In this document: one piece after another, positions 1 to 51,791 of the stretch | Layout of the letters: every line of letters starts with the position of its first letter | Position numbering within the stretch: position 1 is the first letter of the stretch | Virus record (IMG/VR): IMGVR_UViG_3300017987_000122 | Location: 1-51,791 of that record | Reading direction: 5' to 3' (one strand) | DNA: 51,791 nucleotides | DNA from: a virus | Position numbers and translations under genes: made by a program | Notes under the pieces: model-generated | Database searches by the model: none | What the model saw: only the letters and a program-made list of their open reading frames with translations | What the model was told of the DNA's origin: nothing

Positions 1-1827
1 AGTACCTACTGAATTATCGGTTATACTAAAGTTGCCGTAAACATAAAGTGTCCCGCCGGTACAGTTAGAGGACAATGTTATCTGACCCCGACCATGTATG
101 TATGCTACGTCCGTAGGCACGGCTCCAAGTTGCCTTATTTCCATACTGCCGCTATAGTCGTGCATAAAGAGCGTAGTACTTGCTACTGATGCACCGAAAT
201 TAATTATTGGTTCGGTGGTCCCAGTGTCGGCATTATAGCAAGAATCAAAATGATAGTCAGAGGCTTCGGCAAGTATGATTTGACCCCTTAACCCACATCT
301 TTTTACAGTGCTCCCAGTTAAGTTGGTATTGGTACCGCCGCCTATTGTGCCGTTTATCATTTTCGGATCGTTAGTATTAGCGGTCATATCTCCCATAACC
401 CGACAACCCACTATAGAAACATCTTCCATAGATTGAGAATTAGGATCTAGGTCCCAGTTCTCACCGATAAAATCGTAGTAGTCAGAATTGGCGGTAAGCT
501 GAATAGATGAGCCATTAGCTATATGGAATTTTTTAATACCAAGGGATCCCGCAAGAGTTAATGCCGCCGCCCATGTGCTTACAGGGTTATCTATTGTCCC
601 GTCTACATAATCCGTAGTGTTAGTGTTAGAGGCATTAGTGTCCACATATATACGCCCATCAGCGTAAACCGTGGCTTTTGTAATATCGGTAAGAGAATGA
701 GTGTCTTTAGTAAACCCTGTTCCCTTAATATCATCAAGGTCAGTAATGATAGCGTCTTGTTTAGCTTCTGTAGCATCTCCACCAGTAGGAGCCAGTTCTA
801 AAGCATTAGCAGTAAATTGAGATACCCCAGCATCATTACCTATAATTTCATTAAGTAGTGCAGTAGCAACCCCAGGTTTTGCGGCTGGATCATAATCCAC
901 CGCAAACAAGTGATCAAGATGTATATCAGCTAGAGCGGCATCTACCTCAGCATTAACTTGAGCTTCACTCAAATCATTAAGGGCGGCAAAACTTGCATCC
1001 ATTTCTGTTTTAGTAGGCCCATCATAATCAGATAGTGCCGTATCTACTTCAGCATTAACTTGAGCCGCACTCAAGTCATTAAATCCTGTTAACTCAGTAC
1101 CCTTTGCAAGAGCACCAGACACATCATCAAGATCAATAGTAGCGTCAAAGTCTTTTCCACTTCCTAAACCTGTAGCTTTAATACCAGCACCATTACCACT
1201 ATTCATGTAGGCATGTATACCTCCTGAACCATTTTCACCAATACACTCTAAACCAGAGCCAGATGTAGTACCTCCCTGAGCGATAATACCAGCCTGATTT
1301 CCTTTACCTACAGCCTGTATACCAGAAGAGTTAGTAGCTCCACCTTCTGCATGTATACCATCCCCATTAGAAGCTCCACCTACTGCATTAAGCCCATGCC
1401 CAGTACCATTACCAGTAAGTTTAATAGCATCCTTATTTGAATCCTGAGTAGTAATATCCAGGGAATTTAATTTCAAATCTCCTAACAGAAATTCTCTATG
1501 AGCTATTTCATTATTACCATCATCATAAACAGAGATAGCTACCCTATCAGCTCCAGTAGCAAAAGCGGCATCAGGTACATCAGCTCTAAAAAGAAAATAT
1601 GATCCTTCTGAAGTATCAGAAGAAAGATAAATACCATAGTTATCTGTATGAGCAGTAGTTATAGAAGCCAGAGCTGTCATAGCTACAGCAGTACTATCAG
1701 TAAAGCTTGTACCATCCCCATCACTCCATCTTACATAACCCAGCTTAAACCCTGTAACAGCAAGATTTTGTGTTAATGCAAACATTACAGACTGGTTAGT
1801 AGAACCTTTTCTGATTACATCGATCAT
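1..1827 (-). CDS. Tail fibre or appendage protein, C-terminus cut by window edge
   Basis: The frame is open from an ATG at 1827 to the window edge (609 codons, no stop), so the C-terminus is missing. The ATG overlaps the TGA of the upstream gene (ATGA) and follows a GGGAGG ribosome site. The N-terminal ~110 residues look like a virion-attachment beta domain. Residues ~150-220 are a Gly-rich stretch with repeated GIxAxG units. A near-duplicate DLSAAQVNAEVDTAL-type motif occurs at about residues 250 and 283, a motif I associate with environmental phage fibres. From ~390 on the low-complexity, beta-rich sequence suggests a parallel beta-helix. Base composition changes along the gene: the 3' ~1 kb is CpG-rich, the 5' part CpG-poor, suggesting domain exchange. 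A receptor-binding role is inferred from position and architecture. Confidence 0.75.
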   Translation of the reverse strand, partial: MIDVIRKGSTNQSVMFALTQNLAVTGFKLGYVRWSDGDGTSFTDSTAVAMTALASITTAHTDNYGIYLSSDTSEGSYFLFRADVPDAAFATGADRVAISVYDDGNNEIAHREFLLGDLKLNSLDITTQDSNKDAIKLTGNGTGHGLNAVGGASNGDGIHAEGGATNSSGIQAVGKGNQAGIIAQGGTTSGSGLECIGENGSGGIHAYMNSGNGAGIKATGLGSGKDFDATIDLDDVSGALAKGTELTGFNDLSAAQVNAEVDTALSDYDGPTKTEMDASFAALNDLSEAQVNAEVDAALADIHLDHLFAVDYDPAAKPGVATALLNEIIGNDAGVSQFTANALELAPTGGDATEAKQDAIITDLDDIKGTGFTKDTHSLTDITKATVYADGRIYVDTNASNTNTTDYVDGTIDNPVSTWAAALTLAGSLGIKKFHIANGSSIQLTANSDYYDFIGENWDLDPNSQSMEDVSIVGCRVMGDMTANTNDPKMINGTIGGGTNTNLTGSTVKRCGLRGQIILAEASDYHFDSCYNADTGTTEPIINFGASVASTTLFMHDYSGSMEIRQLGAVPTDVAYIHGRGQITLSSNCTGGTLYVYGNFSITDNSVGT

Positions 1828-3998
1828 GTTTGGAAACCTCCCAGAAATCCTCTATTAAAATTCCCTCTTAAATTTGTCAAAAGCCCATCTTCACTAGGGC
1901 TAAAATTAATAACAGCTATGGAAAATTTAGCTTCAATGCTAGAGCTAGATCCTCTAATCATAGATATGTTACTATTAGATGTTAGATCTACAGTAAAAGC
2001 AAACTCATCCCCATCTTCAGCCGTATCTTCTGAAGAAACTAAAGAAGGCTCCAGGCTTTGATGTACAGCAATAGAAACATCACTATCTACAGTAGGGGAT
2101 AAAGTTTGGCTTTCTGTATCCCCACTTTCCAAAGTATTCAGGTACTGGTAAACTACAGCATCATCAGTAAATTCAATAACAAAAACTCTATAATAAATAC
2201 CATGAGCTACAGCACTATATTTTCTGAAGGTGACAGTGTCAACATCGGTCAACTCCATGTTGACGATCTGGTCCCCGTCATTGGTATTGGAGCCACTGTC
2301 CCGGAGCGTCCCAACTAAGAATGTTTTTGATACAATAAAAGATCCAGCCGTATCGTCGGTAAACGATGTTGCCGCATCCGAATTGGTACCATTAAGCCAC
2401 TGAACTTCACTACCATCGTATTGCACGACCTGTATGCTGTACGTGCCAGCAATCCCGCCAGACGTAGCTCTTTTGATCAGACAATTATTTGAATGCTCAA
2501 ACTCTACACTTATTCTCCCATCCGAATCCAGAGCAGTCTGGTTAATCGCATAGTTCATCATTATAAATGATCTATACCTGTTAAACGGATTGGTGAATGT
2601 TTCCTCTTCATCAGTTACAGCCGCACCCATTGCCTGATTATTAAACCTCTCCACAGTAACACCAGCACTAAATTCAACTAACTGATATTCTATAGTAACT
2701 GTACCTGAAGATCCATACCTAGTAGCTTGAATGTTAGTAGTAGAAGACATGTATACATCACAGTGTACATCATCAGCCCCAGGTACATCTCCCCCACTAT
2801 TTCTAACACTCGTAAACAGAATAGATTTTGATAAATCTACAGCAGTAACAGATTGGCCCTGAGATGTACCAGACATGGTAAAACTCCCTCTCTGTATGTT
2901 ATCAATAACTACTGTAGCAGAAGTATCTGTTATAGCTGTTCTAGTTCCTTTACTGGCAAAGTTAGCTGGATCTCCCTGGTTTCTCTCCAGGGCTAATCTT
3001 AAAGCTTCTTGAGCAGAATCCAAAATAATTACATCATCCATGAAACCTTCATAATCATCAGCATCATGATCTGAGTCATTACCTAAACATATCACATTAG
3101 CATTATCATTATCCACAGCAGTTATACTTATATTAGATTTCCATTCACCATCTACATAGACTTCTACTGTACCATTTAAAAAATGAAATCCATATATATG
3201 CCAGCTATCATCACCTATGGAAGAAGTAACTGTAAGAGTAGCAACAGACGCAGTATGACCACGAACTTTCATCTGTGTGTCACTACCACTCACTCTGGAT
3301 ATTTCAAAACCTGTTTCATCTTCTCTGCCATCTTTTTTAGATATAATTATTTCATCTGCTGAAGGATTAGTTACATCAGTTTTCAGGGCAAACTGGACAT
3401 AGAAAACAGGACCTAAGTCTACATTAACTAAATCAATGTAACTGCTTCCATCCCCTGTAAACTCTTGCCCGTCAAAAAATTGACCAGATGTAGCTGAATG
3501 TATAGGATCGCCAGAGCTTTGTTTAGTACCATCATTACTGTTTGAAGTCCTGTCTGTAAGAGTCGTACCTGACGATTCCATGCAGTAATAACCTTTGTAG
3601 TCTGAAGGATATACATTATCTCTGCCGTAGGTATGATCACTAGCTAAAGCTGTTTCTCTGGGCATACCCCATGCAACATGTATAACTGTGTCACCAGAAG
3701 CCGTAACTTCTGGAACTTTAACATGAATCTCCACCTTAGAGTTTGCTGGTGTATTGTCTAGATCAAAGTTTACAATATCAAAAGCAAGTGGAGTAAGTAA
3801 ATTTGTATTGCTGTCAAAAAATCTTACATCAGCACCACTAGCAAGAGGGGCATATGTTCCATCAGCATCGAGAAACTCATCTGGCAAATGATCTTCAGTA
3901 ACTTTGAAAACAAAATCAGTAATATCAAATTTAATCTTAGCATCATCAATAGTTATTGACGCATAAGACTCATAATCTCTTGCGATGGAATCAGCCAT
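1824..3998 (-). CDS. Tail adhesin with DUF2341-like and LamG-like domains
   Basis: This 724-residue protein sits directly after the tape-measure block. Residues ~50-115 (VRFFDSNTNLL ... VIHVAWG) match the DUF2341 pattern. Residues ~130-340 have the order expected of a LamG/concanavalin A-like lectin fold: a short linker, SSGTTLTDRTSNSNDG, then strand-rich sequence ending in EGFMDDVIIL. The C-terminal half contains beta domains with GxFTVSGTSQGQ-like and SxTFLVG-like motifs, possibly internal duplications. It probably binds host surface glycan. Its stop overlaps the start of the next gene by ATGA. The DNA at about 2225-2560 is visibly richer in CpG than the rest of the gene, which suggests an exchanged segment. 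The family is inferred from motifs; exact domain limits are uncertain. Confidence 0.75.
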   Translation of the reverse strand: MADSIARDYESYASITIDDAKIKFDITDFVFKVTEDHLPDEFLDADGTYAPLASGADVRFFDSNTNLLTPLAFDIVNFDLDNTPANSKVEIHVKVPEVTASGDTVIHVAWGMPRETALASDHTYGRDNVYPSDYKGYYCMESSGTTLTDRTSNSNDGTKQSSGDPIHSATSGQFFDGQEFTGDGSSYIDLVNVDLGPVFYVQFALKTDVTNPSADEIIISKKDGREDETGFEISRVSGSDTQMKVRGHTASVATLTVTSSIGDDSWHIYGFHFLNGTVEVYVDGEWKSNISITAVDNDNANVICLGNDSDHDADDYEGFMDDVIILDSAQEALRLALERNQGDPANFASKGTRTAITDTSATVVIDNIQRGSFTMSGTSQGQSVTAVDLSKSILFTSVRNSGGDVPGADDVHCDVYMSSTTNIQATRYGSSGTVTIEYQLVEFSAGVTVERFNNQAMGAAVTDEEETFTNPFNRYRSFIMMNYAINQTALDSDGRISVEFEHSNNCLIKRATSGGIAGTYSIQVVQYDGSEVQWLNGTNSDAATSFTDDTAGSFIVSKTFLVGTLRDSGSNTNDGDQIVNMELTDVDTVTFRKYSAVAHGIYYRVFVIEFTDDAVVYQYLNTLESGDTESQTLSPTVDSDVSIAVHQSLEPSLVSSEDTAEDGDEFAFTVDLTSNSNISMIRGSSSSIEAKFSIAVINFSPSEDGLLTNLRGNFNRGFLGGFQT

Positions 3999-4001
3999 AT
4001 T

Positions 4002-4262
4002 TTATAAGCTCAGTTTGTCTACAGCGGTTTTAATGGCTATGATTTCCGCAAGGTTCCCGGCCACTTCGTTTTTCTGTTCTGTTGTGAAAGAAGCTTCAGA
4101 ACCTATCATGCTACTTAAGGCTGTAAGCTCATCATGTATAGTAGTAATACGAGTTTTAAACTCTGTTAATCTTTGAGTAGCCTGTTTAGTCAAACTAATA
4201 ATTTGATCTGGAGCAGTCGTTTTATTTTTCAGCTGTTCCATCTCTGTAGTTATAATAGCCAT
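4002..4262 (-). CDS. Small helical tail-region protein
   Basis: This is an 86-residue protein starting MAIITTEMEQL. I place the start at 4262 rather than 4277 because a perfect GGAGGAAATTAAA ribosome site lies directly before it; the earlier ATG has none. The sequence is strongly helical and heptad-like (QATQRLTEFKTRITTIHDELTALSSMI), with no Cys and no membrane segment. It lies between a small membrane protein and the LamG tail protein, so it may be a tail assembly or structural helper. No specific family is recognised. The last ~60 bases of coding DNA are CpG-rich compared with the rest of the gene. Confidence 0.75.
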   Translation of the reverse strand: MAIITTEMEQLKNKTTAPDQIISLTKQATQRLTEFKTRITTIHDELTALSSMIGSEASFTTEQKNEVAGNLAEIIAIKTAVDKLSL

Positions 4263-4263
4263 T

Positions 4264-4587
4264 TTAATTTCCTCCATTCTTTTTTAATTGGTTATAATCT
4301 CCACCACTTTTTCCTACTAGATAAGCCATGCCTACTTCTAGCCCATGTATAGAATTATCATGTTTACCATTAATTTTTTCTAAGCGATCAATCTCTTTTC
4401 CTACTCTATGCATAGCTGGTATACAATCTTCTTTATCTACCTTTTCAGCTATAATTTTTTTAAGTGAAGTTTTAGCATTATGTTTTTTATTATGGGCTAT
4501 ATTGTACCATGCTATAAGAAACATTCCCAAAAAATTTATAAGACCAGCCACAAATAGCATATGTAGATCATTAGTAGTCTGTTCCAT
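4264..4587 (-). CDS. Small membrane protein with N-terminal anchor (holin- or XhlA-like candidate)
   Basis: This 107-residue protein has one hydrophobic segment at about residues 8-28 (LHMLFVAGLINFLGMFLIAW), then a charged helical region with a possible coiled coil (KEIDRLEKINGKHDNSI). The ATG at 4587 overlaps the tape-measure stop as TAATG, indicating translational coupling. One anchor followed by a coiled coil is seen in XhlA-type lysis proteins and in tail membrane-contact proteins. Position after the tape measure allows either reading. The M15 lysin lies elsewhere (32.6 kb), which weakens the lysis interpretation. Confidence 0.7.
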   Translation of the reverse strand: MEQTTNDLHMLFVAGLINFLGMFLIAWYNIAHNKKHNAKTSLKKIIAEKVDKEDCIPAMHRVGKEIDRLEKINGKHDNSIHGLEVGMAYLVGKSGGDYNQLKKNGGN

Positions 4588-7313
4588 TATTCTATATATC
4601 CTTTACCTATTATCTCTTCCTGAAGGAAAGAAGCAAAATCTTCTTTATCATTTTTTAAAACATCTATAAGATCTCCTGAAGATTCAGCGTTAATATTAAT
4701 ACTGGGAGAATAGGTTATTTCATTAGTAACATTTTTATTTATTGTTTGCCCAGAGTTTAAAGCGTTAACTCCACCTACTCCTAAATTAGCTGTAGCTCTG
4801 GCATTAAGTACAGATTCCTGTCCTGATTCATTTACTCTAATCATGGCATTTTTTCCTATAGGAAAGCCGCCAGATTGAAAGCCCTGCTGTTGAATCTTAG
4901 CTACCTGAGCCGCTGTAGCCGCTGTAACTAATCCAGCCTGTATAAAATTAAATGGAGGGGGAGCAGATCCTAAAGCTCTGGTAACAGCTAAAGCTCCCTG
5001 CACTATAGCTTCTCCTTTAGCTACAGCCTTCTGTTTTCCAGCTGATAATTTTATAGCTCCTAAAACCTGAGAGAGAGTATTGATAGCTATATCAGCTGTT
5101 TCTTTTCTAGCTTCTCTTCTCTGCTCTTGAAGTTTTAAAAATCTTTTCTCTTCTTTCTCCTGAAGCTTCCTTCTTTCATTTACTGCTTTCTGAGCTTTCT
5201 TAGCTCTCTCCTTCCTATACTTCTCTTCTATAGCTTCTTTCTTAGCTTCAAAGGATTCAATTAATACTCCCTCATCTGCATTGGCCGCTTGAAGTATAGC
5301 TTGCTTTTCCAGTACCCATAGCTGAAGCTGAGCCAGCTCCCTATCCTGGCCTTCTAAAGTCATTACATATAAATCATCTTGTAATTTTTGTGCGGCTTCT
5401 TTTGCGGCTTTAGCTTTTGCCGCCGCTTCATCATTTACAGCTTTAGCTTGTGCGGCTTTAGCGGCTTTCTGCCTAGCTAACTCCTGTTCCTTTGCTACCT
5501 GTTCAGCATTTTTCTTAGCCTGTTCAGCCTTTTCTTTTTCTTTAGCAGATAACTTATCAGTAATAGTAGCTATGGTTCTAAGCCTTCTTATAGTACTACC
5601 CTGGTTAATATCAAAAGCTTCAGTATGATTGGTAATTTCTGCAAACTCATCAGATAATTTTTTGGCTTTAATGCCAGCTTCACTTAAAGCAGTAACCCCC
5701 ATGCCCATATTTATTCTAAGGGATTCCCCACTCATTCTGATCTTACCATACTCTTCAGCTATTTGGGCGGCTCTTCTAACTCTCTTAGGATCATCCATCC
5801 AGGATATATCCATTCTTTTTTCAGCCAGCTCTTCCATGTTACCTATGATCTTATCTACAGCCAGCCCTAAAGCTGTTAGAGACATAATGATCGGGTTTAT
5901 GTTAAGAGCTTTTAGCTTTGTACCAAAAGCGGCTACTCCTAAGCCAGCTGTTTTAAAAGCTGTACCTATAGCTACTATCTTACTTACTGCCATAGCCAGT
6001 AAAAGATTTTTACCTAAAGAAACTAATGTATCAAGATGTTTAATAACCTGAGTAGCAATAACACCAGCTACCTGAGCAAAAGCCTTAGCTGAATCATTAA
6101 CAGATCTTCCCAGCTCTAAAAATGTTTCTCTATTTTCTAATACAACCTGTTTAAGTCTGTTAACAATTTTTATAGTAAATTCTATTCTATCCTGTTTAGT
6201 AGCTCCAAAAGCTTCCCCTATAGCAATAGCTAAACCTTCCTGAGCTGATTTTAGTTTTATAGTAGCTCCAGCTACATTATCCAACATGGTATCAGCCATT
6301 CTCTGAGCTGTACCTTCAGCTCCCTGTAAAAGAGTATCAAACTCTTTAACATTCTCAGAGCCTTTAATAAGTATGCTGGCTGATGTAGTAGCCAGTAATC
6401 CAAAGGTATCTTTAATTTGCCCTGGTGAAAGATTATGAGCCTGTAGATCTGTTAATCTTTCTGCTAATGTTCTAGTATCATCAGCAGTAAGCCCGATCAT
6501 TTTTCCAGCTTGAGAGCTTGCATCTCCCAGCTGTAACATGATCCTTCTCATAGCAGTACCAGCCATACTACCATGTATACCCTGCTGAGCTAGAGTAGCT
6601 ATAGCCGCTGTAGCTTCTTCCAGGCTAAAGCCCATCTGAGCCGCTACTGGACCAGCAAACTTCATAGACTCTGAAAACTTAGCCATATCCAGAGCAGAAG
6701 ATGTAAAGCTTTTAGCCATTACATCAGTTACCCTTTGAGCTTGCCCAGCATCCAGGCTAAACTGTTTTAAAGTCTGGGCTGTACTTATAGCCGCTGTAGA
6801 TAAATCTACATCAGCCGCCGCCGCTATACTCAATACATCAGCAGAAGATTTAAGGATCTCATTAGTTTTTAAACCCAGCTTACCCAGCTCTACAAAAGCA
6901 TCCCCAGCTTGAGAAGCTGTAAAAGCTGTAGCACTACCTAATTGTTTAGCTTTATTTGAAAGAGCATCAAAATCATCTTGAGTAGGTTCTATAATAGCCT
7001 TAGCTCTACTCATAGTTTTTTCAAAGCCTTCAGTAGCTTCTCTGATAAGAGTTAAGCCTGATCTTAATTTCATTACCCCAGCAGTAAGACCAGCTACAGC
7101 TATAGCGGCTGGGCCAAATCTTTTAGCAAAGTTAGCTATATCAGAGCTTACACCTTTTACTACCTTCCCCATTCCTGAAGTAGCTTTAGTGTTTTCATTA
7201 ACTTTATTTTTAAGCCTGTCTGTAGACTTAGAAACATTAGCTTCCATCTCAGCAAACTTACTAGAGATGAGATCTCTTAATCTGGCTTCTACCTGGATTA
7301 ATTCACTTGGCAT
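4587..7313 (-). CDS. Tail tape measure protein, TP901 type
   Basis: This 908-residue protein sets tail length and is ejected with the DNA. The core at about residues 75-350 carries the TP901-type pattern (FEKTMSRAKAI, SATAFTASQAGDAFVELGK, ADVDLSTAAISTAQTLKQF, FAGPVAAQMGFSLEEATAAIATL). A hydrophobic stretch lies near residues 440-490. A long Ala/Lys/Glu coiled coil spans roughly 570-760, rich in AKAAQAKA. The C-terminal ~100 residues contain QQGFQSGGFPIGKNAMIRVNES, typical of tape-measure ends. It starts at 7313 with a TAATG overlap to the frameshifted chaperone extension and ends in a TAATG overlap with the next gene. Its Ala-Ala pairs show the GCC-GCT codon choice clearly (5401-5470). Confidence 0.95.
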   Translation of the reverse strand: MPSELIQVEARLRDLISSKFAEMEANVSKSTDRLKNKVNENTKATSGMGKVVKGVSSDIANFAKRFGPAAIAVAGLTAGVMKLRSGLTLIREATEGFEKTMSRAKAIIEPTQDDFDALSNKAKQLGSATAFTASQAGDAFVELGKLGLKTNEILKSSADVLSIAAAADVDLSTAAISTAQTLKQFSLDAGQAQRVTDVMAKSFTSSALDMAKFSESMKFAGPVAAQMGFSLEEATAAIATLAQQGIHGSMAGTAMRRIMLQLGDASSQAGKMIGLTADDTRTLAERLTDLQAHNLSPGQIKDTFGLLATTSASILIKGSENVKEFDTLLQGAEGTAQRMADTMLDNVAGATIKLKSAQEGLAIAIGEAFGATKQDRIEFTIKIVNRLKQVVLENRETFLELGRSVNDSAKAFAQVAGVIATQVIKHLDTLVSLGKNLLLAMAVSKIVAIGTAFKTAGLGVAAFGTKLKALNINPIIMSLTALGLAVDKIIGNMEELAEKRMDISWMDDPKRVRRAAQIAEEYGKIRMSGESLRINMGMGVTALSEAGIKAKKLSDEFAEITNHTEAFDINQGSTIRRLRTIATITDKLSAKEKEKAEQAKKNAEQVAKEQELARQKAAKAAQAKAVNDEAAAKAKAAKEAAQKLQDDLYVMTLEGQDRELAQLQLWVLEKQAILQAANADEGVLIESFEAKKEAIEEKYRKERAKKAQKAVNERRKLQEKEEKRFLKLQEQRREARKETADIAINTLSQVLGAIKLSAGKQKAVAKGEAIVQGALAVTRALGSAPPPFNFIQAGLVTAATAAQVAKIQQQGFQSGGFPIGKNAMIRVNESGQESVLNARATANLGVGGVNALNSGQTINKNVTNEITYSPSININAESSGDLIDVLKNDKEDFASFLQEEIIGKGYIE

Positions 7314-7698
7314 TATCTCTTTATCCCTTTACTTCTGCTTCTGGCATTACCTATACTCAAATCTATTTTTTTCATTTCAGCTTCATAAATATTACATGCT
7401 TCTAAAAAAATTCTTTTCTGAGAAAAGTAATCTACTATACTAGCTCCCTGAAACCTGTTATAGAAATCATATATACTCCACCATTGAAAAATACTCTGAG
7501 GAATAAATTTATTAGGGCAATGCCAGTATATGTATGTAATGCCTTCATGTTCTTCTTTCTCTACTGGTGCTCCAGCTGGTTCTCCATTACATCCTCTAGC
7601 TTTTGCAAAAATTGGATCTGTCTTACATTTAGAGCATGGAGCAGAAGATATAATGCCAGAATGAAAGCCAGCTAAAATTCTAAACCCGCTTTTTCCTC
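7313..7698 (-). CDS. -1 frame extension of the tail assembly chaperone (GT-type frameshift product)
   Basis: A frame of about 125 codons runs from just after a TGA near 7702 to a TAA at 7315-7313, yet it contains no usable start codon before its last ~20 codons. It is in -1 relation to the upstream chaperone, which ends at 7672. The shift must occur between about 7700 and 7675; the best candidate is the GGAAAAAG run at 7696-7689 (zero frame GAG-GAA-AAA-GCG). The extension encodes CSKCK near its start, later Cys residues (RGCNGEP, WHCPNK) and an aromatic-rich FQWWSIYDFYN segment. Its TAA overlaps the tape-measure ATG as TAATG. Lambda G/GT-type frameshifting just upstream of the tape measure is established in siphophages. 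Confidence 0.8.
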
Positions 7699-8130
7699 TT
7701 CATTTAAACATGATTCAGTATTGATAGCTTCCAAAAGCTCCAGCTGTAGCTCCTGAGAAAGTCTATGTAAACATGCATCTGAAATCTGGCCTTCTTCATC
7801 CTTTTCAAAAGGGATCACTTTGCCAGACTTATCTTTATAATTTTTCCATTCCAGTAAATGGTTTTTCAGGATCATCAGCCTTAAGTTAGCTGTATTAGTT
7901 CTAGCGTTATTACCTTCCCCAGTAAGATCTATCAGAAGATTATCTTCAGCATCAGCCCAGTCTTTAGCATCTCTGTTAGAGAATTTAAAAAGCGGCCACT
8001 CTTCTTTAGGAGTATTCAGCCTGAAAAGATCTGGAGTCCATATAAAAACAGACTTAGGAGAATATCCCCTAAGCTTATTTAATTTTTCCTGTAATTCTGG
8101 AGTTAATTTTTTATTAACTATTGTATTCAT
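7672..8130 (-). CDS. Tail assembly chaperone (G-like, zero frame)
   Basis: This is a 152-residue soluble, charged protein immediately upstream of the tape measure, in the position of lambda G or the HK97 tail chaperone. An AAAGGAGCC ribosome site precedes the ATG at 8130. The sequence begins MNTIVNKKLTPELQEKLNK and has an acidic helical C-terminus (ESCLNEEEKAGLEF). A -1 shift near its 3' end would append the extension ending at 7313. Sequence similarity alone would not identify it; position and the frameshift architecture do. It should bind the tape measure during tail assembly and be absent from the virion. Confidence 0.75.
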   Translation of the reverse strand: MNTIVNKKLTPELQEKLNKLRGYSPKSVFIWTPDLFRLNTPKEEWPLFKFSNRDAKDWADAEDNLLIDLTGEGNNARTNTANLRLMILKNHLLEWKNYKDKSGKVIPFEKDEEGQISDACLHRLSQELQLELLEAINTESCLNEEEKAGLEF

Positions 8131-8158
8131 GTTTGGCTCCTTTTGTTATGTATGTATG

Positions 8159-9004
8159 CTAATCTGTTACTACATGCCCTTGAATTACTACATTAAATTT
8201 TTCCAGCCCATCCATATCATCCTGAAGCAGGATCTGAAACTCATCATCTGTAGTACCTATTAATCTTATAGTAACTCCATTTTTAGATTGGCCAGCAAAT
8301 GTACGTCTACCTCTTATAGCGTTAGATCCTCCACCAGCTTTATCAGAGTATGTTACATCATACATATGCTGAGCCAGATCCCCATTAGTAGCCGCTGAAA
8401 AAATATTTAGTACACTACCATTATTTACTCTAAAAACAATACCTTTAGCCAGAGCAGTTTGATCCCCGAATTTAGCATCATCCATAGCTCCAGATCCCTG
8501 TATGTATACGATCATCCTGGTAATATCCCAATCTACAGAATCTGGCGGCTCTACATGAGCCTGTACTATACCACCAGAGGCATCTATGTTTAAGCTATCT
8601 GATCCTATTCTTACAACTTGATTAACAGGAAAGATAGTATCTAAAGGAGTATCCAGAAAAGCAGTATCATTACTAATACTGGTAATCTTACCTTCATAAT
8701 ATCTTCTGGCAGTTTTCATGTATACTAAATGCCCTGTATTCATACTGGAAGTATCCGCTACTACTATAAATACAGAATCTATAACACTAGCCGCTGTAAT
8801 AGAAGTAGTGTCTATATCTCTATGTACATGATAATCTACTATAGCAGAATGTTGATCCTGTATGTTTACTGCCATAGCTCCATTAGATTCTATATCTAAA
8901 TAAGCTCCATTAGTATCTCTTATGGCAATAGCCCCATATCTGGGAGTAATGCCATAAGAAAAGGAGAGCAAAAACAGTAATATAGTTATGAAAAATGTTT
9001 TCAT
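8159..9004 (-). CDS. Tail-module protein with N-terminal signal peptide
   Basis: This 281-residue protein starts MKTFFITILLFLLSFSYG. I place the start at 9004 because AAGGAGAATAAA lies directly before it; the longer frame to 9118 lacks a ribosome site and overlaps the tail tube gene. The first ~18 residues are a classical Sec signal: basic start, hydrophobic core and small residues before the likely cleavage after SYG. There is no lipobox Cys. The rest is beta-rich, with DVTYSDKAGGGSNAIRGRR and FQILLQDDMDGLEKFNVVIQ near the C-terminus. It lies between the tail tube and chaperone genes, where minor tail proteins are usual. An export signal there is unexpected. I do not recognise a named family. 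Confidence 0.75.
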   Translation of the reverse strand: MKTFFITILLFLLSFSYGITPRYGAIAIRDTNGAYLDIESNGAMAVNIQDQHSAIVDYHVHRDIDTTSITAASVIDSVFIVVADTSSMNTGHLVYMKTARRYYEGKITSISNDTAFLDTPLDTIFPVNQVVRIGSDSLNIDASGGIVQAHVEPPDSVDWDITRMIVYIQGSGAMDDAKFGDQTALAKGIVFRVNNGSVLNIFSAATNGDLAQHMYDVTYSDKAGGGSNAIRGRRTFAGQSKNGVTIRLIGTTDDEFQILLQDDMDGLEKFNVVIQGHVVTD

Positions 9005-9026
9005 TTTATTCTCCTTATGTATATGA

Positions 9027-10037
9027 TCAAGTTTTTGCTCCCTGGAGCAGTTCAAAAGAATCATTACCAGATGAGCCTTTATGAAGCCTGAAAGTTTCTT
9101 CAAAGATCCTAGCTTCATCTCTTTCTCCCCTGGCTACAGTACTCTTCTGAGCTGTAGGAGCATCTAACCTAAGTACAGGAGTAGATCCCAGTACAATAGC
9201 TACAGCTCCAGTAGTACCAGCTACCCAATCTGCATATACAGATTCAGTAGCTACCAGCTCAGCTATAGGATCTATATTCAGGGTAGTTTCTCTGGATCCT
9301 ATGTATGCTCCTTTAATTCCTGAATCTTCTGTAGCACATGTCCAGAGATTAACAGAGTTACCAGTATTAATCTCAAACTTAGAGATACATTGGGATACTC
9401 CCCCTACAGTAACTGTAGCTCCCAGTACTGAAGGCGGCTGTACAGAAGATACACCAGTAGGAACCAGAGCTACAGGAGCCGCTACATCAGCTACACTCTC
9501 TATAGATCCCTGAAATTCAAAATTCATTTGTATAGGCTCTCCAGCATCCCCTATAAGGAATGTTACATTACCCATACATCCTACCATAGTAGTAACCATC
9601 TGTTTATTAAGATCAGCGGCCACTCCTGAAGAATAAACTTCAAAAGCTTTAAAAGTCATTGGAGTATGAGTATAATCTTTATGTGGCCTCCAGCTTATAC
9701 CATCTACAGCAGATCCTACAGCTACTTCAGCTCCACCATCCCAGCCAGTAGCATAGAATCCACAAGCTTGTAAAAACTTACTCCATTTAGGCTCATCAGT
9801 AGCAGAGCTTCCAGGATTTAAGCAAGTCATAAAAGAACAGGAAGCAGACTGTTTACCCATTACTGAAGGAGAAGAATCTAATGTACCATCAGCCAGCTTT
9901 CTCTGAAACTCTGCTACATTTTCAGACCACTCCAAATTTTCTACTTCTATATCAAAGTTAGCTGAAGCTATTGTTTCTTCAGCATAAGCTGGATCTTCTA
10001 TAGCTCCTACTAATTGGGCCTTTTGTGCTACAAACAT
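9027..10037 (-). CDS. Major tail tube protein (likely)
   Basis: This 336-residue protein has a strong AAAGGAGAAATAAA ribosome site. It is located between the tail terminator/connector genes and the chaperone-tape measure block, the usual place of the tube protein. The composition is that of a virion beta protein, Ala/Gly/Val/Thr-rich with little Lys. Motifs such as FMTCLNPGSSATDEPKWSKF and MVTTMVGCMGNVTFLIGDAGEP resemble tube proteins of non-contractile-tailed phages. At 336 residues it is longer than many tube proteins (~200), so an added Ig-like domain is possible. Assignment rests on synteny plus composition. Confidence 0.7.
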   Translation of the reverse strand: MFVAQKAQLVGAIEDPAYAEETIASANFDIEVENLEWSENVAEFQRKLADGTLDSSPSVMGKQSASCSFMTCLNPGSSATDEPKWSKFLQACGFYATGWDGGAEVAVGSAVDGISWRPHKDYTHTPMTFKAFEVYSSGVAADLNKQMVTTMVGCMGNVTFLIGDAGEPIQMNFEFQGSIESVADVAAPVALVPTGVSSVQPPSVLGATVTVGGVSQCISKFEINTGNSVNLWTCATEDSGIKGAYIGSRETTLNIDPIAELVATESVYADWVAGTTGAVAIVLGSTPVLRLDAPTAQKSTVARGERDEARIFEETFRLHKGSSGNDSFELLQGAKT

Positions 10038-10073
10038 TTTATTTCTCCTTTTTTTATTTTAAGATTTTTTCTT

Positions 10074-10292
10074 TTAGTCTGATGTATATTCACTTGTATC
10101 TTCAGAAGAGCTTTCAGAAATTTCTTCTATAGGATCTGGCTCTGGTTCTGGCTCTGGTTCTGGAGCTTCCAGGCTTTCTACAGACTCATGAATTTTTCTA
10201 TAAATATCATCTGATACATCCAGGATAGATCCGCCATAATGATTAACACCTTTTAAGGTAAGGATCTTAGTAGTTTTTACTCTTACTTTCAT
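10074..10292 (-). CDS. Small protein with acidic EP-repeat tail
   Basis: This 72-residue protein begins MKVRVKTTKILTLKG, continues with a short beta-like domain, then carries an EPEPEPEPDP repeat and an acidic Ser-rich end (SESSSEDTSEYTSD). The repeat comes from alternating ggctct/ggttct hexamers at about 10138-10162. A GGAGAG ribosome site precedes the ATG at 10292. Its place among the connector and tail genes suggests a virion-associated or assembly role. No family is recognised. The basic N-terminus resembles the lysine-rich tags seen on several other proteins here. Confidence 0.7.
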   Translation of the reverse strand: MKVRVKTTKILTLKGVNHYGGSILDVSDDIYRKIHESVESLEAPEPEPEPEPDPIEEISESSSEDTSEYTSD

Positions 10293-10304
10293 GGCACTCT
10301 CCTA

Positions 10305-10814
10305 TTAATAAAGTGAAGTAGGATCACTTCTTTTCTGCCTAAATTTTACATCCATAGTAAAGGTAAGCCCAAACTGATCTTTATGATCCATAATATCAAA
10401 AATGGTAGTGTTTACTGGAAGAGCTATAAGAGCTGTACCTTCCAGATTCCCAGCTGTATCTGTCATACTATAAGCTGGATTTCCTCCCCATACATCATCA
10501 CAAAATCTAACCTCTATATCTGCCATAAGGTTAATTAACAGATCATCCCTGATCCTTACTTCTGCTTCTTCCATGTATACATCCAGTAAAAATCGAGTAG
10601 TTTTCATCAGCTTGCCAGCTTCATTATTTTCTGGATTTAGATAAACAGTATCACTACTGATTACATTAACAGCTGGAAACTGTTCTATATTTTCTAATGA
10701 TACATCCCCTTTATTTACTTCTCTTATATCTGTTAAATATCCATTAGCTACAGTAATATCCTGGATCATTTCTACGATCTTATTATGGATCACTCTCTGT
10801 ACTACTTCAGGCAT
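10305..10814 (-). CDS. Tail terminator/completion protein (likely)
   Basis: This 169-residue protein lies after the gp10-like head-tail joining gene and before the tail tube, the typical position of the tail terminator. The start ATG at 10814 overlaps the upstream stop as TAATG. The sequence MPEVVQRVIHNKIVEMIQDI ... NIEQFPAVNVISSDTVYLN, followed by a central strand region with DDLLINLMADIEVRF and a C-terminal FGLTFTMDVKFRQ strand, resembles tail terminator/minor tail proteins of the lambda U/HK97 gp10 neighbourhood. Identification is mainly by synteny and this pattern. Confidence 0.65.
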   Translation of the reverse strand: MPEVVQRVIHNKIVEMIQDITVANGYLTDIREVNKGDVSLENIEQFPAVNVISSDTVYLNPENNEAGKLMKTTRFLLDVYMEEAEVRIRDDLLINLMADIEVRFCDDVWGGNPAYSMTDTAGNLEGTALIALPVNTTIFDIMDHKDQFGLTFTMDVKFRQKRSDPTSLY

Positions 10815-11296
10815 TATCTATACACCTTCAAAGCTTCATTAATTCCAGCCGCTCTAAAAGCCCTTCCTTCTCTTTTGAAAGATCCTACTATATCTGTTCT
10901 CTTCACTAATACTACTCTTTTAGTTCTTATAAATCTTCCATCATCAGCTCTGAAAGTCATATAAGGTTTATTAGTTGGCCTAAGTACTTTTCTTCTACCA
11001 CTCTTATCATGGTTAGGTATGTATATTCTAGCTGGGTTAGAAGGATTTATAAAAATTCTCTGCACTACATCAAAGCCTTCTCTTCTAGTTCTGCTCTGTA
11101 AAGCTCTAGCGGCATTACCAGATTTCCGCTTTAATCCTGGCCTTCCTGAAAACTGCTCTCTTACAATTTTGGCTATAAGAAGCTGAGCACCTAAAGCCCA
11201 GTTTTTAGCTACTGCACTAAAAAATTTTTTATTCTTAGCATTAAAATGCTGGAATACTTCCCTAGCTCCTTTTATTGTAAATCTCATCTCAGCCAT
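10814..11296 (-). CDS. HK97 gp10-like head-tail joining protein
   Basis: This 160-residue basic protein begins MAEMRFTIKGAREVFQHFNAKNKKFFSAVAKNWALGAQLL, matching the start pattern of the HK97 gp10/putative tail-component family. A C-terminal basic beta region includes RKVLRPTNKPYMTFRADDGRF. It would join the head completion ring to the tail. It lies between the gp6-like connector and the tail terminator. The ribosome site is weak; expression may depend on coupling to the upstream gene, which ends 3 bases away. Confidence 0.65.
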   Translation of the reverse strand: MAEMRFTIKGAREVFQHFNAKNKKFFSAVAKNWALGAQLLIAKIVREQFSGRPGLKRKSGNAARALQSRTRREGFDVVQRIFINPSNPARIYIPNHDKSGRRKVLRPTNKPYMTFRADDGRFIRTKRVVLVKRTDIVGSFKREGRAFRAAGINEALKVYR

Positions 11297-11298
11297 AT

Positions 11299-12123
11299 CT
11301 ATACATGTATGTTTCTATACCTATCCAGAATAGAAGCTACTTCAGGTAAAAATTCATGTTCAAACTTATTCGCCCTTCTACTTTGGGATCCCCTGGAAGT
11401 AGAAAAGTTTTCATAATCCCCTCTATGATCATTCATGTATCTGATCTCAAGCTCACAAGCTACAGTAAGATCTGTATATTCTTCAGCTATACATCTTACA
11501 TCAGCTGAAGCTATGTCAGCAGTTTGATCAGCTGTTTTAGATCCTGTCTCAGTAGCACTTCCAGCTATCTGTTCTCCTACTTCAAATCTTCCATATAAAA
11601 CTTCTATAACTATGGTAGTAAGAGTTTTACTTATAACATAACCCATAGCTCCTGAAGTTTGCCCTTCAGCAAAAACCCCAGCTACAAAAGCTTCTGATCC
11701 TTCATTCTCAATAGTGAAAGTAGATTGAGTACCTGAAGCGGCTAAGCCGCCAGTATATACTACTTCCAGCCCTCTTTTAGCTGGGATAACTGGAGTTTGT
11801 AAACATATAGATCTTTCCTGAGATCCTATGTATGTATCTGATTCTGTAGTTTCAGATCCAGTAAACTCTCCTGTACTATCAGACTTAACAGAAGTTAAAA
11901 CAGTTATAGGGAAATTCCTTACAGGATATTCTATAGTTTTAGGCAAAGTATCAAAATATTCTGTATGGCTTTTCAGCTCCAGATCCCTGTTAAGGTACTC
12001 TTCTATTTTCCTGGAGATAGCTGGAATCCAGCTTAAAAATTTCCGCTTATTTACAGCATCATCTGTAAGGGGAGTATTCCCCCCTAAAAAATATCTAGCT
12101 CTTCTCCAGCTTGTAAGATTCAT
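11299..12123 (-). CDS. Head-tail connector, gp6/gp7-like adaptor
   Basis: This 274-residue protein starts MNLTSWRRARYFLGG, with an AAAGGAGCTGAG ribosome site. The N-terminal helical portion (FLSWIPAISRKIEEYLNRDLE) and C-terminal ADVRCIAEEYTDLTVACELEIRYM match the fold pattern of gp6-like adaptor proteins that bind under the portal. A beta insertion at about residues 130-205 (GSQERSICLQT ... IAGSATETGS) looks like an inserted domain. The family assignment is moderately secure from motif and position. The insertion makes the protein longer than typical ~100-150-residue adaptors. Confidence 0.65.
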   Translation of the reverse strand: MNLTSWRRARYFLGGNTPLTDDAVNKRKFLSWIPAISRKIEEYLNRDLELKSHTEYFDTLPKTIEYPVRNFPITVLTSVKSDSTGEFTGSETTESDTYIGSQERSICLQTPVIPAKRGLEVVYTGGLAASGTQSTFTIENEGSEAFVAGVFAEGQTSGAMGYVISKTLTTIVIEVLYGRFEVGEQIAGSATETGSKTADQTADIASADVRCIAEEYTDLTVACELEIRYMNDHRGDYENFSTSRGSQSRRANKFEHEFLPEVASILDRYRNIHV

Positions 12124-12144
12124 TTACTCAGCTCCTTTAAGGAA

Positions 12145-12186
12145 GGGAGCAGATACATATAAATTAACCAGGATGTATCTGCTCCC
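12145..12186 (-). other. Intercistronic hairpin, 14-bp perfect stem
   Basis: The arms at 12145-12158 and 12173-12186 are perfectly complementary over 14 bp with a 14-base loop. The hairpin fills the gap between the stop at 12201 and the ribosome site of the connector gene. There is no following T-run, so it is not a standard intrinsic terminator. The arm GGGAGCAGATACAT copies the ribosome-site-plus-start element used at other genes here, so the hairpin could sequester a false ribosome site or protect or process mRNA. Confidence 0.8.
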
Positions 12187-12200
12187 AGGTATGGCAGTTA

Positions 12201-12662
12201 TTAAGGATTCTGATGATCGAAGTCTACAGTATTATCCTGAGTTACAGGCTGATCTTCAGCACCAGCCAGCAATACATTAATGCCAAAAGCTTTAGAGCTG
12301 GCATCAGCATTAGTAACTTTGATAAAACAGTATCTTTTCATATCCCTAGCTCTTACTCTGATGATAAGAGTTTTATCATCATCAGAAGATCCCAGCTGAT
12401 CAAAATCAGCCGCTGTACCAGATCCATCTGTAAAAGCAGTAGCGGCTTCTCCATCATCAGTAGCTGAATCAAAAACAGCTACATCCAATGTACCAGTGAT
12501 AGCTCCCAGGCTAAGCTCTACTAACATCTCATCAAAGCCCTGAGTATCAATACCTGAAGCCGCCGCCGCTGTAGTATTGTTATAAGTGGTAAGAGTAGCT
12601 GTTACAGTTTCTGGCGGCACTACCTGAACCACTTTTACTTCTTCATGTAATCCTTTAATCAT
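12201..12662 (-). CDS. Probable head decoration or minor head protein
   Basis: This 153-residue protein has a CAGGAGAATAAAA ribosome site. The sequence is acidic, Ala/Thr/Asp-rich and beta-like (TVTATLTTYNNTTAAAASGIDTQG, GTLDVAVFDSATDDG, KTLIIRVRARDMKRYCFIKVTNADAS). This resembles small head-associated proteins encoded near the capsid gene in metagenomic siphophages. It could be a decoration protein. No named family can be given from sequence alone. The 8-base overlap with the preceding gene suggests translational coupling. Confidence 0.6.
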   Translation of the reverse strand: MIKGLHEEVKVVQVVPPETVTATLTTYNNTTAAAASGIDTQGFDEMLVELSLGAITGTLDVAVFDSATDDGEAATAFTDGSGTAADFDQLGSSDDDKTLIIRVRARDMKRYCFIKVTNADASSKAFGINVLLAGAEDQPVTQDNTVDFDHQNP

Positions 12663-13026
12663 TTTTATTCTCCTGTTTTTTAGTAATATTTTTTAATTGA
12701 TTGAAAATTGGAGTATGTTTTTCAGGCTCTGCTAAAGTGATCGCAACATCAGGGCTTCCATTATAAGATGGTTTAGAAGAATCTTGTTTCTTCTCTTTTC
12801 CCCTGTTAGCCAGATCATTTAAAGCAGAGATAAGATTATCCTTAGAGATCTCACAGTTAAAGCTTTCTCCTGGTTTACCTTTTGAAATAAGATCAGCTAT
12901 AGCTATTTTAAGCTTAGCCGCACTTTTTTCATTAGGAGATCTAGGGATACTTAAACAAGCTTTCTCTACACTAGAGATAGGAGTTAAAGTATCAGCTTTA
13001 CTTTTTATCTCATGGTTTATTCTCAT
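12655..13026 (-). CDS. Small head-region protein, unknown
   Basis: This 123-residue charged protein starts MRINHEIKSKADTLTPISS. The ATG at 13026 overlaps the upstream stop (ATGA) after AAGGG. There are two apparent parts: a helical N-terminus (SAAKLKIAIADLISKG, DNLISALNDLANRG) and a Lys/Asn-rich end (NQLKNITKKQENKND). No membrane segment or Cys pattern is visible. It lies among capsid-connector genes, so a structural or assembly role is inferred only from position. Confidence 0.65.
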   Translation of the reverse strand: MRINHEIKSKADTLTPISSVEKACLSIPRSPNEKSAAKLKIAIADLISKGKPGESFNCEISKDNLISALNDLANRGKEKKQDSSKPSYNGSPDVAITLAEPEKHTPIFNQLKNITKKQENKND

Positions 13027-13316
13027 CCCTTAGCCTTTTTCTTTACAGCCTTCTTCATAGCTTTCTTAACTTTAGAAAGCTTTGATTCAGGCTTACTTTC
13101 TTTCTTAGCTTCCTTCTTAGGAGCTTCCAGCTTCTCTTCCTTTTTAGGAGTTTCAGCTGGAGCTTCTAAGATGGTAACTTTTTTCTGAGCCTGTAGAGTT
13201 AAAGCCCTAGCATGGGGAACAGTACATACATCCCCCTTATAAAACAGCCCTTGAGCTGTCTGATAGCTAGGTACTTCAACTCTAACCAGAGTATCATTAC
13301 TCATTACTTCTACCAT
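13023..13316 (-). CDS. Small basic head-region protein with Lys-rich tail
   Basis: This 97-residue protein follows the major capsid gene and overlaps its stop. The N-terminal ~50 residues form a compact beta-like domain (VEVPSYQTAQGLFYKGDVCTV). The rest is a Lys/Glu/Ala tail ending KKAMKKAVKKKAKG. The start could be 13316 (overlapping the capsid stop) or an ATG at 13304 just after it; the ribosome signal is weak for both. Its position suggests a head-associated protein, possibly DNA-contacting through the tail, but this is inference. Confidence 0.6.
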   Translation of the reverse strand: MVEVMSNDTLVRVEVPSYQTAQGLFYKGDVCTVPHARALTLQAQKKVTILEAPAETPKKEEKLEAPKKEAKKESKPESKLSKVKKAMKKAVKKKAKG

Positions 13317-14563
13317 TCACTTTCAGTAGTGGCGGCATCAGAAATAATAGAGAAGGCTTCAGGATGTAGTACCAGAGTATCTATATCCAGGAAAACTACC
13401 AGCCAAGTCTGATTACTCTGGAAAGCTGTTCCAGCTACATCAGAAGACTTAATAGCCATGCCGCCCCATAGGCCCATAGCGAACTGTTTCCACTCCCCTA
13501 CTACAGCTTTAGAAAGAGTAGTAGAAGATCCCTTAGCTATGTTCTTAGGAACATTAGTAGTGCTTCTAACCTTCAATCCCAGAGTTTCCTCCAGTACTTT
13601 ATCAGTCATAAGGGGATTAATCAGAGGCATGCCTAATGTATCTCCAGAAAACTGGGCTACTCTTTCTCTCTTCAATCCAGATTTAACTCTGGGATGGCAG
13701 AGTAAGCCGCCCTGATCCTGGATCTTCAGGTAGTTATCATCCTGTACATCAGCGATCATAGAAGCTACCTTATCCACTGTAAGCCTTCCACCATTAGCAC
13801 CTATAGCTGTAGCTGTATTCAGGCCAGTAGCGTTAAGGATTCCCAGAGGCTGAGAAGCTGAGCCAGTACCAGTAAGACCAATCTGATCCACTCCCAGGCT
13901 GATCCCTTCCTGCATAAGCATTCTTACAATAGGCTCAGCGGCACTCTGTTGCTTCAGAAGTTTGTTACTCATCTTCAAAAGCATGTTGCCAGTTTTCGGC
14001 CTGAGCTGTTTAAGCCCAAAAGCGATCTCTTTTTCAGTAGCATTAGCACCATCAGCCGCCCATGTAAGAGTAGGACGATCTTCAGCTTCAGGAATATCTA
14101 CATCATCTGTAAGATTGGGCCACATAGTGATCCCCAGTTCCTGAAGTACTGTCTGGGCCAAAGCTGGCTTAAGGATCTTATCCATAGCAAGCTCTGTAGG
14201 AATAAGATAAGCTCCCTGAGCACCAGTATTAGTATCCTGAGCTTTTTTCCTAGCTTCCTGAAAAATCTTCTGCTCCAGCTCAGCATTAGACCATTCACCA
14301 GTAACAATAGCATGGCAAGCTTTAGCAAAGCTAAAAGGCTCCCCTTTATAAGTCTCTTCATCTGAACCAGGAACAGATACATTAGTAGCTCTAACAGCTT
14401 TAACATACTCTTCCATCTCAGCTTTCATTTCAGCCTTAAGAGCTGTAATTTTGCTATCTGTCATAGATTCATTATCTTCCTTCTGCTTAATCAGATTTTC
14501 CTCATAAGTTTCCAGGAAGGAATCCATTTTTTCTTCCAGAGTCTTTTTGTTATCTTCAGGCAT
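13310..14563 (-). CDS. Major capsid protein, HK97 fold
   Basis: This 417-residue protein follows the prohead protease, as in HK97. The N-terminal ~65 residues are a charged coiled coil (KKTLEEKMDSFLETYEENL), matching a scaffolding delta domain removed by the protease. The rest has the HK97 capsid pattern: ELGITMWPNLTDDVDIPEAEDRPTLTW, then KLMSNKLLKQQSAAEPIVRM, GISLGVDQIGLTGTGSASQPLGI, and a C-terminal VGEWKQFAMGLWGGMAI. The start at 14563 has a CAGGAGAATAAAAA ribosome site. Capsomer assembly would follow maturation cleavage; the cleavage point is probably near residues 65-110 but is not identifiable by eye. Confidence 0.9.
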   Translation of the reverse strand: MPEDNKKTLEEKMDSFLETYEENLIKQKEDNESMTDSKITALKAEMKAEMEEYVKAVRATNVSVPGSDEETYKGEPFSFAKACHAIVTGEWSNAELEQKIFQEARKKAQDTNTGAQGAYLIPTELAMDKILKPALAQTVLQELGITMWPNLTDDVDIPEAEDRPTLTWAADGANATEKEIAFGLKQLRPKTGNMLLKMSNKLLKQQSAAEPIVRMLMQEGISLGVDQIGLTGTGSASQPLGILNATGLNTATAIGANGGRLTVDKVASMIADVQDDNYLKIQDQGGLLCHPRVKSGLKRERVAQFSGDTLGMPLINPLMTDKVLEETLGLKVRSTTNVPKNIAKGSSTTLSKAVVGEWKQFAMGLWGGMAIKSSDVAGTAFQSNQTWLVVFLDIDTLVLHPEAFSIISDAATTESEW

Positions 14564-14583
14564 TTTTTATTCTCCTGTTTTAA

Positions 14584-14618
14584 TTAAGGTTTTAAGTTAA
14601 GGTTTTAAGTTAAGGTTA
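14584..14618. repeat. Short tandem AT-rich repeat between protease and capsid genes
   Basis: The unit AAGGTTTTAAGTT repeats twice with partial copies, in the short gap between the protease stop and the capsid ribosome site. It looks like a slippage-prone spacer. No hairpin or promoter is evident. Confidence 0.6.
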
Positions 14619-15878
14619 TTTTAATAAGGCTTTCATTTTTGCTGAAGCATTATCTAAACATGAGTATAGAGCTTCTGAAGCTTCCCCATCTTGATCGCTC
14701 TTGCTACTCTCTTCTTCAGGAGTAGAAGATGATTTTTCTGGTTCAGGTTCTTTAGGCTCAGCCGCCTGTAAGATACTCTTCAAATCTTTTTGTAAATCTT
14801 TCAGAGAATTTAAAATTCTATTAATAGTGTCTTTATTTTTCTGGGAAAGAACAGAGCCAGCTTTTTCTACTATGTTAGTTACTGCTTCTTTCTCCTGGTA
14901 CATATTTACATTAACTTCATGCCCAGACTGTTTTAGAGATCTTGCTAGTATCAGCTTCTCTCTCATATCTTCTACATTATCCTTTTCAGATACATGTATA
15001 GTAATAGGCAGTTTAATATCACTAATACCTTCAGATTTTTCTTCTGAGTTTTCTTCACCTTCAGGCTTTTCTTCTGCTGGAGTATCCAATGATTTTTTAT
15101 CTGTTTCATTATTTTCTTCTGTAGGATCCTGATCCCCAGCTGGATCATCTCCTTTTTTCAGAAGCTCTATATGTTCATCAGATACTCCAGCTTCTTTAAG
15201 AGTATTCAAAGCTTCTTCTGTATACATACCTTTTCTAGCAGAAATTTGAGTAGCATTAGGATTAGCTGGGATAGTAACTATTGAAAATTCCCTAAGCTCA
15301 ATCTTATCAAAAATTATTCCAAAATCATCCAGCTTAAATTTTGCTTTCTCTTCTGGAGAAGCCAGCCTTACATTTTCAGGTTTAGCTGTAAAACCTATGG
15401 ATCCATTTTTCAAAGCTCCAGCCTTTACCATTCTGAAAGTAGATTCAGCCATACCTGTTCTATCGATCTCATCATCAAAAAATAAAACCTTGCCCACTAC
15501 ATCATTAGCTTCTTTATCGTAAACAGTTTCTATAGATTTTCCTATGGGGAAGCTATGAGCATCATGCTGTAAAAGAATGATCGGATCTTTTTTATAAGAT
15601 TTTAAATTTACTCCTGAAGGAATGATTACTTCATTATGCCGATCTGCTGTAGCATCTGTAAACCTAAACTGTACTACTCGCTCTTCCATACCTTCCTGGA
15701 AGGTAAGCCCGATCTTATTACAGAGCTTCTTACATTCAGCCGCTGAAATTTTAACAGCTGAAGAAGCCTTCAGCTCCAGGCTCATACTTTTTTGATCTTT
15801 TAAAGAATCTACTACATCCTTTAAAGCGGCTTTAGCTTTTGCGGCTGTATCTCCCAGATCAGATAATGTTTTAGGCAT
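14616..15878 (-). CDS. HK97-type prohead serine protease
   Basis: This 420-residue protein has an AAAAGGAGATTG ribosome site. The protease domain covers about residues 60-220: VVQFRFTDATADRHNEVI, then the catalytic His region ILLQHDAHSFPIGKS, and the catalytic Ser region GALKNGSIGFTAKP, followed by FDKIELREFSIVTIPANPNA. These are hallmarks of the HK97/S78-type prohead proteases. The C-terminal ~200 residues are an acidic, coiled-coil extension (Glu/Ser-rich, then ILNSLKDLQKDLKSILQAAE) that may act as a scaffold. The gene lies between the portal-MuF gene cluster and the capsid gene as expected. Confidence 0.9.
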   Translation of the reverse strand: MPKTLSDLGDTAAKAKAALKDVVDSLKDQKSMSLELKASSAVKISAAECKKLCNKIGLTFQEGMEERVVQFRFTDATADRHNEVIIPSGVNLKSYKKDPIILLQHDAHSFPIGKSIETVYDKEANDVVGKVLFFDDEIDRTGMAESTFRMVKAGALKNGSIGFTAKPENVRLASPEEKAKFKLDDFGIIFDKIELREFSIVTIPANPNATQISARKGMYTEEALNTLKEAGVSDEHIELLKKGDDPAGDQDPTEENNETDKKSLDTPAEEKPEGEENSEEKSEGISDIKLPITIHVSEKDNVEDMREKLILARSLKQSGHEVNVNMYQEKEAVTNIVEKAGSVLSQKNKDTINRILNSLKDLQKDLKSILQAAEPKEPEPEKSSSTPEEESSKSDQDGEASEALYSCLDNASAKMKALLK

Positions 15879-15892
15879 GTTACAATCTCCTT

Positions 15893-16048
15893 TTATTTAG
15901 TATTAAAATAGAATCCTCTAAGCTGATGGGGAACTATTCTTTCACCAGTATCTGGATGTTTAAGCTCTTCCATTACATCTTTTTTAGTTTTAACAGCTGG
16001 CTTCTTAGCCGCTCTTTTCTTTACTGCTTTTTTCTTTCTTATCTTCAT
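15893..16048 (-). CDS. 51-residue basic protein between portal and protease
   Basis: The ATG at 16048 follows a CAGGAGAAGCC ribosome site and the frame ends with TAA at 15895-15893. The N-terminus is Lys/Arg/Ala-rich (MKIRKKKAVKKRAAKKPAVK), followed by KKDVMEELKHPDTGERIVPH. It is histone-tail-like at the start and may bind nucleic acid or the acidic protease scaffold. No family is recognised. It was found by translating the gap; the ribosome site and exact packing with neighbours support it. Confidence 0.7.
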   Translation of the reverse strand: MKIRKKKAVKKRAAKKPAVKTKKDVMEELKHPDTGERIVPHQLRGFYFNTK

Positions 16049-16064
16049 GCTGGCTTCTCCTGGT

Positions 16065-16223
16065 TTAGTACTCTGTTATTTTATTTGGTTCAGATTTAGC
16101 TCCTATATGTATAGATTCATCAGCTATAATTCTCTGGCTTCTATGTATGCCTGAAATCTTCCTTTTAATATTAGCCCAGCTGAAAGCTGTATTATCTTTT
16201 TTCTTTTCTTCTTCTTTACTCAT
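16065..16223 (-). CDS. 52-residue hypothetical protein overlapping portal stop
   Basis: The ATG at 16223 overlaps the portal-MuF TGA as ATGA, and the frame closes with TAA at 16067-16065. The sequence starts MSKEEEKKKDNTAFSWANI, is charged at the N-terminus, and ends GAKSEPNKITEY. There is no transmembrane or Cys pattern. Tight coupling to the portal gene is the main evidence. Function is unknown. Confidence 0.65.
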   Translation of the reverse strand: MSKEEEKKKDNTAFSWANIKRKISGIHRSQRIIADESIHIGAKSEPNKITEY

Positions 16224-18367
16224 TTTACTGCCTCTGTAGTACATCTACAGTTTATAACTTCTGATGGAGCACCATTAGAATCTAATGGCTGAATAAGCCC
16301 AGTAACAGGAAAAGGATCACCTACTTTAACTCCAGGCCCATCTCCTTCTAAAGCATGTGTATGCCTTACCTTTTCATCGGCGGCTGTTACCCATCTCCAT
16401 TTTTCAATCTTCTCAGCTTTAAAAATCTTTCCTTTAGTGGCCTGAGCTACAGCTGATGTTTCTGTTCTAGCTATAGTCATAGAATTTTTAATTCTGAAGT
16501 TATAGAAATCTTTTGTAGTGTTTTTAATTTCTTTAGCTAACTGCTGAGTAGTTAAATTTTGTCTTAACCCAGTTTCAATAGTACCAGTAAGTTTATTACC
16601 CAGAGTTTTAAAGTTAGTAGTATTCACTCCTTTTAAAAATTCTATTCTCTCTTTCCTTATAGCTGATGTTACTTTAGGGCTGGGCTTATAATTTAAAAGC
16701 TGGCCTAAATCTTTTTCAGCTTGAAGAGTTTGTAAGCCTATAGTTTCATCATATATGGGAGCCGCCATCTCCATAAGAATTTTATCTTCATTCAGTTTAC
16801 CAGATATGAAAGCTGAAATTCTTACACCTTCAGGCTGAGCTTTTGATTTATTAGCGGCCCAGCTATCTACCCTATCCAGTATTTTATTTCTCTGCCTGAT
16901 AAGGTACTTTTTAAACTCTTCATTAAATTTTTTCTCAGGCTTCTTCAGTACATTAGTAACATGATCTAACCATGTAGTAGAAGCTTTTTCTTCCAGGAGC
17001 TTTACAGCTTCAGGCTCACTTGAAAGATATTTCATGTAAGCTTTCTCAGCTTCAGAATTTCCCTGGTTTACAGCTCCTATAACTTCCCCAGTATTCAAGT
17101 TTACTCTGGGCTTAACTACTAAGGGCTGGCTTAACCAGGGATACATGTTAAGATTATTTACTGGAAGATTAACAGTCCTGTAAGCTTCATCAGCTGGTAA
17201 GCCCTGCTCTATTAAAAGTTTTGCATCCTTAATTTTTTGGCTTACATCTTTTTTCAGCGGCTGTACATTAGAAAGATCAAACTGGCCTACTATATTTTTA
17301 TTTCCTAAATGCCTTATAAACTGGTTATTCAATCCTAACCAAAGTTTATCTATCAGAGGCATTAATGTATCTTCCCAAAAAATTTCTTTCTCTACTTTTG
17401 CTGTAGCTCTGTTTACTGTATCCGTTAAACCCAGTACAGTTTTAGGTACTCCATATACAGCCAGAATTGTATCTCTATTCATTTGTCTCTGATCTGTAAA
17501 TTGAAGCTCTTGTAAATTTTTAGCAGTCTGTTCAAACTTTAAGCCACTATGTAAGAAAGCTGTCTTACCAGCTTTAGACCAGCCTTCATACTGATCAGCC
17601 CACATATTTTTTATGCCTTCAGCCTGATTAGTAGTAAGCTTACTATCTGTTTTCAGTATGCCGCCTACATTAGCTGAGTTATCCATAAACTTATCTGAAA
17701 GCTCTGAAGCCTTAGCATCAGCTGTAGCTGTAATAGCTATGGAGCTGTAAGGGCTTAAACCCAGGAGCCAGTTATAAGGATTAAATAATCTAACCCTGAT
17801 TAACTGATCTGGATAAAAAATAAGCTCTTCCCCTGAAGGATGTTTATACTTCCATCTTACTGATGTTTGCTCTGCTTTATCTCCCTTAACAGGTTCTATA
17901 CTTTCATCTGAAAAAGGAAAAAGATAAGAAGGAAGCTTACCACTTATAAGGCTCATCTGCTCCCCGTTTTTATCCAGGGGAAGAATAAAACATTGACCAC
18001 CAGGGGAAACTGTAGTAGGAAGCATAAGGTTTAATAAAACAGCTTCAAAAAATTCAGAGCCATTCATTAAATTATTAGGATTTCTAAACAGAGCGATTAA
18101 CTCATTATCCCTACTAAACTCTTCTGGATTATTTTTATTACCCACTATTACAGGTAGGCGGCTAATGTTATTAACTATGGCAGATACAGCGGCATATACC
18201 CAGGGATGTTTAGCATAAGGTTGTCTAGTTATAGCAGATACATTACCAGAGCTTCCCCCAAATAACGTCCACCAGCTTTTCATAAAATTAGGATCAAGAT
18301 CAGGTACAGATTTTGTATCTATCTCTTGCCCTGTATGATCAAAAAGTACTACATCTTTTTTCGGCAT
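16220..18367 (-). CDS. Portal protein fused to MuF-type minor head domain
   Basis: This is a 715-residue protein. I place the start at 18367 (MPKKDVVLF) because a GAAGGATATTTT ribosome site precedes it; the upstream ATG at 18424 lacks one. Residues ~25-430 are portal-like: QPYAKHPWVYAAVSAIVNNISRL, NPYNWLLGLSPYSSIAI, and MNRDTILAVYGVPKTVLGLTD. Residues ~560-715 carry a Phage_Mu_F pattern: MTIARTETSAVAQATKGK, EKWRWVTAADEKVRHTHALEG and the terminal EVINCRCTTEAV. In many phages portal and MuF are separate genes, so this is a fusion. It would form the vertex ring and deliver the MuF domain in the head. Confidence 0.9.
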   Translation of the reverse strand: MPKKDVVLFDHTGQEIDTKSVPDLDPNFMKSWWTLFGGSSGNVSAITRQPYAKHPWVYAAVSAIVNNISRLPVIVGNKNNPEEFSRDNELIALFRNPNNLMNGSEFFEAVLLNLMLPTTVSPGGQCFILPLDKNGEQMSLISGKLPSYLFPFSDESIEPVKGDKAEQTSVRWKYKHPSGEELIFYPDQLIRVRLFNPYNWLLGLSPYSSIAITATADAKASELSDKFMDNSANVGGILKTDSKLTTNQAEGIKNMWADQYEGWSKAGKTAFLHSGLKFEQTAKNLQELQFTDQRQMNRDTILAVYGVPKTVLGLTDTVNRATAKVEKEIFWEDTLMPLIDKLWLGLNNQFIRHLGNKNIVGQFDLSNVQPLKKDVSQKIKDAKLLIEQGLPADEAYRTVNLPVNNLNMYPWLSQPLVVKPRVNLNTGEVIGAVNQGNSEAEKAYMKYLSSEPEAVKLLEEKASTTWLDHVTNVLKKPEKKFNEEFKKYLIRQRNKILDRVDSWAANKSKAQPEGVRISAFISGKLNEDKILMEMAAPIYDETIGLQTLQAEKDLGQLLNYKPSPKVTSAIRKERIEFLKGVNTTNFKTLGNKLTGTIETGLRQNLTTQQLAKEIKNTTKDFYNFRIKNSMTIARTETSAVAQATKGKIFKAEKIEKWRWVTAADEKVRHTHALEGDGPGVKVGDPFPVTGLIQPLDSNGAPSEVINCRCTTEAVK

Positions 18368-18391
18368 AAAATATCCTTCAAAACCACTATA

Positions 18392-18420
18392 TATATTAAT
18401 AGCATATGTTCTATAATGAA
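18392..18420 (-). promoter_or_regulatory. Possible promoter upstream of portal gene
   Basis: The 94-base gap between TerL and portal is AT-rich. Reading leftward it contains TTGCTT, about 17 bases, then TATTAA, a fair sigma-70-like match. No terminator is visible. It may boost head-gene expression, but the AT content makes a chance match plausible. Confidence 0.3.
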
Positions 18421-18461
18421 GCAAGTTATAAGTTTATTTTTATTTTTAAGATCCGTATACA

Positions 18462-19898
18462 TCAGAAGATCTCAAAGCTAGGTAAGGGAGAAATAATATC
18501 ATAGATTTGCCCCCATACTCCATACTTAAAACTATCTCCTGTATCTGGAGATCTTCTAAGCTTCTCTTTCATTTTATCTTTGCTCCATAGTCTTATACTT
18601 TTCTCTCCCTGGATCTCATAACCTTGAGCCGCTATATCATTCATCAAAGCTTCATCAGTTATATTACCTATCATCTGTTCTTCAAAAAGGATCTTAACAT
18701 TCCATCCGATCTGAGCATTGAAGTTATAAAACTTAAAGCCAGTTTCTACAGCCTGTTCTATCTGCTTAGAGCCGCCTACTATTTCCTGTACAAAGTACCC
18801 ATCATTAACCAGGAAATCATATACACCTCCACCTATGCCTACTACATCTATCCATACCCTATCATGAGGAATATTAAATTTATGTATCAGCCTTTTAGTC
18901 TCATCAAAAACTTCTCGCTGATCTGTCTTAGAAGCTCTTACTATCTTCCTTACATTACAGCCTAAAGCATGAGTACCTTTTAATACAGTCCATACAGTTT
19001 CATCTTTACCATGCCTTCCTACATCCACTCCCAGGCTGTAATGTATATCTTCTTCTGGTACACCTTCAAAGCTTATAGGCTCTTTAGACTTTAGTATATA
19101 TTCCCAGCTTACTAACTGCTCTGAAGTATCTTCAGCTTCCCAGGAGCCTTCTACCAGCCGCCTATACAATACTGGAGATCTCTTTTTAATTTCCTGAAGA
19201 TTCTTAATGTATTCAGGGGGATGATGGGGATTATCTTCTACCAGAGATTTTACAAAGTAGTAAGGAGCTTTCAGCTCTCCCTTACTCCAGGGAGTATAGA
19301 ATACATCCTTAAGAAAGCCCTGATGAGGGTTACAGGTAAGAAGGATTAAAGGTAAAGGCATGGGATCTAATCTCCACCTTCCAGATCTTTCTATACATTT
19401 TAGGTAGGTTAGATAGTTTAGCTCATTAGCTTCTTCCAGAAGGAAACCATTTACTTCAAACCCATCAAACCTAGTAAGCTCTGGATCTTCATCAAAGCTT
19501 TCAGAAACAAACTCAATTCTAGATCCATTCTCAGCTACAGCTATGAGATCTGTTTTATTAAATCTCTCTGGAGTAAAGAATGGCATAGGGCATGTTTTCC
19601 AGAAGGAAGGAACAGTATTCCTTTTCAAAGTAGGGCGATCTTTTCTAATTACTACCCATCTGGATCCAGGGAATACTTTACAGAGCATGTATAGAGCCAG
19701 AAGAGATCCTACAGTTTTTCCTCCACCTACTCCCCCTCCAAATAAAAGCCTAGTGTATTTACCAGAGAGCAGAGCCTGTATAAAATCAGTTTGTCTATCT
19801 GTAGTTTCTACTACTATCCTGGATACATCATCTAAGCCAGCAGTATCTACATTAGTGATCCTGGAGTTATGAGAAAAGGAAGGTTTAGGAAGTGGCAT
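18462..19898 (-). CDS. Terminase large subunit (packaging ATPase-nuclease)
   Basis: This 478-residue protein has Walker A LLFGGGVGGGKTVGSL at about residues 50-65, Walker B FLLEEANEL near 150, and a coupling motif LLTCNPHQG near 190. The nuclease domain starts at about residue 290 with YSLGVDVGRHGKDETVWTV and continues with VWIDVVGIGGGVYDFL, giving the acidic metal-binding residues of the RNase H-like fold. It cuts and translocates DNA into the prohead through the portal. The gene follows TerS and overlaps a 48-residue zinc ribbon gene by 14 bases, with a weak ribosome site, so it is probably translated by coupling. Confidence 0.95.
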   Translation of the reverse strand: MPLPKPSFSHNSRITNVDTAGLDDVSRIVVETTDRQTDFIQALLSGKYTRLLFGGGVGGGKTVGSLLALYMLCKVFPGSRWVVIRKDRPTLKRNTVPSFWKTCPMPFFTPERFNKTDLIAVAENGSRIEFVSESFDEDPELTRFDGFEVNGFLLEEANELNYLTYLKCIERSGRWRLDPMPLPLILLTCNPHQGFLKDVFYTPWSKGELKAPYYFVKSLVEDNPHHPPEYIKNLQEIKKRSPVLYRRLVEGSWEAEDTSEQLVSWEYILKSKEPISFEGVPEEDIHYSLGVDVGRHGKDETVWTVLKGTHALGCNVRKIVRASKTDQREVFDETKRLIHKFNIPHDRVWIDVVGIGGGVYDFLVNDGYFVQEIVGGSKQIEQAVETGFKFYNFNAQIGWNVKILFEEQMIGNITDEALMNDIAAQGYEIQGEKSIRLWSKDKMKEKLRRSPDTGDSFKYGVWGQIYDIISPLPSFEIF

Positions 19899-20031
19899 TT
19901 TTAAACCCGTTAGAGATTTTTGTTTTACCGCACTTAATACATTTAAATTTTTTAAAACCAGATTCTATAAGCGGCTGATGTATTGTAAGCTCCCAATTAT
20001 GAGAACAAAAGAGCTGTAGTAACCATTTCAT
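19885..20031 (-). CDS. 48-residue zinc-ribbon-like protein overlapping TerL
   Basis: The ATG at 20031 overlaps the upstream TGA as ATGA and the TAA lies at 19887-19885, inside the TerL start region. The sequence begins MKWLLQLFCSHNWELT and contains FKCIKCGKTK; C-x-H plus C-x-x-C gives a plausible small zinc site. Such short Cys/His proteins are common near terminase genes in metagenomic phages, though I know no proven function. Overlaps on both sides and a clean frame are the evidence. Confidence 0.65.
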   Translation of the reverse strand: MKWLLQLFCSHNWELTIHQPLIESGFKKFKCIKCGKTKISNGFKNATS

Positions 20032-20234
20032 GCATGTACCTCTAAAGGGAGTAATTCAATCTTAAGGATCTTTCTGTTATGAGTTTTGAATTTATAGAGA
20101 AGCTTTTTAAATAAACATTCAAGTGAATCAGCATCTATTACATCTTTATGTAACTCAGCTGTCATTACATTAATTGAAGTAATCCTGTACTCATGGATCC
20201 TATCAAAATTTGATTTAGGAATTTTTGGAGCCAT
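20028..20234 (-). CDS. 68-residue hypothetical protein between TerS and TerL
   Basis: I place the start at the ATG at 20234, which overlaps the TerS stop as TGATG; a TTG one codon earlier is less likely. The sequence (MAPKIPKSNFDRIHEYRITSIN ... LECLFKKLLYKFKTHNRKILKIELLPLEV) is compact with alternating strands and helices and no Cys cluster. It resembles small RNA- or DNA-interacting domains in general shape only. Function is unknown; being between the two terminase genes suggests a packaging link. Confidence 0.65.
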   Translation of the reverse strand: MAPKIPKSNFDRIHEYRITSINVMTAELHKDVIDADSLECLFKKLLYKFKTHNRKILKIELLPLEVHA

Positions 20235-20740
20235 CAAAATTCTATTACCTGATCCCCTATCTTCAGGATCTGTTTTTTCTTTCCTTCTTTATCTTCAGAG
20301 CTTATAGTAATCTCTCTTCCATACTGTTCTCTATATGCTCTCTCTAAAAACCATGCTGAAGCTTTCCAGTTTCTAGCTCCCTGATGTATCCGCTGTAAAT
20401 GGATAAGCTTTGGAGTAAGCTTAGCTGTTCTAACTCTCTGGCCTAAACCATCTATATTCTGGCCTACCATGTTACTGAAATAATCATAAGCTACTCCTAC
20501 CCTATCACATGCTTCTCTAACTGAAAAATCAATCTGGATAAGGTTAAGCACCTTCTGTACAATTTCTGAAGGAAGAGCTTTATAGCTGGTTATAGCTGTA
20601 CTCTTAGGATGTTCAGGAGAAGTAACAGAAATAGAGTTAAACTCTCCTGGATCTTTTTTGGTAACTGGAATCAAAGCCTTAGACTTTTTCCGCTTAAAGA
20701 TCTTCTTCTTACTTTTATTTTTTCTGGGTTTAATCTTCAT
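20234..20740 (-). CDS. Terminase small subunit-like protein
   Basis: This is a 168-residue protein starting MKIKPRKNKSKKK at 20740. Longer starts to 20791 need a GTG inside another small gene. After a ~25-residue basic tail, residues ~55-130 hold a helix-turn-helix region (LPSEIVQKVLNLIQIDFSVREACDRVGVAYDYFSNMV), then a helical segment LTPKLIHLQRIHQGARNWKASAWFLERAYREQYGR. That second pattern (ARNWKASAWFLER..) is typical of TerS-like proteins. It would recognise the packaging site. Location right before TerL supports this. The repeat array at 21.76-21.99 kb is a candidate recognition region but could equally belong to the ParB-like protein. Confidence 0.8.
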   Translation of the reverse strand: MKIKPRKNKSKKKIFKRKKSKALIPVTKKDPGEFNSISVTSPEHPKSTAITSYKALPSEIVQKVLNLIQIDFSVREACDRVGVAYDYFSNMVGQNIDGLGQRVRTAKLTPKLIHLQRIHQGARNWKASAWFLERAYREQYGREITISSEDKEGKKKQILKIGDQVIEF

Positions 20741-20858
20741 CAGATAGATCCGCTTTACTGATTTCATGTTCAGAAACTCTGAAAAAAGCACAAGTAAGAA
20801 ACCCCAGCATAAAGCCAGCTGATAACATCATAAAACCGAAAAGGATCATAGTAAACAT
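20730..20858 (-). CDS. 42-residue single-pass membrane protein
   Basis: The ATG at 20858 follows the ParB-like TAG directly (TAGATG) with AGAGGATTAG as ribosome site. The TAA lies at 20732-20730, overlapping the TerS start by 11 bases. Residues 1-26 are hydrophobic (MFTMILFGFMMLSAGFMLGF), followed by RVSEHEISKADLSDED. Short single-span proteins of this type occur near packaging or lysis genes; a holin-like role is possible but unproven. Confidence 0.7.
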   Translation of the reverse strand: MFTMILFGFMMLSAGFMLGFLTCAFFRVSEHEISKADLSDED

Positions 20859-21590
20859 CTAATCCTCTTCTTCCAGGATCTCTTCAGATACATCTTCTGG
20901 AGTTTGATCATCATCAGAAGCTTTAGAAATTTTGCCGCCAGCCCGATCTTCTGGAAGGACAATATTTTCCATGAGGAAATTTATAACAGCATTATCCCCT
21001 TTATCTTTATGATGGGAAGTATTAAGCATCTCTTTCAGCTGGTCTATACATAACCTGAATTTTTTATGGGTAGGAGAAGTAAGCATAAATTTAAAAGTTT
21101 TCAGGTTAGAAGATTCTTCTTCAGGATCTACATCATCTTCTTCCTGGTTTGCATGGTTCAGATTATCTAAGAGAGTTTGTAGATCTTTCTCATCAAAGGG
21201 CATAGTTTTTGATAAATCCTCTATGGAAGTATTCAGTACTTCATCATTAAGAATCTCTTGTATACATAGAGCCAGCTGATCCTGGTTTGTATCAAATCTG
21301 GTTTCATTGGTTTCTATTGCTATCCTCTGGGCCTGAGCTAAGCCTATAGAACCTAGATCATAAGCCACTATAGAAGGGATATTTAATTGCTGGAGAGCTG
21401 TTAGCCGATGATTACCATTGACTACTTCATAGAAGCCAGTAGGAAGAAGCCGCACTATGATATTTTCTATTTGCCCATTCCTTTTAATATTTTCCTTTAA
21501 TTTGGCTGTTAATTGATCGTTATTGTCTTTATAATTCCAATCGGCTTTAACCAGTTTCTTTAACTGGATTTCCTTAAAATTTTTTAACAT
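20859..21590 (-). CDS. ParB/sulfiredoxin-like protein upstream of terminase
   Basis: This 243-residue protein has an N-terminal ParB-nuclease-like domain: IQLKKLVKADWNYK, LKENIKRNGQIENIIVR, then the GFYEVVNGNHRLTALQQLNIPSIVAYD core (GNHR box). ParB N-domains bind nucleotide and contact DNA or partner proteins. The middle is helical and the C-terminus acidic (PEDVSEEILEEED). There is no clear central HTH as in chromosomal ParB. A dense repeat array starts about 170 bases upstream, so it may bind there. Phage ParB-like proteins near terminase are common. An AAAGGAGCCGCCCA ribosome site precedes the start at 21590. Confidence 0.8.
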   Translation of the reverse strand: MLKNFKEIQLKKLVKADWNYKDNNDQLTAKLKENIKRNGQIENIIVRLLPTGFYEVVNGNHRLTALQQLNIPSIVAYDLGSIGLAQAQRIAIETNETRFDTNQDQLALCIQEILNDEVLNTSIEDLSKTMPFDEKDLQTLLDNLNHANQEEDDVDPEEESSNLKTFKFMLTSPTHKKFRLCIDQLKEMLNTSHHKDKGDNAVINFLMENIVLPEDRAGGKISKASDDDQTPEDVSEEILEEED

Positions 21591-21618
21591 TGGGCGGCTC
21601 CTTTTTAGATGGTAATGG

Positions 21619-21744
21619 TTAACAGTTTATAATACTTTTCTTAGGAAGTGAAAACGGAAAAAATTTCTGCGTTAGTGTAGCTTTAACAGAAAAAAAGTCT
21701 TCGAGAAAGAGATCCCTTAAATTTTTATTCAATTCAATTTCCAT
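21619..21744 (-). CDS. Possible 41-residue peptide at head of late operon
   Basis: The frame runs from ATG at 21744 (after AGAGGATAGATGA) to TAA at 21621-21619. The sequence is MEIELNKNLRDLFLEDFF and onward, ending KKSIINC. It is the first possible gene after the repeat array and promoter. The coding DNA has more CpG than its neighbours. It could be a leader peptide or chance frame. Confidence 0.35.
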   Translation of the reverse strand: MEIELNKNLRDLFLEDFFSVKATLTQKFFPFSLPKKSIINC

Positions 21745-21759
21745 TCATCTATCCTCTGA

Positions 21760-21990
21760 TCTATACATACATATCATATACATATGTATAGATTATGTAT
21801 GTATGTATACCCTATGTATAGATCCGATGCATACATAATCGTTTATTATGCGGCATGATGCATACATAATGCATACATGATCCATACATATGTATATGAT
21901 GCATACATGATGCATACATATGTATAGCTGATGTATACATTAGGGCATGCATACATGATCTATACATCTTCGATACATATGTATAGATCG
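21760..21990. repeat. Iteron and palindrome array (centromere-, operator- or pac-like)
   Basis: About 230 bases carry two interleaved motif families. Six copies contain GCATACAT, mostly as GATGCATACAT, at 21826-21840, 21857-21867, 21868-21881, 21898-21910, 21909-21920 and 21945-21960. Four copies of the palindrome ATACATATGTATA lie near 21778, 21885, 21915 and 21973. The array lies between the presumed late promoter and the ParB-like gene, in DNA without a gene. It could be a ParB-binding site, the TerS packaging site, or a replication origin. Repeats are direct, short and unspaced, so this is not a CRISPR. Confidence 0.85.
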
Positions 21991-22037
21991 GCCTCTGGTT
22001 TTAAGAAAAGTGTTATGTATACATCGGCTTCGGTACT

Positions 22038-22066
22038 AACATAAACCTTATTCCCCATCTAGTCAA
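22038..22066 (-). promoter_or_regulatory. Sigma-70-like promoter for the ParB-terminase-head operon
   Basis: Reading leftward, TTGACT (22066-22061) is followed by a 17-base spacer and TATGTT (22043-22038). This is the best -35 match in the window. Transcription would enter the repeat array and then the packaging operon. Confidence 0.55.
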
Positions 22067-22080
22067 GTTATAATATATTT

Positions 22081-22334
22081 ATTTTAATCCATTGAAAGAT
22101 TTAATCCCCCCACTATACATATACTAAACAGATTCAATACAACTAAACCAAACCCATACCCAGCTCATACTAAAACTGTTTAGCACATATATAAAGATAA
22201 GTAAGAAAGTTATAATATTTTTCTCTCTACTTATTTATACTAAACAGATTTATAATTATTTTATTTAAGTAATAGTATTTATAAGATATATATTATATAT
22301 ATATATAATAAACATATATACATAAGCCGAACAG
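22081..22334 (-). promoter_or_regulatory. Control region A (shared blocks with region B)
   Basis: An AT-rich, gene-free region. Block C is ATTTTAATCCATT at 22081-22093. Block B is CTGTTTAGCACATATATAA at 22176-22194. Block A, 22291-22334, is a TATATA-rich segment ending GCCGAACAG. All three recur in the same order at 46514-46706, block B and C identically. Extra TACTAAACAG copies sit near 22123 and 22238. TTATAATATT elements suggest -10 boxes for leftward transcription. Role as shared operator/promoter or replication origin is inferred. Confidence 0.75.
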
Positions 22335-22337
22335 ATC

Positions 22338-22366
22338 CAAACAAACAAACAAACAAACAAACAAAA
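22338..22366. repeat. CAAA tetranucleotide tandem repeat
   Basis: About six to seven consecutive ACAA/CAAA units follow the terminator-like hairpin (in transcription order). On the transcribed strand this reads TTTG-repeats after a short T-run, so it may extend the terminator's U-rich tail. Copy number may vary by slippage. Confidence 0.8.
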
Positions 22367-22370
22367 AGAA

Positions 22371-22417
22371 AGCCGCCTAATACAGTAGGAGCAGTACTAC
22401 TGTATCATATGGCGGCT
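22371..22417 (-). terminator. Intrinsic terminator of the accessory operon
   Basis: The outer stem AGCCGCC (22371-22377) pairs with GGCGGCT (22411-22417); the inner stem ATACAGTAG pairs with CTACTGTAT. On the minus strand a TTTCTTTTTG tract follows directly. It lies ~75 bases after the stop of the sialyltransferase-like gene and would insulate control region A. Confidence 0.75.
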
Positions 22418-22432
22418 CTCCCCATCTCTGAA

Positions 22433-22473
22433 GGTAGTAGCTCTGGAGCAGAGCAGAGTTAGAGCTATCTACC
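22433..22473 (-). ncRNA. Second hairpin before terminator; possible structured RNA 3' end
   Basis: GGTAG-TAGCTCT pairs with AGAGCTA-TCTACC with a one-base bulge, loop of ~16 bases rich in GAGCAG. Together with the terminator hairpin it makes a ~100-base structured 3' UTR. A stable small RNA derived from the operon end is possible but is inference. Confidence 0.45.
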
Positions 22474-22490
22474 AGTACAGGGATGTAATA

Positions 22491-23057
22491 TCATCCTATC
22501 GGCCTTACCTTACCTTCCTTAATAAGTTTCTTTAAATACTTACCATCCTTATTCAAATCATGGCATACAGCTCTATTCTCTTGCTTACCTTCCCAGTTAG
22601 TACCATCCAAACTAAACCCAGCTATATCTATTACTTCTCTCCCTCCTCTTCTATACATCTGCATCTGAAGAGCTACATGTATAGTTACTATCCCAGAAGT
22701 GGGGAAGGTATGGAATCCGTTAACACCTACTAAGCCGCTGATCTCTGCTATGTATTTAGTATCTATCTTATCTATCATGTATCCATAAGCTTTACCTTCA
22801 GCGTACAGCCGCTTATAAGAATGGTATGGGAAGATCCCCCATATTATACACTCTCTGGGAAGGCTTTCTAAAGGTTTCTTATCTCTCCATGTAGGGCATC
22901 CCAGAGCTAATATATCGATCTTCTTACCTACAGCTTCAGCTCTCTCTGGTCTATATCCATTAACTCTTATCACAGTATCATAGCTATCTATAAGCTCAGC
23001 CCTTGCCCTATCCCTGGAAAGTGGAGCATTACCTACTACTATACATCTATTCATCAT
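22491..23057 (-). CDS. GT29 sialyltransferase-like glycosyltransferase
   Basis: This is a 188-residue protein. The N-terminus CIVVGNAPLSRDRARAELI, followed by DSYDTVIRVNGYRP, matches the large sialyl motif (VVGNxPS ... I..YD.VIRVN). Later FPTSGIVTIHVALQM fits the small sialyl motif (T-S/T-G). The end has an HDLNKDGKYLKKL segment. This fold binds CMP-activated sugars. The protein is shorter than cellular GT29 enzymes (~300) and has no signal or membrane anchor, so it would act in the host cytoplasm. The start is 23057 or 23054, overlapping the DUF1937-like stop. Donor and acceptor cannot be told from sequence. Confidence 0.75.
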   Translation of the reverse strand: MMNRCIVVGNAPLSRDRARAELIDSYDTVIRVNGYRPERAEAVGKKIDILALGCPTWRDKKPLESLPRECIIWGIFPYHSYKRLYAEGKAYGYMIDKIDTKYIAEISGLVGVNGFHTFPTSGIVTIHVALQMQMYRRGGREVIDIAGFSLDGTNWEGKQENRAVCHDLNKDGKYLKKLIKEGKVRPIG

Positions 23058-23407
23058 ACACCAGCTACAAACTTTTTATATCCATCCATGTTCATATATA
23101 TAATCTCTTTCTTAAGCTCTTCAGCGATCTGTATCTCAGCGGCTAAGCCTATGCTCTTCCTCCATTCAGGTATACATAGTACTATAAGTACATCAGCCCA
23201 TTTAAGAAATTCTTTATCTATTCTTTCCCAGTATTCCCACTCTGTAGGTAACTGTACTGCTTTAGCTATAGGATGATTCTGGCTAATAGGGCTGTACACT
23301 ATCCAGCCTTCTTTCATTAACATACCAGCCGCTACATTAGCTACTTTAAAACTACTCTCTTCTTTCCCTGTATATGGGATCCCTAAATAAGCTTTTCTAT
23401 TAATCAT
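23054..23407 (-). CDS. DUF1937-like (nucleoside deoxyribosyltransferase-fold) protein
   Basis: This is a 117-residue protein starting MINRKAYLGIPYTG. I choose 23407 because the ATG overlaps the upstream TGA (ATGA) after TAGGTATAGG. The pattern of YLGIPYT near the start, GWIVYSPISQNHPIA, then WADVLIVLCIPEWRKSIGLAAEI and EELKKEIIYM is that of DUF1937 and related Toll/deoxyribosyltransferase-like folds that bind nucleotides. A role in nucleotide or sugar-nucleotide metabolism fits the adjacent glycosyltransferase, but this is inference. Confidence 0.75.
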   Translation of the reverse strand: MINRKAYLGIPYTGKEESSFKVANVAAGMLMKEGWIVYSPISQNHPIAKAVQLPTEWEYWERIDKEFLKWADVLIVLCIPEWRKSIGLAAEIQIAEELKKEIIYMNMDGYKKFVAGV

Positions 23408-23694
23408 CCTATACCTACATGTTTGAGGAATACATGCCATACATAACCATCAGAATCAAAAACAGTATCAAAGTATTCGCCTTCAAACTCATTATGCATA
23501 TGCCCAGTACCATAGATCCATACTTCTGTAATCTCAGTACCGATCACAGCAGTAGGATCTACTATAGCCCATAAATTCAGCTGTTGCATATCATCTATAT
23601 ACTGGAAAGCTACTTTAATGATCCTGGCTCCAGGGGGAAGCATAACATTCTGATGATCTGTTACACTAATAGGGTATTTATATATTGCTTTCAT
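23404..23694 (-). CDS. Conserved phage protein of DUF7352 type (hypothetical)
   Basis: This is a 96-residue protein beginning MKAIYKYPISVTDHQNVMLPPGARIIKVAFQ, then LNLWAIVDPTA, and ending GYVWHVFLKHVG. The pattern (LPxGAxIL.V..Q...L.LWA.VD and a C-terminal WHVF) is a small widely shared phage/plasmid protein of unknown function. It overlaps the DUF1937-like gene by ATGA, so they are co-translated. Confidence 0.7.
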   Translation of the reverse strand: MKAIYKYPISVTDHQNVMLPPGARIIKVAFQYIDDMQQLNLWAIVDPTAVIGTEITEVWIYGTGHMHNEFEGEYFDTVFDSDGYVWHVFLKHVGIG

Positions 23695-23697
23695 TAT

Positions 23698-23871
23698 CTA
23701 CTCCTTCCATCCGAACTCTTCATCAAAGTGTTTTCTCTGCTCTTTATTTAAAAGCTTCCTGGTGCTCTCTGTATAGTTATCACTACATAATTGACAAACT
23801 AGAGGAAGCTTCTTAGGATCCCATATATCATAATGGGATGATACTTTATGTTTAATAGTAGCTTTGCCCAT
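23698..23871 (-). CDS. 57-residue hypothetical protein with CxxC
   Basis: I prefer the start at 23871 (MGKATIKHK) because ACAGGAGATGTAT precedes it with good spacing. An ATG at 23901 overlaps the upstream stop as ATGA but has no ribosome site, giving 67 residues. The protein contains LPLVCQLCSDNYTESTRKLLN, so a half zinc-knuckle is possible. Function is unknown. Confidence 0.6.
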   Translation of the reverse strand: MGKATIKHKVSSHYDIWDPKKLPLVCQLCSDNYTESTRKLLNKEQRKHFDEEFGWKE

Positions 23872-23897
23872 ATACATCTCCTGTAAATGATTCAGTT

Positions 23898-24149
23898 TCA
23901 TGTACCATGTTTTTCTTTTTCTACATATGCTTTAGCGGCTCTTTTAAAAAAATTATCTAATTCAGAAATTAATTTTTCTTCATATATACGTTTTAAAGAT
24001 CTTTCTACTCGCTCTTTAGTTTTTGGTAAATCCCATCCTCCTATAGAAAAACTGTAACCATGCATAGACTCTAAAACATTATTAGGAGTAAGTACTTTTA
24101 TCTCTATAAATAATGGATGCATCTGGCCTACATTTTTTACTTCTTTCAA
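23898..24149 (-). CDS. 83-residue hypothetical protein, TTG start
   Basis: The frame starts with TTG at 24149, preceded by AAAAGGAGCTGATATT at normal spacing. The first in-frame ATG (24122) has no ribosome site, so a TTG start is likely. The sequence has a beta N-terminus (PLFIEIKVLTPNNVLESMHGYSF) and a charged helical C-terminus (TKERVERSLKRIYEEKLISELDNFFKRAAKAYVEKEK). No family is recognised. Confidence 0.6.
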   Translation of the reverse strand: MKEVKNVGQMHPLFIEIKVLTPNNVLESMHGYSFSIGGWDLPKTKERVERSLKRIYEEKLISELDNFFKRAAKAYVEKEKHGT

Positions 24150-24153
24150 AATA

Positions 24154-24309
24154 TCAGCTCCTTTTAAACTCTCCTGGTTCTTTAAATACTCCCATTAAAA
24201 ACTGTACCACTTCTTCAAATGTTTTAAATACATTAACATCAGTACTAATACCAGGATAGCTTTTTATAATATATCCATTAAGTACCTTTTCTATTTCAGC
24301 TCTTGCCAT
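24154..24309 (-). CDS. 51-residue hypothetical protein
   Basis: The ATG at 24309 follows AAAAGGAGCTGATGTAT and the TGA is at 24156-24154. The sequence MARAEIEKVLNGYIIKSYPG continues with DVNVFKTFEEVVQFLMG and ends EFKRS. Good ribosome site and exact fit between neighbours support it. Function is unknown; the helical C-terminus may mediate protein contacts. Confidence 0.7.
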   Translation of the reverse strand: MARAEIEKVLNGYIIKSYPGISTDVNVFKTFEEVVQFLMGVFKEPGEFKRS

Positions 24310-24314
24310 ATACA

Positions 24315-24608
24315 TCAGCTCCTTTTAAATTTAATCTTCATGCTCTTACCTGATCCCTTCTTAGCTTCTCTGGCCTTCTTCAGAGCCGCCATAGCTTTAG
24401 GGTTAGCTTCTCTCTTCTCCCTTGAACCTGTAGCCTTCTGGCTCCTTCCTCTGAAGGGGAATACAGGACATAGCTCAGCTGTACATAGCTTAGGATGATC
24501 TCCCCCATTACATTCAGTACATAGGATCTTAATAGCTAAAGATGGTGTAAGATTAGCTATCTCTATTGTATCCCCGTCTACATGCCTTACTGTATGTTTA
24601 ACTCCCAT
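24315..24608 (-). CDS. Cys-cluster protein with basic KIKFKRS tail
   Basis: This is a 97-residue protein. The N-terminal domain (VRHVDGDTIEIANLTPSLAIKILCTECNGGDHPKLCTAELCPVFPFRGR) has four Cys in a CxxC-x(9)-C-x(4)-C pattern, a likely zinc or iron-sulphur site seen in a widespread small phage family. The C-terminus is Lys-rich and ends SMKIKFKRS, almost identical to the end of the protein at 44761-44970. It overlaps the Lar-like gene by 11 bases. Confidence 0.7.
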   Translation of the reverse strand: MGVKHTVRHVDGDTIEIANLTPSLAIKILCTECNGGDHPKLCTAELCPVFPFRGRSQKATGSREKREANPKAMAALKKAREAKKGSGKSMKIKFKRS

Positions 24609-24780
24609 GTTTGGCTCCTTTTCTGTTCCTGTTGTATTCCGTAATCAATTCAGATCTCTTACTATAACCATCTGATTTATACTCACAATCATTACACACA
24701 ACATAATAAAATACACCATAATGCTCTCGCTTTTCAATATGTATATCACCTCCACATATACGGCAATGTTTAACTGCCAT
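24598..24780 (-). CDS. Lar-like zinc ribbon (restriction alleviation family candidate)
   Basis: This is a 60-residue protein: CRICGGDIHIEKREHYGVFYYVVCNDCEYKSDG followed by SELITEYNRNRKG. Two CxxC pairs about 21 residues apart and a C-terminal alpha segment ending in YNR match the Lar/restriction-alleviation pattern (CPxCG ... C..Cg ... eAi..WNrR). Lar proteins modulate type I restriction in Rac prophage; family members in phages are mostly untested. The ribosome site AAGGAGCCAGAG is strong. It fits with other antirestriction candidates in this region. Confidence 0.6.
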   Translation of the reverse strand: MAVKHCRICGGDIHIEKREHYGVFYYVVCNDCEYKSDGYSKRSELITEYNRNRKGAKHGS

Positions 24781-25201
24781 CTCTGGCTCCTTCTCTTAAT
24801 GTGCTTAGTAACTTGTTAGAAAACTCTATAGCTTTAAGGCATGTATCTTTATCAAACTTAGCTATATGGCATTCATGCCTATGTATGTTAAGCTCAGCGG
24901 CTAATGTCTCATAAGCTGTTTTCCTGGTAAAGCCATATCCTATTACTTGCCATATAGGATCAAAAGCCTTATGAGTCTCCATTCTTATTTCTCTCAGCTC
25001 CTTATTAGCCAGCTTACCTAAAGGCTTCTCTGTATCTCTATGGCATCCTACATAGGCATCACATGTATGGCATATATAAAACTTCTTATGCCATAGATCA
25101 GCCCTATGTGTGTATAGATACCTACCAGTAACCAGCTCAGCCTTCTTCTTACAGTAAGGACATGTAACTACATACAGCCGCTTATCTTTTTGCTGATTCA
25201 T
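24770..25201 (-). CDS. DUF3268-like zinc-finger domain protein
   Basis: This is a 143-residue protein with VTCPYCKKKAELVTG near the start and FYICHTCDAYVGCHRDTEKPLGKLANKELREIRMETHKAFDPIW in the middle. This CxxC-x-n-C..C-x-n-CH pattern followed by LGxLA is the DUF3268 zinc-finger family found in phages and plasmids. The C-terminal half is helical, with HIAKFDKDTCLKAIEFSNKLLS. The role is unknown, possibly nucleic-acid binding. Confidence 0.75.
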   Translation of the reverse strand: MNQQKDKRLYVVTCPYCKKKAELVTGRYLYTHRADLWHKKFYICHTCDAYVGCHRDTEKPLGKLANKELREIRMETHKAFDPIWQVIGYGFTRKTAYETLAAELNIHRHECHIAKFDKDTCLKAIEFSNKLLSTLREGARDGS

Positions 25202-25415
25202 TTACAGCTCCCTGGTTATTAAGATTTTCTAAGAGCTGTCTAACCATAGCCAAATTAAAAGCCTGTACCTTAAGCTCTGCATACAGTTTACTGGCATCCA
25301 GTCTATAGTATTCTCCACTATCAGCTATATCATTAAGCTTATCCTGTACTCGCTTCAATACATACTCAGCCCGATCTAAAGGCTTTCTTTCATCTAGTAT
25401 ACGATACTTAATCAT
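25182..25415 (-). CDS. 77-residue helical hypothetical protein
   Basis: I place the start at 25415 (MIKYRILDERK) because TACAGGAGAAGAAA precedes it; the longer frame to 25442 has none. The protein is nearly all helical and charged (DRAEYVLKRVQDKLNDIADSGEYYRLDASKLYAELKVQAFNLAMVRQLLENLNNQG), suggesting a coiled-coil dimer. Overlaps on both sides show co-translation. No family is recognised. Confidence 0.65.
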   Translation of the reverse strand: MIKYRILDERKPLDRAEYVLKRVQDKLNDIADSGEYYRLDASKLYAELKVQAFNLAMVRQLLENLNNQGAVNESAKR

Positions 25416-25761
25416 TTTCTTCTCCTGTAAATGGGATTTCATCTGTTATAACATCTATAGCTTCTTTATGTATCTTACTTAAAAGCTGTACTTTATCTAT
25501 GAGCTTGTCTCTCTGTCTCCTGGCTCTCTTAGTCTCTGCTGAAGCTCTCTGAGCCTTATTCTCAGCGGCTGTAAGCTTATGTATCAGCTGGGCATTACTT
25601 TGTTCTACTATTGCCTTCTTAGCCATTACAGCGGCTCTAACTGGTGCTATAATGAACTGAGCATGGCTCATACAAAAGTAGCCTTCTCCTGAAGAATGAA
25701 GCTTTTTTCTACAGCCTTTAATGGAGCATGGTAATGATGTATCGATCTCCCCTCTACTCAT
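25408..25761 (-). CDS. Cys-containing coiled-coil hypothetical protein
   Basis: This is a 117-residue protein. The N-terminus SLPCSIKGCRKKLHSSGEGYFCMSHAQF looks like a small zinc site (C-x4-C-x12-C-x2-H). The middle is a long basic coiled coil (EQSNAQLIHKLTAAENKAQRASAETKRARRQRDKLIDKVQLL). A GGGAGGATCTG ribosome site lies before the ATG at 25761. It could bind nucleic acid. Unknown function. Confidence 0.65.
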   Translation of the reverse strand: MSRGEIDTSLPCSIKGCRKKLHSSGEGYFCMSHAQFIIAPVRAAVMAKKAIVEQSNAQLIHKLTAAENKAQRASAETKRARRQRDKLIDKVQLLSKIHKEAIDVITDEIPFTGEEND

Positions 25762-26185
25762 CAGATCCTCCCTTCCTATCCTTTACATGTACCTTACAAG
25801 CTAAGCCGCAAAGATCCAGCCCTATACATTCATTATCAAAGTATCTTGATTGAGCATTCATACATCTCTCTGATCCATTAAGGCTCATATACTTACATAC
25901 CAGGGGATCCTGTACAGATCCATTAGCCCTTTGTACTGCTTCCTGTTTCTTTTCTACCTGGAAATCATACAGTAACATCTCATCAGCTATATGGTTTACT
26001 GTTTTAGGTATAGCATCCAATCTATGATCGCCAGCTGATAGAATGCCAGTAAGGGCGGCTAACTTGTATTCATGCCTTCTGGTTCCAGCTATCAGAAAAT
26101 GGTTATACAGCCTTACAGATTCCTGTAAAGAGCATCCCAGCCTTTTCCTTATTTCTCTTTTTACATCTGCTTTACTATCCATCAT
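25754..26185 (-). CDS. 143-residue hypothetical protein with C-terminal Cys cluster
   Basis: The start is set to 26185 (or ATG at 26182) after AAAGGAGCAGTAAA; an upstream TTG/ATG frame to 26239 lacks a site. The N-terminal half is helical (MMDSKADVKREIRKRLGCSLQES). The C-terminal part has CKYMSLNGSERCMNAQSRYFDNECIGLDLCGLACKVH, with five to six Cys, a likely metal-binding cluster. No known family. Confidence 0.65.
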   Translation of the reverse strand: MMDSKADVKREIRKRLGCSLQESVRLYNHFLIAGTRRHEYKLAALTGILSAGDHRLDAIPKTVNHIADEMLLYDFQVEKKQEAVQRANGSVQDPLVCKYMSLNGSERCMNAQSRYFDNECIGLDLCGLACKVHVKDRKGGSDE

Positions 26186-26201
26186 TTTACTGCTCCTTTG
26201 G

Positions 26202-26450
26202 TTAATTGAATAAATCTTCATCTGTACTATCTCTTTCAATGCCTTCTCTAAGGTTATTGAGAAGCATATGAAACATACAGCCCAGAGTAGTTATATCTTT
26301 TTCATTCTCTGCTTTAATCTTAAGGCTAAATTTAAACTCAGGTATGCTGATTTCTATAACTGGTGTAAGCTTCTGATCCTGGTAATGAGTAGATAGGGCT
26401 TTAATCAGATCCAGGTTTTCTTCCAGGCTCTCAGGGTTAATGATTTCCAT
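26202..26450 (-). CDS. 82-residue hypothetical protein
   Basis: The start is 26450 (MEIINPESL) because a GGAGGAGAGAG ribosome site precedes it and the ATG overlaps the methyltransferase stop as TAATG. The sequence has an N-terminal helix (LEENLDLIKALSTHY), a strand region (LTPVIEISIPEFKFSLKI) and an acidic end (IERDSTDEDLFN). Co-translated with the methyltransferase; function unknown. Confidence 0.65.
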   Translation of the reverse strand: MEIINPESLEENLDLIKALSTHYQDQKLTPVIEISIPEFKFSLKIKAENEKDITTLGCMFHMLLNNLREGIERDSTDEDLFN

Positions 26451-26983
26451 TAGTACTCTCTCCTCCATATACATACTATACTGGGAAAAGGAGCACTATT
26501 TTTAGAGCCTCCAAACTTTAAGCGGCCTTTAATAAAACGGATCTCAGCCTTCCCATATATGTATCTATGAAACCATTTAGTATCTGTTCTAGCTGGTAAC
26601 AGAGCTACTATAGCTCCACCATGATCCAGTTTACGGCTCTCATAGTAACATTTAACTACCCAATTAATGATCCCTGGTACATACTCTTCTATACAGAATC
26701 CTCTTTTCTTACAGATTTTCTTTTTACATACTGGCTTACATGGATGTTCAGGATCTCCATAAGGGGGATTAACAAAAACCTTCTGTATGTATGGGCTGAT
26801 CCAGGGCTTACTTAATCCATCTATTCCTAAATCATTACAGAAGCCCATAGGAGCCTTCTGGTTAGCTCTAGTACAACATGGATCCAGGTTAAAACCAAAC
26901 TCCTGATCCAGCTTATCATAAAATTCTATAGGAGTAGCCCACTCTCCAGAAGCTGAACTAAATAAGCTTTTATTCATGCTCAT
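26450..26983 (-). CDS. dam: Phage N6-adenine DNA methyltransferase (Dam-type, PF05869-like)
   Basis: This is a 177-residue protein. GEWATPIEFYDKLDQEFGFNLDPCC, then KVFVNPPYGDPE, GGAIVALLPARTDTKWFHRYIYG, and RLKFGGSKNSAPFPSIVCIWR form the phage DNA N-6-adenine methyltransferase signature: the NPPY catalytic motif, the DPCC-type SAM region, and ARTDTxWF. A Cys-rich insertion (HPCKPVCKKKICKKRGFC) after NPPYG could bind zinc. The target is not shown by the sequence; GATC is very frequent here. The start at 26983 follows GGGAGCAGATAC. Likely protects phage DNA from restriction. The symbol is used for the family. Confidence 0.85.
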   Translation of the reverse strand: MSMNKSLFSSASGEWATPIEFYDKLDQEFGFNLDPCCTRANQKAPMGFCNDLGIDGLSKPWISPYIQKVFVNPPYGDPEHPCKPVCKKKICKKRGFCIEEYVPGIINWVVKCYYESRKLDHGGAIVALLPARTDTKWFHRYIYGKAEIRFIKGRLKFGGSKNSAPFPSIVCIWRREY

Positions 26984-27122
26984 GTATCTGCTCCCTTCTG
27001 GCTTCAGCTTCTGCTTTTGCTTTGGCTATTTTTTTCTTATAGTACTTAGAAATTACTGTACCATCTTCAGCGGCTGTATTCTTCTTATGCCGCTTAAGCT
27101 TCTTTCTTTCATACTTATTCAT
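26970..27122 (-). CDS. 50-residue basic hypothetical protein
   Basis: The start is 27122 (MNKYERKKLKRHKKN) after AAGGAGCAGATA; an ATG 33 bases upstream would overlap the hairpin. The protein is Lys/Arg/Ala-rich, with KKKIAKAKAEAEARREQIHEHE at its end. It overlaps the methyltransferase start by 14 bases. A nucleic-acid binding role is possible. Confidence 0.6.
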   Translation of the reverse strand: MNKYERKKLKRHKKNTAAEDGTVISKYYKKKIAKAKAEAEARREQIHEHE

Positions 27123-27137
27123 TATCTGCTCCTTATA

Positions 27138-27173
27138 CTGTAGGCTCCTATACATACATCCAGGAGCCTACAG
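27138..27173 (-). other. Intercistronic hairpin, 12-bp perfect stem
   Basis: CTGTAGGCTCCT (27138-27149) pairs with AGGAGCCTACAG (27162-27173), loop of 12 bases. It lies between a stop at 27183 and the ribosome site of the next gene, without a T-run. Possible RNase site or mRNA stabiliser. Confidence 0.85.
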
Positions 27174-27182
27174 CTGTTAAAA

Positions 27183-27764
27183 TTATTCTACTCCAGGATC
27201 CCCTTCCAGCATCTGATCCTTCAGCTCCTGGATCTTATCATCCTTCAGCTCTTCCATCTTCTCTTCCAGCTTTTCCTTATTATCTTCAGAAAGATCTTCT
27301 TCCTTCTTATCTTGCATGTATGGAGTACTGATAGCTTCCATAGCTTCTTCTTTAATCTCTTCCTCTTCAGGTACTTCAATATTCTCCAGCTCATTAAGCC
27401 ACTCTTCTATACCTTCTACTCTGGCTGTTAACATCTCCCCCACTGGTGAAGAATCCTGAAGGTGATCAGGCATCTGATCTAAGCTATCCTGGCTCTCATC
27501 TCTGAGAGATTCCAGATCAGTAATCACTTCTTCCCTGAAGCTTTCCAGATCTGAAATCTCTCCTTCCCATTCCTGTATATTCTCCTGGATTCCGTAATAT
27601 GTCTGGAGAAAACTGCTCTGGGTAAGCTGGCTAGGCTTAGGGTAAGTTTTACTCTTTCTCTTTCCACCGTAACGGAATGTCCAGTAGTAATATGTATCTC
27701 CCTTTTTGATCCCCTGTTCAGGATAATCTTTCCTGGCTTTCTTTACTGTATGTACTCTAGGCAT
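27183..27764 (-). CDS. Acidic coiled-coil hypothetical phage protein
   Basis: This is a 193-residue protein. The N-terminus (MPRVHTVKKARKDYPEQGIKKGDTYYYWTFRYGGKRKSKTYPKPSQLTQSSFL) is a conserved-looking basic segment with a Tyr/Trp-rich core. From residue ~60 it is Glu/Asp-rich helices (EGEISDLESFREEVITDLESLRDE; KEEDLSEDNKEKLEEKMEEL). I associate this architecture with a family of unknown phage proteins. A GGAGCGGAGATC ribosome site is present. Charge suggests DNA mimicry or a protein partner, but that is speculation. Confidence 0.7.
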   Translation of the reverse strand: MPRVHTVKKARKDYPEQGIKKGDTYYYWTFRYGGKRKSKTYPKPSQLTQSSFLQTYYGIQENIQEWEGEISDLESFREEVITDLESLRDESQDSLDQMPDHLQDSSPVGEMLTARVEGIEEWLNELENIEVPEEEEIKEEAMEAISTPYMQDKKEEDLSEDNKEKLEEKMEELKDDKIQELKDQMLEGDPGVE

Positions 27765-27796
27765 GATCTCCGCTCCTTACTTGAATGTAATTATTA

Positions 27797-28054
27797 TTAC
27801 TGTTTAATGGTTAGGTTTAATCTAGTTATCTGCTTCTTACTGCTACACTTCTTCCAGGCTTCAGGAAACAGCTTTCTAAGCTTATTATTATCTAGCTGGC
27901 TTCTGAAGTACTCCACTACTTCAGCTACTGCCTGAAGGCTCTTATACTGCTTCCCTGGCTTACAGGCTTTCTTTAGTCTGGCTTTGATTTCTTCAGCTTC
28001 CTTCAGTAAAGGCTTCAGCTCTGCCAGCCGCTGTATATCACTCTTGATAGTCAT
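27797..28054 (-). CDS. 85-residue basic helical hypothetical protein
   Basis: The ATG at 28054 overlaps the upstream stop as TAATG, after GGAGGGCTGAA. The sequence is MTIKSDIQRLAELKPLLKEAEE, then KQYKSLQAVAEVVEYFRSQLDNNKLRKLF. It is all-helical and basic. Function unknown. Confidence 0.65.
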   Translation of the reverse strand: MTIKSDIQRLAELKPLLKEAEEIKARLKKACKPGKQYKSLQAVAEVVEYFRSQLDNNKLRKLFPEAWKKCSSKKQITRLNLTIKQ

Positions 28055-28302
28055 TATTCAGCCCTCCATGAATTATAAGTTTTCTTTCCCTTCTCAGGGA
28101 TCATTACTTCTACATCCCAGATCCCGATCACTTCATTAGATACTGTACAGATAAAGCCGCTGATCCCTGGCTTACCTTCTTCAGCTGGGTAAGGATGGAT
28201 AAAGATCATTTTAAGCTCACTCATCACTACAGGGTAGAAGCTATTCAGCTCTCTTACTTCCAGGTTTTTGTTTAGGGCTTTGGCGGCTTCTGCATAGTAC
28301 AT
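28054..28302 (-). CDS. 82-residue hypothetical protein
   Basis: Good ribosome site CAGGAGAATAAAA. The sequence (MYYAEAAKALNKNLEVRELNSFYPVVMSELKMIFIHPYPAEEGKPGISGFICTVSNEVIGIWDVEVMIPEKG) is alpha then beta, compact. It overlaps the next gene by TAATG. No recognised family. Confidence 0.65.
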   Translation of the reverse strand: MYYAEAAKALNKNLEVRELNSFYPVVMSELKMIFIHPYPAEEGKPGISGFICTVSNEVIGIWDVEVMIPEKGKKTYNSWRAE

Positions 28303-28320
28303 TTTTATTCTCCTGGTAAT

Positions 28321-28339
28321 GGGGGGAAGCTCTCCCCCC
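28321..28339 (-). other. G6/C6 intercistronic hairpin
   Basis: GGGGGGA pairs with TCCCCCC with a 5-base loop, immediately upstream of the ribosome site of the gene starting at 28302. It is not followed by a T-run. It belongs to a series of intercistronic hairpins. Confidence 0.75.
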
Positions 28340-28348
28340 TGTTAAGGT

Positions 28349-28669
28349 TTAAAGGCTGGTGTATAATCCCGAATGTTTTTCAATCATGGTACAAAGCATA
28401 TCAAAATAAAGCCCTGTTTCTTCAGCTACTACTTTATAATTATATCCCCAGATTTTACCCAGCTCCATATTATAAAGATCCATTCCCCTATCCAGAGTAA
28501 CCTTAATGTAGTTTACTTTCTTGCTTCCTCTAATCCTGAAGCTTAAGCTTCCATCAGCATCAAAAGAAAAGTTTTTAGCTCCCAGCATGTATAGAGCTTT
28601 TCCACCGATCTGCTGTCTGATAGTTTCGGCTGTTTCTCTGGCTTCTTCTCTGGTGATTGTCTGGTTCAT
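28349..28669 (-). CDS. 106-residue conserved-looking hypothetical protein
   Basis: ITREEARETAETIRQQIGGKALYMLGAKNFSFDADGSLSFRIRGSKKVNYIKVTLDRGMDLYNMELGKIWG resembles a family of small plasmid/phage proteins found near antirestriction genes. It has a helical N-terminus and a five-strand-like middle. The ribosome site is CAGGAGAGCAGA. It is the first gene behind promoter-module copy 1. Function unknown. Confidence 0.7.
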   Translation of the reverse strand: MNQTITREEARETAETIRQQIGGKALYMLGAKNFSFDADGSLSFRIRGSKKVNYIKVTLDRGMDLYNMELGKIWGYNYKVVAEETGLYFDMLCTMIEKHSGLYTSL

Positions 28670-28708
28670 TCTGCTCTCCTGTTTTTTAATGAATCTCTTA
28701 TACTCTAA

Positions 28709-28735
28709 TCTATATTCATTATCTCATATCGGCAA
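28709..28735 (-). promoter_or_regulatory. Promoter module, copy 1
   Basis: TTGCCG (28735-28730), a 15-base spacer and TATAGA (28714-28709), followed by TTAGAGTATAAG. The same geometry recurs at 30617, 32374 and 35774. An A/T-tract lies just upstream. It precedes the gene starting at 28669. The 28670-28928 gap otherwise holds AT-rich DNA and a 16-base direct repeat. Confidence 0.6.
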
Positions 28736-28892
28736 CCCATTTTCAAGAAAAAAATTATTTTTTTACATTTTTCTTAGAATCCCCTGAGAGCCATTTTAAG
28801 CCCTTCTGAGAGCTTATAATTTTACCCTTATAATTGCATAGGGGGGAGCCGTTTTTGGATTCTTCACTATTTAGGGTTATTTGAGTTAGGTT

Positions 28893-28952
28893 TGGCATGG
28901 GCTTTGCTTTATATATAAGGGCTTTCTTTTAATCCCTGGCATGGGCTTTGCT
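28893..28952. repeat. 16-base direct repeat flanking a gene end
   Basis: TGGCATGGGCTTTGCT occurs at 28893-28908 and again at 28937-28952, the second copy inside the last codons of the winged-helix gene. A local duplication has placed a copy of the gene end downstream. Confidence 0.8.
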
Positions 28953-29303
28953 ATTGATTTTGTATACCATGTACTTTACTTCCCTGGTAACATCCAGCAG
29001 AGATCTACCTGATCCTTCTGTTCTAATAATCTTCCCTTCTCTCTTCAGCTTGATCAGTTTGGCTCTGAGCTTTCCCCTGGATTCTCTGGGAGTACTCAGG
29101 CTATTAGCCAGCTCTGAAAAATCTAAGCCGCTGAATTTATTACAGCCCAGATAATACAGGATCCAGGCTTCTGTATGCTCCAGCTTACAGGCTCCCAGCT
29201 TCTCTTCTGTACAGCTACATTCTGGATCTATACTGCATACTGGATCCTGGTCAAAGCTAGGATCATGTAGTGGGTAGCCAGCTTCATTATCATAAGTACC
29301 CAT
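28929..29303 (-). CDS. Winged-helix-like hypothetical protein with Cys-rich N-terminus
   Basis: This is a 124-residue protein. The start DPVCSIDPECSCTEEKLGACKLEH contains four to five Cys. Residues ~45-105 (EAWILYYLGCNKFSGLDFSELANSLSTPRESRGKLRAKLIKLKREGKIIRTEG) have the shape of a winged helix: helix, helix, recognition helix, wing. It could be a DNA-binding regulator. The ribosome site AGAAGGAGTATTAA is good. Inference from pattern only. Confidence 0.65.
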   Translation of the reverse strand: MGTYDNEAGYPLHDPSFDQDPVCSIDPECSCTEEKLGACKLEHTEAWILYYLGCNKFSGLDFSELANSLSTPRESRGKLRAKLIKLKREGKIIRTEGSGRSLLDVTREVKYMVYKINSKAHARD

Positions 29304-29320
29304 TTTAATACTCCTTCTCT

Positions 29321-29503
29321 TCAGGTTCTTTCCAGCTCTTCTATTTTGTTTATCAGATCAGTTAAGGCTTCTCTTATGGTGCTCCCTGTTCCTTCCTGAG
29401 AAGAATGAAGCCGCTTAAAATTCTTACTGTAGTTTACTATCTCTACAGAGTATTCAGCCCCATCATTCCAGGCTCTGATCTGTAGGTTCATTTCTTCTAT
29501 CAT
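29321..29503 (-). CDS. 60-residue hypothetical protein
   Basis: MIEEMNLQIRAWNDGAEYSVEIVN has a strand-rich start followed by EGTGSTIREALTDLINKIEELER, a helical end, resembling a small dsRBD/DRBM-like or antitoxin-like alpha-beta fold in general outline. The ribosome site AAGGAGCAGATAC is strong. Function unknown. Confidence 0.65.
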   Translation of the reverse strand: MIEEMNLQIRAWNDGAEYSVEIVNYSKNFKRLHSSQEGTGSTIREALTDLINKIEELERT

Positions 29504-29535
29504 GTATCTGCTCCTTCTCCTGAATGAATATTGAA

Positions 29536-30018
29536 TTAGAAATCTGTAGCTATGGCTGTTACTCTGGCTTCAATCTGCTTAGCCAGCTCATGATCAGGAT
29601 CCAGATCCTTCAGAGCATGATACAATTCTTTACCCTGATCCCTGAAGATCTCAGCTATAGCTATTCTCTTTTGCTCCTGGTTCTTCCTGGCTTCTTCCAG
29701 CTTTGCGGCTCTCTTCTGATCAGCTTCTACAGCTTCTATATGATCATTAGTTCCCCATGCTTTTACCAGCTCTGCCTTCAATGGGGCATCTACTCTTAAA
29801 GTATGCCAGCTCTGATTATGGATCCTATACCAATCATCTATAACAGCTTCAGCCTTCTTAATAGATGTACAGTAATCCCTTCCCCTATGGGTAGAACAGT
29901 ATACTTTTCTAATGATGTAATAAGCCTGAAGAGTATTACACCTTCTGCCTGTAATGGTGCTATCATAGCTGGCTCTGATTTCATATCCCCTGTATACTTT
30001 GCTTTCTCCATGTTTCAT
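29536..30018 (-). CDS. 160-residue hypothetical protein with coiled-coil C-terminus
   Basis: The N-terminal ~70 residues (MKHGESKVYRGYEIRASYDSTITGRRCNTLQAYYIIRKVYCSTHRGRDYCTSIKKAEAVIDDWYR) are a compact alpha-beta domain with three Cys. The rest is helical (VEADQKRAAKLEEARKNQEQKRIAIAEIFRDQGKELYHALKDLD). Strong AAGGAGCAGATC ribosome site. No family recognised. Confidence 0.65.
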   Translation of the reverse strand: MKHGESKVYRGYEIRASYDSTITGRRCNTLQAYYIIRKVYCSTHRGRDYCTSIKKAEAVIDDWYRIHNQSWHTLRVDAPLKAELVKAWGTNDHIEAVEADQKRAAKLEEARKNQEQKRIAIAEIFRDQGKELYHALKDLDPDHELAKQIEARVTAIATDF

Positions 30019-30056
30019 GATCTGCTCCTTATTTGTTTCTGTTTATTGTTTCATTA

Positions 30057-30284
30057 TTATGATCTATGAGCTTCTGCTTCTGTATCTTCTACCTTTTCCC
30101 AAAGACTGTAAATCCCATCACCAGCCGCTGAGCTTAATAAATCTCTTACTGTTCTGGTAACTTTGGATCCTTTGTATTCTGCCTTTAAAAAATCCTGGAG
30201 CCTAGAAACTTCTTTCCTGGTAAGTCTCACCTCAATTTTAAAAGTGGCTCTTTCTATTCCATCTTTTGAGTTAGTATACTTCAT
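30057..30284 (-). CDS. 75-residue hypothetical protein, possible RHH-like
   Basis: The region RATFKIEVRLTRKEVSRLQDFLKAEYKGSKVTRTVRDLLSSAAG has a strand followed by two helices, similar to ribbon-helix-helix DNA-binding proteins. The ribosome site CAGGAGCAGAAC is good. It could be a regulator. The assignment is weak. Confidence 0.6.
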   Translation of the reverse strand: MKYTNSKDGIERATFKIEVRLTRKEVSRLQDFLKAEYKGSKVTRTVRDLLSSAAGDGIYSLWEKVEDTEAEAHRS

Positions 30285-30300
30285 GTTCTGCTCCTGGTAG

Positions 30301-30318
30301 TGGGGGATTTCTCCCCCA
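30301..30318 (-). other. Intercistronic hairpin TGGGGGA/TCCCCCA
   Basis: A 7-bp stem with a 4-base loop directly upstream of the ribosome site of the gene starting at 30284. Lacks a U-tract. Same position logic as the hairpins at 28321, 31324 and 27138. Confidence 0.75.
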
Positions 30319-30331
30319 TGTTAAAGGTTTC

Positions 30332-30577
30332 TTACATTAATCCATTCGGGTTCATGGTGCCAAACTCATTATAAAACAGCTCTCCAAAAAGATTAGAGAT
30401 TTTTTTGTTAGTGTCCAGGGTATCAATCACTTCCCCCTCCCTAATTACTTTTCCTTCCTTCACTCCTACACAGCCTTCATAGTTCATACTTAAAATCTCT
30501 CTGCCTTCCAGCTCTTCCATCAGCTCTGCATAGTGGGCTTTAACTTCTTCTCTTCTCTGTTCTGCTGTCTGCTTCAT
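30332..30577 (-). CDS. 81-residue hypothetical protein
   Basis: MKQTAEQRREEVKAHYAELMEELEGREILSMNYEGCVGVKEGKVIREGEVIDTLDTNKKISNLFGEL: helical start then beta hairpins. Strong AAGGAGCAGAGA ribosome site, first gene behind promoter module copy 2. Function unknown. Confidence 0.65.
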   Translation of the reverse strand: MKQTAEQRREEVKAHYAELMEELEGREILSMNYEGCVGVKEGKVIREGEVIDTLDTNKKISNLFGELFYNEFGTMNPNGLM

Positions 30578-30616
30578 TCTCTGCTCCTTTGTTTAATGAA
30601 TCTCTTATACTCTTAA

Positions 30617-30643
30617 TCTATATTAATTATCTCATACTGGAAA
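30617..30643 (-). promoter_or_regulatory. Promoter module, copy 2
   Basis: TTTCCA (30643-30638), 15-base spacer, TATAGA (30622-30617), followed by TTAAGAGTATAAGAG. Differs from copy 1 in few positions across ~45 bases. The surrounding 30578-30849 gap also has A/T-tracts and a TCTTAGAAATTTT block shared with copies 3 and 4. Confidence 0.55.
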
Positions 30644-30849
30644 GCCCTTTTCAAGAAAAAACTTATTTTTTTTCTGGCGTTTTTGGCCTGTATTCCCCAT
30701 CTTTTGAGCTTTTAGAGTTTTTCTTAGAAATTTTTTTTAAGGAGTCTCTTAGAATTATAAGGATTTTCTTACTTATCCCTGGCTGGTTTCTGCTCCCAGC
30801 TTTAGATCCTTTACTTGTATATGTATTCATTTGAAAATGTTTTCAATTA

Positions 30850-31296
30850 TTATTCTACCCATACTTCAGCTTCTCTGGATGTAAGCATACCAGCCTTATT
30901 CAGTACAGCCTTCATAGCATTAATATATTTCATACAGCCATGATAGTTATAACTGTACTTACTGGGATCCAGGTTCAGCTTTCTGAGTAAAGATTTTGCT
31001 TTGAAGTGATTGGGAGTTATCCCATCATTACACCTTTTATATTCCATGCTCAATACATCCATCTTGATCCATGCTGGGTAAGGAGTCATATCTGGAATAG
31101 AGAGCCGCCTAATAACATTCCTTACCCTATCTTCAGAAGCCAGCTTACCCATCTGCTTAAATATATGTATAGTATGAGATCTGATAGCTCCATGAAGCCA
31201 GAGCTTTTTCTTCCAGTTTTTAATCTCTGCTGTTAGCTCTAGTATAAAAGCTTCCAGCTCTGCTTCTGTAGCTAAGTTTAAATTTTCCTGGTTCAT
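30850..31296 (-). CDS. 148-residue helical hypothetical protein
   Basis: MNQENLNLATEAELEAFILELTAEIKNWKKKLWLHGAIRSHTIHIFKQMGKLASEDRVRNVIRRL then LSMEYKRCNDGITPNHFKAKSLLRKLNLDPSKYSYNYHG. Mostly helical and basic. The CAGGAGCAGATA ribosome site is strong. It follows the ArdC-like gene. No family recognised. Confidence 0.65.
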   Translation of the reverse strand: MNQENLNLATEAELEAFILELTAEIKNWKKKLWLHGAIRSHTIHIFKQMGKLASEDRVRNVIRRLSIPDMTPYPAWIKMDVLSMEYKRCNDGITPNHFKAKSLLRKLNLDPSKYSYNYHGCMKYINAMKAVLNKAGMLTSREAEVWVE

Positions 31297-31323
31297 TATC
31301 TGCTCCTGTTTTAAGATGGTTCT

Positions 31324-31343
31324 GGGAGCCTTCCCTGGCTCCC
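31324..31343 (-). other. Intercistronic hairpin GGGAGCC/GGCTCCC
   Basis: A 7-bp perfect stem, 6-base loop, between the ArdC-like stop (31356) and the next ribosome site. No U-tract follows. Confidence 0.75.
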
Positions 31344-31355
31344 TGGTTCCTGTTT

Positions 31356-32231
31356 CTATTTCTCTTCTGCTTTGATACCCTGGATGTAATCAGCCGCCTT
31401 TTGTGCTCTCTGAGCGGCTGTAACTAGCTGGCCTGTTTTTTCAGCGGCTAACTTCTTACACCAGCTGGCAAGGTAGGCGGCTGAGTTTTTGAAAGTCTTT
31501 TCAATCCCAGCTTTTCCACATAAGAAAGCCGCTGTAAATTCTGCTGTAAGCTCTTCCTTAGAGTAATCATCTGAGCCAAAAAAGTTAGCTTCTACTACTT
31601 CCTTCCTGTTCAGTCTGTTCTTATGTCCAGTACTATGGGCCATTTCATGATACAGAGTAGAATAGTATTCTTCTGAGCTTTTGAATGTTTCTTTCTTAGG
31701 CATGTTAATGTAATCAGAAGTAGGAGAGTAGTAAGCTCTCTGCTCTGCATGTTTCACTTCAGGAGAATCTTTAAAAAGCTTAGCCAGCTTCTCAGCTCTC
31801 TGAATGGGAGTAAACTTAGGAGCTTCTTCAGTAGGCTTTTCCCATGTAAGAGTAGTCTGGGCAAGATTATAAACCTGATAGAACCTAGCAAAAGGGATCT
31901 TCTTTTCTTCACCAGTTTTATTACCAGCTTCATCCTTCTCTTCTATCTTAATCCACTTCCAGAAAACTACAGGAAGATAGCTCTGCTTACCATCCAGCTT
32001 TCCACCTTTGGCCTTCAGCTGTTTCATAGTAATGAAGTAAGGGCATCCATAAATTGAAGCCGCTATGCCTGTAGTAAGGGCATTGATTCCCCTGTACAGC
32101 TTGCCACTAACAAAATTTTTAGTACCGTCAAAGCTTTGATCTTCCCAGGGCTTTACCCAGTTATCAGCTCCAGCTTCTATCAGCTTAATCAGGTTCTCTT
32201 CTACTACTTTGTATACTTTTTCATTTGCCAT
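31356..32231 (-). CDS. ArdC-like antirestriction protein (ssDNA-binding plus zincin)
   Basis: This is a 291-residue protein. The N-terminal ~130 residues (VYKVVEENLIKLIEAGADNWVKPW, SGKLYRGINALTTGIAASIYGCPYFITMKQLKAKGGKLD, PVVFWKWIKIEE) match the ArdC N-terminal ssDNA-binding domain. The C-terminal domain has the zincin motif LYHEMAHSTGHKNRLNR with third ligand in YSKEELTAEFTAAFLCGKAG. ArdC of plasmid pSa blocks type I restriction and shields incoming ssDNA. Length is like the family (~300). The CAGGAGCAGAAA ribosome site is good. Catalytic HExxH is intact. Confidence 0.85.
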   Translation of the reverse strand: MANEKVYKVVEENLIKLIEAGADNWVKPWEDQSFDGTKNFVSGKLYRGINALTTGIAASIYGCPYFITMKQLKAKGGKLDGKQSYLPVVFWKWIKIEEKDEAGNKTGEEKKIPFARFYQVYNLAQTTLTWEKPTEEAPKFTPIQRAEKLAKLFKDSPEVKHAEQRAYYSPTSDYINMPKKETFKSSEEYYSTLYHEMAHSTGHKNRLNRKEVVEANFFGSDDYSKEELTAEFTAAFLCGKAGIEKTFKNSAAYLASWCKKLAAEKTGQLVTAAQRAQKAADYIQGIKAEEK

Positions 32232-32245
32232 TTTCTGCTCCTGGT

Positions 32246-32344
32246 TTAGATGGTTGTTTCTATTACTGCTCTGAGAAAATTAACTGTAATCATTATGGCC
32301 TGAAGATTCTGGGTAGTGGCTTTTATGATTTGGTTCAGTTTCAT
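32246..32344 (-). CDS. Possible 32-residue peptide before ArdC-like gene
   Basis: The frame from ATG at 32344 (after ACAGAGAGAAAA) to TAA at 32248-32246 reads MKLNQIIKATTQNLQAIMIT and ends VIETTI. It fits exactly between promoter module 3 and the ArdC ribosome site. Could be a leader peptide or small toxin-like hydrophobic peptide; short length limits confidence. Confidence 0.4.
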   Translation of the reverse strand: MKLNQIIKATTQNLQAIMITVNFLRAVIETTI

Positions 32345-32373
32345 TTTTCTCTCTGTTTTAAGTATACTAATAA

Positions 32374-32400
32374 TTTATAATAATTTTCTTATATCGGCAA
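32374..32400 (-). promoter_or_regulatory. Promoter module, copy 3
   Basis: TTGCCG (32400-32395), 15-base spacer, TATAAA (32379-32374). It drives the ArdC-like gene. The 32401-32510 upstream DNA has A/T-tracts and a GAGCAGATTT-CCAC-TTTTAGAGC block also seen near copy 4 (35.84 kb). Confidence 0.6.
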
Positions 32401-32513
32401 GGGGATGTAAGAAAAAAATTAAAAAAAATTTTTGCCGTTTTTGAGCAGATTTCCCCACTTTTAGAGCTTTTTTAGAAATCTCTTAGAAAAAAATTTTAAT
32501 AGCTGTAGCCAAA

Positions 32514-32558
32514 AGCCAGAAAAACCAGGGAGAAAAGATCCTTCCCTGGCTTCTGGCT
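32514..32558 (-). terminator. Intrinsic terminator after the M15 lysin gene
   Basis: AGCCAGAA/TTCTGGCT and CCAGGGA/TCCCTGG form a 15-bp two-part stem. On the minus strand TTTT follows. It lies between the end of the lysis cluster (32624) and promoter module 3. Confidence 0.65.
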
Positions 32559-32623
32559 CCTGGCTTCTTCATTTGATTTTGCATTCAATTGAATGGAGCT
32601 TCAACTATGTATGTATGTATAGA

Positions 32624-33016
32624 TCAGAGCTTAGTTATTAATGGCAAATACTTACCCTTGATCCTTTTCCATAGTTTATATCTGGGCCTAACATCCCCAT
32701 GATAAAATCCATGATACATACCGATACCTTTAAAGCCTACATCTAGCATAGCCTGTAAAACTTTATTCTTAGGAATGGATCCCAGTACTTTAAAATCTAC
32801 AGCTCTACATTTTTTAAATCTGGTATGCCAGCTTCCTTTAACATGCTTTCCCTTATTAAGCTCTGTAATCTTAATAGGTACTCCCAGCTTCTCCCTGAGC
32901 TTATCCAGGGTATACATCAGATGAGAATCTATACTTTCTATTCCTAAGTAAGAAGCTTTTCTTATCTCAGAGAGATTAAAATGTTTTATATGTTTAACAA
33001 AATAAGCTGTTTTCAT
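32624..33016 (-). CDS. M15-type peptidoglycan peptidase (endolysin candidate)
   Basis: This is a 130-residue protein. The segment KGSWHTRFKKCRAVDFKVLG has the zinc His and Asp of the M15 (VanY/L-Ala-D-Glu) peptidase pattern (SxH...AxD) with a few extra residues between them. The later MYHGFYHGDVR supplies the second His. It lacks a cell-wall-binding domain and a signal peptide, so it would need a holin. Size is like compact M15 endolysins. The ATG overlaps the DUF1353 stop (ATGA) with ATAGGAGAGGAAA as site. Confidence 0.75.
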   Translation of the reverse strand: MKTAYFVKHIKHFNLSEIRKASYLGIESIDSHLMYTLDKLREKLGVPIKITELNKGKHVKGSWHTRFKKCRAVDFKVLGSIPKNKVLQAMLDVGFKGIGMYHGFYHGDVRPRYKLWKRIKGKYLPLITKL

Positions 33017-33426
33017 TTTCCTCTCCTATGTTTGTTCCATGCTTTCCAGCCGCCAGCTCTAACACCATAGTACATTTTATTTCTGGTGTATAATCCTACT
33101 CCAGCTATTTTTAGATTATCCCTGAACAGCTTATCATGTTCTTTTCTGGAAAGAGGGAGAAACTTTTGCTTACCATGTTCTATTATGTATATATACCCAT
33201 GTTTATATCCGAAGTCATGGATAAGAGAAGCCGCTGAAAAATCAGGATTGAATGGAGATCCTGTAGTAGACCAGAATACTCTAGGTATGCTGGCCCCATC
33301 TGTTCTAAAGCCAGCTGGTACTATAATGTTATATTTTTTACTCCCTAGCCATATCTCAGTAGCATAAGCCTGAAATAAACAGTATACATTAAGAGCTGGG
33401 ATAGCTGTAATGATCGGGCTGTTCAT
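33013..33426 (-). CDS. DUF1353 protein
   Basis: This is a 137-residue protein. YNIIVPAGFRTDGASIPRVFWSTTG is the DUF1353 signature, followed by FSAASLIHDFGYKHGY and HDKLFRDNLKIAGVG. DUF1353 proteins are common next to phage lysis genes; their biochemical role is not established, though conserved His and Asp suggest hydrolysis or metal binding. It overlaps the M15 gene and has an AAAGGAGTGGTA ribosome site. Confidence 0.8.
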   Translation of the reverse strand: MNSPIITAIPALNVYCLFQAYATEIWLGSKKYNIIVPAGFRTDGASIPRVFWSTTGSPFNPDFSAASLIHDFGYKHGYIYIIEHGKQKFLPLSRKEHDKLFRDNLKIAGVGLYTRNKMYYGVRAGGWKAWNKHRRGK

Positions 33427-33609
33427 TTACCACTCCTTTAAAAATTTTTTAAATGTATCCATATCATCATTCTTATAAGAGCATAAAGGGCATGCCCAGC
33501 CAGTATTAGGATCCCATCTATATATAATCATCCTATGCCTGTTCTCGCACTTAGTAAGCTCTTCATAAGGTATAGAATTTTCTTTTTTCTTCTGCTCTGT
33601 TTCTGCCAT
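33427..33609 (-). CDS. 60-residue zinc-knuckle-like protein
   Basis: Contains KCENRHRMIIYRWDPNTGWACPLCSYKNDD: C-x-n-H ... CPLC, a likely zinc ribbon. Good CAGGAGAAATAAA ribosome site. It is adjacent to the lysis genes. Function unknown. Confidence 0.65.
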   Translation of the reverse strand: MAETEQKKKENSIPYEELTKCENRHRMIIYRWDPNTGWACPLCSYKNDDMDTFKKFLKEW

Positions 33610-33623
33610 TTTATTTCTCCTGG

Positions 33624-33803
33624 TTAATAGTGCTCTGATGTATCTGGTATAGGGTAACTTTCCTGGCTGGGAGCTGGCATGTAGATCCCTTTAATCTCTT
33701 CCATGCATTCCAGCTTTCCCTTATTATTTCCTTCATGGTAAAAGATCAGAGAAGCCGCCAGAAGTATTAAGCTAATCACTATGTATAGGATCCTGATCTC
33801 CAT
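33624..33803 (-). CDS. 59-residue single-pass membrane protein (lysis-region)
   Basis: The start is 33803 (MEIRILYIVISLILLAASLIF) after AGGGAGAAGATA; the longer frame to 33848 lacks a site. Residues 4-22 span the membrane; the rest is polar with one Cys. It overlaps the upstream Cys-rich gene by 32 bases. Being three genes before the M15 peptidase, it could be the holin or an i-spanin-like partner, but it lacks a lipoprotein mate. Confidence 0.65.
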   Translation of the reverse strand: MEIRILYIVISLILLAASLIFYHEGNNKGKLECMEEIKGIYMPAPSQESYPIPDTSEHY

Positions 33804-34011
33804 TATCTTCTCCCTGGTTATAGTGTGAGCTACATGCTTTATTAGCACATATATTATTATTCTTAAGAGAGCCGCATAAAGTACAGCGGCTGGTGACAGT
33901 AGAAGTAGGGCTTATAATTTCTATATCCTTACTGTTAGGTATACCGCAATAAGGGCAAAAGCCGCCTACAGTCTCATTATAAAACTGCTGATGTATAAGA
34001 CATGTACCCAT
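33772..34011 (-). CDS. 79-residue double zinc-ribbon-like protein
   Basis: The start is 34011 (MGTCLIHQQFYNETVGGFCPYCGIPN), directly after the previous TAA, with AGGGAAG as site. An upstream ATG at 34119 would need a 100-base overlap and is unlikely. CxxH, CPYC, CTLC and CANKAC motifs suggest two zinc sites. Function unknown. Confidence 0.6.
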   Translation of the reverse strand: MGTCLIHQQFYNETVGGFCPYCGIPNSKDIEIISPTSTVTSRCTLCGSLKNNNICANKACSSHYNQGEDNGDQDPIHSD

Positions 34012-34012
34012 A

Positions 34013-34345
34013 TTATAACTTCCCTGAGAGAAGCCTAGTCTCTTTATACTTCTGGCTGGAGCATGCTTTACAATCTGAGTATTTATTAAGCCTGTTTCTA
34101 TTGCTTTTACATTTGGCAAAGTGATCCAGGGGGAGTACTTCTAAGCATGTTTTACATTGAAGAAAGTTAGTTACTATACCCAGTATAGTTTCATAGGTTT
34201 CATCTCCCAGCTCTGATCTTAACATAGGTTCATACTCTTCAATCCTTATAAACCTTTTATGATCTATGTCTGGCTTTTTAAATTTCTTCTTAGGCTTTAC
34301 TCTAGCGGCTGGCCTTTTCTTTAGCTTCTTTAATTTTACTTTCAT
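34013..34345 (-). CDS. Basic protein with C-terminal Cys site
   Basis: This is a 110-residue protein. The N-terminus is Lys-rich (MKVKLKKLKKRPAARVKPKKKFKKPD). The C-terminal part has QCKTCLEVLPLDHFAKCKSNRNRLNKYSDCKACSSQKY, a CxxC-x-n-CxxC zinc-ribbon, similar to HNH-associated or recombination endonuclease VII-like N-terminal modules, but no HNH follows. Ribosome site AAAGGAGAGCACC. Likely nucleic-acid binding. Confidence 0.65.
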   Translation of the reverse strand: MKVKLKKLKKRPAARVKPKKKFKKPDIDHKRFIRIEEYEPMLRSELGDETYETILGIVTNFLQCKTCLEVLPLDHFAKCKSNRNRLNKYSDCKACSSQKYKETRLLSGKL

Positions 34346-34360
34346 GGTGCTCTCCTTTTG

Positions 34361-34549
34361 TTATAGTGGTTTTCTGCTGTATACATAGGAAACTGTTTTT
34401 AAAGCATGCCCTCTTTCTATAAGCTCTGCTATCTCTTCAGCAGAGCAGTTATAATAGTTATCGGCTAATAGTACCAGAGTATGATCTACTTCTTCAGCTG
34501 GTACTATTTCAGCCTTACCAGTAATTCTATCTGTTCTATACATTACCAT
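34361..34549 (-). CDS. 62-residue hypothetical protein
   Basis: Starts MVMYRTDRITGKAEIVPAEEV after AGGAGCAGTAA; overlaps the upstream stop by 14 bases. The central LLADNYYNCSAEEIAELIERGHALKT is helical. No family recognised. Confidence 0.6.
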   Translation of the reverse strand: MVMYRTDRITGKAEIVPAEEVDHTLVLLADNYYNCSAEEIAELIERGHALKTVSYVYSRKPL

Positions 34550-35024
34550 TTACTGCTCCTGTTAAATTATGCCTGAATGAATTAGCAAGATTAATAATCT
34601 TATCCATCTCTTCACTGGTAGGTTTCCACTCCCTGATTAAAGCGGCTTTCTCTTCTCTGTTAAGCTTTGCCTGTTCATGATCCCAGTCTGAAAATCCATC
34701 ATCCCATCTTAACATATTTTCAATTATTTCTTTTTGCTTCTTAGATATAAAGCCCTTCTCATCATACCAGGAAATTACAGAAGGTATAAAGGATTTTTTA
34801 AAAGCGGATCTGAATTTCTTTCCTTCAGCATAGTCTTTAAGATAATCCATCAGATCCTTAATCCCTATCTGATAATATTTATTCCTTCTCTGCTGATCTT
34901 CCAGGTAAACTTTATAGGTAGCTTTACTATAAACTGCTCTGCATTGGGATCCGATCCCATCTGGGTTATTATCAGATATAATAGCTCCACAAATTCTACA
35001 GGTTCTTAGTAGTGTACATTCCAT
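34536..35024 (-). CDS. Zinc-ribbon hypothetical protein (DUF6011-like candidate)
   Basis: This is a 162-residue protein. N-terminal LRTCRICGAIISDNNPDGIGSQCRAVYSKATYKVY has CxxC plus C, resembling the small zinc domain placed at the front of phage DUF6011-type proteins. The remainder is helical with FSDWDHEQAKLNREEKAALIREW. Strong ribosome site. Function unknown. Confidence 0.6.
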   Translation of the reverse strand: MECTLLRTCRICGAIISDNNPDGIGSQCRAVYSKATYKVYLEDQQRRNKYYQIGIKDLMDYLKDYAEGKKFRSAFKKSFIPSVISWYDEKGFISKKQKEIIENMLRWDDGFSDWDHEQAKLNREEKAALIREWKPTSEEMDKIINLANSFRHNLTGAVNGNV

Positions 35025-35057
35025 TTCTCTGCTCCTGTTAAATGAATGGTTATTGAA

Positions 35058-35351
35058 TTAAGCTCCAGGTACAGCTAAGGCTTTTTTAATCTGCTCTTCT
35101 CTGCTCAGCTTCCTGTTCTCTTCTGCCTTCCTCATCCTCTGGATGTATGCCCACTTCTCTTCTTCCAGAGTCTCCCTGAAGTTATCCCTTCCAATCACAG
35201 CCTTTACTCCATACTCAAAGTGAGTAAGCTCTGTAGCCGCTAAGTCAGATCCTTTACAGGGAGAATCCAGGTGATAGTACCTGTACAGGTAGTGGAAGTA
35301 TTCTTTACTTACTCTCTTCATTCCCCTACCATCTATCTTCATCTGCTTCAT
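35058..35351 (-). CDS. 97-residue charged hypothetical protein
   Basis: MKQMKIDGRGMKRVSKEYFHYLYRYYHLDSPCKGSDLAATELTHFEYGVKAVIGRDNFRETLEEEKWAYIQRMRKAEENRKLS. Helical, Tyr-rich N-terminal half, basic C-terminal helix. AAAGGAGCAGAAC ribosome site. No family recognised. Confidence 0.65.
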   Translation of the reverse strand: MKQMKIDGRGMKRVSKEYFHYLYRYYHLDSPCKGSDLAATELTHFEYGVKAVIGRDNFRETLEEEKWAYIQRMRKAEENRKLSREEQIKKALAVPGA

Positions 35352-35377
35352 GTTCTGCTCCTTTGTTTAGTTATTAG

Positions 35378-35731
35378 TTAATTATTAATATTCAGCTTCT
35401 CTATTTTATTGTCTCCTGTACCTTTGAGAAGCCTTATCAGAGCCGCCTTAAATTTCTTCTCTTCAGTATACCAGGAAGCTGTATCTTTAGGCCCATACAT
35501 TTCCCAGAAATTAGGCTCTTTACTGATGAGATACCGATCCTCAGATCCTGTATTATGGAGATAACAAATATTTATACTATGGTTATGGGTTCTGGCTGTA
35601 ACCTGATACCCATCTATAGTTCTGGCTGTTATGTACTTCTTATCTTCCAGCTCTTCAATGTTATTCACACTATCCAGAATCTTCTGGGCTTTGATGTTCA
35701 GGGCTTCTCTTTCTTCTCTGGTAAGTTTCAT
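35378..35731 (-). CDS. 117-residue hypothetical protein
   Basis: First gene behind promoter module copy 4. N-terminal helix (REEREALNIKAQKILDSVNNIEELEDKKYITARTIDGYQVTARTHNHSINICYLHNTG) followed by FWEMYGPKDTASWYTEEKKFKAALIRLL. Alpha-beta fold with Trp/Tyr-rich middle. Ribosome site is AGAGAGCAGAAA. Function unknown. Confidence 0.65.
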   Translation of the reverse strand: MKLTREEREALNIKAQKILDSVNNIEELEDKKYITARTIDGYQVTARTHNHSINICYLHNTGSEDRYLISKEPNFWEMYGPKDTASWYTEEKKFKAALIRLLKGTGDNKIEKLNINN

Positions 35732-35773
35732 TTTCTGCTCTCTTGTTAAATTCTCAATTGCCTATACCTCTAA

Positions 35774-35800
35774 TTTATAATACTTCTCTTAGATTGACAA
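35774..35800 (-). promoter_or_regulatory. Promoter module, copy 4
   Basis: TTGTCA (35800-35795), 15-base spacer, TATAAA (35779-35774), then TTAGAGGTATAGG. It is the best -35 of the four copies. It starts transcription of the lysis/accessory cluster, just past the primase-helicase gene. Confidence 0.65.
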
Positions 35801-35862
35801 GGGGAAGAGAGAAAATAATTATAATTTTTTTCTTAGGTTTCTGAGCAGATTTAGCCACTTTT

Positions 35863-38004
35863 TTAGGATTTTGAGAATTTCACTTTAATTTTTTTCTTAG
35901 GAGTTTCCAGTATTCTTCTCTTTTCTCCCAGTCTTACCCTGATTTTACGATCTCTTTTTTCCAGGATCTCACTACCATTTAGATCATATACTCTTGAAGT
36001 TTTTATCAATTGAATAATTTTTTCAGTGAGTACATAGGATGATCTGGATCTTTCATATCCTTTAAGCCGCTTGATCAATCTGAGAGAAACTAGAGAAGCC
36101 AGTAAAGCCGATACAGTAGATCCAGATAATAGAGAATGATTTATAATATCTTGAGTAAGGATAGCTTCCCTTTTTTTATACATGAACCTTATGATCATTT
36201 CTACCCTATCAGGGCATGTATCTACAGCTACTCTTTTACATCTCTCCAGCTCATACTCTCCTATAGATTTATGATCTCTTAAGATCGATACAGCTTTAGC
36301 CAGCTTAGTAAGAGCCTTACTGATCCTGGTTCCTACTTCCTGGATGGGTAAGCTTTGCTGTTCCCTGGTGTATATGTTCATGTTAATAGATCCTCTAAGC
36401 TTTGCTACAAACATCCCCATATAGATCAGCCTTCTCTGTATATCATCATTTTCAAAAGGGATCTCTTTCTCTGGAATAGGTTTAGCCAAAAGCCTAAAGA
36501 TTACATCTTGAAGCTCACTATTCATCTGGTTCTCCATGCCAGCATTATCTACAGCTTTTTTAATTATATCAAACTCACTTTGTATAGATTCTCTTTCCAT
36601 CCTGTACTTTAAAAATCTTTCTCCTAAAATACTTTGATGGGATTGATAACCATCTATAGCTGGTGTAACAGCTCCTATAACTCCAAAGCTGGAAGCATAA
36701 GATTTTTTCAGCCCATTACCAAAAATCTTTTCTATGTATCCATCATAAGCATCTCTAAGCATCCCAAAAATTTCATCTCTTATATTAGAGTTACTGGATA
36801 GCATGGTAGTTACATCCTTAATAACTAAGATCCTACCATTCAGTTTAGGGATCAAGCTGGGATCTTCAGATCCGAATGTTCTCATGCCAGATATTAAAGC
36901 GGCTGGAGTTAGAGTAGATACAGTTTCTATAAGCTTACTTTTATTCAAGGTTAAAAGCATGGCTGTTTTTCTGGATCCTGGAGCACCTACAAAATAGATC
37001 CATACTGGTTCCCCTGGAAGTCTATTAGCAAAGCATGATCCGATTAAAATATCTAAGCTCATATCTCCAGGTTTAATCTTAAACCACTTATTAAAAATCT
37101 TTTCCACTTCCTGAATAGAAGGGATCTCTACATCAGAATCCAGATCAGGCTTCTTTACTTTAACTCCTGAAAGCTCATTAGGTGTATCTGGATGTAACAT
37201 CTTTTCCAGGTTCTTATAACATCCTATATGGGCTGTTTTAAAGCTGGTAATATCGCCGCAAAAATCCAGTATATAATCTCTGAGATCATAGCCCTTCTTA
37301 CTTTCCTTAGCCCATGCTACATAATTAATACTTTGTACCCTATCAGCTATCTTATCCTGTATCCTATCAGCTCCTTTAAATCCAGCTTCATCATTATCCA
37401 GCATTACATTTACATTTTTATCTGTAAATAATTCTACCCATTCATCCTTAAAGATGTTAGCTGAAGGAAGAGCCACTACATTATGATCCAGGTTATTTCT
37501 TTTCAGTAACCACTTCAAAGCAAAGTAATCCCATTCCCCTTCTACTATGTATACTGTACTGCTATCTGATTCTGAAATAGATTCAAAGCCCAGCCCAGCC
37601 TGTTTTAAAGTAGTGGTTTTAATAAGAGTATGATTAGCTAAATTATAATGGCCTATGTTTATAATATCCCCATGAAAATTTTTGTAAGGGATCATGTATA
37701 GATCTGTCATGGGATTATAAACTACTGTATCAGATATAACCCAGGCTGGTAACTTCCTATCTTTAGCTAGAGCCTGTAAATCTAAAGCTGATGTTTCCGC
37801 TTTAAAGAAGCTGTATATATCCCTGATGAAAGAAAATAGATTTCCGCTCTTACCAGAAGTTTTACTATCCCATAAACCACTTATAGCATTTACATAAAAT
37901 TTATTTTGCTTTCCTGTAAATGGGCATGTAGCATAATAATTATCATCAGCTTCTCCATTAAATACTATGCCGAACTGTTCAAAAGCTTTTAGAAATTTAC
38001 TCAT
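35863..38004 (-). CDS. TOPRIM primase fused to AAA/superfamily 3-like helicase
   Basis: This is a 713-residue protein. N-terminal ~60 residues resemble the primase zinc domain (YYATCPFTGKQNKFYVNAISGLWDSKTSGKSGNLFSFI) but retain only one Cys, so zinc is probably lost. TOPRIM lies at ~150-240: VYIVEGEWDYFALKWLL and VNVMLDNDEAGFKGADRI. The helicase has Walker A YFVGAPGSRKTAML at ~340 and Walker B-like RILVIKDVT at ~390. The C-terminus is winged-helix-like (LSGSTVSALLASLVSLRLIKRLKGYER) with a basic KKIKVKF tail. It would prime and unwind at the fork for the family A polymerase. ATGA overlap with the upstream gene. Confidence 0.85.
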   Translation of the reverse strand: MSKFLKAFEQFGIVFNGEADDNYYATCPFTGKQNKFYVNAISGLWDSKTSGKSGNLFSFIRDIYSFFKAETSALDLQALAKDRKLPAWVISDTVVYNPMTDLYMIPYKNFHGDIINIGHYNLANHTLIKTTTLKQAGLGFESISESDSSTVYIVEGEWDYFALKWLLKRNNLDHNVVALPSANIFKDEWVELFTDKNVNVMLDNDEAGFKGADRIQDKIADRVQSINYVAWAKESKKGYDLRDYILDFCGDITSFKTAHIGCYKNLEKMLHPDTPNELSGVKVKKPDLDSDVEIPSIQEVEKIFNKWFKIKPGDMSLDILIGSCFANRLPGEPVWIYFVGAPGSRKTAMLLTLNKSKLIETVSTLTPAALISGMRTFGSEDPSLIPKLNGRILVIKDVTTMLSSNSNIRDEIFGMLRDAYDGYIEKIFGNGLKKSYASSFGVIGAVTPAIDGYQSHQSILGERFLKYRMERESIQSEFDIIKKAVDNAGMENQMNSELQDVIFRLLAKPIPEKEIPFENDDIQRRLIYMGMFVAKLRGSINMNIYTREQQSLPIQEVGTRISKALTKLAKAVSILRDHKSIGEYELERCKRVAVDTCPDRVEMIIRFMYKKREAILTQDIINHSLLSGSTVSALLASLVSLRLIKRLKGYERSRSSYVLTEKIIQLIKTSRVYDLNGSEILEKRDRKIRVRLGEKRRILETPKKKIKVKFSKS

Positions 38005-38234
38005 AGCTTACCATCCTTAGAGCCTTCCATTTTATCCATAACTTCTTTTACTATTACTTTAGTATCCTGAAGCCTTCTTTCTAAATGGGCTATTCTATTT
38101 TTAACGTTTACTATGTATACCAGTACATCCTTAAGCTCTTTCTTAGAGAGCTGGCTAACATTATAAACAGGTTCTGATCTGCTTAACCCAGTTTCTTTAA
38201 AAATGTTTTTGATTATATCTTCTGTAGTAATCAT
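38001..38234 (-). CDS. 77-residue helical hypothetical protein
   Basis: MITTEDIIKNIFKETGLSRSEPVYNVSQLSKKELKDVLVYIVNVKNRIAHLERRLQDTKVIVKEVM is helical with a C-terminal coiled coil. ATGA overlaps on both sides link it to the primase-helicase, so a replication accessory role is plausible. No family recognised. Confidence 0.65.
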   Translation of the reverse strand: MITTEDIIKNIFKETGLSRSEPVYNVSQLSKKELKDVLVYIVNVKNRIAHLERRLQDTKVIVKEVMDKMEGSKDGKL

Positions 38235-38668
38235 TTCAGATTCTCCTTACACCATACAGCTTCAGTATAAAGCTTAGCCACTATTGTAAAAGCTTTCTCT
38301 CCTGGAAAATTTGTAAAGCTTACTGTAGGCTGTACAGACATAGGGCTTAACTGCTTAAGGAATAAAGAAGCATCTACTTCTTCATTAAGTAATCCTACAG
38401 CTGTTATTCTCCAGGATCCATCATTAGGATCAGGAACTATATCTACCCTATCTACATCATTCTGTACTATAGCTTTTATATGTTTATACTGCTCTGATGT
38501 ATTGTAATGGGAAGCTACTTTTTTTACCCACTCAGCATGTAGCTGTTTCATCTTAGCATGGGGGGATTTTTTAGCCGCTGATTTCTTTACAGATTTTTTT
38601 ACAGATTTCTTTACAGATTTCTTAGCTGGAGCTACAGCTGGCTTTTTCTTTTTTAATTTGAGTTTCAT
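38231..38668 (-). CDS. 145-residue protein with Lys-repeat N-terminus
   Basis: The N-terminus is MKLKLKKKKPAVAP followed by three KKSV repeats and AAKKS, made by tandem 12-base repeats at ~38580-38625. This is histone H1-like. The rest (MKQLHAEWVKKVASHYNTSEQYKHIKAIVQNDVDRVDIVPDPNDGSWRITAVGLLNEEVDASLFLKQLS) is a compact alpha-beta domain. It probably binds nucleic acid. TTAAGGAGAGAG ribosome site. Confidence 0.7.
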   Translation of the reverse strand: MKLKLKKKKPAVAPAKKSVKKSVKKSVKKSAAKKSPHAKMKQLHAEWVKKVASHYNTSEQYKHIKAIVQNDVDRVDIVPDPNDGSWRITAVGLLNEEVDASLFLKQLSPMSVQPTVSFTNFPGEKAFTIVAKLYTEAVWCKENLK

Positions 38669-38678
38669 TACTCTCTCC

Positions 38679-40604
38679 TTAATTTAATGGATAATCTTTT
38701 TTCTCAGCCCAGTTAGATTTAGTTACAGCGGCTTCTACTCCAAAAGGTTCAGGCATGTTAAAGTAAGTATGTAGATCGCTCTGCATTAGCCGCTTAATTC
38801 TTAAAGCAAAATTTTTTAATAAATACTTATTACTCAGCTCTATACATATCTCATCATGTACAGTAAGTATAAGCTGAGCATCCAGATTTTTGATATGCCT
38901 GTATACATTAATCATAGCTCTTTTCATTACTTCAGCTGAAGATCCCTGTACCATATAATTAAGAGCTTTATAGCTCTGCTCTGGCTTCATGTAGTAGGTT
39001 CTACCAAAAGGATTTTTAACATAACCTTTATAATCTATCTGCTCTTTTAAACTGCTGTTATATTCAGCCAGCCCTGTATATTTATTCCAGTACTTATACA
39101 GAATACTCTCAGCTTCTGAGAAGGAACATTTAGCGGCATCTCTTACAGCTCTGTTACCCATGCCATAAAGAATCCCAAAGTTTACCACTTTAGCACTTTT
39201 CCTATAGTGCTTCTTTTCTTCCTGGTAATCAGCCTGAGAGCTAAAGCAAGCTTCAGCTGTCATAGTATGTATATCTCCCCCTTCTTCCAGGGCTTCCATC
39301 ATTACTTCATCCTGGCTAAGATAGGCGGCTACTCTTAGTTCTATCTGGGAGTAATCCATAAACAGATATGTATAGCCTTCTCTGGGTATAAAACATTCTC
39401 TGGCTCTGTAAGCTGTTTCTTCAGAAACTTTCTTAGCTGAATCATCAGAAGATATATTCATTAAGTTAGGCTTACTACAGCTTATCCTTCCAGTTATTAC
39501 TCCTACTGTTCTGAAGTTTGGCCTTAAAATTTTCCAGCCTGTTTTATTATCTCTGGTACTTACATTTTTGAAGGGAAGTATAAAGCTGTTTAGCTCATGC
39601 TCAGCCGCTGAAATCTCTACTAAACATTTAGCTAAAGGGATTTCATCTTTCCATTTATTTAAAGCGGCTCCATCAGTAGTAAGAGTTTCTTTAGTCTCTC
39701 CAGATTTTTTATCTTTTCTTCTCTTATAAATTTTTTTACAGCCTAGTATATCATAAAAAACTTTTTGCATCTGCTTTGATGATCTGGAATTAAGATCTTT
39801 AAATCCTAAAGCTTCCTTTTCTTTTTCAAATCTTTTTATAAGCCCTGTATAATATCCTTCCAGGTAAGCTATCTTTTCTTCATCTACTTTAACTCCCATA
39901 TCCTGCATGTTTCTGATTACATACATTAGCTCATGTTCCATATCTACCAGGGATCTATATTCTTTATCTGAGTTATACCGATCTTCTAAAGCCCAGTATA
40001 AGCCCATAGTTCTATCTGTATCTCCTATAGCGTACAGCTTACAAAGCTCAGGATCTCCCAGCCAGTAATCAGCTTTATTAGGCTCAGTACCAAAGCCCAG
40101 ATCTTTAGTAGCTATACACCATCCCAGCTTCTTAGCTTTTCTTCTGGCTTTAGTTACAGAAGCTATAAGATCCTTTTGATCCCCATCATCATAATCAAAA
40201 AGTTTTTTACATAATGGTTTAAGAGCTACAGGATCAGATACATTATTTATGTGGCTTAAAATCATAGAGTCTATAATTTTTCCAGCTATCTTAATATTAA
40301 TTCTATTAAGGATAGATACATCAAAATTAGCGTTATGAAATATCCAGGTAAATCTGGGATCCTGGAAGAGCTGGATCAGCTTTAAAAGCCCATCCATATT
40401 TTTTTCATATCTTACTCTTCTGGTAAAGGGATCTACTTGGAAGGATACATACCAGTTTTTCCCTTCATAAGTAGTAAAGGAAAAAGCAAAAGGCTGAGCT
40501 GGATAGAAGCCATAATCTGATACTGAGCCATTATAGCTTAAGCCTGTAGTCTCAGTATCAGCGGCTACTATCAGCCGCCCATTATAAAGATCATTAAAAG
40601 ACAT
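38679..40604 (-). CDS. Family A DNA polymerase with 3'-5' exonuclease
   Basis: This is a 641-residue protein. Exonuclease motifs are intact: ADTETTGLS (Exo I) near residue 15, FHNANFDVSIL (Exo II) near 90, and YAIGDTDRTMGLY (Exo III) near 190. Polymerase motifs: DYSQIELRVAAYL (A) near 420, RKSAKVVNFGILYGMGN (B) near 475, and TVHDEICIEL (C) near 585. There is no 5'-3' exonuclease domain. It is compact compared with T7 polymerase (~700). No clear ribosome site precedes the ATG at 40604; a long hairpin lies immediately upstream, suggesting translational control. It replicates the phage genome. Confidence 0.95.
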   Translation of the reverse strand: MSFNDLYNGRLIVAADTETTGLSYNGSVSDYGFYPAQPFAFSFTTYEGKNWYVSFQVDPFTRRVRYEKNMDGLLKLIQLFQDPRFTWIFHNANFDVSILNRINIKIAGKIIDSMILSHINNVSDPVALKPLCKKLFDYDDGDQKDLIASVTKARRKAKKLGWCIATKDLGFGTEPNKADYWLGDPELCKLYAIGDTDRTMGLYWALEDRYNSDKEYRSLVDMEHELMYVIRNMQDMGVKVDEEKIAYLEGYYTGLIKRFEKEKEALGFKDLNSRSSKQMQKVFYDILGCKKIYKRRKDKKSGETKETLTTDGAALNKWKDEIPLAKCLVEISAAEHELNSFILPFKNVSTRDNKTGWKILRPNFRTVGVITGRISCSKPNLMNISSDDSAKKVSEETAYRARECFIPREGYTYLFMDYSQIELRVAAYLSQDEVMMEALEEGGDIHTMTAEACFSSQADYQEEKKHYRKSAKVVNFGILYGMGNRAVRDAAKCSFSEAESILYKYWNKYTGLAEYNSSLKEQIDYKGYVKNPFGRTYYMKPEQSYKALNYMVQGSSAEVMKRAMINVYRHIKNLDAQLILTVHDEICIELSNKYLLKNFALRIKRLMQSDLHTYFNMPEPFGVEAAVTKSNWAEKKDYPLN

Positions 40605-40611
40605 AACATGT

Positions 40612-40690
40612 ATAGAGAAGCTGGAGCTGGGAGGCTTACACTACCCAGCTGGCATAGAAGCTTTAGTTACCAGCTCCAGCCCTTCTCTAT
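40612..40690 (-). promoter_or_regulatory. Long hairpin filling the gap before the polymerase gene
   Basis: ATAGAGAAG-CTGGAGCTGG (40612-40630) pairs with CCAGCTCCAG-CC-CTTCTCTAT (40670-40690), 19 bp with a 2-base bulge. An inner CTGGG/CCCAG element and GCTTCTATGCC loop are included. It occupies the whole gap between the ssDNA-binding-like stop and the polymerase start, which lacks a ribosome site. It may be a translational operator, processing site or attenuator. Confidence 0.75.
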
Positions 40691-40692
40691 TC

Positions 40693-41460
40693 CTAGCCCA
40701 GGATCCCTGTTATGTTTTCGCCTTTAATCTTGTACTTCTTTCCACCAGCTACTATAAGAGCCTTAGTATCATTATCAGTAAAATCTTTAATAACACCTTC
40801 CAGCTCTTTACCTTTGTATAAGAAGGATACTTTAGCTCCTACCTTTACATCAGCTTCTTCTTCAGCTTCCTCTTCTTCCTCTTCTTCCTCTTCTTCTTCA
40901 GCGGCATCATCAGAAGCTTCTTCTTCAGCTGGCTCATCTTCATCAGGATCTACATCCTGGCTTTCTCCAGCTGTATCATCTTCCCCAGCTTCTTCTTCAC
41001 CAGGATCTTCTTCTGTACCTTCTTCTTCTCTCCCATCATCTATTACTTCTTCTATCCTGGTTTTAGGATAGTTGGCATAATTAGGATCTGGATTTTCAAA
41101 AACTCTGATAGATACATTAATCTGATCCTTTTCAATCTGAGCTAACAGGGAAAACAGATCTTCAAAATCTCCCAGCTGATCTATATCATAGCCTACATTA
41201 GCCAGATCCTGAATAAGAATATTGAAGCCTGTATCATTGGATATATGGTAGAAGTTTCTATGCTCTCTTCCCCTACATTCTCCTTCTAATACTTTGTAAA
41301 CAAACTGCACCATATCCTTACCATCTTTATTAGTATGGATAGCTTTAGTAAGCATACATACATATGTACCATAAGGGATCTTAGAAAATTTATTTAAATT
41401 ATCCTTAGCTCCCTTCATCTTCTTTTTAAAATCTGCTTTACTCATTTTTCTAGTAGCCAT
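40693..41460 (-). CDS. DUF669-like ssDNA-binding protein candidate with acidic linker
   Basis: This is a 255-residue protein. Residues ~1-140 (FSKIPYGTYVCMLTKAIHTNKDGKDMVQFVYKVLEGECRGREHRNFYHIS, FNILIQDLANVGYDID) match DUF669-type proteins, thought to act as phage SSBs. Then a ~65-residue Glu/Asp linker, built of GAA/GAG runs, and a C-terminal SH3-like module (KVGAKVSFLYKGKELEGVIKDFTDNDTKALIVAGGKKYKIKG). In most SSBs the acidic tail is terminal; here it is internal, which is unusual. Good AAAAGGAGCTAATC ribosome site. Next to the Sak4-like ATPase and polymerase. Confidence 0.75.
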   Translation of the reverse strand: MATRKMSKADFKKKMKGAKDNLNKFSKIPYGTYVCMLTKAIHTNKDGKDMVQFVYKVLEGECRGREHRNFYHISNDTGFNILIQDLANVGYDIDQLGDFEDLFSLLAQIEKDQINVSIRVFENPDPNYANYPKTRIEEVIDDGREEEGTEEDPGEEEAGEDDTAGESQDVDPDEDEPAEEEASDDAAEEEEEEEEEEEAEEEADVKVGAKVSFLYKGKELEGVIKDFTDNDTKALIVAGGKKYKIKGENITGILG

Positions 41461-41462
41461 GA

Positions 41463-42296
41463 TTAGCTCCTTTTTAATCTAAGGTTTTTGGTTTTTGTTT
41501 TGATGTTAGGCTTTTTCAATTTATTCTCAAAAGCCTGTATAAAAAATTTCCAGCTTTCTTCTTCAGATTTCCCCATAGGGATCTCTAAGATTTTACTTCC
41601 ATCAGTATAAAGAAAATGATTTTTAATTCTGTTCTTTACTTCTGATGTATTGTTAGGTTCTATTACCAGGATCCTTTTTCCTCTATTATCCATAGTATAA
41701 AAGCCCTGCACTCCACAAAATTTTGTGATAACATCATTGCCAGAGCCGCTTATAGTAGGTACTAAAGTACTATAGCTCATACCATCCAGTCGCTCTATAT
41801 CTCTTTCTACTGCATGAGATATAAGTACTAGCCCTGTAATTCTTTTTATTCTATACATCAAAGCCCTGAAAGTATCTTTAATTCGTGTCCAGGTTTTTCC
41901 ATAATCTTGCGGCGGCCAATCACAGTCCATTGGTTTACATATATGTTCTATACAGCTTTTATAGCATAGATCCACTACATCTATTACTACTGTTTCAAAC
42001 TTAAGAGTACCAGCTTCTTTCTGCTCTTCCAGTAGCTCTACATACTGTTCCAGCTCATCCCAGGTTTTAGGCTCTACTGAATACAGCTCTAAAGCATCTC
42101 CTGAAGGCTCATAAAAAATATGAAGGCTGTTAGGAAACATAGAGCTAAAACTGGTTTTACCTATACCAGCTTTACCATATACATAGATAGCATAATTCTG
42201 TATACCTTCTAAGGGTTTAGTTTTTCTGGTAGGAAGAGCTATAGCTTTTTTAGCTGGAGCTTTTCCTACTTTTTTCTTTAAAGATCTTTTAATCAT
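41463..42296 (-). CDS. Sak4-like RecA-fold ATPase (annealing/recombination)
   Basis: This is a 277-residue protein. Walker A is YAIYVYGKAGIGKTSFSSMF at ~30-45; Walker B is TVVIDVVDLCYKS near 105; and ITGLVLISHAVERDI fits the sensor region of AAA_24/Sak4-type phage ATPases. N- and C-termini are Lys-rich (MIKRSLKKKVGKAPAKKA; KTKNLRLKRS). Sak4 proteins promote single-strand annealing with an SSB; the adjacent DUF669-like gene is the usual partner. AAAAGGAGCCAAAT ribosome site. Confidence 0.8.
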   Translation of the reverse strand: MIKRSLKKKVGKAPAKKAIALPTRKTKPLEGIQNYAIYVYGKAGIGKTSFSSMFPNSLHIFYEPSGDALELYSVEPKTWDELEQYVELLEEQKEAGTLKFETVVIDVVDLCYKSCIEHICKPMDCDWPPQDYGKTWTRIKDTFRALMYRIKRITGLVLISHAVERDIERLDGMSYSTLVPTISGSGNDVITKFCGVQGFYTMDNRGKRILVIEPNNTSEVKNRIKNHFLYTDGSKILEIPMGKSEEESWKFFIQAFENKLKKPNIKTKTKNLRLKRS

Positions 42297-42309
42297 TATT
42301 TGGCTCCTT

Positions 42310-43278
42310 TTATTTCAGCTCAGGAAAGAGATCTTCTCTCTTCTGTACTGTATCAAAATTTTTACAGTCTGATGTACATACATCTATAAACTCACATGCT
42401 CCAAACTTACTCTCACAGTTTGATCCATAAGGAATATCTATACCATCTTTCCACCATTCCAGAAATCTTTCTAGTTCCTTAATGAGTTTACTTATGTATG
42501 CTTCCAATCTTGAATAAGGAATAGCTCTTTCAATTCTCTGAAAGTAAAATTCTGGCCTACTAAGAATATCTTTCTTTAGCTTAATAGCATACTCTTGCCA
42601 GCTCTCAGATTTATTCTTTTTAATTTGTGGATTTCTGATAATGTTGTACCATACTCCTTTAGGCTGAGCTTCATAATCCAGGCATAAAGACCAGAGATAT
42701 ACATAGATCTGAAGCTGGTTAATCAGCCACTTCATTATGGATTCTATGTTATACCTTCCCTTAGTCTTAGTTTCAAATAACCATAAGCCTTTACCTTTAT
42801 ATAAAGCTCCATCTCTCTTTCCTCTTATGGGTATATTAAGGAGCTTAAAGCTAAAAACCTTTTCAAGCTCCAGCCAATTAAGCTTAAAATCCTGTTTATA
42901 TACATCAAAGTATAGAGGAATAATTATAAGGGCTTTATTTATGGCGGCTTCAGCTATCTCTTTTACAGATGTATCTTCTTCCCTGTAATCTTCCAGGAGT
43001 CTTTTATATATCTGCTTATTATTGTTATTCATGTATGGTATAACATCAGCAGATTTTTTAAGCTCTTTATTTTTGATAGCTGTATAGAGAATATCCAGAA
43101 GCTCATGTACTACATTCCCAAAAATTAAAGCTTCAGATTTAGCTGGTTTATACCAGCCAGCTAAAACCAGTCTAATTTTTACAGGGCATGCTCTAAAGAT
43201 TTCTATTAAGCTTTGAGTAAGCCCATCCTTAAAGGGATTATAGATCCATTTTTTCTTAGCTTTAATTTTTACTTTCAT
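42310..43278 (-). CDS. Cas4/RecB-type PD-(D/E)XK nuclease with Cys cluster
   Basis: This is a 322-residue protein. RGKRDGALYKGKGLWLFETKTKG is the PD-(D/E)XK nuclease core (D ... E-x-K). Further motifs are IFGNVVHELLDILY (RecB-family His), INQLQIYVYLWSL (QxxxY), and a C-terminal CESKFGACEFIDVCTSDC that with an earlier CP could hold an iron-sulphur cluster as in AddB/Cas4. It would resect DNA for recombination. The N-terminus has MKVKIKAKKKW. Good AGGAGTAAATC ribosome site. There are no CRISPR genes, so I do not call it Cas4. Confidence 0.85.
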   Translation of the reverse strand: MKVKIKAKKKWIYNPFKDGLTQSLIEIFRACPVKIRLVLAGWYKPAKSEALIFGNVVHELLDILYTAIKNKELKKSADVIPYMNNNNKQIYKRLLEDYREEDTSVKEIAEAAINKALIIIPLYFDVYKQDFKLNWLELEKVFSFKLLNIPIRGKRDGALYKGKGLWLFETKTKGRYNIESIMKWLINQLQIYVYLWSLCLDYEAQPKGVWYNIIRNPQIKKNKSESWQEYAIKLKKDILSRPEFYFQRIERAIPYSRLEAYISKLIKELERFLEWWKDGIDIPYGSNCESKFGACEFIDVCTSDCKNFDTVQKREDLFPELK

Positions 43279-43281
43279 GAT

Positions 43282-44100
43282 TTACTCCTCTTCCATTTCT
43301 GGATAAGGAAAATCTTTATGTTTATCATCCTTAATAAACCATTTAAGTATAGCTTCAGTTTCCAGATCTATATCTCCAGCTTCTATAACAGCTTTAACTT
43401 CAGCAAAGCTTCTAACTGATTTCCTGGTTTTAGCTGTAGATACATTTTTAGTTTTAGATACTTTAGCCTTTTGCCCATCTGGTACAGTAGAAGATATTTC
43501 TTCAGCTTTTGTATTCTGCTCTTCCTTCTCTAAGCCAGCAAGATTAGCGGCCTGAGAAGCTGAGAGCTTACCCTGGCTTACCAGCTTCTTTACTTTAGGA
43601 GTAAGATCTAAAAGTTTATCCCAGTTAGAAATAGTACCAGCTGAAACTCCAAAAGCTTCAGCGGCTTCTTTTTTAGTGCCGCCTAAATTTAGGAAGGCTT
43701 TAAGCTTTTCAGCTTTACCCAGTACTCCATCATCTACTCGCTGTTCATTTTCTGTAATGAGCATGGAGTATAGATCTTTTTCATCTCCCCTTTTATATAT
43801 GGTAGGTACTTTAAATCCTTTGCCGCCCATCTTCTCCAGCCTTTTACATGCTTCCCTGGCGGCTTTAACTCTCTTCCTTCCAGCTACTACTATGGGCCTT
43901 CCTTCTTCTTTACATATAATAACAGGCTCTAATACTCCCTGGTTATTATACATCATGTTTTTTACCATAGCTTCCTCTACTGGCTCTTCCACTCTGGGAT
44001 CATACAGAGGATGAAGTTTAGAATTAATCAGTATAAGATCTTCTGGATCAAACCAGTACATATCTCTTTTAGATCCTGCTTCAAAAATTTTTGTACCCAT
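43282..44100 (-). CDS. ParB/RepB-family protein (replication module)
   Basis: This is a 272-residue protein. N-domain: DLILINSKLHPLYDPRVEEPVEEAMVKNMM, VLEPVIICKEEGRPIVVAGRKRVKAARE (GRKR box), TENEQRVDDGVLGKAEKLKAFLNLGG. A central HTH follows: TKKEAAEAFGVSAGTISNWDKLLDLTPKVKKLVSQGKLSASQAANLAGL. This is the full ParB/Spo0J arrangement, unlike the second ParB-like protein at 20859-21590. It may bind a parS-like site, possibly the array at 21.76-21.99 kb, or act as nuclease or recombination helper. Strong AAAAAGGAGCCTAAC ribosome site. Confidence 0.85.
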   Translation of the reverse strand: MGTKIFEAGSKRDMYWFDPEDLILINSKLHPLYDPRVEEPVEEAMVKNMMYNNQGVLEPVIICKEEGRPIVVAGRKRVKAAREACKRLEKMGGKGFKVPTIYKRGDEKDLYSMLITENEQRVDDGVLGKAEKLKAFLNLGGTKKEAAEAFGVSAGTISNWDKLLDLTPKVKKLVSQGKLSASQAANLAGLEKEEQNTKAEEISSTVPDGQKAKVSKTKNVSTAKTRKSVRSFAEVKAVIEAGDIDLETEAILKWFIKDDKHKDFPYPEMEEE

Positions 44101-44121
44101 GTTAGGCTCCTTTTTAAAAAA

Positions 44122-44301
44122 TTATTTAAGGTTATTTTCTATTAAGAATTTTTCTTTTTCTGCTGGTGATAACTGGTTAAAGGTTCTTTTAATGTTTCTC
44201 CATAAATTCTTAGCTGAGCCGCCTAATTTTTTCGCTTTTACAGCGGCAAAGTAAAGGTTAGTATGAAGCTTCCTTAATCTTTTTACTTGTATTTTTCTCA
44301 T
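44122..44301 (-). CDS. 59-residue basic hypothetical protein
   Basis: ATG at 44301 after CCAGGATCTATAC, TAA at 44124-44122. Sequence MRKIQVKRLRKLHTNLYFAA, then GGSAKNLWRNIKRTFNQLSPAEKEKFLIENNLK. It is strongly basic and helical. Fills the gap between the resolvase and ParB-like genes. Function unknown, nucleic-acid binding plausible. Confidence 0.7.
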   Translation of the reverse strand: MRKIQVKRLRKLHTNLYFAAVKAKKLGGSAKNLWRNIKRTFNQLSPAEKEKFLIENNLK

Positions 44302-44314
44302 GTATAGATCCTGG

Positions 44315-44764
44315 TTAAAATTTCCCCATCCTATAAAGACCTATTCCTACAGCATCTATTAAATGATGGGGTTTATCTGGTATGAATGGGCATAAAACTT
44401 TTATTCTACTACATGCTACATCTTTAGGAAGCTGGCCCTTCCATTTATTAGGAGCTATCAGCTCAAATTTTATCATAAGTCTATTACATAAATCTTCTAT
44501 AGCTCCTATAAACCTGGATAGCTTAAACAGCTTACCAGTAGAAGCTGAAGCATGCCCTCTAGCAGATCCCTGGAAAAGAATGGTATCTTCACATAGTACA
44601 TATGTAATCATGTATTCAGATAGTATTCTGTTTAAAGATTTTAAATATTCTTCTTTAGTCTTAAATTTTAATGCCATAGTTTTAAGAGGTCTATTAGCTT
44701 CCAGCCCTTCCCATATAGCTAAACCTGTTCCTTCCAGCCCAGGATCTATACTAAGCCAGATCAT
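44315..44764 (-). CDS. RuvC-like Holliday junction resolvase
   Basis: This is a 149-residue protein. The start MIWLSIDPGLEGTGLAIWEG has the first catalytic Asp (DPG-x-GTGLA), VLCEDTILFQ supplies Glu, and HLIDAVGIGLYRMG the last Asp of the RNase H-fold RuvC family. It would resolve recombination or replication junctions before packaging. Length is close to RuvC (~160-170). The ATG overlaps the upstream stop (ATGA). Confidence 0.8.
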   Translation of the reverse strand: MIWLSIDPGLEGTGLAIWEGLEANRPLKTMALKFKTKEEYLKSLNRILSEYMITYVLCEDTILFQGSARGHASASTGKLFKLSRFIGAIEDLCNRLMIKFELIAPNKWKGQLPKDVACSRIKVLCPFIPDKPHHLIDAVGIGLYRMGKF

Positions 44765-44970
44765 TTTTTACTCCTTTTAAATTTTACCTTCATAGGTTTT
44801 TTTCCGTAGTTACAGCAGTAATCTTTTCTAAAGAATACATCAGTAAAAGAGTTTACTGATCTTATCAGCGGCTGTATATGTTTATTAGTACATCTTACAT
44901 ATTCTTTATCAAAACCTTTATAGTAGATCCTTCCATCACTATATAGGCATTCTTCACAAAAGGTAGGCAT
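44761..44970 (-). CDS. 69-residue Cys-cluster protein with KVKFKRSKK tail
   Basis: I set the start at 44970 (MPTFCEECLYSDGRIYY) because the ATG overlaps the preceding TAA (TAATG) and AAAGGAAG lies upstream; an earlier ATG at 44997 lies inside the upstream gene. Cys at CEEC, VRCTN and YCCNYG suggest a metal site. The C-terminus PMKVKFKRSKK nearly repeats that of 24315-24608. Function unknown. Confidence 0.65.
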   Translation of the reverse strand: MPTFCEECLYSDGRIYYKGFDKEYVRCTNKHIQPLIRSVNSFTDVFFRKDYCCNYGKKPMKVKFKRSKK

Positions 44971-45104
44971 TATAAATCTTCCTTTGCCCAGAAACATTTA
45001 AAGCTATGCCATATACTACCATCTCCTATACCAGTACATTTACCAGCTTCTTTTTTAAAAGGCTTAAGAAACTTACACCAGCTACATTTATAAAGTCTTT
45101 TCAT
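44970..45104 (-). CDS. 44-residue Cys-cluster miniprotein
   Basis: ATG at 45104 overlaps the helicase TAA as TAATG; TAA at 44972-44970 overlaps the next ATG the same way. Sequence MKRLYKCSWCKFLKPFKKEAG, then KCTGIGDGSIWHSFKCFWAKEDL, with four Cys and one His (CxxC-x12-C-x11/13-C). This zinc-knuckle-like pattern is seen in its neighbour too. Two coupled overlaps make the gene convincing despite its size. Confidence 0.75.
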   Translation of the reverse strand: MKRLYKCSWCKFLKPFKKEAGKCTGIGDGSIWHSFKCFWAKEDL

Positions 45105-46450
45105 TATTTTCTCTCCAAAATTTTTTCATATAAAGCTGACATAAAAAAACGGCTGTTTATTTTCTTTCCTCTGAGTAAATCCACTATATCAAAATCTACA
45201 GTTTTATCAGAGCAGAGATCGATAAACATTTTAGGCTTCTTCTGCTTAGGGCTGATGATCCGATCTTCACTTTGAGATCTGAGATCCCAGGAAAATTCAT
45301 TACTATAATATATGGCTGTATCTGCTATGCTCATATCTATACCTGTTCTCATACTTTTAATAGTCATACAGCAGATCTGAAGAGAAGGATCCTTAAAAAA
45401 TATTTCTCTCTTTCTTTTTCTTTCTTCTATTGGATCTTCTCCAAAAATTGTAAGGGCTGGTACATCATGATAAGTAAGATACCTGGATACTTCCCTTATC
45501 TCATGTAGGTATTTAAACCATACCAGGATCTTCTGGTTAGGATACTCAAACTTTACCAGCTCCAGAAGTAGCTTCATTTTTTCCCTACTATGCCAGCTAT
45601 CCATTTTAAGATTAGAGCCGCCAGCTATCTTATGCATAAACATTACTTTTACTGGAGCATACTTAGTACTAATACCATCAGCTTCAAAATTTTCTTTCAT
45701 CTGATAATAAGCCTTCATCTGTTTTTTAGTGGTAGGTACTTTCAGCTTCTGGTAAAACTTCTTAGATCCTACTCCAGCTTCTTCTCTGGTGAGAGTAAAA
45801 GCTTCTCTTCTGATCTCCTTATAAATTTTGGTTTTTAATTTTGGTTTTATGTACCACTTATAGCCGCTGTAATCTTTATTAAAATAATGCTCTCTGTAGC
45901 TCCAGTAATTATTACAGCTCATAAAGGATCCATAATAAAACATCATCTGATTAAAATACTGAAGAGCAGATTCTGGAGCTGGATTACCACATAGTATGTA
46001 TCTATAAGAAGTTAAACTAAAATTTCTGAGAAGGTATTTACTGATGTTAGCTTTAGGATTAGCCATGTAGATAGATTCATCAGCTACTATAGCTCCCCAT
46101 GTATATAAATGAAGCTCCAGTCGCTCAGCTGATTCATAGTTACATATTACATATCTGTATTCATATTGAAGATCTTCTTCTTTCTGCTTTCTGGTTCCCT
46201 GTACTACCAGATAATCTATGATACCTTCTTCTTCCAGCTCAAAGCCCCATGTATACTTTACTGAGTTAGGGCATAGAATAAGTATAGGAGCTTTTTTAAA
46301 TTCTGGTTCTGATTCTAAAAAGCGGATCATAGTAAGAGTTTTCCCTAGTCTCATCTCCATAAATAAAGCTCCACCATATCCCTTCTTCCTATTTTCCTGG
46401 AGATAAGTAACAGCTTTTTGCTGATGGATCATAAGGCTTCTTTTTTCCAT
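45104..46450 (-). CDS. SNF2-like DEAD/DEXH helicase
   Basis: This is a 448-residue protein. Motif I is GGALFMEMRLGKTLTMIRFL near residue 30, motif II IVADESIYMANP near 125 (DES in place of DEAD), motif III-like YILCGNPAPES, motif V MRTGIDMSIADTAIYY, and motif VI SQSEDRIISPKQK near 410. This is the two-RecA-domain SNF2 arrangement of phage helicases. It lacks extra chromatin domains. It is the first gene after control region B; no strong ribosome site is seen before the ATG at 46450, so initiation may be unusual or the leader short. Probably a replication/recombination translocase. Confidence 0.85.
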   Translation of the reverse strand: MEKRSLMIHQQKAVTYLQENRKKGYGGALFMEMRLGKTLTMIRFLESEPEFKKAPILILCPNSVKYTWGFELEEEGIIDYLVVQGTRKQKEEDLQYEYRYVICNYESAERLELHLYTWGAIVADESIYMANPKANISKYLLRNFSLTSYRYILCGNPAPESALQYFNQMMFYYGSFMSCNNYWSYREHYFNKDYSGYKWYIKPKLKTKIYKEIRREAFTLTREEAGVGSKKFYQKLKVPTTKKQMKAYYQMKENFEADGISTKYAPVKVMFMHKIAGGSNLKMDSWHSREKMKLLLELVKFEYPNQKILVWFKYLHEIREVSRYLTYHDVPALTIFGEDPIEERKRKREIFFKDPSLQICCMTIKSMRTGIDMSIADTAIYYSNEFSWDLRSQSEDRIISPKQKKPKMFIDLCSDKTVDFDIVDLLRGKKINSRFFMSALYEKILERK

Positions 46451-46513
46451 GTTTAAAATTTACCATTTTAAAAGGGAAAAACAAAAGAAATTAATGAAAA
46501 TAAAACAGCTATC

Positions 46514-46706
46514 ATTTTAATCCATTATAAATCATTATGTTACAAATTATAATAATTGAATTATAATGAGGGTATTTTAAAATCTGTTTAGCACATATAT
46601 AATTTCTTAAAAAATACAGATAAAATAATTCTCTTAAAAAGATATACCTTATATAAGAATTATTTTATATATGTATATAATAGACATATATATATATGCT
46701 AAACAG
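46514..46706 (-). promoter_or_regulatory. Control region B (shared blocks with region A)
   Basis: The gene-free gap 46451-46797. Block C ATTTTAATCCATT at 46514-46526, block B CTGTTTAGCACATATATAA at 46584-46602, and block A, TATATA-rich and ending GCTAAACAG, at 46666-46706. Same blocks and order as 22081-22334. Blocks A and B here form an inverted pair around an AT core with TATAAT-like hexamers. Likely promoter/operator of the replication operon; an origin function is possible. Confidence 0.75.
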
Positions 46707-46723
46707 AAATCGAATTTTAAAGG

Positions 46724-46794
46724 GGGAGAGCTGGTACTTATTTTTTATAAGGAAGAAGCCAGCAAACCTTATAATACTCTAAATACCAGCCCCA
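46724..46794 (-). terminator. Hairpin after glycosyltransferase gene
   Basis: GGGG...GCTGGTA pairs with TACCAGC-CCC, and an inner ATAAGG pairs with CCTTAT, forming a long imperfect hairpin just past the glycosyltransferase stop at 46798. A T-run is short. It probably ends the tail-gene transcript before control region B. Confidence 0.5.
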
Positions 46795-46797
46795 TTT

Positions 46798-47619
46798 TTA
46801 CTGTATATTTTCCTGTACTTTCTGCTTCCCAAAGCCCTGAGCATCTAACTGTTTTCCTATCAGCGGCATAATCAGTTTTCCCAGGTTAAATGGTATCTCT
46901 TCCAGCTTTTTTATTAGTGTAGGAATAAAAGATTTAGGGAGCTTGAGAGTAACTGTTTTGCTATTGGGATCTAAGGCTCCTTCATCAGCTCTTACTATAT
47001 GCTCTATTCCTGTTCCATGTAAAACTCTAATAGGAATATTATTTTCTTTAAGGTACAGACAGAATCCTATATCTTCAGGAGTAGTATCTGGCTTTCCATC
47101 AGATCTCTTATAAGGCATACATCTAAACCAGGAGCCTTCTAATTTTTCTATCAGCTTTCTGGAGATGATAAAAAATACAACTGAACACCAGTCTTCTTCT
47201 TCCAGGGTAAGATTTTGTACAGGATCTTTTAGTATGGGATCACCAGGAAATCCTTCTACAAATTTTCCAGCCGCCAGCTTTTCAAGATCTTCTTTAGCTC
47301 TGTAGGAACAGAAAATAATATCAAGATTTTCTTTCTGCATATATTCCCAGGCTGTAAGAAAATCAGCATTAGTAAACTTAGTATCTGAATCTACTCCTAA
47401 CAAAAAATCTGCTCCAGTATCTATACATAATTGCATGATATGATTTCTGGTTCTGGTTAGAGATGAGTTTTTAATGGCATGATGCTCAAAAGAAAATGAA
47501 TGGATGGAATTTAAAGCCTGTATACTTTGGCTAGTCTCTGGCTCTATATCTCTATAGAATGGTACAGCTGTCATAATTTTTACTGGCGGCTTAATTTGGT
47601 TTTTGGCTTCTTTATTCAT
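46798..47619 (-). CDS. GT2/GT-A fold glycosyltransferase
   Basis: This is a 273-residue protein. KIMTAVPFYRDIEPETSQSI starts the fold, NSSLTRTRNHIMQLCIDTGADFLLGVDSDTKFTNADFL contains the DxD metal/sugar-nucleotide motif, and PEDIGFCLYLKENNIPIRVLHGTGIEH fits the acceptor side. This resembles phage glycosyltransferases encoded beside tail genes. It has no membrane anchor. It may glycosylate a tail or head protein, or DNA, but no hydroxymethylating enzyme is present here. AAAGGAGAATCAA ribosome site. Confidence 0.8.
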   Translation of the reverse strand: MNKEAKNQIKPPVKIMTAVPFYRDIEPETSQSIQALNSIHSFSFEHHAIKNSSLTRTRNHIMQLCIDTGADFLLGVDSDTKFTNADFLTAWEYMQKENLDIIFCSYRAKEDLEKLAAGKFVEGFPGDPILKDPVQNLTLEEEDWCSVVFFIISRKLIEKLEGSWFRCMPYKRSDGKPDTTPEDIGFCLYLKENNIPIRVLHGTGIEHIVRADEGALDPNSKTVTLKLPKSFIPTLIKKLEEIPFNLGKLIMPLIGKQLDAQGFGKQKVQENIQ

Positions 47620-47653
47620 TTGATTCTCCTTTTTTTTGTTTTATGTTATGGTA

Positions 47654-48901
47654 CTAAAAATCAGTACCGTTAAAATAAGATAATATATCCCATCCAGTCC
47701 CCGCATCATGGTGTATAATAGTTACTGATTCAAAATTAGCTGTTAATGTTTTGCTAGGTGAGCCGTTTATAGATCCGCCAGTTATAATAACATTATTTGA
47801 AGCAGTAGTTTTAGTGATATGTAAAACTTTGCCTAGCCTTCCATATGTTGTAGGTAATGTTAATGTTAAATCGCCTACATTACTGTTAGCCGCAATATGA
47901 TCATCTTCATAGGTAATAGTATCACTGGTTACGCTTATAATTTCTCTTGATGTTTTAAATAATCCTTTTACTCTAAGGGTAACAGCATCTCCAGATACTT
48001 CTAGATCACCTACATCTATTTTATGTAAAGAAACATTATCTAGTATACATGAATCCCCACTATCTCCTGTAAAGGTAAAAATCAAATCATTTGTACCATA
48101 TATACCGTTAGCTGTTTTAAAAATATGTACCTTATTATCTCCCACTGTAGAATCAAGAGTTTCATTTAATGTAGTGTTAGTGTCAGACATAACCAGCCCT
48201 ACAGCACCTACATTAGTTTTAATGTCATATTCTATCATATACCATACATTATCTAACATTAATTGAGAGAATACTGAAGTACTTTGTTTTACTGTACCAC
48301 TACCTGAACTATATGTATACTTAGCTACCCATCCATAAGTACCATCATTAACTACAGATACATCATTAGCGGCAGTCCAATTTGTGCCACTTGTAAATGA
48401 ACCATTATTAATAATATTTGCTCCTGCATTATTACTATCCGCAATAACTACATCTCCCAGCACTCCAAAATCTTTAGGCTGTACATGTCCACTAGGGTTA
48501 TTAACTGTTATATCCGCTTGACTATTCCAATCATCTTCCATATCTACAGAACCATCTTTAAGGATCACATTAGAAATATTTGGGAGATTACTAAAAGCGG
48601 CATCTATAAGATCTAAGAGAGTCTGTAAATCTGTTCCACCAGAAAGCCCAGTAAAATAATTAAAGTTAGAATCATCCACCCCTATCAGCTGAGATCCTGA
48701 AGTAATACTTTCAGCTGATGTATGCTTAACACCATCATAAAATTTTAATCTTTCTTCTGAAGGAAAATGATACTGAGTAATATTATACTTCAAGATCATT
48801 TCATAAGCCCCATAGTTATATGTAGGCTCTCTTACTACATTCCCAGCTTCTATTAATGTTCTATTAGCATCATAGCCGATCTTTTGTAGTTCATCAGACA
48901 T
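47654..48901 (-). CDS. Tail appendage protein with CBM-like domain
   Basis: This is a 415-residue protein. The N-terminal ~130 residues look like a tail-attachment domain (NYGAYEMILKYNITQYHFPSEERLKFYDGV). The segment NIINNGSFTSGTNWTAANDVSVVNDG, then YMIEYDIKTNVGAVGLVMS and GDSCILDNVSLHKI, matches CBM4/9-type beta-sandwiches (NGSFxSGxxWT; ILDNVSL). The C-terminus LTLPTTYGRLGKVLHITKTTASNNVIITGG is a fibre-tip type beta domain. It likely binds host glycans. Parts (about 47680-48000 and 48460-48540) are richer in CpG than the rest. Ribosome site AAGGAGAAGTAAA. Confidence 0.75.
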   Translation of the reverse strand: MSDELQKIGYDANRTLIEAGNVVREPTYNYGAYEMILKYNITQYHFPSEERLKFYDGVKHTSAESITSGSQLIGVDDSNFNYFTGLSGGTDLQTLLDLIDAAFSNLPNISNVILKDGSVDMEDDWNSQADITVNNPSGHVQPKDFGVLGDVVIADSNNAGANIINNGSFTSGTNWTAANDVSVVNDGTYGWVAKYTYSSGSGTVKQSTSVFSQLMLDNVWYMIEYDIKTNVGAVGLVMSDTNTTLNETLDSTVGDNKVHIFKTANGIYGTNDLIFTFTGDSGDSCILDNVSLHKIDVGDLEVSGDAVTLRVKGLFKTSREIISVTSDTITYEDDHIAANSNVGDLTLTLPTTYGRLGKVLHITKTTASNNVIITGGSINGSPSKTLTANFESVTIIHHDAGTGWDILSYFNGTDF

Positions 48902-48915
48902 TATTTTACTTCTCC

Positions 48916-51791
48916 TTAATCACATGTAAAATCTCTAGTGCTTATTTGCCCAGCATCCTTCTCAGTTATAGATCCCCTGGTAGAAATTTGTCCAGCATCA
49001 TTTCTTTTCCCATTGGCATCAGTCCAGCCCGATATGTTTCTACTTCTTATTTCCAGAGCATCATTAAAGGGATCACAGTATGGGCCTAGCTTACCTAAAG
49101 GCTCTGTAACTAAAAGCCCGATCTCTACTACTCCTTCATAAAGATTAGGTTTTATAGATGTAATGAATCCCCTTACTTCCTGGTTATTAGTGTAGAAGTA
49201 ACTTTTAAAGCCTATATAATCCAGAAGCTCTAAAGCTCCAGATCCTGTAATTTGTTCTATGGTAGTTTTAAATTTAAATCTCCACATATCAAAAGCGAAA
49301 AAGTTTATAACCCATTCAGCTAATGTATTTATAGAGCTATCTTCATAGTGGTAAATAAACCCATCTTTTGAATCATCAAAAGGAAATCTGTTATTTAAAT
49401 TATAAAGCCTTCTGGAAGTTTTAAGTATCTGCTTAAGCTCTACATTATCTGCTTCTGTCTTAGAAACTTTTAAAGATCCATTCCATTTAGGCAAAGCTTC
49501 AGAAATTTCATGAGGCACATTATAATTATAGTTAATATCAAAATCCTGGTAAATGCTATTAGATCCCCTCAGCTTTATTCTGGTTACAGAATCTTTAATT
49601 ACTGAATCATCATTAAAGACTATAGAAGGATCTCCAGTAGCTTTTAAAGATTTAAGCTTTACATTATCATCAGCATCTAAAAAAGCACCAGCCCATAAAT
49701 TCCAAAGCAATTCATTTAATGTAGAAGCATCATCTAAAGCTTGAGTAAACTGCCGCCTAAAATTCCATGTAGATCTTTCATTACTAAATAAATCTGTTAT
49801 AGAAGAAGAGCTGTATTTTCCTGGATAAATTTTACTGATAATATCAGTAACTATAGGTTCAGCTAAATTATGTGGATAATCTCCTAAAGCTTTTCCTATA
49901 CATGATGTAAACATAGGGAGATCATCAGCTTCAAACTCATCAGTATAATAAATCATTGGGCTTTCTTGCCCTAGCTTTACCTGAAAAAGCCAGTATCTTT
50001 CCCCTTCTGTAGCCCATGCCTGTTCATTCCATTGGTTAGCTAGATCCAAATTTACAAAAAGTAGCTCCATGCCTTCTACATTATTCCAGCTTCCAGAGCC
50101 TTCAAATAATTTTGTAATATCAAAAATTTCTCTTCCCTGTAAAATTGGATCTTGAGTATAATCTACTCCTTCAGTAGCTACTACTAAAGCATCAGAGATA
50201 ACTTTATAAACTTCAAAGCTGTCATAAGTAGGGGGTGGAGTACCTTCTACTAAGGGCTGATGATAAAGTTTAATATTATCAGCTAAAAGCTCTCCACTCC
50301 ATGTACTACCATCCCAGGTAAACATTTTTCCAGGCCCAGGCCCATCAGATACATCAGCCCAGGCTTTATCTCCTGGCCTTAAATATGTAGCGTTAATATC
50401 ACCTAAATCAGTTTGGCCTCCAGGAGCACTACTCTGATGATCTACTTTATATGTAATGATATGATCATAGTTAGTAAGAAGGGTAGTATTAACTTCTCTA
50501 AAGCCGCCTTCAGTATTATTAAATGAGTCTGGCTTATTATTTATTCTCATTCTAAATTCTGAAGAAGGTGATAAAGGATTAGAAGTTATCTTAACTCCCA
50601 TCTGAGATCCTTCTATCTCTCTTTCCCATCCAGAATCTTCTATATATGCTGGGCTATTATCTTTCATTCTAAATCTTATAATAACTTTAAAACCAGCATT
50701 AGCTTCTCGCCAATCAAAAGTACCATCTGACAGCTCTCTAGTCTTACAGTAAAACTTACTGATAATATCAAAATCTACTACCAGCTTTACAGCTACATTC
50801 TCAGTAAGGTTAGCTGGTAATTGATTTCTAAGAATATTGAAATCAAAAGCATGTATAATACTGTTTTCCTGAAGATGATTAGTTAAACTTCTTCCAGTAT
50901 TAGGAGCATCAAAATTTATTTGAGCTGAGTAATAATTATTCTCTTTTTTTATTACTCCCTGATCTTTTATATAGCCACTATATCTAGGATTACTTATATC
51001 TCCAGAAGCCTTATATGTATACTCTTGGATTCTCCACGGGTTAGATACAGCCCCAGAGTTATGTATTAAAGCTTGCTCATGTTTATTATACTCTGAAGGG
51101 GGAGTAAGATTAAAATCATATATGCCTCCCCTGGCTCTATTTTGATTATCTGTATTTTGTACAGTATAACCTGTTATCTTCCCAAAAGTTTGAGATCTTA
51201 CAACATGTATAGATACATCCCCATTAGTATAATTAAGCGGCTTATATAAAAATATTCTTCCTGTATCAGCGGCTGAAACAGTATTGAGAGTAAGAGTATT
51301 TTTTTCTGAGTTAGCTATAAAATCTGTATAAGAAATAGGAATTAAATTTTTCTCATTATCTGAAAGCCTAAACATCTGAAGCTTAGTAAGATCTATTTCT
51401 TCTATTGTAATAGTACTATCCTCAGAATCTATAGAAGCAAAGCCGCCACATGTTTCATCATCTATCTGGAATTTATATATGTATCTGATAATATTAAATT
51501 TTAATATATCATTGGTATTAGGAGCATAACCCAGATCTATTACATTGGAAGGCACTGGTAAAGCTTTTTCCAGATTCAATATATACCAATCTCCAGAAGT
51601 AGTAATAGAGCTTATAGCTATTATCTCATCTATGTTACCATCATTAGTAGGGCTGTTAGAATCTGCTGTAACTTGTATGGAAAAATTCAGGGTATTGATA
51701 GCATTTATCTGATCAGAAGCAAATGTATATACAGGAGTTTTAGCCTCTGTACTTATAGCATTTTTTTTAATATAAATCTGAGTAGCATTAC
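48916..51791 (-). CDS. Large tail hub/tip-like protein, N-terminus cut by window edge
   Basis: The frame is open from the right window edge to TAA at 48916, at least 957 residues. A TTG at 51579 could be mistaken for a start, but the frame continues upstream (..WYILNLEKALPVPSN) with no stop. The C-terminal half (ISKIYPGKYSSSSITDLFSNERSTWNFRRQFTQALDDASTLNELLWNLWAGAFLDADDNVKLKSL; GFKSYFYTNNQEVRGFITSIKPNLYEG) has the look of a tail hub or host-specificity protein. A DISN-rich beta N-terminal region precedes it. Repeats near the end: DAGQISTRGSITEKDAGQISTR. Family assignment is by position and pattern. Confidence 0.7.
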   Translation of the reverse strand, partial: NATQIYIKKNAISTEAKTPVYTFASDQINAINTLNFSIQVTADSNSPTNDGNIDEIIAISSITTSGDWYILNLEKALPVPSNVIDLGYAPNTNDILKFNIIRYIYKFQIDDETCGGFASIDSEDSTITIEEIDLTKLQMFRLSDNEKNLIPISYTDFIANSEKNTLTLNTVSAADTGRIFLYKPLNYTNGDVSIHVVRSQTFGKITGYTVQNTDNQNRARGGIYDFNLTPPSEYNKHEQALIHNSGAVSNPWRIQEYTYKASGDISNPRYSGYIKDQGVIKKENNYYSAQINFDAPNTGRSLTNHLQENSIIHAFDFNILRNQLPANLTENVAVKLVVDFDIISKFYCKTRELSDGTFDWREANAGFKVIIRFRMKDNSPAYIEDSGWEREIEGSQMGVKITSNPLSPSSEFRMRINNKPDSFNNTEGGFREVNTTLLTNYDHIITYKVDHQSSAPGGQTDLGDINATYLRPGDKAWADVSDGPGPGKMFTWDGSTWSGELLADNIKLYHQPLVEGTPPPTYDSFEVYKVISDALVVATEGVDYTQDPILQGREIFDITKLFEGSGSWNNVEGMELLFVNLDLANQWNEQAWATEGERYWLFQVKLGQESPMIYYTDEFEADDLPMFTSCIGKALGDYPHNLAEPIVTDIISKIYPGKYSSSSITDLFSNERSTWNFRRQFTQALDDASTLNELLWNLWAGAFLDADDNVKLKSLKATGDPSIVFNDDSVIKDSVTRIKLRGSNSIYQDFDINYNYNVPHEISEALPKWNGSLKVSKTEADNVELKQILKTSRRLYNLNNRFPFDDSKDGFIYHYEDSSINTLAEWVINFFAFDMWRFKFKTTIEQITGSGALELLDYIGFKSYFYTNNQEVRGFITSIKPNLYEGVVEIGLLVTEPLGKLGPYCDPFNDALEIRSRNISGWTDANGKRNDAGQISTRGSITEKDAGQISTRDFTCD

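What the first reader, a model, noticed from the sequence alone, without database searches (positions are those of the whole stretch)
21760..21990. Iteron plus palindrome array upstream of a ParB-like gene
Six GCATACAT iterons and four ATACATATGTATA palindromes are packed into ~230 bases between a good promoter and a ParB-like/TerS/TerL operon. This may be a phage centromere-like site, a packaging (pac) site read by TerS, or an origin. Density and order differ from any coding region. A chance origin is implausible.
Basis: partly seen in the sequence, partly recalled or inferred. Interest (0 to 1): 0.72.

Follow-up and report, generated by a model that had tools for sequence, protein, structure and literature searches.

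The report
Phage repeat array upstream of terminase
A previously undescribed tailed phage carries 24 copies of the 6-letter DNA word ATACAT, mostly one helix turn apart, in the gap before its DNA-packaging genes; it is a real protein-docking site, most likely where packaging of the phage DNA starts or is switched on, but which protein binds it is not yet known.

Summary
The gap 21591-22490 is the largest stretch without an ORF of 60 aa or more. In 262 bp of it (21763-22024) lie 24 ATACAT/ATGTAT hexamers; the next densest 270-bp stretch has 4 and composition-matched shuffles reach at most 10. The six GCATACAT and four ATACATATGTATA are the visible part of a finer design: four 34-bp blocks, each of four half-sites, sharing the core ATACAT-N5-ATACATATGTAT. 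The array sits at the early-to-late junction, upstream of ParB-like, TerS, TerL and portal genes. An AT-rich, CTAAACAG-bearing element beside it also occurs at the early promoter; the ATACAT array does not.

Best reading: a nucleoprotein site at the terminase operon, most likely the packaging-initiation (pac) site doubling as late-operon control (0.38). Rivals: operator of a dimeric regulator; replication origin. For: position, terminase class, one-turn spacing. Against: dyad symmetry, a ParB-like gene between array and terS, no array in relatives keeping the ParB-TerS pair. Across IMG/VR, similar arrays are only mildly enriched upstream of terminase (12 groups against 7.1 expected, P = 0.012). 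No binding data. New member of a known kind.

The parts
21763..22024 (.). ATACAT/ATGTAT array, 24 hexamers
21767..21800 (.). Block A: four half-sites (+ + - -), spacings 11, 6, 11
   Evidence: core ATACAT-N5-ATACATATGTAT
21862..21895 (.). Block B: four half-sites (+ + + -), spacings 11, 11, 6
21903..21936 (.). Block C: four half-sites (+ + - -)
21951..21984 (.). Block D: four half-sites (+ + + -)
21626..21643 (-). Candidate late promoter motif TAAGAAAAGTATTATAAA between array and ParB-like gene
   Evidence: same motif without mismatch at 32374-32391 and 35774-35791, each upstream of a gene; 18 matches with up to 3 mismatches against 3.4 expected
20859..21590 (-). ParB-like gene (243 aa, ParB N domain; C-terminal domain resembles ribbon-helix-helix by eye only)
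20234..20791 (-). TerS (185 aa, HTH at about residues 75-110)
18462..19898 (-). TerL (478 aa, Terminase_3)
22100..22335 (.). AT-rich element (13-15% GC at 22200-22349) with CTAAACAG boxes; shared with the early intergenic region 46451-46797
22372..22416 (-). Hairpin with T-run on the - strand, likely terminator of the early operon (seen by eye)
32607..32620 (.). Satellite site: three overlapping ATGTAT just after the stop of the endolysin-like gene; shares CTCTGATCTATACATACATA with the array edge

Best explanation
The array is a cis-acting assembly site for a phage DNA-binding protein at the early-to-late junction. Most likely it is the packaging-initiation (pac) site of this phage: TerS binds the repeats, the DNA bends along the ring of HTH domains, TerL is recruited and makes the first cut nearby, and the same complex covers the late promoter region and tunes expression of the ParB-like-TerS-TerL operon. 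Shown: the array, its spacing, its uniqueness in the window, its place, the gene identities. Inferred: that TerS is the binder, that cutting happens nearby, that it affects the promoter.
For: The array is the only one of its kind in the window and lies directly upstream of the ParB-like-TerS-TerL-portal operon. TerL is PF04466, the family annotated as Terminase_3 in Flavobacterium phage 11b. TerS has an HTH and its best PDB fold matches are Sf6 TerS (probability 0.92, E 0.08). [quoted passage not shown] neighbouring HTHs in TerS rings are about one turn of B-DNA apart, and TerS on pac lowers transcription of the operon (PMC4737164; PMC6316719). The commonest spacing here is 11 bp. In other phages, non-coding arrays of ATACAT at 11-bp spacing lie within 2.5 kb upstream of TerL in 12 of 23 independent groups against 7.1 expected from the non-coding DNA of the same contigs (P = 0.012; 7 against 3.5, P = 0.035 on contigs of 10 kb or more).
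Against: Ten of 24 half-sites are inverted and every block holds a perfect 12-bp palindrome, which suits a two-fold dimer better than a ring with all HTHs in one sense. The ParB-like gene separates array and terS. The isolated SF6 TerS DNA-binding domain shows little sequence preference for its pac repeats (PMC4737164). ParB-TerS relatives and five reference phages with related TerL have no such array upstream of terminase. The cross-phage enrichment is small and motif-selected; a scrambled hexamer also fell near TerL, mostly downstream (8 of 21). A satellite site lies 10.6 kb away.
Confidence: 0.38

Rival explanations
1. Operator array for a dimeric phage regulator (ribbon-helix-helix or HTH) that switches the late operon on or off; cooperative binding to 11-bp-spaced half-sites covers the junction.
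For: Dyad blocks of four half-sites. A promoter motif lies between array and first gene, and a small copy of the site lies upstream of a second promoter of the same type at 32.4 kb. In L131 the same core overlaps the start of a small gene that looks like a ribbon-helix-helix protein, just upstream of TerL.
Against: A third promoter of the same type (35.8 kb) has no ATACAT site, and the 32.6-kb site is 215 bp and a hairpin away from its promoter. The ribbon-helix-helix calls are weak: L131 RHH_1 E = 0.15; the window candidate 30057-30284 has no family hit and a low-confidence model without fold matches. 24 half-sites is many for a plain operator.
Confidence: 0.29
2. Replication origin: iterons next to an AT-rich unwinding element.
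For: 22200-22349 is 13-15% GC and adjoins the array. SPP1 oriL and oriR are direct repeats plus an AT-rich element (PMC6316719).
Against: The AT-rich/CTAAACAG element also occurs at the early promoter region, without ATACAT iterons. No iteron-binding initiator was recognised in the replication genes. GC skew does not change sign in a lasting way at the array.
Confidence: 0.15
3. parS-like or centromere-like cluster bound by one of the two ParB-like proteins.
For: Four 12-bp palindromes; the second ParB-like protein (43282-44100) has a ParB HTH domain (PF17762 E 8e-11) and aligns with Spo0J/ParB structures.
Against: No ParA-type partner, integrase or repressor found among the proteins scanned; most half-sites are not in palindromes; relatives of the adjacent ParB-like gene have no array.
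Confidence: 0.1

Closest known systems
SPP1/SF6 pac site (TerS gp1)
   Same: Repeats in the promoter region of the terminase operon; HTH TerS; headful-type TerL family
   Different: SPP1 pac overlaps terS itself and its repeats are few; here 24 regular hexamers with palindromes lie 1 kb upstream of terS behind a ParB-like gene
Phage P1 pac (PacA hexanucleotide repeats, Dam-controlled; from memory, not tested)
   Same: Cluster of hexamers; this phage also encodes a Dam methylase and the array holds five GATC
   Different: Different hexamer; GATC excess in the array is marginal (5 against 1.8, P = 0.037)
SPP1 oriL/oriR iteron origins
   Same: Direct repeats beside an AT-rich element
   Different: No gp38-like initiator recognised; AT-rich element occurs without the array elsewhere in the genome
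ParR/parC and Arc-type ribbon-helix-helix sites (from memory, not tested)
   Same: 11-bp half-site spacing, dyads, cooperative arrays upstream of the binder's operon
   Different: No proven ribbon-helix-helix binder and no ParM here

Membership tests
pac site of a headful phage | Lies at or near terS in a phage with a headful-type terminase | tested here: met
   Array 1.0 kb upstream of terS; TerL PF04466, TerS HTH; headful packaging itself not shown
pac site of a headful phage | Bound by TerS and cut by TerL to start packaging | not testable with these tools
   Needs binding assay and virion-end mapping
pac site of a headful phage | Present in related phages that keep TerS and TerL | tested here: inconclusive
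   Distant relatives lack it; the only near-identical contig (L128) ends at the portal gene
Iteron replication origin | Direct repeats next to an AT-rich unwinding element | tested here: met
Iteron replication origin | Cognate initiator gene nearby | tested here: not met
   Neighbouring genes are ParB-like, TerS and an early gene with a weak GT29 hit; no initiator found in scanned replication genes
ParABS or ParMRC centromere | Cognate motor (ParA, ParM or TubZ) gene | tested here: not met
   None among proteins scanned; small ORFs not all scanned
Ribbon-helix-helix operator | Ribbon-helix-helix binder encoded by the phage | tested here: inconclusive
   Candidate 30057-30284 and the ParB-like C-terminus look right by eye; no profile or fold support

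The most novel reading that the evidence does not exclude
The array is a sequence-specific, helix-phased pac site: a TerS ring reads one hexamer per turn, unlike SF6 TerS, whose DNA-binding domain shows little sequence preference, and comparable 11-bp arrays mark terminase operons in other phages.
Probability: 0.13. Interest if true: 0.7.

Novelty: new member of a known kind. Interest (0 to 1): 0.38.

Why it matters
How TerS rings pick out phage DNA is described as poorly defined (PMC4737164). A compact array of identical half-sites at helical spacing upstream of a terminase operon would make sequence-specific recognition directly testable. If it is an operator instead, it shows how this phage switches from early to late genes.

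Tried and rejected
Close relatives of the window: TerL in viral contigs and in genome contigs gave none; portal gave one near-identical contig that ends before the array. The 24-base core pattern in genome contigs gave nothing. A simple count of arrays upstream of TerL looked striking (17 of 28 against 3 of 21 for a scrambled hexamer), but against the non-coding DNA of the same contigs it falls to 12 of 23 groups against 7.1 expected, so I do not lean on it. TAACAT was a poor control because it is itself a repeated element in some phages. L131's ribbon-helix-helix-like protein has no relatives in IMG/VR by this method and does not align with the window candidate. Structure models were weak (pLDDT 58 and 59). 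Low-complexity expansion was rejected: spacer bases differ between units while spacing holds. The P1 literature search found no usable text.

Full report
OBSERVATION. The window is a 51,791-bp virus record. Nearly all genes run on the - strand: replication genes at 35-46 kb, smaller genes down to 22.5 kb, then ParB-like (20859-21590), TerS (20234-20791), TerL (18462-19898), portal (16220-18424), capsid and tail genes. The gap 21591-22490 has no ORF of 60 aa or more. In it, 24 ATACAT/ATGTAT hexamers lie between 21763 and 22024; the next densest 270-bp stretch has 4. No hexamer exceeds 10 in 300 first-order Markov resamplings of the same 451 bp.

ANATOMY. Nine same-strand neighbours are exactly 11 bp apart, four inverted pairs abut to form ATACATATGTAT, and five pairs overlap by two bases (4-bp offset: three tandem, two divergent). 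Outside the array there is no 11-bp pair and no abutting pair; only 4-bp overlaps occur. Four blocks stand out, each 34 bp with four half-sites: A 21767-21800 and C 21903-21936 (+ + - -), B 21862-21895 and D 21951-21984 (+ + + -). All share ATACAT-N5-ATACATATGTAT. In IMG/VR this 18-base core occurs in only seven other contigs, about five distinct phages. Block grouping was noticed after the fact and was not tested statistically.

SURROUNDINGS. Read in the direction of transcription (- strand) the gap holds: a hairpin with a T-run (22416-22372, by eye), an AT-rich element with CTAAACAG boxes (about 22335-22100), the array, and a promoter-like motif at 21643-21626. The CTAAACAG/AT-rich element recurs in the intergenic region 46451-46797 upstream of the early genes (19 bp identical, 41 bp at 88%), where ATACAT clusters are absent. 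The motif TAAGARAANTATTATAAA occurs without mismatch at 21626, 32374 and 35774, all - strand and upstream of genes; with up to 3 mismatches there are 18 matches against 3.4 expected. A satellite ATACAT site with a 20-bp identity to the array edge lies at 32.6 kb, 215 bp upstream of the 32.4-kb promoter and behind a hairpin; the 35.8-kb promoter has none.

PROTEINS. TerS has an HTH; its model is weak overall (pLDDT 59) but its core is good (82-90 at residues 71-120) and its best PDB matches are Sf6 TerS. The adjacent ParB-like protein has a ParB N domain. Its C-terminal 50 residues look like a ribbon-helix-helix domain by eye, but neither Pfam nor a PDB profile search supports this. The second ParB-like protein (43282-44100) has a ParB HTH domain and aligns with Spo0J. 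A 75-aa protein (30057-30284) is predicted beta-alpha-alpha-beta at low confidence, with no fold match.

RELATIVES. Twenty-five loci with ParB relatives were fetched; in most of them ParB overlaps or abuts an upstream gene, and none has an ATACAT array. Five of thirteen tested keep a TerS relative next to it (25-33% identical). Five reference phages with related TerL have no repeat array upstream of terminase. So neither ParB-like gene nor TerL type predicts the array. The contig L128/L129 is identical over window 1-18436, extends 2,559 bp beyond the window's left end, and stops before the array.

CROSS-PHAGE TEST. A scan for three ATACAT at 11-bp spacing gave 98 stretches in IMG/VR. Many non-coding ones lie upstream of TerS/TerL, including L030 and L131, which share the palindromic core. 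With one member per group and non-coding positions of the same contigs as null, 12 of 23 groups lie within 2.5 kb upstream of TerL against 7.1 expected, P = 0.012 (7 against 3.5, P = 0.035 for contigs of at least 10 kb). Grouping of related phages was by eye. The signal is real but small: intergenic DNA is itself concentrated there. Other ATACAT arrays lie elsewhere, for example L034 far from any terminase match, L055 and L060 before ParA-like genes, and several inside coding genes.

INTERPRETATION. In SPP1, pac overlaps the promoters and start of terS and contains direct repeats; HTHs of TerS rings are about one helical turn apart; TerS on pac also lowers transcription of the operon (PMC4737164; PMC6316719). 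The array fits this in place, class of terminase and spacing. It fits less well in symmetry: palindromes suggest a dimeric binder. The same paper found little specificity of the SF6 domain for its repeats, so a TerS reading 24 hexamers would be unusual. An operator for a dimeric regulator is nearly as likely. An origin is disfavoured because the AT-rich element goes with the early promoter region rather than with the array. A partition centromere is disfavoured because no motor protein was found.

VERDICT. Real, non-random and functional-looking; function not settled; pac with late control leads at 0.38. New member of the known kind 'repeat array bound by a phage protein'.

Noticed in passing
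22100-22335 and 46451-46797: Shared AT-rich element with CTAAACAG boxes in inverted pairs; candidate early promoter operator or paired origins.
   Followed up: partly
21626-21643, 32374-32391, 35774-35791: Recurrent promoter-like motif TAAGARAANTATTATAAA; the 32.4-kb and 35.8-kb copies look like parts of a longer duplicated leader.
   Followed up: partly
whole window; 26450-26983: GATC is 2.4 times commoner than expected (388 against 165) and the phage encodes a Dam-type methylase (PF05869).
   Followed up: partly
43282-44100: Second ParB-like protein with HTH, related to Spo0J, in the replication module, with relatives in Klebsiella and Stenotrophomonas phages.
   Followed up: partly
22491-23057: 188-aa protein with a GT29 sialyltransferase hit above the Pfam cut-off (PF00777, E 9e-7).
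   Followed up: no
31356-32231: ArdC-like antirestriction protein (PF08401 and PF18818).
   Followed up: no
L131:8502-8870: ATACAT array overlapping the start of a small ribbon-helix-helix-like gene directly upstream of TerL in an unrelated phage.
   Followed up: partly
L145, L146, L152, L167, L174: TAACAT arrays at 11-bp spacing lie close downstream of TerL in several phages (8 of 21).
   Followed up: no
L129:1-2559: A near-identical contig extends the genome at least 2.5 kb beyond the window's left end and does not join its right end.
   Followed up: yes
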